Shown piece by piece: positions 1 through 64,000 of a stretch of 64,000 nt of DNA (the first letter of the stretch is position 1; every line of letters begins with the position of its first letter). The notes below the pieces were generated by a model. It saw only the letters and a list, made by a program, of their open reading frames with translations. It was not told where the DNA came from and searched no databases. Location of the stretch: positions 37,045,001 through 37,109,000 of the forward strand of contig NC_092568.1 of NCBI RefSeq assembly GCF_037975245.1, given 5' to 3'. Position numbers and translations under genes: made by a program. This stretch comes from Apostichopus japonicus (lineage: Eukaryota; Echinodermata; Holothuroidea; Aspidochirotida; Stichopodidae).

Positions 1-436
1 AGTTTTTTTTTTTTTTTTTTTTGGGGGGGGGCTTTTTCTGTCTTGGTGGTGATGATATATATAACAGTTGTTAAAGCAACACCAACTTTACATAGATTCA
101 TTAACACCCATGATGTTTCTACCTGTAATATTTGCAAACACGACCTCTACTAACAACAGGAAATAATGTAATTAATCAAATAGAAGGCAAACATTAACAA
201 TTGCATCACCGAGGGCTATTGGGGATGTAATGTTTAGACTTGTACATGGTATCTCCAAGAATGGACAAAACAATTCCTTAATAACTGCTCAAAACTTCAA
301 CCTCCCATCACCTGCTATCAAACATGGTACGACAATGTTTTCTGTTTGCAATCTCTTTAACAAATATAATTTCCCCGTTATAGTGACACAAGAGGGTCAG
401 TATATAACGCTACTAAACTGCTCCACTCTCGCTTAC

Positions 437-3400
437 CTGTAACAGATCATCGACATGGTAAATAGGATGAGTCTTCGGAACTCTGGCCACTGAGTTAGCA
501 AAGGGAAAGATGGCCTTTGAATTCCATGAACTCGAAGCTGATTTTTGAAGCCCGACTGAGTAGTAAATCTGAAAACAAAGGAAAATATTATGAAATAGAT
601 ACATGAATGATTGAAACAAAAACACAAAATATTTCCATATTCATAGTGCAGATAACTTATTATACATGGGGATGCATTGTCATGTTCGCCCAGATTTGAT
701 GTCAGTAAAAAACGTTTTAAACTTTTTTTTCCCAGTGAAAGAGGATCGAGGGAAGCAACCATTAAAGTACAAATTAATGTCCCATAAATAATTCATAGAT
801 TGAAATTAAATAATTCCAATAAAGTTTGTTGCCCAAGCTGAGGGTATTGCATATGAAAAACTCCAACTGAATGATTTCTGAAAGGAAGTGAGATTTTCTT
901 GTTTTTTTGCTTCATGTCAACTCTTAAAGAAAAGCAAATTGATGAAGTTTTCCAGTACAATTCTTATCCAAACAAAATGTTGTCTTTCACCAAGAAGAAA
1001 ATATTGCATCATTCATAAAACAAAAAAGGAATTTTTTCCTAACCAATTAACGCGATAATTTTCCCTGCCTGGACACGAACTGTCTCCATCAGCCCCATTT
1101 TCCATTCCATTCCATTTTCATCATTGAATAGTCATAAATTATTTCCAGTGTTGTAAATTTTATGAAACAATATTAACAATAATCCCTTATGTCAGTCTCC
1201 CCCCCCCCCAAATAATAAGTAAGAAAATGTATATAAAAAAATGAGACGAAGAATATTGAATTAACTCTTAATTAATTGCTATTATTGTCTTTGGTTCCTA
1301 TTAAATTATATTCTGTTAATTCTGATACAAAGGATTTTTTTAATTACAACTAAGGCTTTCCTCAATTTCTCTGTGCATATTTTCAGTCGGCTTAGAGCCA
1401 TATTTGACGTTTCGTTTTTTTCTCAAATTTGAAAATTGATAGATTGCTAGTATTTTCCGATGAAAGACTTTTAATGAGTAGCACGGTGACATTTGCGAGA
1501 GAAAGAACAAATATTCAACAATCGAAACAACAGAATATAGAAATTTTCATTAGAAATATGTCAAGTTTTGTGTAAAGTTTTTTTAATTAAATTTAGAAAC
1601 AGATCAAAACAAAGATAAATTATTTGCTATAATTCATGTTGTTTTGCAGATTGTTTGATTTTTGAACTGCCATGAATCATGAATAGTTTATAACAGGCTT
1701 AAATAATGTTACTATACGATATGGGAAAGCTTCTCTTTAACATATGTACTGTAAGCAGTTGGATAAAAGGGCCAGTTATAGGCAAGCATTCAGCAGGTAT
1801 ATACTATGTAATCATCAGTTATAGGGTGGCGGGGCAAATTTTAAATATTTTTTTCTTGTTGGCCGGGGGGGGGGGGGCGTGCAGGAGATGCTCAGGGACG
1901 GGTGGACGGATATATCAGCAGGCTGTTAGTTTGCTTGAAAAACAATACTCAAGGAAGAATCAAGTTCTCTTAATTAACTCACCTCTCGTTTTTTGTCGCT
2001 AAGTACATCAAATTGACAACCTGTTGCGTCGATCCACTGTCTGACTCCATCAGGTGTACCAAAGGATATGAAGATTACCTTACAGTTGAGTCCTTTGAGC
2101 ACATCTGCCTGCTCCTGTAGAGCAGACAGGTGCTGACGTCACGAGGGTCATTGAGAATGCCGGAGAAGGACTAAGAGGATGCTATTCTCCCCTGTCAGGA
2201 AGTCGGACAGAGTGGTTTGTCTGGAACAAGAGATAGTTATTCCCAGTTAAACACTCCTTTCTGCGCCATGCCTCGCTCGTTTCAGATTAAGTTTTCATTT
2301 TCCAATTTATTTTTCATTTTGAGCTGAACATGCAATTTTAAAGTGGCCGATTGAATCTGCTCGACAAGTTTTCCAAACCTACTAAGAACTTTATTTAATG
2401 TAATGTTATTTGCAATAAAAGAACTAACTAACTTTCCTAGGTTTTCTTCACGAAATGAAAAGATAGCGGTGAGTAATATATGACTTCAATTCGATCCACA
2501 ACATTTTCAAGCCTAGATACTTTACATATATTATTCAACACATTTATAAAAGCATATGAAAAAATCAGTTCTTTCAACTTTTATTTCATATTTAACTTTA
2601 AAATGAAACTTGACTTTTTTAAATCAATGTCCAATACTGTTATAGAATCTTTTCATAAGAAAATATTGATTGTTTTCTATGAAATCAGCTCATAAAGCTC
2701 CTTTAAGAATTGACTGACCAGGCCCCTCGTGGTAAGACAAGCAAATATTGGCTAAGTTGCTGAATTTTTAAGCCAATTGCATTGTTCTGACTAGAGCTGG
2801 TCTGAATGATAAATACTTGGTCTCATTATTAAAAGGACATTTAACTATAAATGAAGCGCCTGCCATTAACTTAATACATCAATCCATAATATATACAGTG
2901 ATGTACTGTCATGTATGTGATTACAAATTAGAATGTGAATTTGTGAGCATACAAATTCATGAAATTCTATTTTCTATCTTAAATAGTATTCAAATCAATC
3001 TTGACAAATGCATTTGTCTATAAACACTCCACACTTTGGAAACAGCTTTACAAATTGCATTCATCATCCAGGACTTACTTCAAGGCATTAAAGTCAGGTA
3101 CGTAGCCAGCCTTGTTCATGTGAGGTGACAAAGCCAATTGTCTATACACGTTTTAATATTATCATAATATTTGCTTTTTATATAGCGCTTTATACCAGCG
3201 ATAGGTCTCAAAGCGCTTTACAGACGTTATATCACCCCTGGTCAATGATAACCTGTCCAGAGACAATCCCGCCAGTCGGCAGCAGTTATATACTGCGCCC
3301 AATGACAAGTTACCTTACAGGTACCCATTTAACCCCTGGGTGGAGAGAGGCAAATGAGATAAAGCATCTTGCCCAAGGACACAACGTAATGAACTAGACA

Positions 3401-6279
3401 GGAATCGAACCAGCAATCCTTGGATCACGAGTCCGACGCCTTAGCCAATTGGCCACCACGCTCTCTCATGACTCTTACAGACTGAACATCTGTAAGACTA
3501 CCTTTGACAAGTATGTACTCTATCAGTACTGTGAGACTTGCCACTTGGTATTACGTTTGAGATTAACCATAAATAACATGTATGCCTGCTGCATGTCAGA
3601 CTAGGTGACAAACAATAACTGACCACGACGAAATTCATTCCGTTTTCAATTAGATCCTGTCCTCCATAAACCAAAATATCCCAAAAGTATGAAATGAATT
3701 ACTTTTCTGTCCGACCATCAACAAGGATCACATCAACTGGGGCTCTGGAGCCCACTTTCGGCTCAGTTACCGCTGAAGGATTTCTCACCATCCTCTGATC
3801 ACAGTTTAGCAATGATTCATCCCATTCATCCTGAAAAGAAGATGATTTTTAGTTGCCTTGTAAAGATAATTATAAATAATATTTACATAGTGTGATGAAA
3901 GCATGTTAAAGAAACATCGGCACAGAATAAGGCTGTTTTTCTTCTTTAGGATGCAAATGAAAGGGATCAGTAACCATTAGTCATGGTTACCACGCTTCTA
4001 AACAAAGGAAATTCCAGATTTGTTTGAGACCAAAGCATGTTTTACGATTTTTTCCTTCATGACCTACAAACTTTTGAGGACCTTAAGTTTAGGCTGCCAT
4101 GTGTAATAATCCTAACGATTGCAGCTCTTGCGAAATGAATGCTGCCCCACTGACTTTTGGTCGGAGGATGTTGAAAAAGCCACGAAGCCCAACATGGCAT
4201 GCCATATTCTTACCTTTGCCATCTCTAAAATGAAGGCTGCGACGGAAATTTGCAACTTGCAGATGACAATAAATTATTTTTTTCCGTATTTCTTTGATGT
4301 TATAGCCCTGCGCTGAGTGACAAGGAGCCTATCATATTTTGCACTATTGCTGTGTTACTCTATGCTGAACTTCCCTGTATTAACTTCCACTACTTTACCT
4401 TGCAATCATCCAATTGTTCTGATTTGAGACACACTATACCATACCCGATACTGCACTACTGGGGCATGGTCTCTGGATTGTATAGTCTCAAACATTTATG
4501 TACTGTTCTGAACCATTCTGCAAAATGGTCTGCACCTTATGCAGTATAATGATCTGCGATGTACTGCGGTTTCTCACACTATTCTGCACTGTTTTGAACT
4601 ACCCTGCCAATGTTCTTCAACTCACCGACCATGCGTTTTAATGCAATGCGCTTCACTGAATTTCCATGAACAAGTTCACGTCAGTACAGTAGTTGCTAGT
4701 GGTGTTAAAAGCAACATGTAACCAACAGCATGTAAGCTAAGTATGTATCAAGTAATGACAATGCTTTGTAATATCCCTGCTCTTCGGGGAATAAACCTAT
4801 CCTGCACTATACTGCCTAACCCTACACTGCCTCTGAGTAACTGAATTTACTTTCTGACCCTGTAGGTGTCCTATTCCACCCGTAGTATTCTGTTATGTAT
4901 GTTTCTTTGCTGTCCTAGCTGCAATGTTCTGCCCTGCAATACCTTAATATACCAGGGGTTTTCGATTCAATTTATACGAGAGCCGGAGAGAACATTGGTG
5001 GTAGCAAAGAGGGAAAGAGTACTAAGATCTCACTATATCTAGATTGAACAATGAGCAGACTAGGCCAGTAGGTTCCCTAGGCCTATGATCTTGAGGGCCT
5101 GTCCATCTGATTAGGGCAAGATTCTTGGTTGAAATCTATTGTAGGCTACACTTGGCCCACATGCCATCTCTTGAGAACCCACACCAGATACCCTTTCCTT
5201 TCCCTTTTTGTGTTGTGCCTTTTGCAAAAATTTCTAAGAAACAGTATCTTGGTTTGCCATGTTGATTCCACTCATCATTCATGATTATTCTTTAAGCAAA
5301 CTGATACAATTATATTGGTCTCATGGTGAGTGTGTCCTTGTGTGGTTAGTTTCTGTTCTTTTAATATGTTAATAAAGTACTTGGAATATAATACCCTTTC
5401 TATAACATTTAATACACCATACATGGTAAACCTTACACATTCTTGATGAAAGTACTTTACCTCCAACTCTAGCAGTTCATCAAAGCAATCTCGTACATCG
5501 GGATCACGAGAAAACTTCTCAAACAATGATTCATAGGCACTTCTGGTTCCAACTTTCAAACTGGAATAAAGAGAAACTTAATGAATTACTATCATGGGAG
5601 AGCTTAATTCTGATATTTGGTAAATTACCAAATTCCGGTAGTGGTACACAACTGTTACGCCCCTGCCCCTCCAAAGAAAGTACAAGGGGCACTATAGTTT
5701 CTTACATAGTGAAATATTAAAGTGTTGTTTGTCATCACACAATATCATTATATTTATGCCCACATGTAACAACTGTATTCCACGTTTGGATATTATCTGT
5801 GGAGTTTTTACAAATATAAATATATAAAAATAACCTTTTTTCGCCTAAATGGTCCCAAAAATATTCAGCCCAAACAAAAGTAGGTTCAAATACCTATATC
5901 CCCCCCCCCCCCTACAGATTGAACCCAAAAAATGTCAACCCAAATGATCCCAAAAATATTGGGTCCCACAAATTCGGGCCGAAACAGTGTGTCCCAAAGT
6001 GCATTTGAGGTGAAATAAACTTTGCCCTCCCATCAACCCAAGCAATATCCTCCTCCTTTGACAATGAAACTCACTCCCTGAAGACAGTTGCATATGCCCT
6101 GATTAGTGGACCACCAGTGGAACCGATGAGGTCATTGAAATCTGTAAGAGATAGATACAGTAGTTAGGTCACAAACAGATCACGCATGATAAAACCGATA
6201 CAGGGTTACAGTACCTCTACAAATCATGTGTAGAGAGTTTTAGTCATAGTTATATATACAGTTATAGTAATATAGTTAC

Positions 6280-6329
<50 letters not shown>

Positions 6330-7956
6330 ATATATATATCTAATATATATCTAATATATAGCTATATATAGTTATATATATAGCTATATATAGTTATATA
6401 TATAGTTATATAGGTCACAAGGTAACATTCCTGTCCAGGGACTGACAGACCTCCTGGAAGTGGGAGGTCTCAGGAGTAGAGTGGGGTAGGGCTAAAGGAT
6501 ATATAGATTAGAAATATCCGGTTTAGCAGGATTTTTCAGAGGTAAGGTGACCCTTTTATAAAGATTTCCAAGGTTACATAAAAACCAAGAATCTCCCCAA
6601 ATCTTTCTTGTGATAGATATGTATAGTCATTTTCAAATCCCCCCCAACCCCGGGCGCAAATAGGAGAAAGTGTAAAACAACATTGTTTTAACACAATTAT
6701 ATTTGAAGAGTCAGGTAATTGTACTGGATACATAACTTATATTTATTGAAACATTAACATTAATAATTAATTTAGACACATTTAGGCGTAACAGTTACAT
6801 TTACATCTTGAGTAAATTTCATTCTAGCGTACACTTAGTCAATAGCCAATACGTAGCCAATAAATAAAGCACCAATTTCCACCGAGATAAATGTAATATG
6901 TGGGCAAGTTAAATTTTGCAAGTCATTTAAGAATGTTTGCATTGCTGTAATGTGGTAATAAATATTAATAATTAATTTAGACACACCTCTGTGATTGCCT
7001 TTTCAAAAGGTATACTTATTGTAGGCGCAACAGTTACAACTGTATACATCTTAAGTAAAGTTCATTCCAGCGAACGCTTAGTCAATAGCCAATAGACAAG
7101 CCAATAGATAAACAGCATTTTCCACCGAGATAAACGTAATATGTGGCAAGCTAAATTTTGCAAGTCATTGAAGAGTGTTTGCAATGCTGTACTGTGGAAG
7201 TCCAACCAAAAATATATTTATATAATATTAACCAGGCGGCAAAAAGGAAAAAATATCAGTAATTTCCAAGACTTTTTTACAAATGTACTTCTGCTTGTTC
7301 ACCCGAAATAGCTCTTGTAATATAAGTGTTCTGCTTCCTATCATGAGATAACATGTTTGAAAGGTGTTCAGAGTTTGACTGCTAGTGACCAAGATGATAT
7401 TTGACCTCCATCAAAAAACAATTCAGTTTTTCTATTCAATGTCACGAATCCGCATTCCAAGTATAAAAAATATCCATGCTTCCTAACTTGACATATTGTG
7501 TTTACATTGTTTTCATTTTTTTACCTCTGGCGACCTCAGATGACCTTTGATCTCCAAAAAAACAATCGGTCGTTCTTTTGTCATCGAAACCAATAAATGG
7601 TGATATCCAAAGAAAGTAGCTTAGGCCTGTGGTTGAACTACTGGGCAGAGAAGTGCAAATATTCTATTAATGAAAAGTGATGACGACTGGGTAGGACTAC
7701 GAGTTGTAGGAAATATTAATCTTACGCCTATAGTGAATACGGTCAAACATTTGACCTATGCCTAGGTCATTGGTAATAATCGGTATTAATAAAAAGGGTA
7801 AAAAAGTATACTGACGGCACTCTCCATACCCTTTTCTTTTTCTTCTTTATTTCGTTGGCTCCCATCTTGTAAAGTTGACTTCAATGTTTGAAATGAATCA
7901 AGGAGTTGTGCTTTATCAACATCGGTCGAAGCTGATGCTCCGTCAACCTGAGCCAT
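437..7956 (-). CDS. SELENOL: Selenoprotein L-like protein, copy A (U-x-x-U redox protein; last exon off-window)
   Basis: Coding exons in transcript order are 7956-7812, 6141-6075, 5560-5461, 3830-3703, 2220-1983 and 568-437, totalling 810 nt or 270 codons with the frame kept at every junction. All use GT-AG sites (donors GTATAC, GTGAGT, GTAAAG, GTAATT, GTGAGT, GTAAGC). The start is the ATG at 7956, giving MAQVDGASAS. The C-terminal half is an AhpC/TSA-like thioredoxin fold of the PRXL2 type: LLVLLRHSQ, then UGA-P-S-UGA at codons 171 and 174, then RQHLSALQ, VIFISFG and a DVLSDKKREIYYSVGL segment. Two Sec codons spaced U-x-x-U are the hallmark of selenoprotein L, thought to form a diselenide bond in thiol/selenol redox chemistry. 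The N-terminal 150 residues are a helical extension I do not recognise. The terminal exon and SECIS would lie left of position 1. Family assignment is recognition of motif and fold, not a search. Confidence 0.85.
569..1982. other. Intron of SELENOL copy A
   Basis: Intron between the exons at 2220-1983 and 568-437. It contains AT-rich sequence with poly-C (about 1200) and poly-G (about 1864) runs that differ in length between the two copies. No coding, RNA or mobile feature was recognised. The open frame at 1706-2002 is intronic on the opposite strand. Confidence 0.6.
1983..2220 (-). CDS. SELENOL: Sec-encoding exon of SELENOL copy A (two in-frame UGA codons)
   Basis: The exon follows an acceptor with a C/T-rich tract ending TTGTTCCAG and ends at donor GTGAGT. 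Entering in phase 2 from the previous exon, the only frame that stays open on both sides contains TGA at 2150-2148 and TGA at 2141-2139, separated by CCC TCG. Both flanks continue the conserved fold: SILLVLLRHSQ before, RQHLSALQEQADVLKG after. Any frame avoiding the TGAs destroys the match to the peroxiredoxin-like fold. The same exon in copy B keeps both TGAs, so they are not sequencing errors. Confidence 0.88.
3155..3466 (-). mobile_element. tRNA-derived SINE, present only in copy A
   Basis: On the minus strand a tRNA-like head holds an A-box region (GTGGCCAATTGGCTAAGGCG) and a perfect B box (GGTTCGATTCC). The tail carries the AAAGCGCTATATAAA-type 3' motif widespread in marine invertebrate SINEs, followed by an AT-rich end. 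The equivalent place in copy B (about 19,970-20,230) has a different, shorter sequence, so this SINE arrived after duplication or replaced deleted sequence. It sits in the intron between the exons at 3703 and 2220. Confidence 0.8.
4214..4255 (-). CDS. SELENOL: Possible extra 42-nt exon of SELENOL copy A
   Basis: This segment lies between the exons at 5461 and 3830, both of which meet in phase 0. It ends at a strong donor (GTAAGA) and would start after CTGCAAG. It adds 14 residues (LQISVAAFILEMAK) without changing the frame and gives a continuous helical peptide. The acceptor is weak and, in copy B (20940-20981), the AG is AT. It may be a real exon, a skipped cassette, or chance; the gene model reads through without it. 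Confidence 0.35.
6276..6415. repeat. (TA)n microsatellite in SELENOL copy A intron
   Basis: Long runs of TA with ATATAGT/ATATAGCT interruptions, shared with a shorter, differently arranged tract in copy B at 23,370-23,460. Confidence 0.9.
6740..7200. repeat. Two-unit tandem repeat of about 205-240 bp in the first intron, copy A
   Basis: The block starting near AATTTAGACACA recurs 205 bp later with shared landmarks (GTCAATAGCCAATA, CCACCGAGATAAA, GCAAGTCATT). The same two-unit array is in copy B at about 23,925-24,400, where the first unit is longer, so the array predates the segmental duplication. Confidence 0.75.
7375..7600. repeat. Partial TGACCTTTGACC-type repeat, copy A
   Basis: Shares TTTGACCTCCATCAAAAA, CGCATTCCAAGTATAAAAAA and GACCTTTGATCTCC landmarks with the family at 15,380. 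Present in both duplication copies. Confidence 0.55.
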
Positions 7957-8865
7957 GTTAATTTACTACCCAGATACAGGCAGCTGTTTTCTCATTCGTG
8001 ATAGTTCACAATAAGGACTGACACTGCTGTCCTGGTTTTCTGTTTGTACGTTGCTACCTAGAGAATGAAAGAACCAATGACTCACGTATTTAGATGTTAG
8101 TCAACCGTGACTAATCAGCCGATACATGTACATGGTATCAACTTAACTTCATAAAACACTTAAGTTACACATATCTGATGCACTGTGATCATTGCCCTGA
8201 ACAAAGTTCAAGAAACCAAAAACCTCGTTTAATTTTTCGAAATTGAAACATATTCTTAACCCAGGTATAAAGAAACGAATTGAGTCAGGAACATCCAGCG
8301 GAGGAAAACGCTGGGAGAAAGGTGGACTTGGGAGGTGGGATGGGGTTGGCTGTTATTAGTCCCAAATATGGCGACACAACTATAGGTCATTGAAAGAGAC
8401 AAAATTCGGCCTAATTCTGACAAAAACAGCCACTGAATTCATATTTCCAGAAATAAATAATAATAAGTAACCCACGCACACTTCACCCCACTAATATCCA
8501 ATGGAACAGTAGCTCGGAGTTACTCGGGTTACATGAATCATGCAATCACTCGACCATGGCCCTATGCATGCCTTCTTACTCTAACAGTAGGCTTCTCGTA
8601 CACTCACTAAACCTAGACACAACGTCTGCTAGAACAGCTTCCACAATGAATGATCGGTACTTGAATGGTGATCCGTTGTGCTGACTACATAATGTGCCGA
8701 AGCAACCAAATTATTCGACATGAATTAATCAACACTTGAACATGCAACAGTAGGTCTTCTGTTCCACCTTGCGCTGTCATACTGTTTTAACAATAGTTAA
8801 ACACCAACCAGCACTAGGAACGCTCCCTCCAGGACTCCAGAGAGAGTGGAACCGAGTCCTACACA
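7957..8865. other. 5' flank of SELENOL copy A
   Basis: Contains the 5' UTR and promoter region of the minus-strand gene. I see no convincing TATA box or initiator. The stretch is retained almost intact in copy B (25,156-26,074). No coding feature is supported. Confidence 0.5.
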
Positions 8866-9695
8866 CAGGGGCGGACTGGGTCTTAAAACCGGCCCGGGCA
8901 TTTTTCACCTCGACCGGCCCATTATTCATTGATATGTTACTAATTACTAGTGACCTCCGTCCTGGGGGAGGGGTCTAAGGGGAGGGGTGCCCCTTCCCCA
9001 TTGAGATTGTTTTGAAGTTAAGGCATACCTAGATTCAAAATGGTGCTATATTTCTCAATTTTTTAGGTTATACAATTATCCTTTAAAAAAGACCCAAACA
9101 TAATTCCAGAAGCAACACTCGATTAAACTGAGGAAAGTTTAAAACAAGCATTTTGTGACAACTTGCTTGAAAAAATTGAAAAACACCTAAATAAAATCCA
9201 CTAAAACATATATGCTTAATAACACGAGCACATGTCATGTCTACGAGAGTAGACTGCTTCTGGCAGCCACACCATCAATAATAATGTTAGTGTCAAGGTT
9301 GGCCAAGATCCTTTTTATTCCACAGACATCAACATGAACGCCTCAAGATGTTCTTGTGTCATTGTACTTCTCAACGGTGTTTTATTCTCTTCAAGGCAGA
9401 GAAAGAACGTTCACATGCCACTTGTGACACCGGTAGCGTTACCAGCAGATTGAAGGCAAGCCCAATGCTCTTGTAAGCATCGGTGAAAAGGTTCAACTTG
9501 AGGAGCACCTTGTAGCAGCAGAGATCGAGGACAGTCTGTACATGACTAATTCCCACAGTTAAAAATGTATTTCTACACAGCCCGTCTGTGTTCTATTAAC
9601 TACTGTGAAAATGGGCTGTCAATTTTACCAGGCTCCCCAGCCCAACGGGCCACCGGGCATTGCCCAAGTGCCCGTGTGGCGAGTCCGCCACTGCG
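8866..9695 (-). mobile_element. hAT-like DNA transposon remnant, copy A
   Basis: The left terminus CAGGGGCGGACTGG and the inverse of the right terminus, CAGTGGCGGACT, form imperfect inverted repeats of a common hAT type. Left and right flanks share CTACACA, consistent with an 8-bp target duplication changed at one position. Inside, on the minus strand, lies the C-terminal piece of a hAT transposase. The element is far shorter than an autonomous hAT, so it is a deletion derivative. Confidence 0.7.
9330..9556 (-). pseudogene. hAT transposase C-terminal (dimerisation) domain fragment, copy A
   Basis: The frame at 9556-9371 reads LLVTLPVSQVACERSFSALK followed by RIKHR, the conserved hAT C-terminal dimerisation motif (S..ERSFS.LKRIK..LR). 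One base is missing just after RIKHR; the next frame continues LRSTMTQEHLEAFMLMSVE and then a stop. There is no DDE catalytic region, so this is a relic. It is read in the opposite direction to the adjoining Penelope-like relic. Confidence 0.8.
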
Positions 9696-10862
9696 GCTAC
9701 ACAGCACCTCCATCCGTCTCATCAACATCTACAGCACCATTAAATTCACCTCTGAGTACTCTCACCAACATTTTAACTTCCTCGATGTGACTGTTCGCAA
9801 GGAGCACGGTTCTCTCTCTATTGACATATACACCAAGCCCACAGACACCCACCAGTATCTCCATTCTTCTAGCTGCCATCCCCGCCACTGCAAGTCTGGG
9901 ATTGCCGTACAGTCAAGCACTTCGTCTTCTTCGCATCTGCTCTAACAATTCCTATTTCATTCGCCATACAGATGTTTAGGAAAAACACCTTACTGCCAGG
10001 GGCCATAGTGCCAGAAGAGTGCGTGAAGCCATTCAAAGAGTTCGCTCCCTATCCAGATCATCTACATTGGCAGTGAAGGACAAAAAGATGCATCGTCTGC
10101 AGCCACCACATTATGGAATCCAATTCCATCACCAGCCACAGCACCCAACTCACACACAAGACTAAGGGTCACATCACTTGCACAACCTCTTTTGTCATAT
10201 ACCTCATTTCTTGTAGAGTTTGTGGCATCTAGTATGTTGGTGAAACCAAAACCATTCTTAAGAAGTGGTTACGTGGTCACAGGTCCACAGTCAATACCAT
10301 GAAGACTGAGACCTTGGAGAACACTTTAACCTTCCCAACCATATCATTAATGACATGTACCTACAGGGGATTGAATCCTTAGGTAGCCGTCCTGACCTAG
10401 CACCAATCAGTAGAGAGAGACTCTGGATGCAACGCCTTCGCACCATTCAACCTCATGGGCTCATCATTCAGGAAGGACATGGCAAACCTTTCTTCTGCTC
10501 CCCCCTAAATCTCCTCTTATTCCCCCTGCCACCCCTCTTCTCATAGCTCTCTTCCACCCCTCCCCCTTTTCCCCCCTCCAAAACTTTCTGTTTTTGTCCT
10601 TCTCTAGTTTATTCCCTACCCTCTTCCCTTAATCCTCTCCTTGTCCCCCTACAGTTTATCTCCGACCTTTCCTCTTCCCCATGTTGGTTTCTTTCTTCTC
10701 TCCATCCCCTGTCTACTAATCCTCTTACATCTAACTCTTTGTATGCACCCTGCTCATTAGCCTGTCTGTATTCTGTCCATGTATTTGTCACCTATGTTAC
10801 TTGTCATTCAGCCTCTGAAGAAGATCCTGGTAGGATCGAAACGTCAGTCCAACTTACGTTTA
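9696..10862 (+). pseudogene. Penelope-like retroelement relic, copy A (GIY-YIG part)
   Basis: The coding trace starts at IKFTSEYSHQHFNFLDVTV, followed by SIDIYTKPTDTHQYLHSSS, which is the C-terminal edge of the Penelope-like reverse transcriptase domain. It continues through frameshifts to LRLRRICSNN. Around 10,185-10,330 a GIY-YIG endonuclease segment is recognisable (SFVIYLISCRVCG, a stop in place of one residue, YVGET). The end is HFNLPNHIINDMYLQGIE and ERLWMQRLRTIQPHGL. The core of the reverse transcriptase is missing, so the element is 5' truncated, starting at the edge of the hAT-like remnant, and not functional. Confidence 0.8.
10815..10861 (+). ncRNA. Hammerhead-like motif at 3' end of Penelope-like relic, copy A
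   Basis: CTGAAGA, then an A, a perfect 5-bp hairpin GATCC-TGGTA-GGATC, then GAAAC. This is the order of the hammerhead core (CUGANGA, stem II, GAAA), and ACGT...ACGT after it could make a short stem III. Penelope-like elements are known to carry minimal type I hammerheads. Two problems exist: one extra A before stem II, and no pairing for stem I at the expected bases. It is conserved exactly in copy B. It may be degenerate or only similar. Confidence 0.35.
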
Positions 10863-10869
10863 CACATAA

Positions 10870-11600
10870 CAAATTGTTGTTTTCTCAACAACAGAATGTA
10901 TCGTGTCTTTGTTAGGGCTCCCTCTATTTTTAACTGCTTTAATTTAATAATCTCCGAGAGTAAGACCTAACTCGGAGATTTGATTCCATGTTCCCTTAAT
11001 GGTGCTACTAGGGTTAAAGTTAAGATATGTGATGGATGGCTCCTGGTTGGATTGTTCGATATTTTCACAGAAGTTGGACCCGTCTGTCTTTTGTAATTTG
11101 TTAAGTGTGTCCTACATTTTCTCAAAATCAGTAAATCAAGTCTGTTAACAGAATCTTATATCTTCACAATGGTGAACATTTCTGTGAATTTGTTATGCAT
11201 TTTATCAAAAGAAGAAGTTTGCTTATGTTTCTTATTGAATCGTCAGTTGGAGACATGAATGGAGAACCACCATGAGAACTTCAGAACAGCCCTTGATATT
11301 GCGGCAGCCAATGTTCAGAAGGAGTAGAACGACGTAAGCGTGAACATGAGACGTCAACCGATGGCTTAGCCATCGGGTCACGAGTTTACACCAAGAAAGA
11401 AAACTAGGATGCCGAAATTAATTACAATAGTTTGGGATGTTACTCCATATGGAGTTTTTGGGCGTCCTTATCCGGAAGATCGACTCTAAATCGTGAGTAG
11501 AGACCTATGTCGTTTCTGGTTCACAGTCAATACCTGAACCAGATTAAAGTGGTACAGAAAGTCACAAATCTAACGACAATGATGTTCTGGATGCTGACTG
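10870..11600. other. Unassigned sequence with decayed coding similarity, copy A
   Basis: Contains a short plus-strand piece (11,394-11,480) reading KLITIVWDVTPYGVFG and GRPYPE, continuous with a longer version in copy B. A roughly 70-bp stretch present in copy B at 28,750-28,818 is missing here, which breaks the frame. Otherwise I recognise nothing. Confidence 0.4.
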
Positions 11601-11963
11601 GTGGTCACCTGTAAACCATCTTATACAGACCACAGAATGTTGGGAAAAGACGAGGACGATGATTTAGATAACATTTTCAGTTCAGATGGTACTGTAAATT
11701 CCGATGTATCACCTTCACGGGTGAGCAATCAACAAGATGTTACTGATAAGGATGATGTCACTGAAACATCTAAACTTGGCAGAGTCCATGGGGCTCTAGG
11801 AATAGCAGGAGTAGTAATATCCTCTAAGTTGTTTCAGATGATGATGATGAAAATTGGAGACGGACTGCCAGCCGTTCCTCCATACGAAATACAGGAGTGT
11901 ACTCCAGTCCTGGTAAACTTTCGAGATCAGCGATACAGCAATAACTCCAGTCATGGCAAATAG
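11601..11963 (+). pseudogene. Unidentified acidic coding relic, copy A
   Basis: The open frame contains GKDEDDDLDNIFSSDGTVNS and SRVSNQQDVTDKDDVTE, rich in Asp and Ser. After about residue 75 a small insertion relative to copy B shifts the frame, and the copy B ending (VSDDDENWRRNASRSSIRK) is lost. I do not recognise the family. Preservation of the frame in both copies over about 180 nt suggests past coding function. A promoter or full gene structure is not visible. Confidence 0.4.
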
Positions 11964-11999
11964 ATCCCACTGTTTTGGCGAACATTTCACAAACTAAAC

Positions 12000-12790
12000 T
12001 CTTCTGACACAAATGCTTGCCAGATACTGATAGTTTCCATAGCTAGGAGCCTAGGGCAGCTTACTAGCTCAAACAAACCAATTTTCTAGTTTGAGAGTTT
12101 GTGATTTAAACATGTAACTACTGCTCATGTTTATAACAAAGTTACAATGCCAATTACGCCAAAATATGGTATGACAATTACACAAAAATTGAAGTTTGAT
12201 GCTCTGTTTTCAGTAACGAATAAACACTGAATATTAAATGGTGGTCTGCTTAATCGTATTTCTCTGTTATAAATGGTTCATTTCTGCCGAACAATAAGCG
12301 GCCAAAATGAGAATGTACGCGGAATGAATAATAGATTGCACTATCCAACTATGTTAGAAAACAAAAAACACATTTGTCTATGGTGTACGTAACTATGAAC
12401 GTAGAAACTGCCACCGTTACTTATGGCAGTGATGGTTTTGGTTCCTTTTTGAAATTCTGACTCGCGTTATGGACTGTACTTAATCAACCACCGGCGGAGT
12501 GGCAGCATTTCATGCCAAAGGCCACCGGGTCTACGGTTTAGAACAAGGTTTTGACACGTGTATCGCGCAAATTTGGCCAACCTTCGGTTGAACTTGCTAT
12601 CAGAGTAGAATTTAGGGGGTCACTTCCTATTTAAGTCGTCTCGATTAAATGTCTGTGCATGTCTTGAGTCAAATCTTAGTCTCGAGTTACCTCTCTATTG
12701 AAGAAAATTGACGAACTTGTTCAATTCAGCTAGTAAATCAGCTCCGTCACCAACCATCACTTTAATAATTGTTATTAAATAATGAGAGAA
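12000..12790. other. Right end of duplication copy A, no gene seen
   Basis: AT-rich sequence shared with 29,310-30,014. It holds a conserved short hairpin (CTGCCA...TGGCAG, 12,408-12,429; also at 29,699-29,720). No coding feature is supported. It is also the region downstream of SELENOL copy B. Confidence 0.4.
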
Positions 12791-13238
12791 AGAAGAATGA
12801 GAGAATACAATTATTGGTTGTATTTTCAACTTTAATATAAGTGGTTTTTACATGATGAATACTTTCATTTGTCATGTCAGTTTAGTAGAGTCCATTACAA
12901 CCGCAGAGAAGATGACATTCAAACTGTACAACCTTCTTTCTAATTTCTCATTCGACTCAAACTGAAGATTATTTGACAATATCCAGCCAACCCCAAATTG
13001 AGCTTACTACCTAATGAAGCCATCAAAACCTTTGGTATCACACAATGTTGCGTTTAATAGATACGAAATCGTTAACAATCTTGAAATGCTTTTTACGCTC
13101 GGACTGTGACCAAATACTCAAAAAGTTTACACATTTATCATAACCAGAGACTTCTACATAAAACTACCCTGGTGTAATTTGCCTCAGATTTTGGTATCTC
13201 ATTGGTACAGCAGCTCTTTTTTTTCAAATTGCATGGTA

Positions 13239-13239
<1 letters not shown>

Positions 13240-13271
<32 letters not shown>

Positions 13272-13300
13272 GGTGTGTGTGCGTGTGTGGGTGCATGTGT
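13240..13300. repeat. (TA)n(TG)n microsatellite
   Basis: TA repeats followed by TG-rich sequence. Confidence 0.9.
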
Positions 13301-13384
13301 GTAACTTCCCCTATCTTAACGTGTAAAAGGCAAAAATGGACAGCATTCCGTTAAGAGAGTACCCATAAAGATTTGTTTGTCACT

Positions 13385-13940
13385 TCCAGCTACATTCACA
13401 TGCGATGATTTAGAAAAATGCTTTCATAAAATCTCTATGGGAACAAGCTTAACAATTCCATTTCCCCCTTTCTACTTCATATAGGATCTTTATCAGGTTT
13501 CTAACAGGAGATATTCGAAATGTTTTTTTTTTTTTTTGGTATTAAACAGGTACCCCACTAAGAATGAGCTAAGTTCCAACAAGATTCACATGTTTTACCG
13601 ATTTTGAACCTAATCTTCATAAAATCCTTCCGGGAAACCTGTTTAACAATATAAATTTTCTTCAAGCTATAAGAAAGTCATTCCTCAAAATGAAATGTTT
13701 TGACTAAAAAGAAAAAAACTTATACAAATTTGTTATAAAATATGCTGTGACACTGCTACTAAATTATAATAAACGTGACATATTCTGAAATACTTAAATA
13801 ACCTAATTACATTTGTAAAGTTGCGTTGTTAAACAAATACCCCTCGCAGATCGAGTAAAGTTCCAACAAGATTCATACGTTTTAACGATTTAGAATCTAG
13901 CCTTCATAAAATCCTCCCGGGAAACCTGTTTAACAATTTA
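13385..13940. repeat. Three related blocks sharing a TTCATAAAATC core
   Basis: Blocks near 13,395-13,470, 13,565-13,650 and 13,850-13,940 share the order ATTCACATG, GATTT, TTCATAAAATC, GGGAAACCTGTTTAACAAT. The last two are about 287 bp apart and roughly 85 percent identical. Function unknown. Confidence 0.65.
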
Positions 13941-14857
13941 CACTTTTCCTCTCTCCTGCCTTTTCCTGCGGAAACTCCTTCAATTATGAAACAGTAAAAT
14001 TAATTTTGATAAATTTATGCAGTGTTGTATGTTATTTTATGCATTTTTAGACTTGCAAAAGTTAGTTCCTGTAGTTACTTAGATTTCCATTTGAAAACAA
14101 TTTATAATGTCTGTGAAAGAAAAGAAAGAAAAAAACAAAACAAAACAAAATAAAACCTTAATTTAAATTGATAAACCTTAATTTAATTTAAATAAAGATA
14201 ATTTTAAGTAAACAAAATCAGACGCTCCAATCCTTGTTATTATATGTAACTATTATTTTCTGAATAACTTCTCCAGCTTTTATATCACAATATGTGCATC
14301 ACATATATGGCTCAACTTTTCTTCGTAACTATTTTTGATACTGCATTTCACTAAACTTTTTGGCCATGTACAATCTTTGGTGTACTATGTAACTACTATT
14401 TTCCAGTACCAGTGCCCAAGTGTGATGTACTCTCGAGTTTTAATGGTTCAGAGTACCAGGGTCAATCCCTTGGACTATGAACTGGTACACTTAAACACAC
14501 GAGGTAATACTATCAAACTCATCACAGGCCTTAATTGGTTCTCATTCGTCAGGATAAAGGCCACTTGACAAGTGCTAACATGCAAACTTTCTAATAGGGG
14601 ACAGGACAATGGGAAACCCGCCCCCTCCCCATGCAAGGCAGACAGTATCAAGCATTTGCGCTCCCACCCAACAAAATATTCCAGCTCTGCACGACTAAGG
14701 GCTCGGTGTCGAGTGCAGGTCGAGATGAAGTGAGAGTGCACAGTTGGTTCACAGTTGGTCAACAGCTCTGAATCTTGAACCGGGGCCCCTGGCACTCAAG
14801 CTAATCAACTGCATTCACCTCAGGTGAATATTTACTGTAGAACAAGATTCAACTCAC

Positions 14858-14965
14858 CTTCAAAGTTTCAATGAGTTGGTCTACAGGTGAACGATCCATG
14901 GGCGTAATGCCGCAATGAACGAATACAAAGTTTCCATCTTTGTCCAAAATGATGTCTCCCCCATT
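14858..14965 (-). CDS. SELENOL: C-terminal exon 7 of SELENOL copy B
   Basis: The acceptor is TTTGTCTTCACAG and the donor GTGAGT; 36 codons, phase 0 at both ends. The peptide starts NGGDIILDKDG and carries FVFVHCG and DRSPVDQLIETLK. This is the equivalent of the segment that closes the thioredoxin fold in PRXL2C (GTLILGPGNNIHFIHR region). It is the only copy of this exon in the window, since its partner in copy A would lie about 2.3 kb left of position 1. Confidence 0.85.
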
Positions 14966-17900
14966 CTGTGAAGACAAACATTAGAAGAAAAGTTTTATAC
15001 AAAGTTGACAAATTCAGTCTTGAATCACTTTTCAAAATGTTCACAAGTGAGAGTTTAGCTCAAAGCAGGAATCATGGTTTTATTCTCAGTTTGAGATGGT
15101 ATGGCAGCTTTTCTGCAGTATTCATAAAATCTGAAATATCAAAGCAAGAAAACCTTTTGGATTCCTTGTCATACAATTTGCTCAAAATTCAAAGTTCTGT
15201 AACTATCTGACTAATAGAGCAAGTGAGTTGAATTCGTCCAAGAATTAAGTGAGAACCAGAAAAGATTGTAGAAATCCGTTGTGAGCATCAACCATGTCAT
15301 TCACTCATAAAGATTTTACATCATAGAATTTAAACCAAAATGTTTCAATATCCATATTTTGAATTTATTATGTTTAAAAGGCTTATCAGTTTTTGATGCC
15401 TGTCGACCTTATGTGATCTTTGACCTCTACTAGTTTCCACAGGATTCTTGCACTCACCAAGCTGGATCTACATATAATGTATGAAATTCAACAAAGATGT
15501 ACTTTTTGAGTTATCGCGGTCACAATTTTTGTTGACCTCATTGAACCCAAATGACCATTTAAACTTCACAGAAAACAATGGGCGTCTTGTACTCAATAGG
15601 ACGGATCCACATTCCAAGTATGAAATTAATCTTCTATTAACTTTTGAGTGCCATCACCATCGCATAGATTAGTTTTTCCTCCGGCTAGTAATAAAACAAT
15701 TGGTGTCTTTTAGTTCATTCAAAAGGGGCTTACTATGAGCAACGTGGATACATTTTCAAAATAGTCCAACACAAGGGCCACATTTATTTGAACTTTTGTT
15801 TAATAATAACAATAACTAACTATGTAAATGTGATATCTCACATGAAATATAAACTTTCACTGTTTTAGAAAGTTTTCGGCGTGGAAACGTGTGACTAAAC
15901 ATTACTGTCAGTGGGCATCCCTGTGTTCCTTTTACAGTGATTCCATTAAGAGTGATAGTAAGTTTCCTGCTGTAACTAGTTGCAACCAGTTATAGTATTC
16001 CCACATTTGAGTGGAGTTGGTCGAGCTTGCAAAATCTTTCTTGACAAATGTAGTATACCGGTCCGTGGGAAGATAGTAAAACCATATGAGTTTCCTTTTC
16101 CGATGATACGCTTAGGCCAAACTTTTCTGTTGTACGCGTAGTGAGCCTCCAGGAGGATCATCAGCAAAAAAAGTTATTATATTTACCTAAAGTAAGTCTA
16201 CCCTCCTCCTCCCCCCCCCCCCTTCGCCCTCCTCTCCTCACAGAGCAACTTTCGTCAATGAGCATATTTAGACTGCCTTGAGCTGGTAAAGATTACATCG
16301 ATATCTCTATTTCAAGGAAACTTAGTAAGTATATGAGATACAGTTTGTTACACGTTGTTGCACACGTAGAAACTTGTTATTGGTTACCTTAGCTTACCAT
16401 TTAATACCCTTGTTAAAAACAATGTTACTATTGCATGCCAATAGACAAATCTCCTCCCCCCCCCCCTTCCATATATCTGTCAAAGAACTTGAGGCGCCTT
16501 GTTATGAATTAAATTAATGAAAACATTTGTATTTGTATTGAACATATTTAGACTGCCTTGAGCTGGTAAAGATTACATCAGTGCCATTATTTCAAGGAAA
16601 CTTAGGAAGTATATGAGATACAGATTGCTACACGTTGTTGCACACGTAGAAACTTGTTATTGGTTACCTTAGCTTACCATTTCATACCCTTGAACAGTGT
16701 TACTATTGCATGCCAATAGACAACTCCTCCCCAACCTCCCCCCCCCCAACCTCCCAACCCCCTCCCCCTCCATACATCTGTCAAAGAACTTAAGGCTTTT
16801 TGATTGGATGTTTTTACTTTATTTTGCAAGTTTAATACACATTTTTTATCAAAGGAAGAAATTGCTTAAGATTTATATTTGCGTGATTTAGCAGATCCAT
16901 GTTTTCGTATGTAATCGTAGTCATCACTATGAAAACCAATGCACATGCATGATAAGATTTCAAATCTGCGTCACTTAGAGGAGAAGGGAGCCTAGCCGGT
17001 CTTTTCTACCTTATGAAACAGAGGTGAGGGAACCTAATTGCCTCAAACAAATCAAACAAGTCTATTGTTAGAAATCATGTTCAAACAGTCACGTCAGGCG
17101 ATCAACATCCATCTCCCACCATGTGTGACATCCTATTTACACTTGGAGGTTTTTGTTTAGCTTTTTTTTTTGGTTGGGGGGGGGGGGGCTTTTTCTGTTT
17201 TGGTGGAGATGATATATATAACAGTTGTTAAAGCAACACCAACTGTACATAGATTCATTAACACCCATGATGTTTCTACCTGTAATATTTGCAAACACGG
17301 CCTCTACTAACAACAGGAAATAATGTAATTAATGAAATAGAAGTCAAATTGCATCACCGAGGGCTATTTGGGGATGTAATGTTTAGACTTGTACATGGTA
17401 TCTCCAAGAATGGACAAAACAATTCCTTAATAACTGCTCAAAACTTCAACCCCATCACCTGCTATCAAACATGGTACGACAATGTTTTCTGTTTGCATTC
17501 TCTTTAACAAATATAATTACCCCGTTATAGTTACACAAGAGGGTCAGTATATATAACGCTACTAAGCTGTTCCACTCTCGTTTACCTGTAACAGATCATC
17601 GACATGGTAAATAGGATGAGTCTTCGGAACTGTGGCCACTGAGTTAGCATGGGGAAAGATGGCCTTTGAATTCCATGAACTCGAAGCTGATTCTTGAAGC
17701 CCGACTGAGTAGTAAATCTGAAAACAAAGGAAAATATTATGAAATGGATACATGAATGATTGAACAAAAACACAAAATATTTCCAAAACGTTTTTTTTTA
17801 TAATTTTTTTTTTAAACGTTTTAAACTTTTTTTTTCCGTGTGGTCCCAGTGAAAGAGGATCGAGGGAAGCAACCATTAAAGTACAAATTAATGTCCCATA

Positions 17901-20900
17901 AATAATTCATAGATTGAAATTAAATAATTCCAATAAAGTTTGTTGCCCAAGCTGAGGGTATTGCATATGAAAAACTCCAACTGAATGATTTCTGAAAGGA
18001 AGTGAGGTTTTCTTGTTTTTTGCTTCATGTCAACCCTTAAAGAAAAGCAAATTGATGAAATTTTCCAGTACAATTCTTATCCAAACAAAATGTTGTCTTT
18101 CACCACGAAAAAAATATTGTATCATTCATGAAACAAAAAGGATTTTTTTCCTAACCAATTAACGCGATAATTTTCCCTGCCTGGAGACGAACTGTCTCCA
18201 TCAATCCCATTTTCCATTCCATTCCATTTTCATCATTGAATAGTATAAATTATTTCCAGTGTTGTAAATTTATGGAACAATATTAACAATAATCCCCTAT
18301 GTCAGTCTCCCCCCCCCCCCCAAGTAATAATTAAGAAAATGTATATAAAAATTGAGACGAAGAATATTGAATTAACTCTTAATTAATTACTATTATTGTC
18401 TTTGGTTCCTATTAAATGATATTCTGTTAATTCTGATACAAAAGATTTTTTTTAATTACAACTACGGCTTTCCTCAATTTCTCTGTGCATATTTTCAGTC
18501 GGCTTAGAGCCATATTCGACGTTTCGTTTTTTTTTCTCAAATTTGAAAATTGATAGATTGCTAGTATTTTCCGATGAAAGACTTTTAATGAGTATAGCAC
18601 GGTGACATTTGCGAGAGAAAGAACAAATATTCAACAATCGAAACAACAGAATATAGAAATTTTCATCAGAAATATGTCAAGTTTTGTGTGAAGTTTTTTT
18701 TTTGTTAAATTTAGAAACAGATCAAAACAAAGATAAATTATTTGCTATAATTCATGTTGTTTTGCAGATTGTTTGATTTTTGAACTGCCATGAATCATGA
18801 ATAGTTTATAACAGGCTTAAATAATGTTACTATACGATATGGGAAAGCTTCTCTTTAACATATGTACTGTAAGCAGTTGGATAAAAGGGCCAGTTATAGG
18901 CAAGCATTCAGCAGGTATATACTATGTAATCATCAGTTATAGGGTGGCGGGGCAAATTTTAAATATTTTTTTCTTGTTGGCCGGGGGGGGGGCGTGCAGG
19001 AGATGCTCAGGGACGGGTGGACGGATATATCAGCAGGCTGTTAGTTTGCTTGAAAAACAATACTCAAGGAAGAATCAAGTTCTCTTAATTAACTCACCTC
19101 TCGTTTTTTGTCGCTAAGTACATCAAATTGACAACCTGTTGCGTCGATCCACTGTCTGACTCCATCAGGTGGACCAAAGGATATGAAGATTACCTTACAG
19201 TTGAGTCCTTTGAGCACATCTGCCTGCTCCTGTAGAGCAGACAGGTGCTGACGTCACGGGGGTCATTGAGAATGCCGGAGAAGGACCAAGAGGATGCTAT
19301 TCTCCCCTGTCAGGAAGTCGGACAGAGTGGTTTGTCTGGAACAAGAGATAGTTATTCCCAGTTAAACACTCCTTTCTGCGCCATGCCTCGCTCGTTTCAG
19401 ATTCATTTTCCAATTTATTTCAGCTTTCATTTTGAGCTGAACATGCAATTTTATAGTGGCCGACTGAATCTGCTCGACAAGTTTTCCAAACCTAACAAGA
19501 ACTTTATTTAATGTAATGTTATTTGCAATTGAAAGAACTAACTAACTTTCCTAGAGTTCGTAACGAAATGAAACGATAGCGGCAGTAATATATGACTTCA
19601 GTTCGATCCACAACATTTTGAAGCCTAGATACTTTACATATATTATGCAACACATTTATAAAAGCATATGAACAGATCAGCACTTTCAAATTTTGTTTCA
19701 TATTTAGCTTAAATGAAACATAACTGTTTCGTGATTACAAATTAGAATGTGAATTTGTGAGCACACATATTCATGAAATTCTATTTTTCTATCATAAATA
19801 GTATTAAATTCAATCTTGACAAATGCATTTGTCTATAACACTCCACACTTTGGAAACAGCTTTACAAATTGCATTCATCACCCAGGACTAACTTCAAAGG
19901 CATTAAAGTCAGGTACGTAGCCAGCCTTGTTCATATGAGGTGGCAAAGCCAATTATCTATACACTTTTTAATAAGAGAATTTAAGTTTACTTAACGCTTG
20001 AATGGGTATGACAATTCATTACAACATGTAGGCTGTACCCTCTGTTATGCCTTCAGATGTTAGAGGTGGGGATCACACAATTTGACTGATATCAATTTGG
20101 GGAGGGGTTCTAAGGGTGAGAGGTACTGTCCCCGCTTTGAACTCGAAACTTCGTGTTGAGGGTACTTTGCCTTCTGCTCACCGTGCAAACCCACCCCAAT
20201 GCTTCCTCTGGCTATGCCGCTGGATGTATGAATCTTACAAACTGAACATCTGTAAGACTAACTTTGACAAGTATATACTCTATCAGTACTGTGAGACTTG
20301 CCACTTGGTATTACGTTTGAGCTTAACCATAAATAACAAGTATGCATGCTGCATGTCAGACTAGATGACAAACCATAACTGACCACGACGAAATTCATTC
20401 TTTATTTAATTACGTCCTGTCCCCCATAAACCAACCTATTCCAAATGTGTGAAATGAATTACTTTTCTGTTCGACCATCAACAAGGGTCACATCGACTGG
20501 GCCTCTGGAACCAACTTTTGCCTCAGTTACCGTACTTTTCACCATTCTCTGATCACATTTTAGCAATGATTCATCCCATTCATCCTGAAAAAAAAAATGA
20601 TTTTAGTTGTAAAGATAATTATAACTCATATTTACATAGTGTGATAAATGCATGTTAAAGAAACATTGACACAGAATGAGGCTGTTTTTCTTCTTTAGGA
20701 TGCAAATTAAAGTGATCAGTAACCATTAGTCATAGTTGTCACGCTTCTAAACAAATGAAATTCCAGATTTGTTTGAGACCAAAGCATGTTTTACGATTTT
20801 TTTCCCTACAGGACCTACAAACTTTTGAGGACCTAATGTTTAGGCTGCCACTCTTGCGAAATGAATGCTGCCCCATTGACCTTTGGTCGGAGGATGTCGA

Positions 20901-23900
20901 AAAAGCCATGAAGCCCAACATGGCATGCCATATTCTTACCTTTGCCATCTCTACAATGAAGGCTGCGACGGAAATTCGCAAATTGCAGATGACAATAATT
21001 TATTTTTTCGTATTTCTTTAATGTTATAGTCCTGTGCTGAGTGACAAGAAGCCTATCATATTTTGCACTATTGCTGTGTTACTCTATGCTGAACTTCCCT
21101 GTATTAACTTCCACTACTTTACTTTGCAATCATCCAACTGTTCTGATTTGAGACACACTATACCATACACGATACTGCACTACTGGGGTATGGTCTCTGG
21201 ATTGTATAGTCTCAAACATTTATGCACTGTTCTGAATCATTCTGCAAAATGTTCTGCACCTTATGTAGTGTAATGATCTGCGATGTACTGCGACTTCCAG
21301 TGCGCATTCACTACACGTCATGTCTCACACTATTCTGCATTGTTTTGAACTACCCTGTCAATGTTCTTCAACTCACCGACCATGCGTTTTAATGCAATGC
21401 GCTTCACTGAATTTCCCTGAACAAGTTCACGTCAGTACAGTAGTTGCTAGTGGTCTTAAAAGCAACATGTAACCAACAGCATGTAAGCTAAGTATGTATC
21501 AAGTAATGACAATGCTTTGTAATGTCCCTGCTCTTCGGGGAATAAACCTATCCTGCACTATACTGCCTAACCTATACACTGCCTTGTGCTGTGCTACCCA
21601 CCAAGGTTCAGCTCTGAGTAACAATTGCCTTTACTTTCTGACCCTGTAGGTGTCCTATTCCACCCACAGTATTATGTTATGTATGTTTCTTTGCTGTCCT
21701 AGCTGCAATGTTCTGCCCTACAATACCTTAATATACCAGGGGTTTCGATTAAATTTATACGAGGGCCAGAGAGAACATTGGTGGTAGCAAAGAGGGAAAG
21801 AGTACTAAGATCTCACCATATCTAGATTGAACAATGAGCAGGCTAGGGCAGTAGGTTGCCCAGGCCTACGACCTGGAGGGTCTGTCCACCTGATTAGTGC
21901 AAGAATCTGGGTTGAAATATATTGTAGGCCACACTTGGCCCACATGCCATCTCTTGAGAACCTACAACAGAAACTATTCCCTTTTCCTTTTTGTTTTATG
22001 AATTGTGCATACAATTTCTAAGAAACAGTATTCTTGGTTTGCCATGTTAATTCCACTCATTAATGTTTATATTATTCTCTAAGCAAACTGATACAACTAT
22101 ATTGGACTCATGGTGAGGGTTTCCTTGTGTGGTATTTTCTTTCTCTTAGTATGTCAATAAAGTATTTGGAATAAAATACCCTTTCTATTACATTTAATAC
22201 ACAATACAAGGTACACCTTACACCTTATTGAAGAAAGTACTTTACCTCCAACTCTAGCAGTTCGTCAAAGCAATCTCGTACATCGGGATCATGAAAGAAC
22301 TTTTCAAACAATGATTCAAAAGCACTTCTGGTCCCAACTTTCAAACTGAAATAAAGAGAAACTTAATGAATTACTATCATGAGAGAGCTTAATTCTGATA
22401 TTTGGTAAATTACCAAATTCTGGTAGTGGTACACAACTGTTACACCCCTCCCCCTCCCCTCCAAAGAAAATACAACGAATACTATATTTTCTTACATAGT
22501 GAAATATTAAAGTGTTGTATGTTATCACACAATATCATAATATTTATGCCCACAAGTAACAGTTATGGTCAAGTGGTTAGGGCAGTGGACTTGTGATCTA
22601 AGGATAACAGGTGCGAGCCCTGGCCAGATTATTGCGTTGTGTCCTTCACCCAGGTGTATAAATGGGGAAATGCGAGGTGACTTGTAAATAATATAGTTGC
22701 GTGCGCCGGTTTGTGGCTGCACCCTATGGGAAGTCCCCCAGAGGACACGTGGCTGTGGTGCCCCAGGAGATATTGTTTGAATTGTGCACACTTTGGAGTG
22801 TAGGTGTGACAAGTTACCAATGACCTGGGTTAAGTACAAAGCGCATAGAACTTCTGGATTATGCGCTATATAAATAACGGGGTAATAATAATAATAATAA
22901 TAAACCAACAACTGTATACCAAGTTTGGATATTATCTGTGGCGGTATTGCAAATTAAAAATGTTGGTCCTTCCCCAAAATAACCTTTTGCGCCTAAATGG
23001 TCCGAAAAATATCCAGCCCAAACAAAGTGGCTCAAATACATTTAGGCCCCCCCCCCCTCCCCTACAGATTAAACCCTACAAAATGTAGACCCAAATGATC
23101 CCAAAAATATTGGGTCCCACAAAACATGGGCCGAAAAAGTGTGTCCCAAAGTGCCTTTGAGGTGGAAATAAGCTTTGCCCTCCCATCACCCCAAGCAATA
23201 TCCTCCTTCTATGGCAATTAAACTCACTCCCTGAAGGCAGTTGCATATGCCCTGATTAGTGGACCACCGGTGGAACCAAGGAGGTCATTGAAATCTGTAA
23301 GAGATAGATACAGTAGTTAGGACACAAACAGATCATGCATGATACAGGGTTACAGTACCTTAACAAATCAGATATATATATATATATATATACAGCTATA
23401 TATATACAGCTATATATATATATATTAATATAACTATATATTATATATATAGTTATATTGGTCACAGGGTTACATTCCTGTCCAGGGACTGGCAAACCTG
23501 GAAGCGGAAGGTCTCATGTGTAGAGTGGGATAGGGCTAAAGGATATATAGATTAGAAATCTCAGGTTTACTAGTATTTTGCAGAGGTAAAGTGACCCTTC
23601 TATACAACTGCACGAGTTTCAGATTTTGGCACTGTACAACAGGCAAGATCACTGAACTATCACTAGATGCATTGTAGCTAAAAGAATGGTATGCATGTGC
23701 CTTTAAAATAATTACAAATTTCCAATGTTTCATAAAAACCAAGAATCTTCCCAAATTCTTCTTGTGATTGATATGTATGGTAATCTTAAAATCCTCCCCC
23801 CCCCCCCCCCCCACGTCAAAAATTCGGGCCAAATAATTGAAAGTGTAAAACATCATTGTTTTAAGACAATTCTATTTGCAGTTTCAGGTAATTGTACTGG

Positions 23901-25155
23901 ATACATAACTCATATTTATTTAAACATAAATATTAATATTTAATTTAGACACAGCTCTGTGATTGCCTTTTCAAAAGTTATATTTACTGTAGGCGTAACA
24001 TGTAGTTACATTTACATCTAGAGTAAATTTCATTCCAGCGTACACTAAGTCAATAGCCAATAAATAAGCCAATAGATAAAACAGCACTCTCCACCGAGAT
24101 AAATGTAATATGTGGCAAGCTAAATTTTGCAAGTCATTGAAGAATATATGCAATGCTGTACTGTGGTAATAAATATTAATAATGAAATTAGACACACCTC
24201 TGTGACTGCCCTATTCAAAATGTATATTTGCTGTATGCGCAACAGTTACAACTATATACATCTTAAGTAAAGTTCATTCCAACGTGCGCTTAGTCAATAG
24301 CCAATAGATAAGCCAATAGATAAAACAGCATTTTCCACAGAGATAAACGTAATATGAGGCAAGCTAATTGAAGCGTGTTTACAATGCTGTACTGTGGCAG
24401 GCTTACCAAAAATGTATTTATATTATATTAACCAGACAGCAAAAAGAAAAATAACAGTGGTTTCCAAGACTTCTTTTATCAAATGTACTTCTGCTTGTTC
24501 ACCCGAAATAGCTCTTGTAATAATGTGCTGATTTCTGTTATGAGATATCATGTTTAAAAGGTTTTCAGAGTTTGACTGCTGGTGACCCAGATGATATTTG
24601 ACCTACATCAAAAACAATTGAGTTTATCTATTCAATGTAACGAATCCGCATTCCAAGTATAAAAAATATCCATGCTTCCTAACTTGACATATTGTGTTTA
24701 CAAAGTTTTCAAAATGTTTACCTCTGGTGACCTCAGATGACCTTGATCTCCACCAAAAAACAATTGCGGCGTTCTTTTGTCATCGAAACCAATTAATGAT
24801 GCCATCCAAAGAAAGTAGCTTAGGCCTGTAGTTGAACTACTGGGCAGAGAAGTGCAAATATTATATTACTGGAAATTGATGACGACTGGGTAGGACTACG
24901 AGTTGTAAGAAATATTAATCTTAGGCCTACAGTGAATACGGTCAAACCTTAGACCTATGCCTAGGTCATTGGAAATAATCGGTATTAATAAAGAGGCTAA
25001 AAACGTATACTGACGGCACGCTCCATACCCATTTCTTTATCTTCTCTATTTCGTTGGCTCCCATCTTGTAAAGTTGACTTCAATGTTTGAAATGAATCAA
25101 GGAGTTGTGCTTTATCAACATCGGTCGAAGCTGATGCTCCGTCAACCTGAGCCAT
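14858..25155 (-). CDS. SELENOL: Selenoprotein L-like protein, copy B (U-P-P-U variant; terminal exon unresolved)
   Basis: Coding exons in transcript order are 25155-25011, 23294-23228, 22345-22246, 20584-20463, 19335-19098, 17717-17586 and 14965-14858, totalling 912 nt or 304 codons in one frame. It mirrors copy A exon for exon. The fourth exon is 6 nt shorter, an in-frame loss. The two UGA codons are at codons 169 and 172. The intervening codon is CCG where copy A has TCG, so the motif is U-P-P-U. The seventh exon supplies the C-terminal strand and helix of the fold (GGDIILDKDGNFVFVHCG, then SPVDQLIETLK), matching the end of PRXL2-type proteins. It ends in phase 0 at donor GTGAGT, so at least one more exon with the stop codon and 3' UTR lies between 12,790 and 14,857. 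Three possible acceptors there have good pyrimidine tracts (before 14598, 14115 and 13694) and would add 14, 3 or 14 codons including stop; none is proven. Confidence 0.83.
15380..15690. repeat. Dispersed TGACCTTTGACC-type repeat
   Basis: Landmarks are GATCTTTGACCTCTACT, CTTGCACTCACCAAGCTGGA, TTCAACAAAGATGTACTTTT, GAGTTATCGCGGTCACA and CATTCCAAGTATGAA. The same series recurs at 30,370-30,800 and in part at 7,375-7,600 and 24,555-24,790. Non-coding middle-repetitive family. Confidence 0.7.
16255..16800. repeat. Two-unit tandem duplication of 281 bp
   Basis: AGACTGCCTTGAGCTGGTAA occurs at about 16,270 and again 281 bp later. Both units run through the same ACACGTTGTTGCACACGTAG block and end at GCATGCCAATAGACAA followed by a C-rich tract. 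No coding content. Confidence 0.8.
19098..19335 (-). CDS. SELENOL: Sec-encoding exon of SELENOL copy B
   Basis: Same acceptor and donor as the copy A exon and the same 238-nt length. TGA occurs at 19265-19263 and 19256-19254, with CCC CCG between. The flanks LLVLLRHSQ and RQHLSALQ are unchanged. Retention of both UGA codons in a diverged paralogue supports translation as selenocysteine over decay. Confidence 0.87.
20041..20228. mobile_element. Probable MITE fragment in SELENOL copy B intron
   Basis: The right end CTCTGGCTATGCCGCTGG and a left end near 19,913 (CAGGTACGTAGCCAG) look like inverted termini of the CAGGCGCGTAGCC element class seen at 56,048. In copy A only the left end remains (about 3,098-3,112) next to the SINE. 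Confidence 0.4.
22566..22904 (+). mobile_element. tRNA-derived SINE with (ATA)n tail, present only in copy B
   Basis: The head has an A-box-like GGTCAAGTGGTTAGGGC and a B-box-like GGTGCGAGCCC. The body ends in GCGCTATATAAATAACGG and then (AAT)n. Copy A at about 5,765 has the uninterrupted empty site (CCCACATGTAACAACTG), so this is a clean insertion after the duplication. It lies in the intron between the exons at 23228 and 22345 of SELENOL copy B. Confidence 0.85.
23370..23462. repeat. (TA)n microsatellite in SELENOL copy B intron
   Basis: TA-rich repeat with TACAGCTATATA interruptions; shorter than its copy A counterpart. Confidence 0.9.
23925..24400. repeat. Two-unit tandem repeat of about 240 bp in the first intron, copy B
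   Basis: Counterpart of the copy A array at 6,740-7,200. The first unit keeps the CTCTGTGATTGCCTTTTC segment that copy A has lost from its first unit. Confidence 0.75.
24555..24790. repeat. Partial TGACCTTTGACC-type repeat, copy B
   Basis: Copy B counterpart of the 7,375-7,600 block. Confidence 0.55.
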
Positions 25156-26074
25156 GTTAATTTACTACCCAGATATACAGGCAGCTGTTTTCTCATTCGT
25201 GATAGTTCACAATAAGGACTGACACTGCTGTCCTGGTCTTCTCTTTGGACTTTGCTACCTAGAGAATGAAAGAACCAATGACGCACGTATTTAGCTGTTA
25301 GTCAACCGTGACTAATCAGCCGATACATATGTACATGGTATCAATTTAACTTCATAAAACACTTAAGTTACACATCAGTGTTTCATCTGATGCACTTTGA
25401 TCATTGAGCAAAGTTCAAGAAAGCAACAACCTTGTTTAATTTGTCAAAATAGAAACATATTCTTCACCCAGGTATAATGAAAGGAATTGCGTCAGGAACA
25501 TCCAGCGGAGGAAAACGCTGGAAAAAAAGGTGGACTCATGAGGTGGGATGGTGGTGGCTGTTATGAGTTCCAAAAAATGGCGATACAACTATAGGTCATT
25601 GAAAAAGACAAAATTCGACCAACTTTCGAGAAAATCAGCCACTGAATTCATATTTCCAGAAATAAATAATAATTAGTAACCCACGCATGCTTCACCCTAC
25701 TAACATCCAATGGAACAGTAGCTCGGAGTTACTCGGGTTACATGAATCATGTAATCACTCGACCATGGCCCTATCCAGGCCTTCTTACTCTAACAGTAGG
25801 CTTCTCGTACACTCACTAAATCTAGACACAAAGTCTGCTAGAACAGCTTCCACAATGAATGATCGGTACTTGAATGGTGATCCGTTGTGCTGACTACATA
25901 ATGTGCCGAAGCAACCAAATTACTCGACATAAATTAATCAACACTTGAACATGCAACAGTAGGTCTTCTGTTCCACCTTGCGCTGTCATACTGTTTTAAC
26001 AATAGTTAAACACCAACCAGCACTAGGAATACTCCCTCCAGGACTCCAGAGAGTGTGGAACCGAGTCCTACACA

Positions 26075-26980
26075 CAGGGGGGAACTGGGTCTTAAAACCG
26101 GCCCGGGCATTTTTCACCTAGACCGGCCCATTATTCATTGATATGTTACTAAGTACTAGTGATCGCCGTCCTGGGGGAGGGGTCCAAGGGGAGGGAGATT
26201 TTTTTTGAAGTTAAGGCATGCCTAGATTCAAAATGGTGCTATATTTCTAAATTTTGTAGGTTATACAATAATACTTTAAAAAAAGACCCAAACATAATTC
26301 CAGAAGCAACACTCGATTAAACTGAGGAAAGTTTAAAACGTTAACAAAAATAGGCGAAAAAAATTATGTTTTAGACTGGATTTTAATTAGTTTATCAAGC
26401 ATTTTTGTGACAACGTGCTTCATAAAATTGAGAAACACCTAAATAAAATCCACTAAAACATATATGTTTAATAACACGAGTATAATGTCATGTCTACGAG
26501 AGTAGGAGCCTACGCAGTTCGCTGCTTCTGACAGCCACACCATCAATAATAATGTTAATGTCAAGTTTGACCAAGATCCTTTTTTTCCACAGACATCAAT
26601 ATGAACGCCTCCAGATGTTCTTGTGTCATTTTACTTCTCAACGGTATTATATTCTCTTCAAGGCAGAGAAAGAACGTTCACATGCCACTTGTGACACAGG
26701 TAGCGTTACCAGCAGATTGTAGGCAAGCCCAATGCTCTTGTAAGCATCGGTGAAAAGGTTCAACTTGAGGAGCACCTTGTAGCAGCAGAGATCGAGGACA
26801 GTCTGTACATGACTAATTCCCACACTTAAAAATGTATTTCTACACAGCCCGTCTGTATATTCTATTAACTACTCTGAAAATGGGCTGTAAATTGTACCAG
26901 GCTCCCCATCCCACCGGCCCATCGGGCCACCGGCCCACCGGGCATTGCCCAAGTGCCCGTGTGGCCAGTCCGCCACTGCG
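26075..26980 (-). mobile_element. hAT-like DNA transposon remnant, copy B
   Basis: Counterpart of 8,866-9,695. The left end starts CAGGGGGGAACTGG, and the inverse of the right end is CAGTGGCGGACTGG. The transposase fragment at 26,640-26,824 (minus) reads GLAYNLLVTLPVSQ and VACERSFSALKRI, then a stop codon not present in copy A, so copy B has decayed independently. Confidence 0.68.
26640..26824 (-). pseudogene. hAT transposase C-terminal fragment, copy B
   Basis: Same domain fragment as in copy A, ending at an in-frame stop immediately after LKRI. Confidence 0.7.
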
Positions 26981-28148
26981 ACTACACAGCACCTCCATCC
27001 GTCTCATCAACATCCACAGCACCATTAAATTCACCTCTGATTACTCTCACCAACATTTTAACTTCCTCGATGTGACTGTTCGCAAGGAGCACGGTTCTCT
27101 CTCTATTGACATATACACCAAGCCCACAGACACCCACCAGTATCTCCATTCTTCTAGCTACTATCCCCGCCACTGCAAGTCTGGAATTGCCGTACAGTCA
27201 AGCACTTCGTCTTCTTCGCATATGTTCTAACAATTCCTATTTCATTCGTCATACAGATGTTTAGGAAAAACACCTTACTGCCAGGGGCCATAGTGCCAGA
27301 AGAGTGCGTGAAGCCATTCAAAGAGTTCGCTCCCTATCCAGATCATCTACATTGGCAGTGAAGGACAAAAAGATGCATCGTCTGCAGCCACCACATTATG
27401 GAATCCAATTCCATCACCAGCCACAGCACCCAACTCACACACAAGACTAAGGGTCACATCACTTGCACAACCTCTTTTGTCATATACCTCATTTCTTGTA
27501 GAGTTTGTGGCATCTAGTATGTTGGTGAAACCAAAACCATTCTTAAGAAGCGGTTACATGGTCACAGGTCCACAGTCAATACCATGAAGACTGAGACCTT
27601 GGAGAACACTTTAACCTTCCCAACCATACCATTAATGACATGTACCTACAGGGGATTAAATCCTTAAGTAGCCGTCCTGACCTAGCACCAATCAGTAGAG
27701 AGAGACTCTGGATGCAACGCCTTCGCACCATTCAACCTCATGGGCTCATCATTCAGGAAGGACATGGCAAATCTTTCTTCTGCTCCCCCTTAAATCTCTT
27801 CTTATACCCCCTGCCACCCCTCTTCTCATAGCTCTCTTCCACCCCTCCCCCCCCCCTCCAAAACTTTCTGTTTTTGTCCTTCTCTAGTTAATTCCCTACC
27901 CTCTTCCCTTTACCCTCTCCTTGTCCCCCTACAGTTTATCTCCGACCTCTCCTCTTCCCCATGTTGGTTTCTTTCTTCTCTCCATCCCCTGTCTACTAAT
28001 CCTCTTACATCTAACTCCTTGTGTTCACCCTGCTCATTAGCCTGTCTGTATTCTGTGCGTGTATTTTTCACCTATGTTACTTGTCATTCAGCCTCTGAAG
28101 AAGATCCTGGTAGGATCGAAACGTCAGTCCAACTTACGTTTACACATA
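26981..28148 (+). pseudogene. Penelope-like retroelement relic, copy B
   Basis: Near-identical to 9,696-10,862. It has the same FNFLDVTV and YTKPTDTHQYLH edge of the reverse transcriptase, the same interrupted GIY-YIG segment (SFVIYLISCRVCG, stop, YVGET) and the same ERLWMQRLRTIQPHGL end. Shared stops and frameshifts show that it was already dead before the segmental duplication. Confidence 0.8.
28095..28141 (+). ncRNA. Hammerhead-like motif, copy B
   Basis: Sequence identical to the copy A motif at 10,815-10,861, with the same extra A and the same unpaired stem I position. Confidence 0.33.
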
Positions 28149-28693
28149 ACATATTGTTGTTTTCTCAACAACAGAATTTATCAGGTCTTTGTTAGGGCTC
28201 CCTCTATTTTAACTGATTTAATTTAATAATCTCCGAGAGTAAGACCTAAATCGGAGATTTGATTCCATGTTCCCTTAATGGTGCTTCTAGGGCAAAAGTT
28301 CAGATATGTGATGGATGGCTCCTGGTTGGGTTGCTCGATATTTTCACAGAAGTTGGACCCGTCTGTCTTTTGCAAATTTTTAAGTGTGTCCTACATTTTC
28401 TCAAAATCAGTAAATCAAGTCTGTTAACAGAATCTTATATCTTCACAATGGTGAACATTTCTGTGAATTTGTAATGCATTTTATCAAAAGTAGAAGTTTG
28501 CTTATGTTTCTTATTGAATCGTCAGTTGGAGACATGAATGGAGAACCACCATGAGAACTTCAGGACAGATATTGCGGCAGCCAAAGTTCAGAAGGAGTAG
28601 AACGACGTAAGCGTGAACATGAGACGTCAACCGATGGCTTAGCCATCGGGTCACGAGTTTACACCAAGAAAGAAAACTAAGAGGCCGAAATAA

Positions 28694-28833
28694 ATTACAA
28701 TATTTTGGGATGGTACTCCATATGGAGTTTTTGGGCGTCCTTATCCGGAAGGTGACGTGTATGTAGTTGAGCTTCTCATAGATGATGGCAGCACAAAGAC
28801 ATTGCATGGAAGAGACTTGATCGACTCTAAATC
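28694..28833 (+). pseudogene. Unidentified exon-like coding piece, copy B
   Basis: The open frame ITIFWDGTPYGVFGRPYPEG continues to VYVVELLIDDGSTKTLHGRD and ends at a good donor (TC then GTGAGT). A stop (TAA, 28,691) lies just upstream where copy A has TTA and reads on. The pattern of aromatic residues followed by DDGS and a basic segment suggests a small beta-barrel (Tudor- or chromo-like) fold, but this is only an impression. I do not recognise the family. Confidence 0.4.
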
Positions 28834-28937
28834 GTGAGTAGAGACCTCGTTTCTGGTTCACAGTCAATCCCTGAACCAGACTGAAGTGGTACAGAAAGTC
28901 ACAAATCTAACGACAATGATGTTCTGGGTGCTGACTG

Positions 28938-29267
28938 GTGGTCACCTGTCAACCATCTTATACGGACCACAGAATGTGGGGAAAAGACGAGGACGATGAC
29001 ATAGATAACATTTTCAGTTCAGATGGTACTGTAAATTCCGATGAATCACCTTCACGGGTGAGCAATCAACAAGATGTTACTGATAAGGATGATGTCACTG
29101 AAGCATCTAAACTTGGCAGTGTCCATGGGGCTCTAGGAGTAGCAATATCCTCTGTTGTTTCAGATGATGATGAAAATTGGAGACGGAATGCCAGCCGTTC
29201 CTCCATACGAAAAACAGGAGTGTACTCCAATCCTGGTAAACTTTCGAGATCAGCGATACAGCAATAA
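28938..29267 (+). pseudogene. Unidentified acidic coding relic, copy B
   Basis: Longer version of the copy A relic. It reads GKDEDDDIDNIFSSDGTVNS, SRVSNQQDVTDKDDV and ISSVVSDDDENWRRNASRSS, and ends GKLSRSAIQQ-stop. The likely exon start is near the AG at 28,970-28,971, just before ATGTGGGG. It may be a downstream exon of the same unidentified gene as 28,694-28,833. Family unknown. Confidence 0.4.
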
Positions 29268-30014
29268 CTCCAGTCATGGCAAATAGATCGCACTGTTTTG
29301 GCGAACATTTCTCAAACTAAACTCTTCTGACACAAATGCTTTCCAGAAACTGATAGTTACCATAGCTAGGAGCCTAGGGCAGCTTACTAGCTCAAACGAA
29401 CCAATTTTCTAGTTTGAGAGTTTTGTGATTCAAGCATTTAACTACTATTCATGTTATAACAAAATAATGTCGATTACGCCAAAATGTGTTATGACAATTA
29501 CACAAGAATTGTAGTTTGATGCTGTCTTAAGTAACGAGTATACCCTGAATATTATATGGTGATCTGCTTAATCGGAATTCTTCGTAATAATTGGTTCATC
29601 TCTGCCGAACGATAAGCGGCAAAAATGAGAATGTATGCGGAATGACGATAGCCAGCTTTGTTAGAAAACGACGAACACGTCTATGGTGAACATAAAAACT
29701 GCCACCGTTACATATGGCAGTGATGGTTAAGGTCATTTTTGTCAGTTTAACTGGCGTTATGGACGGTGCGTCATCACTCACCGGCAGCATTCCATCCCCA
29801 GAAACAATGCCACTTTTTAGAACAAGGTTTTGACCCAAGTATCGCGCAGATTTGTGCAGAGATTTGGGGTCACCTCCAATTTAAGTCGTCTCGATTAAAC
29901 GTCTGTGAATGTGTTGAGTTACTTAAGTATCTCTATTGAAAAAAGGGCTAACGAACGTGTTAACCCTGCCAGCAAATCAGCTGTCACCCTTTAATAATTG
30001 TCATTAATGAATGA

Positions 30015-32840
30015 GAGCTCTACATGACATTGTTTATACATCGTAAAATATTGTCACTACTGCCAAAGTAAAAGTCATCTAGAATTAATCACAGAGAAAA
30101 AGGCCAACTTTATGACCATTTAGGACCCCTTGAGCCACCTTTTCTTCTTTTCCACCACTTGAGATAACCTGTCGACCCCTCGAAGCTCGCAAGTGGAAGG
30201 CCCTGAGCCCGAGTGTGTTTTAAGCAAGACTTTCCTGGAATACTGTGTTTTGTTGAAGACCTAAAGAGCCAATTCACAAACTAAACAGAACTTGATTAAT
30301 CCGGTCATTGTCCAATCCAATCATTGCATTGGAGAATTCACAGATTAATTGTAGCTTTAATTTTGGAGTTATCATGTTTGAAAGGGTTCATACTTTTAAC
30401 ACCTGTTGACCTCTACCAATTCATAGGGTTCTTGCACTCACCAAGCTACATACAAAGTATGATATTTAAACACAGATGCACTTCTTGAGTTGTGTTTTCC
30501 ACATTTTTGAGTTAAATGTTGACAGCATTGACCTTTGACCACCAATTTCAAAAGGGTTCTTGTACTCACCAAGCTGGATCTGCATACCATGTATAAAGTT
30601 CAACAAAGATATACTTTTCAAGTTATGCTGCTTTCAAAGTTTTCAGACTTTGACTTGGGATGTTGACCCCAAATGACCATTGATCTTCACAGAAAAAACA
30701 TTGGGTACTTGTACTCGATAAAACGGATTCACATGCCAAGTACGAAGTTGACCCACCATAGACTTTTTCAGTTACGGTGATTACAAGCAAAGTGTCACAA
30801 GCACAAACAGAAACACACACATACACAACATCACCATCGAAAAGATTTCCTTCTGCCTCCAGCAAGGAATCAATAAAGGCAAAATACAACCAGAGAGGAA
30901 ACAATTGACTTGGTAATGAGTCACAACTTTAATCAAAATATCTGATTTAAAAGAGGGAATGTACAAAGAGATGACATAAAGGTCACTCTTCCTCTCTTCC
31001 AAATATCAAACAAGATATAAAAGACGAATCCATTCAGAGGTTATCAGTCTCCTTAATAATCGTAACAACAGTGATATAACTCTGGTTGTATCGGGAGTCT
31101 CCATACCTGTGTTCAATTCAGTTGGCTGAGAGAGAAAACATGCAACATATACTTCAAAACCCGCCTGATCGTTGAATATAATTAACATTACCAAATAACT
31201 CCCAAATAACATTACTTACAAAAAAACTGACCATTACTGTTTCACCCATAATTGATCCATCAATTCCACACCCTCTTTCCTCCATGCTTTTTTATTCACA
31301 CTATTCCCTCTCGTTTTTTAAAATCATATGCTTATGGGGAAAAACAGAAACTTCTTAGGGATTTAAAAACATCATGTTGCTTTAAGATTGATAAATATTT
31401 ACATAGTGTAGACATGATACGTCAAATGAGGTATTGCCTTAGAAGAAAATCAAATGGATTAAACATACATGACACCCTACCATTTTTAAAGGCAACCCAT
31501 GGGTAGATATAAGTAACAAAGTAGTGCAGCCCATCTCCAATGTTTGATGACAGATATGTTACATTTTTAAGTTGTGACATACATGTACCAAAAAAAGTGA
31601 ACTAAAAATACAAAAAGTGTGAAGGGCATCAGGAAAACTTCAAAATATACTTGAAGATTTTGCAACGAAAGTTAAAACAAAACATTTTCTTTACAACTTG
31701 CAGTCTTGTACGGAAGGAGACATTACAGATTTTTTCCCATAGAAATTTGAAGCATTTTACCCAACGACAGTTTCCTCATTAATATTCAGAATACCATTGA
31801 TTTATAAGGAACAATTTTCTTTCCAAAACCTGAAACCATAATAATCTTTGGCAATTTTATTTCTCAAAGTAAAAGTGAAAAAATGAACTGACATGGTCAA
31901 CAGTAACTTACTTAAAAGAATATTTTGGGCAAATGGAGAAAGAGTTGAACAAAAATTCAAGTTGCAAAGAAATAAAAGTATCACTCAGCAGGAAGTCGAG
32001 GCATTTGTAAAATGTATGATGGTTACTTTGCAGCACTAATGGCTTACGACACTGCAATATCATAAGAGACAGTCTCAAATCTAAATCAGTTGACTGTGAT
32101 GTTTGTACTTATAAGAAAAGTCACCCACGGTAGAGATCCTGGCACAAGAACCAAACTACTTAATCCACTCTCAGTCCCTTTTACAGTGAGACTTCAATCA
32201 TAGGATCATGAGAATTTATAACAAATGTACAATGCAGGAAAATAAGCAAGTACTACGGTGTGGTGTTCTTATTAACTTTACAAGAGTTCACATCAGTGGA
32301 GCAAGATATCTAATACTATACAGCAGTTTCATTGCTTCCTTAGAATCATGCTAAGCCATATCCATGAAATTTGTCTACCTGGTGTGCCGATATGAAAGCC
32401 CTGTGCAGATAGATATATCTGTGATGTTTCCTTCAAGCAAACCCCCTTTGTAAAAAGAGATAAAGAAGACAATTCCACAGAAGATACTCTTGAGATGCAA
32501 AATTTTCTGACCCATAAGCCAAAGGTCAACCAATCACAGAACACAGAACTAAATCTAGTAATTTTACGATACACATCAAACTATAAAAGCAAGACACCTG
32601 GTTGACATCACCAATGATAAATCTTTTACAATAATTTTTACTGTCAGTAAGAGATCCCACAACAAACTCACTGTGGCCTACAACACCCACGAATCCTTTG
32701 CTCGCTCAATCCAAAATTTCTCATCTCTTTTTTTTTTGTCCTTCAAAATTTGTATAAAAGTAAGGATAATGCAAAGCTATGTCTACTAAACTGTACAAGA
32801 CCACCTGTTAGGAGGCAGAGTGATGAATGTAGAGGGCGCT
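30015..32840. other. Intergenic sequence and 3' UTR of the HNRNPUL1-like gene
   Basis: No coding feature. The stretch 30,370-30,800 is a dispersed repeat. Minus-strand AATAAA signals occur near 31,289 and 31,857 and could serve the gene whose stop is at 32,841; I cannot choose between them. Confidence 0.45.
30370..30800. repeat. Dispersed TGACCTTTGACC-type repeat (about three partial units)
   Basis: Successive units share TTCTTGCACTCACCAAGCT or TTCTTGTACTCACCAAGCT, AACAAAGATATACTTTT and TGACCCCAAATGACCATTGA. This is the most complete array of the family in the window. Confidence 0.7.
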
Positions 32841-33176
32841 CTACCGTCCCTGACTGTAACTGCCGGTGTTACTGCTACCGCTGTTGTAGCTGTTGTAGTA
32901 GTTGGCGTATGGGTTGTAGGATTGGTTGGACGCCTGCTGCTGTTGCTGGTAGTACTGTTGGTACTGCTGCTGCTGATACTGCTGTTGTGAGTATTGGTTC
33001 TGCTGACCGCTGGTGCCATACTGGTTGCCGTAGTCATAGTTACCCGAGTAACCCTGGGAACCGTAGGTACCGGTGTTGGCGGCCTGGTTGCTGGAACTGT
33101 ACCCTCCGCTATTGTAGTTGCCGCTACCTGATTGGCCATAGCTGCTACTGTTACGGTTCTGGTTATATCCGGATCC
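32841..33176 (-). CDS. HNRNPUL1: Exon 16: Q/Y/G-rich C-terminus and stop
   Basis: 112 codons including TAG at 32,841-32,843. It has prion-like composition, with [11 protein letters not shown] and [18 protein letters not shown]. The plus-strand open frames over it are shadows. Confidence 0.93.
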   Translation of the reverse strand, partial: GSGYNQNRNSSSYGQSGSGNYNSGGYSSSNQAANTGTYGSQGYSGNYDYGNQYGTSGQQNQYSQQQYQQQQYQQYYQQQQQASNQSYNPYANYYNSYNSGSSNTGSYSQGR

Positions 33177-36100
33177 CTACAGGGAAAAAAGGATCAAGAA
33201 GAGAGGCGCGTGTCATCATTTGAACAGCATTTTGGGGGCAATAATTACATTCATGACCATAGCTGTATCACAGTAAAATTACAGACCAATGATTGCAAGT
33301 CAAAAAATACTTTTCAGATAGAATAACTGTTGGTGGCACTTTCTTTGTGGACTTGTAGCATATAGTTCTTATCATTCCCATCACTTTTGGAACTGTCAAC
33401 TGTTCCACAGACTGATGCTAATACAGGGCAAATGATTAGATAGCCTTCCTTGTAAAATATACTCCTCATATGCAACAGAATATTAAAAAGTCACTCCCCT
33501 GCCCAGTCAAGCAGCTTAAAGTTAGCTTGTAAGATTCTTGTCAGTCAAATATAAGTTTCAGTAACCAGAACATTATTAAAACATCACTCTGCTGCCCAGT
33601 CAAGCAGCTTAAAGCTAGCTTGTAAGATTCTTGTCAGTCAAATACCAGTTTCAGTAACCAGAACATTATTAAAAACTCACTCCGCTGTCCAGTCAAGCAG
33701 CTTAAAGTTAGCTTTTAAGATTCTTGATTCAGATTCAGACTGATGCTGATACAGGGCAGATGATTAGATAGTCTTTCTTGTAAAATCTACTCCTCATATG
33801 CAATGGAATATTAAGACTGACTCCGCTGTCCAGTCAAGCAGCTTAAAGTTAGCTTGTAAGATTCTTGTCAGTCAAATACCAGTTTCAGTAACCAGAACAT
33901 TTGCCTACTAGTTTCTTTTTTATGATGTAAATCATCCTCAACATTGATTCCTTCCTGATCAAACTGATCAAAGCCCCCTCTTCTGTCTGTACCCTACTTA
34001 TCACCTTCATGACTGGGTTTTGGGAAAAATTAGGACAATAATGAGATCTTACCCAGCAAAAGCCCAAAGTGCTGTATTTTATATAGCTGCACTGAAGTCT
34101 CTCTGTGACTTTTTGCACTTGACTCACCTGTGAACCATAACTTCCATAGTTGTGCCTGCTTCCATAACCCCCACCGCTGCTACCGCCATAACTGCTGCCA
34201 CCATAGTTACTGCCGCCATAGTTGCCTGAGCTGCTGTAATTCTTGTTGCCATAACCACCTCGAGCTCCTGAAAGAAACCAAAACAGATTTATGTTATTCT
34301 TTTAGAGTGACTTATGTATTTGAATCCAATGTCTCCTTCCCAAGAGCACATGATAATGCAAATAGACAGAGGATTAAACTTTTCCAGACTTTAACTGTTA
34401 GGACACCTTTATTCGCAAGTGAGATGGACAACGTTCAAAATCAAAACGATCTTTGGTATAGAAACATATGCAGAGTATGGACAGCACTTTTCCAGGACAT
34501 GCCAAGCATGATATATCTGCATGCCACATCAGCCAATAATTCATTGTTCACATTGTATGTAGCAATGTTCACATTGTATGTACAAAGCATGGAGCAAGTT
34601 ATGAGATTTTACCTCCTAACATACATCATAATACTACGTACGGTTCCATTAGACAAAACCTTTTGATACATGTTTTCATTTGTGTAGCAAGTTTCCCACA
34701 TTGCCCGGCAGTTTGAAAAGTTTCCCACCTTGCCCGGCAGTTTGAAAAGTTTCCCACCTTGCTCGGCAATTTGAAAAGTTTCCCACCTTGGCAGGCAGTT
34801 TTATGTGCGCCGGCAGATAAAGTATTACACTATATAGTTCTTTAACATTAAACTGCCTGAGAAGTCATACCTCGATCACGGTTATCTCTGTAGCCGCCAC
34901 CACTGCTATAGCCTCCACCGTAGTTGCCCCCATACCCTCCTCCTCTTCCACCACGGCTCTGGTAGCCACCTCTGTAGCCTCCACTGTACTGGTTGCTGTA
35001 GCCCCCACGAGGCGATCGGTTGTCGTATCTCGATCGGTTGTCACGGTTGCCCTGTCCTCCTCCACGGTTACGGTCCCTGTTGTTCCGTCTGTAGTTGGGC
35101 CCCAGTTTATCGACGCCTTCCTTGCGGTACTTCTCCACGAGCGGTTTGGCCTCGTCGAGCTCCAACTCCACAAAGTCCACCTCGTCGAAGAGCACGCCCT
35201 TCACCGGGAGTTCAAAGTTGGCTGAATATTTAACAAAAAAGATATCCCAAAGAGATTTGGGGAAAATGTTAAAATTCATTCGAGAAGGTCGACTTAACTT
35301 CTAAGCTACTTACGGAACCCCTCTACACCTACTTGCTTTTAAATACTTATAGCACAGCAAAGTACATTGTGAAACATGTTGCCAGCGGCATCAAGCCGTG
35401 CTCTTGAGTTCCCCTACCTTTCATCTCAAGAACAGCATGGTCAGGTACATCTTTCCCTTCCTCCTTGGTTCTTTTTTCAATTCTCTTCTTAAATTCCTCA
35501 TCAGTAGGAACTAAAACGATTGCTTTGCTGCTGAAACCCTCGAAAGGGCGCATTTTGCGTCTCCGTGCAGAAGGATAGACATTTGTCTGTAGGTTCATCA
35601 CAAAAGTGTGTGCAAAGGAAAAATAAACAAGACTTCTATTAATGCATCGAATCTAAGGCTCTTGCCGTATCTCTAAATAAGGGGGGCATTTGTGAGGGAG
35701 AACGGGACTCCACTCAACTGAAGCTCAGAGCCATCCTAACTTACCTGTACTGCACCTGTAAACAAGAAGAGCATATCATAACGAGGTTAATTACAATCCA
35801 AAGTCTCAAGGAACCAACAGACCATTTTCGACACCAGGCACTATCAATTTTACACTTTCTAATTATATTACAGTACTTACATAAACACTTGAGGACATGA
35901 AATGAATGAAAATTTGAAAAAAGATGTAAGTTTCTATGCAGAATCCCATATTTCATACATTTACACAATATTGTGTAAACATCATTTTCTTATTAGAAAT
36001 ACTGTCTTGTGCTGGCTTAAATCTTTATGGCTTAAGTTCATACAAAGTTACAAGAAAGTGCTCCATTCCAAGATTAATGAGTGCAATGTATGTTACTCTC

Positions 36101-39100
36101 CAATACAAATATACTAGCCACACATATCTTAAGTGTGGCATAATAAAAGTCAAAGCTTCCTTACTTAAGATATCATTTTAACAAGCAAAGTGACACACAT
36201 ATATACACAATGTCATGCCAGAAAAAGTTGAAACTTGTCATATATATATCACAAATCATTATCTATTGACTATACATCCAAAAGATGTCATCTTGGATTG
36301 CAATGAGGATCGCTTCTTCAGAACAAAGTAAGGATATTGTAGACCAAATAAGTGATACCAGGAGACAATATCACCACCAAGGTCACCCCTTTGGCAGCCT
36401 GAAATGACACCCCTCCTTCCCCCCCCCCGTCCTTTTTCCCCATCAACAACATTCCAGTCACTGATATTATCTGCCATGTAATCTTCTCCTAAGGTTGTTA
36501 ACAAATGTCACACTGTACTTTTAAGTAAATACCTACTCCTGTCTGTATCTGAGCTCTTATAGAAAACAGAACTAACATGTGAATGCTGCTGTGATCTCAC
36601 TTTCAAACATTATCATCACAAGTCTTCAAAGTAAATATATTTCTGGTCTGTCCCCACCCCCACCCCAACATATACATAACCAAAATTGCCTTTAATCTAA
36701 GAACTTGCATTCTTGCAATTTCTCAATTGTGAGAATCGAAGATTCGCTTCCTTGGAGATCATTCCTTGGAGATTACAGTAATTCACCACCACATTCATAT
36801 GACTATTCTATGGATACATTAGAGCATTCTCACATTAAATGACTATAACCTGCGTTAAATGTACACAACTTCACTACATGACTGGAAGCTATATGGTGGG
36901 AAAACCACTAAGTTCAATGTATGACAACAAGTCCAAGGAAACACACTCATAATCATTAGCAACCAACCTCAACCAGTCCCTGGATGTAGACTTTATTTTC
37001 AAATCCATTCACAACATGACAAGAAGCTATATGGTGGGAAAACCACTAAGTTCAATGTATGACAACAAGTCCAAGGAAACACACTCATAATCATTAGCAA
37101 CCAACCTCAACCAGTCCCTGGATGTAGACTTTATTCTCAAATCCATATCATTCACAACATGACAAGAAGCTATATGGTGGGAAAACCACAAAGTTCACTG
37201 TATGACAACAAGTCCAAAGAAACACACTCATAATTGTTAGCAACCAACCTCAACCAGTCCCTGGATGTAGACTTTATTCTCAAATCCATATCATTCACAA
37301 CATGACAAGAAGCTATATGGTGGGAAAACCACAAAGTTCACTGTATGACAACAAGTCCAAAGGAAACACACTCATAATCATTAGCAACCAACCTCAACAA
37401 GTCCCTGGATGTAGACTTTATTCTCAAATCCATATCATTCACAACATGACATGAAGCTATATGGTGGGAAAACCACAAAGTTCACTGTATGACAACAAGT
37501 CCAGAGGAAACACACTCATAATCATTAGCAACCAACCTCAACCAGTCCCTGGATGTAGACTTTATTCTCAAATCCATATCATTCACAACATGACAAGAAG
37601 CTATATGGTGGGAAAACCACAAAGTTCACTGTATGACAACAAGTCCAGAGGAAACACACTCATAATCATTAGCAACCAACCTCAACAAGTCCCTGGATGT
37701 AGACTTTATTCTCAAATCCATATCATTCACAACATGACAAGAAGCTATATGGTGGGAAAACCACAGAGTTCACTGTATGACAACAAGTCCAAGGAAACAC
37801 ACTCATAATTGTTAGCAACCAACCTCAACCAGTCCCTAGATGTAGACTTTATTCTCAAATCCATATCATTCACAACATGACAAGAAGCTATATGGTGGGA
37901 AAACCACAGAGTTCACTGTATGACAACAAGTCCAAGGAAACACACTCATAATTGTTAGCAACCAACCTCAACCAGTCCCTAGATGTAGACTTTATTCTCA
38001 AATCCATATCATTCACAACTTGACAAGAAGCTATATGGTGGGAAAACCACAGAGTTCACTGTATGACAACAAGTCCAAGGAAACACACTCATAATTGTTA
38101 GCAACCAACCTCAACCAGTCCCTAGATGTAGACTTTATTCTCAAATCCATATCATTCACAACTTGACAAGAAGCTATATGGTGGGAAAACCACAGAGTTC
38201 ACTGTATGACAACAAGTCCAAGGAAACACACTCATAATTGTTAGCAACCAACCTCAACCAGTCCCTTAATGTAGACTGTTTGCAAATCCATATCATTCAC
38301 AACTTGACAAGAAGCTATATGGTGGGAAAACCACAAAGTTCAATGTATGACAACAAGTCCAAAGGAAACACTCATAATCATTAGCAACCAACCTCAACCA
38401 GTCCCTGGATGTAGACTTTATTCTCAAATCCATATCATTCACAACATGACATTCCTTAACTTTACATCTATATAACGACTATTCAAAACTAAAAACGATA
38501 ACATCCAACAGTTCTGCAGATGCGTGCGTTTTAAGTGTAACTTAACTTAAAATTGTATGCTTGCAATTGAGACCAATCAATTAGGTCACAAAGATCGTCT
38601 CTTCAACCTCTTGGATGACACATGAAAATACAGAATCCAGTTTAAATGTTTGCCATTATCAGCAGTCCGGTCTAAAAACATTCTTATCCAAAGATAAACT
38701 ACAGCAGTGAATGTTCTATACATTTAAAACAAAGTTGATTCCATAACCACCTTAAAGAACTTGGACACATATATATTTTAAATTTCTGCAAAAGTCACGA
38801 ACAGTTTTAATAACCATTTGCATTGACAAACAGGAAAATGAATATATACATAGGTACTCTGTATATTTCTTACAAATAAGCCATGATTTCTATCCATAAT
38901 AGAGTAAACATATATAAGTCATGCATTAAACTGCACTGATGCACTCCATAGAAAACAGAAAAGTTAACTCTAGCAATCTATAAGGTCAAAGATTTAATTT
39001 TTAACGTCTAAATAGCTTATAAGATATCTCAAAAACTATATCCATATTTGTATTAATTCCACTATATATGGCTCCTGAGATAAACATATATCAACTTAAA

Positions 39101-42100
39101 ACTAGTCATAAGAGGAACCAGATTGATTTACTGAATAATAAATAAGGATAATAAACATAAGCTTATTTATTAAAATATAGTTCTTAACTTAAACACTGTT
39201 AATTGATAGTGCCTGGTGGACTTGGTTTATTTAGTTTTCACTCTCTCTTTTTCTTTGTTTTGTCTTTTAGGTGCAGGCAGGCAGGACGTTTACCACGCAC
39301 AGCCCTAAATTCCTGCATTAAACTTTCTTTTTTTCAGTTCACATTACCTGATCCAGAATGTAGTTCCTCTTTTTACGAGGGGCCATCTCAAAGAACCTGT
39401 TAAGGCATTTGGTACTCTTCTCGATCAAAGAGTCAAATCGCCCAGAGTAATTCCTTTGACGACGGAGTCCCATCACCTGCGGAATAAAGTCACACGGGTC
39501 ACCGTTAATCTCTCTCTATCCATGTAGAAGTGTTATCTCTTAGTCCCTAGTGATCTACTACTCTATAAGTTAACTAAGTTTTAAATTACGTGATACAAAG
39601 GGTACTTAAGAAGGTTCCGTGGTGTTGCAGCCACACATTTTTATACGTTACATCGTCACAGTGTGTAGGTCTTGTGGCTCTTGTGCTTGGCCTTGCAGCC
39701 ATCACATCGGTAGTTCCCTCTTACAGGCATAAAGCCCGTCCCACAGCACAGATTTCTCCATGATTACAATTGTATGCGGCACTGTTACAGGCTGTATGGG
39801 GAAAGAGCTTTAAGAATGGTGCTTGTTTAGTTCTACCAGTCTATTTTTCTCCTTTCACATGTTATGATAATTATTGCATCATCGTACATGGCAATCGAAT
39901 ACATATCGAGAAATTATTTATACAAAAGTCATAACTTTTGTGGACAAGAAGGTACAGATATACAGAGCCCAGAAAACCTCCTAAAACTTACCTGATCTAA
40001 TAAGATATTATAAAAAAAATAAAAAAATAATGGTAAAAAAAAAGAGAAGAAAAAAAAAAGAAGAAAAGAAAGCAGCTGCCATGAAATGGGTTAATTAATC
40101 TCTTCACTTTGTAATTAAAATTAGATTTGTATAACAGGTGCTTGGGATTGACCTTTAAACAAATGCTTGATATCCTAGAGCAATAATCAAAAGTAAACAA
40201 CAGTTGTGATATAAGTCCTTCAGATTTCTCTTGGGATAAAAAACTATACCTAAAAGCACAATAAATGAAATATAACTCAATTTAAAATGGTACCAAACAC
40301 TGGGAAATATTTCTAATATGCTTCTATGCTTCAACTACCATGATGCATTTCAAATACCACAAAACTATGTGCAAAGCTCACCAGAACGGACTTTATTTAA
40401 TAACCTCATCAATGCAGGTATGATGTCATAATATCAACTAGACCCACTATATGAGACTCATAACAGGAGAACAGTCATTGTCCATTCCCTACCCATAGAG
40501 AACTCAAATTTGCCCAGAGAAAGCAAGTTTCTTAACTTTGATTACATGGCATCTAGCACATTTCCACCAAACTGAGTTAACAGTCAATCCCTTTTCCAAA
40601 ACCCACATGCCTACAGTTTACGCCTTCATAAAACGCAGACAAAGCTTTTGTATCGTCAACCAGGATTAAATGCAAAGCAATTTGGGATTACTTTCGTCCT
40701 TTCCTTGATGATCCTGTCCTTTCCCATCCTCCGGTTAACTATCCATCAAACCAATCACTTTAAATGCAAAATACATTGGACCATAACAAGGGAAAACCAA
40801 GGGGCTTGGTACTACACTTCTTGTGTTGCAAACATGGTCAGACAGACTGAAACAAGGCCATATGTACCCTAGTTCAAGAAAGTTTTAAACAGGCATAACA
40901 AAGCAATACAGAAATGATTTGTATCCCACTTTAAATACCACACAAATAGAAGAGCAGCCACAGTTACAATTATGTATCAGATCAGACAACATATTGATTA
41001 AATCTTAAACTAGACAAGCTAAGAAACACTGAAAAATCACAAACATTTGGACCTCCTACTAAATAAGTTCTACAATAAGTTAATCATAAAAATTGACATA
41101 TGATACAGTAGTGCAAGGTTTCGAAATCATACCTTCATTTTCTCCATGATCAAGTTAGTCCCAAGAATATAATATTTCTTTTCGGGGTGCTCTGCACAGA
41201 ATTTTTCGGCCCAGGTAGTTTTGCCAGAGCCAGGTAGCCCTACCATCATGATTATCTTCATTATGAAAGAATAAAACAATTGTTAAAACATTAATCGCTG
41301 CTCTTTACAGAGTAGCTACTCCTCCTCTCCACTACCATTCAGCTGACCTCCCAACCTCCCCCCCCCTCCTTCCCCCTTCATGACCCGTTATACCTTTGCT
41401 CTTTATTCAAGGTACCCTATGTGTCCCTTCAAATTCAGGCCTCAACTTTGGGCTAGTTACTGGCTTAATGCCACTTAATTTCATCGTTTGCCAGTAGAAA
41501 ATAAATAGGCACTGGTATCTTCGTGCCGTTTGACATTAAGAACATATAACACATGGCAATTCGGTTGAAAATCGTCAGTCAAAGAATCAGCATGATAATT
41601 GAACCCATACATAAACGGCCTGTATTACTGCTTGTTATCAGCAAATATTATTTGTTGGCTTTCATAAGCCTTAACTGTAACTGACGTGCATTGTTATTCA
41701 GGAAATTGTCAATGAGAACTCTCTCTAAAGATATAACACGTTCAGACAAGCTTTCTTCCATTCTGACATGCCGAAACGAAATCAAGTTTTGTCTACAAAA
41801 CACTATTTATCACATCTTCTACCTTCCTCATTAAGATAAACACCACATCAACCAAGGGACAGAACAATGATTACAAAAAATATTAGAATGCTGTAAAATA
41901 TAAATTGCGTTGCATATTTTGCAAACCATCTCAAACATAGACCAACTGAAATCAATTTCGTGCTTAATTTGGTAGTGCTAGTTTCCCAAAATTTTAGGGC
42001 TGGTGGAGAGGGGGAGGGAGGGAAGGGGGGTGTTTGACTTACCTCACAGTCTTTCTTTTCAGCAGGTGGTAGTGGACCTCTGACCTTATCTTCTTCTGGT

Positions 42101-45100
42101 AAGTCACCAATCAGAGTGAATCCTTCAGCGATAGGAAAGAAAGGTTCTTCCTATATGGGATAAAACAAGAGAAGAACTCAAATCTAAGTCAGATTCATTC
42201 CATACTTTGCAATTAAAAGCTTTCCCTCTCCAGACACAGAGTTGGTAAGTTTTCTGTGTTGACTTTTGCCTACTTCAAGGCTGTTTGACCATCCCCCAAA
42301 ACAACTAACTTCTCTGGGATCGAAGATATAATGCTGTATTCCTCATAAAATTTCCAACATAATTTGAGACCCCTCATTCTAACTAGAAAGTTAAATAACC
42401 GATTAGTCTAATTCAAAGAACATCTTTGTTGACAAGATTTTCTCAAATCAACTAACCTCAAGTACTATATACAACTGAAACAGTAGCTGATGGCCAGGTC
42501 CATCCAAGGATTTTCTCAACTCAACTAACCTCAAGCACTACATACCAGTGAAACAGTAGTTCATGGCCAGGTCCATCATACAAGGAAGTTGTGATAGTGT
42601 CTGACTTTAAACTATAAGGCATCATTATATCTAGCCAACAGTTCTATTGTCGGCTATATATGCTCTAGTCATTCCAACTACCACAAGGTTCATAGACTCA
42701 CCATTTGTCCCACATTGATCTCAACTGAGGTGTTCTTCAACAGCAGGTGAGGGAAGAGAGCGTTCCCTTCCAGGTCCTCCTCAATGGTACAAGCCACACC
42801 GAGGTCCTTGTCATTCTTGGCGTAGGATATTGTTGGTTTCTCCCCCTCGAAATCCTGTCAACGAAGATAACAACAGTTATTGTTGATAGGTACTAGTAAA
42901 AGTCTGGCATTCCATCGAGCAAACTTGGATACCATACTGATGTGGTATCAGTGCTATAGTTATACACAGAACTTTGAGACTCGTAAAGCTGGTCAGTTTA
43001 TTTTCAAACATATTTTTTATGGTGGTAGAAGTAACAAGATTATAATAAAAGAGGTGCTCACTGACTTTGTAAGGTAGCTTGTCACCAGTTAGATATATTC
43101 AAATCCTCCTAATACTATAAATGTGTGTATTAGGAGCAGAGCTGTAACACTTCCTGTTGAGTTCAAGTCTTAGTTTTTACTTCCTGGATACCACACTGAT
43201 ATGGTATCAAGTGTTATAAATGTGTGTATTAGGAGCAGAGCTGTAACACTTCCTGTTGAGTTCAAGTCTTAGTTTTTACTTCCTGGATACCACACTGATA
43301 TGGTATCAAGTGTTATAAATGTGTGTATTAGGAGCAGAGCTGTAACACTTCCTGTTGAGTTCAAGTCTTAGTTTTTACTTCCTGGATACCACACTGATAT
43401 GGTATCAAGTGTTATAAATGTGTGTATTAGGAGCAGAGCTGTAACACTTCCTGTTGAGTTCAAGTCTTAGTTTTTACTTCCTGGATACCACACTGATATG
43501 GTATCAAGTGTTATAAATGTGTGTATTAGGAGCAGAGCTGTAACACTTCCTGTTGAGTTCAAGTCTTAGTTTTTACTTCCTGGATACCACACTGATATGG
43601 TATCAAGTGTTATAAATGTGTGTATTAGGAGCAGAGCTGTAACACTTCCTGTTGAGAGTTAAAAGTCTTAGTTTTCTCTTACCAGATATGTAGTGATGAC
43701 ATCTCCCTCTCCAAACTTTTCACCAAAATCTTCAAACTTGCAGTTTGTAGAAAACTTAGCTGTGCCGCCATACCCATAAGAGAACTTTTCCTCACCTACA
43801 GATACAAAACAATTAGATATAGAGACATATAATTTATATCTAATAGTCAGGGTAGTCAACTTATATGTAGTAATATACCGATCTACACACACATATATAG
43901 ACATATAGTCAACTAATATGTAGTAATATACAATTCCACACACACATATATAGTCATAAAGTCAACTCATATATTGTCATAACCCATCTGCACACATCTA
44001 TAGTCAAATAAAATAGTCATGTACATATACTGATACATAGTCACATAGCAAACAGCTATTTAGTCATGCACTATGTAGCACAACAGTCTAAGCCACAAAA
44101 TTAAGAGACAGGAAATGCTAATGAAGAGCAGGTTTCTTGCTATTATGTCTCCTATCCAATTACCAACAACTGTAAATGTAAGCATGCCTCAATTACAACA
44201 TACATACACAAACACAACAAGGAAATACCATGAGATGACTCGTGGCAAAGATGTCTTTAGGCTATATGTTAGTCTTGTCATGTCATTCTAAAGATTAGAT
44301 AATGAAAATGACATCTCCTTAATCGTTTTTACCACCATTCAATTTCTAATGGACATGAAGTTCCAACTATGTTTTACTCCAGAGTGGATGTAACATAATT
44401 AAGCAGAGCACCACATACCGAGTTGCAGCGATGTCTTCTCAAGGGACCAGCCGACACGGATCACATGAGGTGTCTTCTCCTCTGATGGCAAGTGCTTGAC
44501 ATTCAGGTGCTCCTGAAGCTGTAATAGAATAAAGCATTTTGATTTGTAATTTCTCCTTCATCTGTTGTCAAATATGACACATTAGATTGGTTGTTCCGCA
44601 ATCATTTTATGCTATGACCCAGCCAAACTATTGGAAATCGGCCACAACACATTAATCAGCCCCCGACATCACCCCCCCCCCCTCTCACTCATCGCAAAAC
44701 ATTCTTACTGGCATGTGGCAGCTAATTTTGATTTGTGGCTGCTGTACTTTTTCAACGATCTTGGTTTGGAGAAGCGACAATGCAACAGTGTCCAGAATTA
44801 CCATGTTTCAGATTAATATGAGTAAACACATTTGCTGTGATTTTCTGCAAAAATCGTTTGTGACTCAAGCACTGTCACCACCCATGGGTTATGGATCATG
44901 AAATTAGATTCAACTCTAATCTTAAATGTGACCTTCCATTTCCTTACAGACACAAGATGTTTGGTGTCCATTTCATGTTGGACTACTAAAAGTACCGATG
45001 ACCACCGATATAGAGTGCAAAGCAAAATGATAGTTGCAACTGATGTATATATCAAATCTACAGAAGAACTAATAACAAAATAAAAATAAACAAAAAGTTT

Positions 45101-48100
45101 TTCCATCCTAACAGCTTGTTCTATAGATGAAACTTAAAAAAAACTTTAAAAAAAAGGGGGGAGAGGGGGTTTACTCATGACAACTGGTTTTTGTGTTTCA
45201 TTGTTTAACATCTGTTGGCCTATCCCTGTATGACATCACAGATTGCAAAACACACTCATACCAATATGAATAAATGGTCATCTTTTACATCCCAACAACA
45301 AAACCAGATCAAGCAATTGAAGCTGTGAGTGAATCGGGTGCTCTGCATTGATTATTTATATATTTTTTAATTTCTGCCTTCGTTATCGCTTTACTGATGA
45401 AATAAATAAATGATGTCATACAGGAAACTATGGTCACCCCTCTCTTCTATCCCAGAATGCATCAATGATGGTTACTTTCTTAAACCGCTAACAGCAAAGA
45501 CATAGCGTCTTCACTAACAATGTGGAACAAATTAACCCGCACATGGAAATCAAGTAGCAATTGACTTACCTTGACTTGGTAGCAGATTTTGCCTTTGCTT
45601 ACTCCGTGGGTAAGTTTCACACCAGACCACAGGAAGCCAAAACCATCCATTGTTAACGGAATGGCAGAATATCCATCTTTGGCTACTTTCAAGTTCAAAT
45701 CTGAAATATCTGTGAAAAGCCAGTAAATGTTGGCAGTGTTAATATCACAGCAGACTTGCAGAGAAGCTAGTGTAAAGATCATTTTCTGTTCACTCCTTAA
45801 AGCAGCATTTTGCGTCCTCGACTATGGTATTTCTCAACCTCACTGACTCCACTATGCCATAACGACATACATAACTAGCTTATCTATTTATATTTTACTT
45901 CAAATGGTGGCATAAAAGTCGAAAAAAATTGCAACTTTCAACTGTGTTGTTCTCCAAGATATTTTCCGTTGGGAACCCAATAAACCTCGCCCATAATATG
46001 AATATTTAAACACTACGAACGTCATTGACAGATACGTAATATAACACCACGCTTGATTTGTGTACAGTCTATATGGCAGTTGTACCAGGGAGTTGTACCA
46101 ACGCAAAGTCTTGAATCTATTTTTAGCAACGGCTCATAACTAAACCTGCATCTCTGATTGGTTGAATTCAAACTAGTGGGTTTGAATGCGATTTAATTTT
46201 GTATGTGGAATACTCGCTAATTAACGTTTTTGGCAGGGAAAAACTTGGCTAATATCTTAATTTGCTATTTTGTGATTTGATGTATGTAAAAAACTCGATG
46301 GACATGTCAAAAAAGTAGAAAACGGCGACCAAACGCAAAATGCTCATGAATAAACATACTATTCACTGATTGGTGGAATTCAAACTAGTGGATTTGGAGA
46401 TATGAAAACTTTGTCGAGGACACTTTTACTCGTTATCGATATAAATCGTTAATTACTCGCTAATTAACGCTCTTGGTAGGGTGAAACTTGGATGGTATCT
46501 TAGTTTGCTGTTTTATGATTGATACATGTAAAAAATTCGATGCACATGTTAAAAAGGTGGAAAAAAACGACCCAACGCAAAATGCTGCTTTAAAGTTAGA
46601 GGAGTTAACAAATACATAATGCTACACCTACCTGAGGAACATTCTTCCAAAATACTCAAAAAATCTTGTCACCATGCATTCTTTTTTCATTTCTGCAACT
46701 TCAACTGTTTTTAACTTCACATTTTACAGCAGGTATAAAATAGGTCTTTCCCAAGACTTGTTCAAACATTTCTTACTGCCTTATTATTCCATGATAACAT
46801 TCTACTTCTGCAATTCTAACAACACCACTTTTATAGAAAAAAGACCAAATGATACACATCTCCCATATGAGAAATGATGTTTCAGAGTTTCTAGAAGAGA
46901 AGTAGGAAGAGTAAGGGATGGTGCACAATTACTTCTTTTTTTTTGTACAAAAAGCTTCTCTATCATACGAGGTACAGAAGCAAGTAGTGTTTGATACTCT
47001 TTTACTCTAATTAAATAACTACTATTCAAAGAGGGCATGTCTACGGTTGTTTGGTTTCATGGCAATAATGTTGTTTAAACCTACATTTGCTGAGCACACA
47101 TTGATTCTCTGGAATACCGTCATCTTCCTCCATTTGTGGAGGTGAAGGAGATCTACAATAAAAAGGAAAAAAAAAATTTGATCATTAAATGTCAAAAACA
47201 CAACAAAACATCAACTTCAGAGTTTGACCCAGAGGAGGATACTTAGTTAATCAAGGATTCTGGGTCAATGGTGCTTATAGGACAATAATGACTGAGGATG
47301 GGATATGGACCATGATAATGAAGACTAACAAGGTCAAAGGTCATGCTCCCATAAAGGTTACGCTACAGTATCGACAGGGCAATGTCATTTCTATGTGACT
47401 ACCTTAGTGCATCATATCAAAGATGCCCACTGACATTGTAAACACAAAAATTACATTTCACCTCTGAGAAATTACAATACCTGGTTCAATCTCTCCAGGT
47501 TTATCAAAGCACATATCTACTTTTCTTTCTTGCCTTCTACTTACCACTATATAAAGGCACTCATGGGGAAGGAAAAACTAGGTTGTCTTACAAGAAAAAT
47601 GGCAATAATATGTTTAATCCATCCCTTCTGTGGGGGTGATGCGTTTGCTCCATGTTAGCTTTGAATAGGATGGATAGAGGAAGTTACAAACCTTCTCCTT
47701 GGAGATCTGTCTCGGCGATCTTTATGACTCCTGTCTCGATCTTCCCTCCTGTCTCTATCTCTTTCCTCCTCTCCCTGTTTGCCATCTGCCTTTTTGCCTG
47801 AAGAGAGCAAAAATGAAGACCCAAATGGCATGAGCTTACTATATCTTAATTTGAATTGTGTAGTTCACTATCATTAACACCTTTCATTATTTATAAAAAT
47901 CATGGCATAACACTGGTCCCTTTCTATACCACAACCTTTTGTGACCTAAATACTGGTTGTTAATAACAACTCCAGTTCAGAAGTTTTAAAGCAGAATTTT
48001 GCGTTCTTTTCTATGGTTTTTCTCAACCTCACTGATTCCACGATGCCATAACGACATTCATAACTAGCTTATCTATTCAAATCTTACTTCAAATGGTGGC

Positions 48101-50858
48101 ATAAAAGTCGAAAAATTTACAACTTTCAACTTTGTTTTTCTCAAAGTTATTTTCCGTTGGGATCCAAATAACCTTGCCCATAATATGAATATTTAAAAGC
48201 TACAAACGTCATTGGCCACTAACTAATACAACACCATGCTTGATTTGTGTAGATTGTCTATGGCAGTTGTACCAGGGAGCTGTTAGAGTCCAGCTCGCTG
48301 GTTGTACCACGTTACCAACTCGACGTTTGAATCTATTTTTAGCAACGGCTCATAACTAAACCTGGATCCCTGATTGGTTGGATTCAAACTAGTGGGTTGG
48401 GGGAACTGTATGTGATTAATATAAAATGTGGAATTTGTTGGTGGACACTTTTCTCATTATCTGCAAATGTCCTTAATTACTTGCCAATTAACGCTTTTGG
48501 CAAGGGAAAAACTTCGCTTATTATCTTAGTTTGCTGTTTTGTGAGAGATATATGTAACAAAACTCGATGGACTTATCAAAAAGGTGGGAAAACGGCGACA
48601 AAATGCAAAATGCTGCTTTAACATATCCTAGGGAAATCTTTTTTCCAAAACTTCAGAGCTATTAATGCCTTTAACCTCACCATTCTCTTCTTCTTTCTTG
48701 TCATCTTCTTTCTTGTCATCTTCTTTCTTGTCCTCTTCTTTGACTTCCTCTTTGACCTCCTCTTTGACCTCCTCTTTGACCTCCTCTTTCACTTCTTCCT
48801 TCACTTCTGTGACTTCACTATCATCATCCTTGACCTCTGTCACCTCCTCCGGTGTCTCTTGTTTCACCTCTGTCTGCATTGCTTCTTCCTCCTCCTCAGC
48901 CTCTGCCTGCATAGTTTCCTCTTGCTCTTCTTGTTTTACCTCTTGCTCTTCTTGCTTTACTTCTTGCTCTTCTGGTTTGACTTCATCCTCTTCAGCTGCT
49001 TCTTCAACGTCTAATGAATGAAACAAAAGCATTTGCTGTTTAGTAGATCCAAATTCCACTTGAAAACTTAAAACTTGATCATTGTCAACTGAGTAACTGA
49101 CATGACTTGCTTCTTCAACTTCACTATTTCTGTGTCTTACTATTAGCTTGTTTTCTGCCATAGTGTTGCACCTATTATATATCTTACAATGCAATACAAA
49201 ATAGCAGGTGCAACTACATGTTCCTGCCCAACATACACATCAAACAGATATCTCAACCCAAGCTCATAAAATAGATTGTTTATGGATAAGCTCCAATGAA
49301 AGTAAACTATCAAACAAAGAGGTAAATCATATACAGTATGGATCAAGCTACGGAAACCATGGTACTTATGAAAATATTGATAAATGGCTTTCTATGCTCT
49401 TATATCAAGGGCTTTCCTTCTTGACAGTGGTTGGTGATTTGAAATATGCCTTACCATTTGCTGGCTCAGCAGCATCTTCTTCCATCACTTCTGCAGGCAT
49501 TTCATCTTCTTGTGCTTGTTCCTCACTAGGCTCCTCTGAATCATCCCCTTCAGGTTGTTGGTCTGCTTCTGGTTCAGTGTTCTGTTCACTATCCTGTAAT
49601 AATCAAAGAGACCCAAAACATTGCACTTATGTAAGACATAGGCCTCATTTCCTTTGCCACGATCTCCTGGATCCTTTGGGCAAAAGGTGGCAGTTAAGAT
49701 TTAAGACATGACAAATAAATAAAAAACAATGCAGCTCTGTGTTACTGTTTGCTCTAGTATTAATAGTAGTAGTAGGTTACTATCATTTCTTTGGCGTTAA
49801 CTACTATTCCCTCAGTCTTTTAGTTATGACCAGGACAATGCTTTTACTAAAATATGACTACCAAAATTTAGGCCAAAGTATCGGTGCCTTTTATGTGCCT
49901 AGTGGGTCACTTTGCCCAACAACCATTTCGTCAAACTGCCATTTCGCCCAATTTTTTTACTCATATTCAGTCAGAATAATATCACTTTTTCTATTTAAAT
50001 TGACCAAACCCATAGAAGTATCCCCCTCAGTTATATTGAAGTATAATATTTAATCAATGTTGGTCGAAATAACCAGCATGGTTGGGCGAAAACGACCATG
50101 CTGGTTGGGCAAATTCAAATTGATCATGCTGGCTGGGCGAAATGACCAACAAGGTTGGGCGAAATGGGAACGTTGGTCGAAATGTTTGTTGGGCAAAGTG
50201 ACCAGCTTTCGAGTGAACACTGAACACTAGTAGTAACAGTACACTATAGTTGTGTTTGTTTCCCAAAGTTCAAGGAAGATCTCACAAACTTGCAATTCCA
50301 TTTCTAGTCTAGAACGGTTACAGGTACTAGGTAGCTCTAGTCTTCATTCTTATTATGAGATTGAAGACTTAACACAACAAACAGGATTAAGTACTCTTTA
50401 CCTCCGAAATTGATCCTTGCTAGGTCAGTCTTAATGTTACTTGTTACTAATACTAGGTTTAGTAGGTACAGTGGCTATACAGGTACAAGTTATAATGTTA
50501 ACATTAGGCTGACAATTTAACCATGACTTTGCTAGCCTAACACACTATAAACACGCATTGCGAAGAGACGCTTCCGACTCACTAGTTGGTCAAATGACTC
50601 GGTTGCTTCTTGTGCGACTTCGTCCAGCTGCTCAGCATCTTCTTCTTCTTCATCCTGCTCTTCATCTTGCTCTTGTTCTTCCTGTTCTGCTCCATCTTCT
50701 TCAATACTCGCTGGAGCAGGTGATTCCGCGTCCTCGCTCATTGCAGTAATCAATCGTTCTTGTAAAATTGCTTTTACACCTTTTGTATCGAGACCACGTT
50801 CCAGTAATGCTGCACGCAACTCCGCGACTTTCATCTTCGAAACGTCTAAATCGGCCAT
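32841..50858 (-). CDS. HNRNPUL1: HNRNPUL1-like protein (SAP-acidic-SPRY-P-loop-RGG), 16 coding exons
   Basis: Exons in transcript order: 50858-50583, 49593-49455, 49010-48681, 47797-47692, 47152-47085, 45700-45570, 44518-44419, 43795-43683, 42854-42702, 42150-42043, 41255-41133, 39476-39348, 35586-35418, 35221-34871, 34267-34128, 33176-32841. They sum to 2772 nt, exactly 923 codons plus TAG, all with GT-AG sites. Order: SAP (about 5-40), Glu-rich region with KEEV repeats (about 60-250), an Arg/Asp/Ser stretch (255-292), SPRY (about 308-475), P-loop kinase-like domain with Walker A GLPGSGKT at 514-521 and ILDQTNV at 589-595, RGG box (about 665-766), Gly/Tyr and Gln/Tyr-rich tail. [18 protein letters not shown] and [15 protein letters not shown] match HNRNPUL1 better than HNRNPU. 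The family binds RNA and DNA in the nucleus and acts in pre-mRNA processing and the DNA damage response. A longer in-frame ATG lies at 50900; [10 protein letters not shown] was preferred. Confidence 0.95.
33500..33905. repeat. Minisatellite of about 93 bp, four copies, intron 15
   Basis: CAGTCAAGCAGCTTAAAG recurs near 33,506, 33,598, 33,689 and 33,830, with a GATACAGGGCA-containing spacer in the last gap. Confidence 0.85.
34691..34806. repeat. 29-bp minisatellite, four copies, intron 14
   Basis: The unit starts GTTTCCCACCTTGCCCGG and recurs at 34,691, 34,720, 34,749 and 34,778. It ends about 65 bp from the donor of exon 14. Confidence 0.92.
34871..35221 (-). CDS. HNRNPUL1: Exon 14: RGG-box exon
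   Basis: After [15 protein letters not shown] the sequence becomes a run of RGG, GGY and RDN repeats typical of arginine-methylated RNA-binding regions. Confidence 0.94.
36875..38452. repeat. 143-bp minisatellite, 11 copies, intron 12
   Basis: GAAGCTATATGGTGGG occurs at 36885, 37023, 37166, 37309, 37453, 37597, 37741, 37884, 38027, 38170 and 38311. The spacings are 138, 143, 143, 144, 144, 144, 143, 143, 143 and 141. Variants (AACATGAC versus AACTTGAC, GGATG versus AGATG) group neighbouring units, pointing to local unit amplification. A run of 144-bp units (divisible by three) makes a false open frame at 37,461-37,808. Confidence 0.96.
41133..41255 (-). CDS. HNRNPUL1: Exon 11: Walker A exon of the kinase-like domain
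   Basis: [20 protein letters not shown] followed by [14 protein letters not shown]. The GxPGSGKT P-loop is intact, so nucleotide binding is plausible. Confidence 0.95.
43115..43675. repeat. 99-bp minisatellite, six copies, intron 8
   Basis: TTATAAATGTGTGTATTAGG (first copy CTATAAATG) recurs at 43117, 43214, 43313, 43412, 43511 and 43610. The central units are essentially identical. The last unit runs to within about 10 bp of the exon 8 donor at 43,682. Confidence 0.96.
45797..46593. mobile_element. TTAA-flanked MITE-like element 1, intron 5
   Basis: It starts TTAAAGCAGCATTTTGCGT and ends with the exact reverse complement ACGCAAAATGCTGCTTTAA apart from a few outer bases; TTAA stands at both ends as the likely target duplication. 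This is the layout of piggyBac-type non-autonomous elements. An inner stretch is duplicated: the TGATTGGTTGAATTCAAACT-to-AACGCAAAATGC block occurs at about 46,155-46,345 and again at 46,370-46,586. There is no open frame. Confidence 0.8.
47692..47797 (-). CDS. HNRNPUL1: Exon 4: Arg/Asp/Ser-rich segment
   Basis: Encodes [20 protein letters not shown] and [14 protein letters not shown]; the next exon starts [11 protein letters not shown]. Vertebrate family members carry an SRAKSPQPP-type motif at this place. The long RD/RS run resembles splicing-factor tails. Confidence 0.9.
47986..48621. mobile_element. TTAA-flanked MITE-like element 2, intron 3
   Basis: Same family and orientation as 45,797-46,593, with TTAA at both ends and the inverted termini AGCAGAATTTTGC and GCAAAATGCTGCT. 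Shorter because it has only one copy of the inner block. Its right end is about 60 bp from the donor of exon 3. Confidence 0.8.
48681..49010 (-). CDS. HNRNPUL1: Exon 3: Glu/Lys-rich low-complexity segment
   Basis: 110 codons, dominated by EEQEVKQ and VKEE units; the latter repeats five times in a row, followed by KKEDD repeats. At the DNA level these are 12- to 15-bp tandem repeats, so length variation is expected. Confidence 0.92.
49905..50203. mobile_element. Inverted-repeat MITE-like element, intron 1
   Basis: The left end GGTCACTTTGCCCAACAACC and the inverse of the right end, GGTCACTTTGCCCAACAAAC, are inverted repeats of about 45 bp. The interior has several GGTTGGGCGAAAT-type subrepeats. 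No clear target duplication was seen. Confidence 0.72.
50583..50858 (-). CDS. HNRNPUL1: Exon 1: SAP domain
   Basis: [20 protein letters not shown] followed by [13 protein letters not shown] is a classic SAP helix-turn-helix for scaffold/matrix-attached DNA. An acidic segment follows ([18 protein letters not shown]). The donor is GTGAGT. Confidence 0.95.
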
Positions 50859-52860
50859 CTTGGCTGCAAAATATTGCAAAGCTCCCAAAAAGTTTGTCAA
50901 GTACGCACTTCAAGTAAATGAGAGAAAAAGCACAAGATTTTGGTTTCAGTTATTCTGCCTGTTCTCGTGTATGAAGTTGCAACATATAACGCTGGCGAAA
51001 GCAGAACCGATCACTTTACTATGATTGCGTACTGTACATAAGAACAGAATAACGTGTACTTTATACAGAGGTTTTGCCGTACCGGTACCGTACCTACAAC
51101 GATCAAAATTGCGCGTGGGTATTATTGACTAAGTAGATACTTCGCAAGAACTTTAATTTCATTTATCAATGATGGAGCTTTCTAAATACCATATAACTTG
51201 GAACATATATCGAAACATTTCTCAAAAGTTTGTGTGGAATTCAATATTTTACATGCCACCAAATGACAAAAGCGGTATTTTGAGTCACATTGTAGACTAT
51301 CTACTTTTCATTAATGGCTGCAATACAGTCCCGCATGCGCAGTCTAATCGATTTTGGCCGCGATCCCTGTAAGTGTATTTTGGTATATCTTGCGTTAAAG
51401 CCAATCTGTAAGCAAAATTACACAAACATGGTCCTTGACACATTGTGTGCCAAGAGGGGGGGGGGGGGGGGAGGTGGTAGGGCCATGACCGCAATAATTC
51501 TCATGATTCCACGCGCGTGGGGTGTTGCAAAATTGAGCAGCCCATATCCATGTTATCATATGATTTATGGTTCAAGAAGGGAGGGAGTAGAGCTACATCA
51601 ATACATCATATACTAACAGCTAGACACAAACATCCATCCGTTTTCATTTCAAGGATCATTATGCTGTTTCGAGTATAACACAAAATAGAAAGTAGTTTTC
51701 ATTGTATCTTACTTAAAAGGGAGATGCTATGTATGAGTTCCAATCATTTAAGGGAGTATATACCGGTGGCTGAAGTTCATATAGATAGATAATTCTCGCC
51801 ATGCTTTCTTGAAGCGATAGTAAGCACAAAAGTAGGCCTATATATATTTCTGAGAGAAATTCAATTTCAACGGAAAGTATTACAAAGCCCAGTCCTGCTA
51901 TGGGGTCCGGGAGCGATGTCTCAGAAAGTTGTAGCAATTTTTGTAAGCCTAATATTTTCCAAATTTGTGAAATGTAGAAGGAGAAAGGAGAGAGAAAGAT
52001 ATTACTTTTTTATATCTTGGAATAGGTGTAAAGAGACCGACGGGAGGTTCCAAGAAAGACATGTTGTAGACAATGTAGAGTACTCATGCAGGAGACGGTC
52101 TTTATTGGCAACAGCCAGAGTGTGTCCCAGTACATAAGTTTCATTACATCATTAAACACAATACATTGGTATGCATGGCCTTTCCATAAGGTATGTAGGT
52201 ATGCACGGCCGTTTGTGGTGTGCACAATATCTACATATTGCACACGAAATTATTTTATTTGCACATGTCACTAAACTCTCAATATATATAACACTTTTTA
52301 TGTCTTCATTTTTTACTGTTATTTCACTGGGTGTAAAGCCACGCTGAAGTCTACTCCAATTTCGGGACCGGTTTGGCATTGATTTGAGACAGACTCTTGA
52401 ATTTCACTGGGGTGGGACAATTCATTGGGGGGGGGGGCAGTTTTAGGCCCTGAACCGACCATCCACTGTGTCGATGATCAACTCACTGGTATATTCTCCC
52501 CCGGTCTGTTTGCACGGGTACAAAACGCGACTCGACAGCTCATGCTTTTTTTTGCCATTTTTTTGCCATTTTTCCCCTTTTAGTTAATTGAATGAAAATG
52601 TGGTTCGAACAAAGACACAAGAATCCAACACTGAGCTCTGCAAACTGAAATATTCAATCACTGTTCACTATGGCTATTTTATGTGGTGTCAGTTAGATTT
52701 CGCAGTGGTCAGTGGTATATAAAAGTGTAACACTCTCCTCCCCCCCCCCAACGTGCACCCCCCAACGTGCACCCCTCCCGCCATACCCCTCCCCCGATTG
52801 GATGGAGAGCCAAAGTGGCAATCATATGGATGGATGGATGAATGAATAACTGGATCGATT
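50859..52860. other. 5' flank of the HNRNPUL1-like gene and intergenic DNA
   Basis: It contains the presumed promoter and 5' UTR but no convincing TATA box. A 16-nt G run lies near 51,457. No coding or RNA gene is supported. Confidence 0.5.
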
Positions 52861-53488
52861 GATGGTTGCATAGGCGTAGGAGCCTAATTTGATTTGGGGG
52901 GGGGGGGGCTGTAACGACTTGCCCGAATAATATAACCAAAATATTTCGCGCGCTGCGCGCGCATTCGTATTAATTTGCATATCATATACAGGTGCGTATC
53001 CAGGGGGGGGGCGTTGGGGGCGCGCGCCCCCCGGGTAAGGAAAAGAGGAGAGAAAAAAAGAGAAGAAAAAAGGGAAAAGGAGGGGGAAAAAAGAAAAGGA
53101 GGAGAGGAAGGAAGGGAAAAGAAAAAGAAAAAAGAGAGAAAAAGGAAAAAAGGAGGGAGTAGAAGATAGCCAAGACCTCGGGAAGAGAAAGAGGAACAGT
53201 CATAGTTAAAGCGCTGATCCCTATAATATACACAGGGTAGCCAGTGACAGATCAAGGATTACGGAGGGGGTGTGCGCCTCACCCTACCCCTTACACCGAC
53301 AACTCCATTTTTGACGTTTCCATTTTTCCTCTCTCACTAATGTAGCTATATAAATACTATATATGGTCTATCAAAACGCGTGTGTGTGTATGGACGCCTT
53401 AAACAATTGTACAATTGTGCTATATGGAACCAACTGTGGCTGGTCTTGAACTCGACCGAGTCGTCGGGGTACATGACGCATTTCGGGA

Positions 53489-53726
53489 AGGGGGCGACCG
53501 CCCCCCACCCGAGCAAATTTTCTTTATGACATCGCTAGTAATTTCAAAATAGACAATGCTTAGATGCAACTTACAAGGCCTGGGAAGTGTCATTTCCAGC
53601 GATCTGGGAGGCATTTTCGGCCAAAATTTTTCTTGTACGCTTCGCGCCAACTCGTGGTGGCGCTTCGCTTAGATAGTTTGCCTACAGGCTTCGCCCCTTC
53701 CTTGGCAATTACTCGCTACACGCCTG
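53489..53726. mobile_element. Fragment of the CAGGCGCGTAGCC MITE family (copy 1)
   Basis: Shares ATGCTTAGATGCAACTTAC, AAGGCCTGGGAAGTG, CCAGCGATCTGGGAGGCATT and CTTGTACGCTTCGCGCCAAC with the complete copy at 56,048-56,335. It ends CTACACGCCTG. The left terminus is not intact. Confidence 0.7.
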
Positions 53727-53827
53727 TTCGAATTTGTAAAGCAAAGAGCAGATATAACATCATATCAGTGAGCATTGAAATGCATGTTCCAGGATGAACA
53801 GCCTCAAAAACTGTCTATGTGTGTAAT

Positions 53828-54280
53828 TAAAGGCGTAGGAGCCCAATTGGATTTGGCGGCTGTAATGACTTGCCCGAAAAAAAAAAGCCAAAATTTTTCG
53901 CGCGCTAAGCGCGCGTTCAACATATCAATGCCAATATCGTATAAGCAAGCATCGGTCATTACAGTGCATGGCATCGTGTACCTTACGGTCCGTCAAAGTT
54001 GCACAGTATACCGCTGGATGCTATGTAAACAACCAAATGTCTTATGTAGATGGAGAAAAATCATACAGATCCATTTATCTCAAAACTCTCTTTTACAGTA
54101 CTGTAGTAATGTCGGCCAAGCTTACAACTTTATTTTAATTACCAAGGAGATCATTTTTAAGCTATTCATTGCTATTTATTTCTCTTTCAGTAGGTGCCCG
54201 AAAAAGATGGGGAAAACTTTGGTTGCGGGGGGGGGGGAGGGGGGCTGCAGCCACCGCCTCCTACGGGACCTACGCCTATG
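53828..54280. mobile_element. hAT-like element B, nested in element A, same family
   Basis: The left end TAAAGGCGTAGGAGCCCAAT matches the element A start and the right end is CCTACGCCTATG. Flanks are TGTGTAAT and TGTGTAGT, an 8-bp duplication with one mismatch. 453 bp long and non-coding. Confidence 0.75.
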
Positions 54281-54799
54281 TGTGTAGTTTTTCGGTTTCG
54301 ATATACCTCATATCGGAGGAAATATCTGCTATTTTTCATTTCCTTCAACCAAGTTTTATAATAGCCATTATAAGAGGTTGCAATATTTATACACCAATAA
54401 ATTAACTGTGTGGGAATTTTCCAAAATTTCCTCACCAACATTCTTCATCATACTTTCCTCTACTCGTGCAACTTTGACCTGTCTGTTAGGGGTTCAAGGA
54501 GGTTTTTCTATATTGCTTGTCCATAGATTGAATTTTATGCAACATTATGGGTATGTTTTCAAGTGATTTTATTCACGGGAAATGTGAATTTTCAAATTCT
54601 CAACAAATAATGGGCTTAAAACCTTCAAAAGTGGGGCTTTCGGATATTCTGGGCCGTGACGTAGAATCACCTACAAAAGCAATCATCCATAGGACATGCA
54701 ATCAGGTCGAACATGATGTGTGACTGGTGACAATCTTCAAAAGGGTTATGGATGGAAAAAAATTTTGGGCAATACTTGGTTCTCAGGCAAAAGTGTACA

Positions 54800-54959
54800 T
54801 CTGGTTGCTCATTTTCAAGCCCGAGAAGTGCTATTTCCGGTGATCTGGGGGGTATCAAAACCAAAAATTTTCTTGTACGCTGCGCGCCAACCGATGGTGG
54901 CGCTCCGCTTAGATAGTAATTCGCGCCCCCCGGGTTAGAAAATCCTGGATACGCGCCTG
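54800..54959. mobile_element. Fragment of the CAGGCGCGTAGCC MITE family (copy 2)
   Basis: Shares GATCTGGGGGGTAT, TTCTTGTACGCTGCGCGCC and TGGTGGCGCTCCGCTTAG with the family and ends GGATACGCGCCTG. A matching left end, CAGGTGCGTATCC, lies at 52,989, so these may be the two ends of one interrupted element. Confidence 0.6.
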
Positions 54960-55177
54960 ATATAGGCATTCATCGGTTATTACATCACATACCACTAGCC
55001 GATGAATGCCTATATGGTATGCACATTAAGATGTTGAACGCGCACCGAGCGCGCGAAAAAATTTGGTTATATTTTCGGTGTTATTACCCTTCCATATTGG
55101 TTTCAAATTATTGGGGAAGTCATTACAAAAATAAACGATAATACTAATATCAGTTTAACCATTGAAAAAAACATTGC

Positions 55178-55480
55178 AAATTATTCTTCTTTCAGTAGGT
55201 GCCCAAAAATTCTCAGCATATTGCCTGAATATTCACACAAAAAATGAAAAAACACTGCAAATTATTCTTCTTTCAGTAGGTGCCTGAAAAAATCTCAGCA
55301 CATTGCCCGAATTTTCACCCAAAAAATTGAAAAACGCACTGCACATTTTTCTTCTTTCAGTAGGCGCCCGAAAAATTCTCAGCATATTGCCCAAATTTTC
55401 ACCACAAAATTGAAACACACAACTGCAAATTTTTCTTCTTTTAGTAGGTGCCAGAAAATTCTCAGCATATTGCCCGAATT
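55178..55480. repeat. Tandem array of about 82 bp, four units
   Basis: TTCTTCTTTCAGTAGGTGCC or near variants recur at about 55,185, 55,266, 55,350 and 55,434, followed by CTCAGCATATTGCCCGAA. A single further unit start lies at about 54,182 in the nested element. Confidence 0.8.
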
Positions 55481-56047
55481 TTCACAAAAATTTTTGGTTG
55501 GGGGGGCTGCAGCCCCCCGGCCTCCTACGCCTATGGATGGTTGTAACTATGAAACTCTTCCTCCTTCATTCAAATACAATTGATGGATATGTCATAAAAG
55601 CTGTTGTCATTGGTATATGTGATGAAGACAAAACAAAAAGGAAAACTGAGAAATTGTGTTTTTGACATTTTATTACAAAGTTAGTTTTCATTGAAAAGAA
55701 AACTTGAGTTACAGATAACTTAAATACAAAGAGTACTCAATGAGAAACAATAGTAATTTCGATTATATAATAAATAGCAGAAATATAACATGTCAGTTTG
55801 AAATCTTATACCTGTAAACAAAGCATAGCTATATCTCAGTGCTGTGAGACTCACAGAACATATTGCAACAAGTAGTAACCAGGCTCTAAAAGTCTTAAAA
55901 AAATACACCTGATTTAAATAAAACACAGATATTCATTGTAAAAGAAGCACAGGATAGGCAACAGATGAAACAATACAACATCAAAATAAAGCCAGTGTTT
56001 AGCGACACCAAATTGTTTCATCCGGACCAACTCAGGACAGACAAAAC

Positions 56048-56335
56048 CAGGCGCGTAGCCAGGGGGGGGGGCGAAGGGGGCAGCTGCCCCCCCTTGAGCA
56101 TATTTTTTATATATTTTTTTTAATGTTTTTATGAAATCGCTAGTATTTTCAAAGGGAGAAAATGCTAAGATGCAACTTACAAGGCCTGAGAAGTGCCCTT
56201 TCCAGCGATCTGGGGGGCATTTTCAGCCAAAATTTTCTTGTACGCTTCGCGCCAACACATGGTGGCGCTACGCTTAGATAGTTTGCAAATCCACAGTTTC
56301 GCCCCTCCCTTGGCAAATTCCCCGCTATGCGCCTG
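56048..56335. mobile_element. Complete hAT-like MITE (copy 3 of family)
   Basis: It starts CAGGCGCGTAGCC and ends GCTATGCGCCTG. Flanks GACAAAAC (56,040-56,047) and GACGAAAC (56,336-56,343) form an 8-bp target duplication with one mismatch. 288 bp, non-coding, with C/G-rich subterminal tracts. Confidence 0.75.
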
Positions 56336-56343
56336 GACGAAAC

Positions 56344-59182
56344 ATTCTGAACTCATACTTAAATTAAATGCCATCCTACATCTTGAAAGTGCATTAAGCT
56401 ACCTTCATTTGCTATCTATATGGTTTTACTGAAACAACTGCTAGTTAGTGCCTGACAATACACTGAAACAAACTAGTTTGGGCCTGTCTATACACTGAAC
56501 CATACTTACAAAATCAATTACATATTGAAAGCATTTCAAATGCTTCCAAGTACTATAATTAACAGAAATTCTGTGAATTAAGTAAACCCATCTTCACTTG
56601 TGAAGGGGTAAAATAATTCAACAAAAAGGAAAAACTACCCAACAATAGTGAGACACAAAGTATCACCATAGAAGAGAGACCAAGAGATGTACACAAAACC
56701 TAATATGAAACTATTCAAAAAAGGCTAATGGAAAAATGACGTTCAAGCCATTAGAAGTCATTCGGAACAAAGGGAACTATGCCAGATGAAGAAATACCCC
56801 TGCTTTTAAAATCATGTTGAAACATTGTAGCCGAGGGAGGGAGTGGTGGTGGTTTCAAGATAAGGTATCCTTTATGGCTGAAATTTTATCATCCTTTGTT
56901 TCCATGGAAAAAAAATCTCATTTTCCTGAAGTCAACCTTTGAAACCATCTAACAAATTTAGGAAATTTTTTGTTGTTCAAACATAATGTTTAACATCTTC
57001 TTCTTCAATCGATCAGCAATCGATGTTACAAGAAACAGACAATTGCTCAATGATGAAAACAAGCAAGTCTTATTCATGAATTCAACATTGGTAATCTCAA
57101 CATCAACCTTTTGCCCTCCCCAACTTGTCCCCTCCCTGCCACCCCCTTCCCTTACTGACACAAAAAGGTGCAAATTGCATAGATAATTACATACGTATGA
57201 TACTGTTGGTTTAACAAGACTTCTATCACCAATGTCTCCAAAATCTCTGTTTTTTCTGTACATCTTGCTAATTATAAAACAAACTATCACCATCGATGGA
57301 CGATTTTGCAAGGAGATACAAAACATAATTAATAATATCGATATTGACCAGTATTGAAATGAAAAAAATTGCATAAACCGTGGAGGAACACCTCACCAAT
57401 CCAAACTAACATTTTCCAAAGACCAACATAAGTCTTTTCATTCCCCTTTCAAGCCTGCATGGATAATGTCCATGACTTAATTAAAAGTGAAACAAAAGTA
57501 ACAAACTTTCAAATTTGTTTCTATTTACAGACCAAGGAACGAGAGAGGTGAATACTGGCGGTAATTGCTGACTCTTTTAATTGTATAATCTTGAGAATGA
57601 CAGTATTTGCTGAAAAGAGATATGACGGGAAGAGAGGGGGACAGAGGGGAAGAGAGGGGGAACAGGGGGGGGGGGGGAAGAGGGGCAAAGACAGGAGATG
57701 AGAGGGCAATAAGAGATGGAGAAAAAGAAAGATGGGGGAGGGGGCAGGTCTACCACTTGGATTGTGTTTGTCCTTTTCCAAACTTTAGGTATAAAAGCTT
57801 TCAGGAAGCTATCAATTCAGAAAATGGTGTCAATAACCTTTGACCTTTTCATCAAATTCACGCAACACTCACACACTCTTGCATAACCTCTGTTCATAAA
57901 TATTACAACACTACTATAGCGATAGCGTCTACAATTCTTTCTTCCGCCCCTAGTCGAGAGCCCAATCAAGTGATCTCTAGTCTGGTGTAAATGTAGGGCT
58001 TCTATAACTTCTTTTTTATTGAAGACTTATTAACCTTCCACCACACCAGTCACTTTCCCTCACCGCCCCCCCCCTTACCCTCCCCAGAAAAGAAAGTGGA
58101 TAACAATAAAGCATGAAAAACAATGGAAAAGTGCTGCCTTACCTTAATTACACAATTATCTAATGGAGCAAAAAAAAAGTCTTGGAAATATTAGTTAACC
58201 ATCTTCACAGCGCATTCACCCAAAACGTTATGAGACACATACCTCATTACACGTTTTCATTTAAACCCAACAGAAGAAAACTAATGACATGAAAGAAGAG
58301 GAGGAAACACAAAGAGAGAACATTGCTTACACCTGAGAAAGAAAACCAAGGATTTGGGGAAGTAACATGAGGTGCTGACTGCCTAGCTTTGAAATCACCC
58401 AAAACTTAAAACCAAGTATCTATAGCTTCAAGAATGCTATTGCAAGTTTGCAGTCTAGCTTTGAAATCACCCAAAACTAAAACTAAAACCAAAGACTTCC
58501 TACCAGTAGTGACCTGAATAACAGTGTAAAAAGTTGAAGAAAAAAGAAAGAAAAAAAGTTTTTAATTATTTTGCAATTTTGATCCTACCGAGCACTCAAA
58601 CATGCATTTACAGCAACTACACCCAGTCACAGCATTGACTGATAGCATCTCTGATTAAAACTCACGAATAGGTGGGATTTAGAAAAGAGGACTGCTGGGA
58701 CTGTAAATATGGTCTTCTTAAATACTAAGCACCAAAAAAAAACTTGCAATCGATACAAAATAGTGGATCTACAAAAGAGGAAAGGCATGCCAATCACAAT
58801 CCTGTTTTCATAAAAATGTTATCCTAAAACCACCCCCCCCCCTCCCTTCCCTCCTTACTCTTTTAATTCCTTCGCCCATTTGAAAGACTCCACAAAGGTT
58901 ATAACCCAAGCCAAACAATTCATGCTTGCCAATCAGACACTCACCCTTCCAGATGGGTTTCCATTAATGAATGGCTCTGGAGGGGCTGGGCTGAACTAAC
59001 GAGGGGTACTTCAAGATGATAGCACTGAGAAAAGAAAACCCCTTCAATGAAATAATTGATTTCCATTTATGTTCGTTAATAACTGCATCCAGGGCTTAGA
59101 ACACATAAGAAGGACTCATGTAAAGAATCTCCGATTTCAGGCAATATCTGCAACGATATGAACCATATGAGTCTGCTCGAGA
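56344..59182. other. 3' flank and possible long 3' UTR of the ENTPD5-like gene
   Basis: No coding feature is supported. A purine-rich, G-run-containing stretch occupies 57,606-57,745. Minus-strand AATAAA occurs near 55,668, beyond the MITE, but the true polyadenylation site is not determined. Confidence 0.45.
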
Positions 59183-62100
59183 TCAGGTTTCCTTCGCTAA
59201 GTGGTCCCAGTGGGTGTGAAGTAGATCTATTGTAGCTCCAAGCGCCCAGCTGACTTCAAATTTTCCAATTTTGGGGCAGATCTACAAAACAAAAACAAAA
59301 CATTATCATGTGAGTGACAACTCCTCTTGAGAAACTATCAGAAGTTATCAAGAGTAACAATGTTAAGTTACATCAATTAACGATAAGGATAAAGCTGGAT
59401 CGGAAAGAGAACACCGAAAGGCCTGTCTCTGATTGGCTATGAGCCATAACACATACATTGTGAGAGCCTGCTAGTACAGTCTGACATAACATAAACATAG
59501 AGTAGACACATACATGCTCCTGATTGGCTTAGTCAAACAATATGACAGTCTCCTAGTGCATTCTGACATAACATAGACTACCCAGATGCCTGTATCTGAT
59601 TGGCTGCAAACCTTAACACACACACACTGGCAGTCTCCTGGTACAGTCTGACATGCGATGATATACCCATATACCTGTCTCTGATTGGTTGTTACAAATA
59701 ACACACTGATACGCACCTCTTGCCAGGACCGCACAGAGAAGAGGGTGCATTCACAATAGCGGGAAGCACTCACTTCAAAAATTGTTGGCTCCCTTCTTTG
59801 TACTATACCATCCCATTTCAGATCAAATCACCACTTCTCCCACCCCCCTCCCTCCCCCTCTACACAAAACCTTTCCTTATGCCTCAACTTTGAGCAATTT
59901 TACCTCTACAACGGCATCGTGTTCAAAACCATAACCCTTAGTGAGAAGAGTGCTGATGAAGACCATGTCCATACATAGAAACGGTTTCTCCTGTACATTA
60001 TTGCAAACTGTAAAATAATAGAAACAATATTCTGCAAGTAGACATAATAAATCGTAAAAAAAAAATATGAAACCACCAATCATGCCAAAGAACAGGAGAA
60101 GATTTTAAAGAATGATTCTAGTCTGATATATTGGTCTGGATGCTACGATGCACGACCCAAAAGTGGTTCCTTCATTTCTCTTTTTGGTGGATCCAATTCT
60201 TAATCTACATTTCATTATAAATTAACGACAGAGATCGACTAGGTTAGCCTCTTTAGCATCAAGTTCGTAGTCTAAGCTTTCATACATCCTTAGCGTCGAT
60301 CTTGATAGGTGGGGGGGGGGGTCAGGTGAGCTTGTTGAGCCTTAAAGGCTGTGGACCTCTGATCTAAATGTAATAAATGCATAACATTTACATTTTTGTT
60401 TTAATCTGATCTCTATGTAAAACTCAAGATCAGATTCCCAAAAGTTCACCAAATGCAGTTAACTGACGACAGTTTTGAGGAGACGTAGTTAAAGGTCATA
60501 GAATTTATTAGAAGTAAAGTTAATCAATTCAAAAGAAGATAAAACATATTTGAATATAGACAAAGGAAGTTTCCATTCTATTTCTTTGTAATTACCTTTC
60601 TGAGCTGTGTGTTTGATATCATTCATAGTGGCTGTACCTCCGACCTTGTCATCTGTAGAAAAACAAATACCAAGTCAAAGAGATACTTTAATAAATTCAC
60701 TGAAAAATGGCTGATAGGATTCAAAGTACTGTTAATGGAAAAATTGATAAAGGGGTAGGGGGGGGCAGGGGGAAATGAAGAAAACAGAGAGAGGTACCTC
60801 ACACTAAAACTACTGCAAAACTTACTGGCTTGGTGTAATTTTGAAAGAAGATTCTTCATTTGAAGTGGACATGTATTGTGCCAAAAGTGAGCTTAAAGCA
60901 AACAGGAGAGATTGCATACAAGCTCAACGACAAATCTGTTTTATTATTTTTTGCCAAATTTCCATCCAAACTTCTACTTCAGAATTGGGATGTGACTCAT
61001 TAGGAAGGTACTACTTTCATTGATATATTGCTAAATAAGCATTCTTCTATGTAAAGCTGAAACCATATCTAATGCAAGGTCAACACTATAAACTGAAAAT
61101 AAGGCAAAAAAAGCAAAAAAACTGACTGGTATTTTTGTACAATTATGACATCAAACCTGTTTGCTTTAAGTTCAATAATGATGCCAGCTGTGAAACTTAT
61201 AAATATTTTGAAAACGTAATGTAAGAACTTAATGTAAATTAAATCAAAAGTGTTTACATTATGTTTCTATTTCATCAGTGAAAAATAGATTTACCCCTGA
61301 AATGTCTCTTGAAAATGACTGTTGGAAGAGTAAGGAAAACCTTTACAACACATAAACTAAAAGCTAATGGTTGTGTGCTTTCTCAGATAAAATCTATCTT
61401 CCAGGTGTCCAAAGTCAAGTTTGTTCAGATGTATTTATTACAAATACAGCTGTATTTATTAAAATTGCAACAACCAAAAAATCAATTTCCCTGCTGCAGT
61501 CGGCTGCAACAAGCCCATAGAAATAACATAACCACGATTAGGAGTTAAGTTCTAATACCACGAGAGTAACAACTCATGTAGTGTGTGTTCCAGGGAATTC
61601 AAACAGATCATTTATTACAAATGGTCCGGTTGTAGCACAACAAGTTTAAACAGATGTTTTTCATAGAAATGGTGCAAACAAAAAACCACTCAACGGAATT
61701 TTTACCATAACATGAAAGCAGTGCGTTTTCATGTGAATAGTGAGCTATATGCATGAAATAACATAGAATCCTTCAGGCAAGCAGGGGGCTGTATCTGTAC
61801 CCATATTACAGCATTGTACCCTGTACTGGTGCCCACACTAAGAGGAATTGGACTAGAACTTGTACTCATGTCCATTGGGGCCACTGTAGCATCTAGAAAC
61901 TTAAAATTCTTCTGGTGAAGACAACAGACCCAACAAGTCTTATACCCCTGCCCCTCCCCCCCCATCCCAACCACATTTTGGTAGCTGTCGATGCCACTGA
62001 AAATTGCCTTTTTGCTGTTGCTTACAATAATTTGATGAAAAAGATCGTACAGTAGCAAAGATTGTTGAATACTGAATGCAAACACTGACTTTGGCAGAAA

Positions 62101-63944
62101 TTTACTGAAAGTCTTATTAGGAGGCTAAATCATCATCTTTTTCACTTTATAGATTAGTTAGTTGGGAGGTAAATTTTGTAAACAGATATTGTCTTGTAAT
62201 TTAAGCTACAGTGACTTACCTACCATGTGGTTAAGTTATGATTTCTTGTAAAATGCAAATATTTCATATTTGGAAGAGGGACATAACACAAAAGCGGTCA
62301 GGTGGTTGGTTTATTTGGTGTATATTACTATGGTGGTTGTAATATATCTTTATAGGGAGTTGTAATATCAGGCAGTTCTTTTTAAAACACTCAAACAACC
62401 ACCTATGTGGGAAAAGCCTGCAAGGGCTTATAGATTACAACTTTCACGTCGGGTGGCTTCCAATTCAACATTTTAACTCAAATTTGAAATCTTTTCATTT
62501 TTGAAATTGATTGACTCGTTTCATTACACTGTCACAACACAACACAACTCAACACGACACAACTGTTCTGCAGCCTAACCGGATAGTGAAACAAACAATC
62601 TCTCACCGATGAGATGAACTTCTGACCCTCTCGTCCAAAAGTAGGACATGGCGTAGAACTTCATGGAGTAAACTTCTGGTGGCGAATGAACGTTCATGTC
62701 GTTGATGTATCGTTTGGTGATGCTTCGACATTCGTCGTAGACTGCTCCTATATCGGTGCTGACGGACAGCGCCGTATATGTTAATCCGTTGAATTCCCAC
62801 GAGTGAGTTGTATTTGGTGGTAAACATGATGAGTAAAAAACATTTCCTGTAATCACGGGAGAAAAAGCAGAACAGTTTTCAAAGATAAACAACATCGGTG
62901 TCTTTACATTGCAAAGTTTAACAGACTCAACAGACTGTAGCCATCTTTTATATGTTGTTCAAACTGCCAACATTTGGGAAACTAACCTGCTTTGGATATT
63001 TTTGAGCGACAAACTTATCTGTCTCCTCACAACCCAAGGGCACAAAAACAGGTATCATTTCTAGGGAGGGGAGATCATTAGTTGGTCATTGCCCCCTCTC
63101 CCACAGGCAGAAAGAAGAGTAAGAAAAAACATCATAGTGTACAGTACATATGTACATAACAAACATCTGTGCAGTACAACCTAAACAATCCAAAAATTTC
63201 TTCAACATTCTTTCAAAAGTTGCACAATATAGCACCCCATTGCATCTAAGCACCTTCATTTTACCCAACTTTCTTCAACTTTCAAAGGGGAGGGGCCAGT
63301 GGAGGGGTCCAGCCATCTCTCTTAGACACATGGATGATATAACTTTTTAAGCACAGCCAGTACAAATAACGGCGGTTTCTGCCCCAGCTAACAACAGCAG
63401 CATTACTGCAAGGTGCATTAGTTGTGAGGAGACAGGTAAGTGAGGAGTAATCATATGGAACTCCTAAGCGTGACGATAATCTACACAGTTAGCACCGTCT
63501 ACAAAGGAAGTTGCCTTGGTATGGAGCTATATAACAGGGATGCCAACAGGGTTGCCCCTAGGGCCTGAAAGCTGTGAGGACTTGGATGTCCCAAAGACTA
63601 TCTAAGCTAATTATCGGAACTTTATGAAAATTCAGAGAAAAAATTACGGTATAGGCTCCAATTTGCGTATGCTACAGTGTGTTAGGATAATAGTTAGAAA
63701 TTTGCGGAAAAAGCTCATGTGTGTTTCAACTGGAAGGTAAAGCTTGTGTGGAGCCGGAACCAAATTTCAAAATCGGGAAAAAGCCAGAATTCTGGCTATT
63801 GCCAGAATTCTGGCATCCCTGTATATTATCTCGGGTTTGTCTTACTAACCTTTTGAAGTAGTTGGTTGTAATTTCTTTGATATGATATTATGATCCAGCT
63901 TCATGGTCTGAAGCCTCGCCTCCTTTAATCCTAGACCAAGATAA
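59183..63944 (-). CDS. ENTPD5: ENTPD5-like nucleoside diphosphatase, C-terminal half (5' end off-window)
   Basis: Exons in transcript order: 63944-63850, 62846-62607, 60652-60596, 60007-59904, 59281-59183. The frame is kept throughout and the stop is TGA at 59,185-59,183. The peptide starts YLGLGLKEARL, which is apyrase conserved region 4 of the GDA1/CD39 family. It continues YSSCLPPNTT, FYAMSYFWTRG, IDDKVGGTATMNDIKHTAQK and EKPFLCMDMVFISTLL, and ends at KFEVSWALGA, apyrase conserved region 5. The tail of about 18 residues has no transmembrane helix, which fits the soluble or luminal ENTPD5/6 type and not ENTPD1-3. These enzymes hydrolyse nucleoside diphosphates in the secretory pathway, supporting glycoprotein folding. 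Conserved regions 1-3 lie right of the window. ENTPD6 is the alternative. Confidence 0.92.
59425..59700. repeat. Tandem repeat of 76-91 bp with CTGATTGG core, four copies
   Basis: CTGATTGG occurs at 59429, 59520, 59596 and 59681, each followed by a CA-rich stretch and, in most units, AGTCTCCT plus CTGACATAACATA-like sequence. It lies in the last intron of the ENTPD5-like gene. Confidence 0.8.
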
Positions 63945-64000
63945 CTGAAAAGAAACGAATTTAGAATCAAATCAAATCTACGGATATTTATCAGTAATGA

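What the first reader, a model, noticed from the sequence alone, without database searches (positions are those of the whole stretch)
1983..2220. Two in-frame UGA codons form a U-P-S-U motif: a selenoprotein L-type gene that ordinary gene prediction will break
The sequence shows an exon bounded by good splice sites whose only fold-compatible frame contains TGA at codons 171 and 174. The flanks LLRHSQ and RQHLSALQ belong to a PRXL2/AhpC-like thioredoxin fold, where redox Cys or Sec would sit at exactly these positions. Selenoprotein L, known from aquatic animals, has this U-x-x-U motif and forms a diselenide. A standard annotation would stop at the first UGA or skip the exon.
Basis: partly seen in the sequence, partly recalled or inferred. 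Interest (0 to 1): 0.92.

Follow-up and report, generated by a model that had tools for sequence, protein, structure and literature searches.

The report
Selenoprotein L gene family in echinoderm
This stretch very probably carries a gene for selenoprotein L, a redox protein whose two selenium-containing amino acids are written as stop codons; the animal, probably an echinoderm, has six related genes, and several of them carry more than one hairpin of the kind that lets cells read those stops.

Summary
Confirmed: exon 2220-1983 (minus strand) has AG/GT borders and its conserved frame holds TGA at 2150-2148 and 2141-2139 (U-P-S-U). Spliced with seven other exons it gives 302 residues with Sec at 165 and 168 (not 171 and 174), matching the SelL-related NCBIfam family end to end (8e-35; 120 bits, cut-off 120). 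Six such loci were found: five U-x-x-U, one U-x-x-C; a second complete gene lies at window 25155-14102. A, B, C and the modelled parts of D and E have no other in-frame stop. SECIS-like elements lie downstream on the sense strand of A-E; one passes Rfam's threshold and tops a genome-wide scan, the others are below it, and none in the window reaches it. By homology A and B have three copies, C, D and E two; fish SELENOL is reported to have one. eEFSec, SepSecS and glutathione peroxidase exons with in-frame TGA are present; tRNA-Sec was not found. New, as far as my searches show, are the expansion and the repeated SECIS-like elements. Expression, Sec insertion and the diselenide are untested.

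The parts
1983..2220 (-). Gene A exon 5, the Sec exon (79 codons plus the last base of a split codon), U-P-S-U
   Evidence: AG/GT borders; counterparts at five other loci
2148..2150 (-). TGA, Sec165 of gene A
2139..2141 (-). TGA, Sec168 of gene A
7830..7956 (-). Gene A exon 1 (ATG at 7956)
   Evidence: same exon in B and C
6075..6141 (-). Gene A exon 2
5461..5560 (-). Gene A exon 3
   Evidence: counterparts in D and E
3703..3830 (-). Gene A exon 4
437..568 (-). Gene A exon 6; exons 7 and 8 (ending T-L-TAA) and three SECIS-like elements follow outside the window in L001 (7095-6988, 6256-6248; 6100-5965, 5817-5680, 5618-5534)
25029..25155 (-). Gene B exon 1 (second complete gene)
23228..23294 (-). 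Gene B exon 2
22246..22345 (-). Gene B exon 3
20463..20584 (-). Gene B exon 4 (two codons shorter than in A)
19098..19335 (-). Gene B exon 5, Sec exon, U-P-P-U (Sec163 and Sec166)
17586..17717 (-). Gene B exon 6
14858..14965 (-). Gene B exon 7
14102..14110 (-). Gene B exon 8, coding part (T-L-TAA)
13817..13952 (-). Gene B SECIS-like element 1 (Rfam SECIS_1 at 13850-13916, 22.3 bits, below the gathering score of 35)
13526..13665 (-). Gene B SECIS-like element 2, by homology to element 1 and to gene C's element; not reported by Rfam
13384..13429 (-). Gene B SECIS-like element 3 (core ATGA...AAA...TGGA), weakest; not reported by Rfam

Best explanation
Gene A (and gene B beside it) encodes a selenoprotein L of about 300 residues: a region of about 122 residues with no Pfam match, then a peroxiredoxin/thioredoxin-like domain with a U-x-x-U redox motif. 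Two UGA codons are read as selenocysteine under direction of SECIS hairpins in the last exon's 3' UTR. Shown: gene structure, frame, paralogues, family match, SECIS-like elements, parts of the Sec machinery. Inferred: that the mRNA is made and both UGAs are decoded; that the two Secs form a reversible diselenide and the protein works as a peroxiredoxin-like oxidoreductase; that the repeated SECIS-like elements help decode two UGAs three codons apart.
For: Six loci with the same Sec exon, TGA/TGA in five and TGA/TGC in one. Eight-exon models of A, B and C with all inner borders AG/GT and a shared T-L-TAA end; five modelled exons each of D and E, all AG/GT. No other in-frame stop in A, B, C or the modelled parts of D and E. 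Adding the rest of the spliced protein to the Sec exon raises the SelL-related score from 64 to 120 bits and the match from profile positions 18-92 to 8-172 of 173. D against E after the second UGA: dN/dS 0.29, dN>=dS in 6 of 1000 bootstraps. SECIS_1: E 35.2 bits (gathering score 35), D 34.0 and 18.5, C 25.2, B 22.3, A 21.5, all on the sense strand downstream; E's is the top hit and the only one over cut-off of 7 matches in the genome scan. SepSecS, eEFSec and GPX exons with an in-frame TGA.
Against: No SECIS in the window reaches Rfam's threshold; A's own best is 21.5 bits (E 0.2 in an 801-base search), was not listed in the 44.5 kb search, and 23 of 200 shuffles of its 3' region did as well in my scanner. 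SECIS_1 matches below cut-off also ring in 4 of 14 control genomes. Constraint after the UGAs is weak for A/C (dN/dS 0.68, dN>=dS in 99 of 1000) and B/C (0.65, 81 of 1000), and A/B gives 1.30 on 11 changes. I did not check that the TGA of the GPX exons sits at the Sec position. No RNA or protein data were available.
Confidence: 0.93

Rival explanations
1. The gene is real but UGA is a stop: a truncated 164-residue protein is made and the rest is decaying.
For: Weak constraint after the second UGA in A/C, B/C and A/B; tRNA-Sec not found.
Against: The 134 codons after the UGAs have no stop in A, B, C, nor the 134 compared in D and E, with D/E dN/dS 0.29; the match to the family runs through exons 6 and 7 to profile position 172 of 173; both TGAs are kept in five loci whose Sec exons are as little as 38% identical.
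Confidence: 0.04
2. A tandem block of pseudogenes with chance stop codons.
For: The A/B/C copies are local duplications, and short exon-1 remnants lie nearby in L001.
Against: All modelled inner borders are AG/GT, and no frameshift or further stop is seen in A, B or C; dN/dS before the UGAs is 0.31-0.37 for the A/B/C pairs.
Confidence: 0.02
3. The extra SECIS-like copies (A2, A3, B2, B3, C3, the upstream element of D and E) are inactive by-products of 3' UTR duplication; one element per gene works, as reported for vertebrates. This is compatible with the best explanation of the gene itself.
For: Rfam does not report A2, A3, B2, B3 or C3 even in small regions, nor E's upstream element; in gene C an AATAAA at +266 follows the first element, so the second, at +487, may fall outside the mRNA. 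PMC3316567 reports a single SECIS for SelL (passages), and PMC2874816 notes that the upstream SECIS of human Sep15 is non-functional (passages).
Against: All ten cores aligned (of twelve identified; B's first and E's upstream were not included) keep ATGA, AAA and TGGA while their helix letters differ; Rfam independently marks two elements in D (34.0 and 18.5 bits); the upstream elements of D and E are equalled by 7 and 2 of 200 shuffles.
Confidence: 0.5

Closest known systems
Selenoprotein L (SELENOL/SelL), aquatic animals
   Same: Two Sec in a U-x-x-U motif in a peroxiredoxin/thioredoxin-like domain; eukaryotic SECIS downstream; SelL-related profile NF040769 covered almost end to end.
   Different: Six related loci in one genome, against at most one per species in the six invertebrates of PMC3473315 Table 1 (passages); two or three SECIS-like elements per gene in A-E, against one reported in vertebrates (PMC3316567, passages); one paralogue is U-x-x-C.
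PRXL2 / AhpC-TSA_2 (SelU-like) proteins
   Same: Pfam AhpC-TSA_2 2.6e-17, 63.7 bits; the model of the Sec exon also matches human prostamide/prostaglandin F synthase (Foldseek rank 31).
   Different: One Sec/Cys or a C-x-x-C site instead of two Sec (recalled); the SelL-related profile scores higher (120 bits; the profiles differ in length).
SELENOW with U-x-x-U (amphioxus, Ostreococcus) and marine Prx-like 2 sequences
   Same: U-x-x-U motif (PMC7539508; PMC2398784; passages).
   Different: Other families; not compared by sequence here.
Selenoprotein P, human Sep15 and Ciona SelW1 with two SECIS elements
   Same: More than one SECIS or SECIS-like element in a 3' UTR (PMC2874816, passages).
   Different: Other proteins; here the elements sit in SelL genes, and genes A and B have three related copies each.
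ResA and AhpE (solved structures)
   Same: Thioredoxin-like fold; ResA is the top Foldseek match (TM 0.75 by query); the second Sec aligns with a cysteine in the five printed AhpE alignments.
   Different: Bacterial, cysteine-based, distant (13-26% identity in the listed ResA and AhpE rows).

Membership tests
Selenoprotein L | Two in-frame UGA codons as U-x-x-U | tested here: met
   kept in five of six loci
Selenoprotein L | Peroxiredoxin/thioredoxin-like domain of the SelL-related family | tested here: met
   NF040769 8.3e-35, printed as 120 bits at a cut-off of 120; Pfam AhpC-TSA and AhpC-TSA_2
Selenoprotein L | Eukaryotic SECIS element downstream (family in this genome) | tested here: met
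   Gene E 35.2 bits, over the gathering score, best of the genome scan; D 34.0 and C 25.2 below it
Selenoprotein L | Eukaryotic SECIS element downstream of gene A itself | tested here: inconclusive
   21.5 bits, below the gathering score of 35; 23 of 200 shuffles as good in my scanner; support is homology to C and the core shared with D and E
Selenoprotein L | A single SECIS serves both UGAs (vertebrates) | tested here: inconclusive
   Two or three related elements per gene in A-E by homology; which of them work is unknown
Selenoprotein L | Host decodes UGA as Sec | tested here: inconclusive
   SepSecS, eEFSec and GPX exons with in-frame TGA found; tRNA-Sec not found
Selenoprotein L | Diselenide bond between the two Sec | not testable with these tools
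   Stated for SELENOL in PMC12822975 (passages); the original 2007 paper is not held
Selenoprotein L | Direct similarity to a fish or ascidian SelL sequence | not tested
   I had no animal SelL sequence to compare with

The most novel reading that the evidence does not exclude
A lineage-specific expansion of selenoprotein L in an echinoderm in which the 3' UTRs carry arrays of two to three working SECIS elements, an arrangement matched to the need to decode two UGAs only three codons apart, with one paralogue (U-x-x-C) caught on the way between a diselenide and a selenenylsulfide site.
Probability: 0.35. Interest if true: 0.62.

Novelty: new variant of a known kind. Interest (0 to 1): 0.5.

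Why it matters
SELENOL has two neighbouring Sec that form a diselenide, and its role is little known (recalled). A genome with six paralogues (U-P-S-U, U-P-P-U, U-R-P-U, U-L-P-U twice, U-P-V-C) and several SECIS-like elements per gene is a natural comparison set for two open matters: why two neighbouring Sec are kept, and whether more than one SECIS helps a ribosome pass two close UGAs. Annotation pipelines without a selenoprotein step are likely to break or lose such genes.

Tried and rejected
Bacterial relatives: a genome-contig scan with the six-sequence alignment matched 25 stretches but confirmed no relative; I did not use the allowed second scan. Plasmids: one match in 72,556 records, a Bradyrhizobium peroxiredoxin-like protein, 31% identity, followed no further than its annotation. 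tRNA-Sec: RF01852 gave 13 matches, none over cut-off; in the two loci read, ARAGORN of 5 genes each as tRNA-Ser; a pattern with up to 2 mismatches had no match. I treat this as inconclusive.

Ending at K-V-S-TGA in exon 7 was considered and rejected: a GT follows the same K in A-F, and an acceptor about 0.73-0.75 kb on gives T-L-TAA in A, B and C. For D, E and F I did not find the last coding exon, nor exons 1 and 2 of D and E; F was read in three exons only.

My SECIS scanner is home-made and weak. In one search it finds A1, B1, C1, D's upstream element, both E elements and a candidate in F, but not D's stronger Rfam element and not A2, A3, B2, B3 or C3; it also gives one further hit each in C and D (equalled by 15 and 24 of 200 shuffles) that I do not claim. 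The copies A2, A3, B2, B3 and C3 rest on BLAST homology and the shared core. F's candidate (2 of 200 shuffles as good) was not supported by Rfam.

Species: the COX1 on contig C35 reads with AAA as Asn at a conserved position (STNHKD) under table 9, and its frame is broken under the vertebrate code. That this is an echinoderm, perhaps a sea cucumber, rests on recalled knowledge of such codes and proteins, not on a database result.

Literature searches: 'selenoprotein L' with 'diselenide', 25 papers; two of SelL / selenoprotein / UxxU, 781, 25 listed; 'selenoprotein L' with 'sea cucumber', 1; 'selenoproteome' with 'echinoderm', 3; SELENOL with SELENOJ, 5; 'selenoprotein L' with gene duplication and invertebrate, 6; 'two SECIS elements', 17; two of selenoprotein L / SECIS / Strongylocentrotus, 100, 25 listed. 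In these listings and in the passages read (PMC3473315, PMC3316567, PMC2874816, PMC2398784, PMC7539508, PMC12822975, PMC9925728; a term search in PMC2375036 found nothing) I saw no report of several SelL genes in one animal or of several SECIS elements in a SelL gene. No paper was read whole, and subscription journals are largely not held.

Full report
WHAT IS THERE. Read on the minus strand, window 2220-1983 is an exon with AG before and GT after. In the frame that joins in phase with its neighbours it encodes 79 residues with TGA at codons 24 and 27 and no other stop. The frame from base 2220 has five stops, the frame from base 2218 one TGA and two other stops. The two TGAs are at 2150-2148 and 2141-2139.

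THE GENE. The window lies in contig C8 of a 671.6 Mb, 35-contig genome. Comparing the region with its duplicate copies gives an eight-exon gene: window 7956-7830, 6141-6075, 5560-5461, 3830-3703, 2220-1983, 568-437, then, outside the window, L001 7095-6988 and 6256-6248. All seven introns are GT-AG. The product has 302 residues, Sec at 165 and 168, and ends T-L-TAA. The exon has 238 bases, so skipping it would shift the frame.

PARALOGUES. A search of the whole genome with the Sec exon finds six places, and a second search with the most distant copy finds the same six: A and B in this window (UPSU, UPPU), C at C8:36954493-36954730 (URPU), D and E, on opposite strands at C8:41.62-41.63 Mb (ULPU both), and F at C8:7.097 Mb (UPVC). 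B (window 25155-14102) and C were modelled in full: same eight exons, AG/GT inner borders, same T-L-TAA end; B's exon 4 is two codons shorter. Five exons each of D and E were modelled. In A, B, C and the modelled parts of D and E the only in-frame stops are the two TGAs. Three exons of F were read and no full model was built.

SELECTION. Before the first UGA dN/dS is 0.30-0.37 in the four close pairs (AB 0.31, AC 0.36, BC 0.37, DE 0.30). After the second UGA it is 0.29 for D/E (dN>=dS in 6 of 1000 bootstraps), 0.68 for A/C (99 of 1000), 0.65 for B/C (81 of 1000) and 1.30 for A/B (11 changes; 662 of 1000). The six distant pairs (A, B or C with D or E) are saturated and uninformative. So purifying selection after the UGAs is clear for D/E and only suggestive for A, B and C. 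A and B are nearly identical in the Sec exon (dS 0.019) but not in the N-terminal part (dS 0.164), which hints at gene conversion.

FAMILY. The 79-residue exon alone matches Pfam AhpC-TSA (4e-14) and NCBIfam SelL_rel_redox, NF040769 (64 bits). The spliced protein reaches 120 bits, the printed cut-off being 120, over profile positions 8-172 of 173, and AhpC-TSA_2 at 2.6e-17; the first 141 residues alone match no Pfam family at E up to 1. A model of the Sec exon from the six paralogues (mean pLDDT 82.4) has strand 13-19 and a helix from 25, so the first Sec sits just before the helix and the second in its first turn, as in thioredoxin-type active sites (the comparison is recalled). Foldseek's best matches are ResA structures, 8 matches at E up to 0.001 in all. 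In the five printed alignments, all AhpE, the second Sec aligns with a cysteine and the first with a threonine.

SECIS ELEMENTS. At Rfam's gathering threshold the window shows no SECIS. With a lax threshold SECIS_1 scores E at 35.2 bits (gathering score 35), D 34.0, C 25.2, B 22.3 and A 21.5, each downstream of its gene on the sense strand; A and B were found only in small searches. In a scan of the whole genome (150 of 13796 candidates scored) E's element is the best of 7 matches and the only one over the cut-off; 4 of 14 control genomes also gave matches, none over it. Homology shows further copies: A has cores at +200, +486 and +673 from the start of exon 8, B at +201 and +488 and a third at window 13429-13384, C at +187 and +487, D and E two each, 271 bases apart. 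The ten cores aligned, of twelve, share ATGA, AAA and TGGA (B's first and E's upstream core were not included). Rfam reports D's second element at 18.5 bits but not A2, A3, B2, B3, C3 or E's upstream element. In A no AATAAA or ATTAAA occurs before +993, so all three may lie in one 3' UTR; in C an AATAAA follows the first element. The consensus fold of A1, A2, B1, B2 and C1 has a basal stem of about 18 pairs; 3 of 37 pairs show a change on both sides, all at the outer end. In my scanner the best element was equalled or beaten by 23 (A), 10 (B), 0 (C), 7 (D, upstream element), 2 (E, upstream element; 14 for its Rfam element) and 2 (F) of 200 dinucleotide shuffles; for A this alone would not convince.

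CAN THE ANIMAL READ UGA AS SEC? SepSecS (1.1e-108) and the eEFSec fourth domain (7e-23, none in 14 control genomes) are present, and of nine glutathione peroxidase matches three have a single TGA inside and one a TGA and a TAA (that these TGAs are at the Sec position was not checked). The mitochondrial contig reads with AAA as Asn at a conserved place, as in echinoderms and flatworms (recalled); I take the animal for an echinoderm, probably a sea cucumber, from memory of such COX1 and COX2 proteins.

HOW IT PROBABLY WORKS. Inferred: SECIS hairpins in the 3' UTR recruit SBP2 and eEFSec (general knowledge), both UGAs are read as Sec, and the U-x-x-U pair cycles between diselenol and diselenide in a peroxiredoxin-like pocket. 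[quoted passage not shown] the original 2007 report is not held.

WHAT IS KNOWN. SelL is reported in fish, an ascidian and other invertebrates: Table 1 of PMC3473315 lists one copy in five of six invertebrates and none in Lottia (passages); PMC2874816 mentions Ciona SelL from EST data (passages); PMC3316567 says that one SECIS serves both Sec (passages). U-x-x-U is also reported in SELENOW of amphioxus and Ostreococcus (PMC7539508, passages), so the motif alone does not name the family; the profile match does. Two SECIS elements are reported for SelP, human Sep15 (the upstream one non-functional) and Ciona SelW1 (PMC2874816, passages). Against this, six SelL-type loci and repeated SECIS-like elements in SelL genes are, as far as my searches show, not described. 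The gene itself is a member of a known family; the expansion and the SECIS repeats make it a variant.

Noticed in passing
G000:C8:7097043-7097279 (L006:3043-3279): Sixth paralogue F has U-P-V-C instead of U-x-x-U; a SECIS-like hairpin (ATGA/TGAT) lies 1.4 kb downstream of its exon 7 (2 of 200 shuffles as good), not seen by Rfam.
   Followed up: partly
window 1983-2220 and 19098-19335: Sec exons of A and B are nearly identical (dS 0.019) while their N-terminal exons are not (dS 0.164): possible gene conversion.
   Followed up: partly
L001:3369-3416 and 4286-4333 (C8:37039369-37039416, 37040286-37040333): 16-residue fragments of SelL exon 1 downstream of gene A: perhaps remnants of further duplication.
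   Followed up: no
window 3395-3458 (-): tRNA-like match (31.6 bits) in an intron of gene A, perhaps a tRNA-derived SINE.
   Followed up: no
window 36870-38451 and 43116-43675: Tandem arrays: 143-base unit, 11 copies, 96% matches; 99-base unit, 5.6 copies, 99% matches.
   Followed up: no
window 34848-35279 (-): 143-residue open frame ending in a glycine/arginine-rich stretch, like the end of an RNA-binding protein (the likeness is recalled).
   Followed up: no
G000:C29:14745-31219: Five separate COX1 pieces on contig C29 besides the mitochondrial contig C35: a mitochondrial duplicate, nuclear insertion or assembly effect.
   Followed up: no
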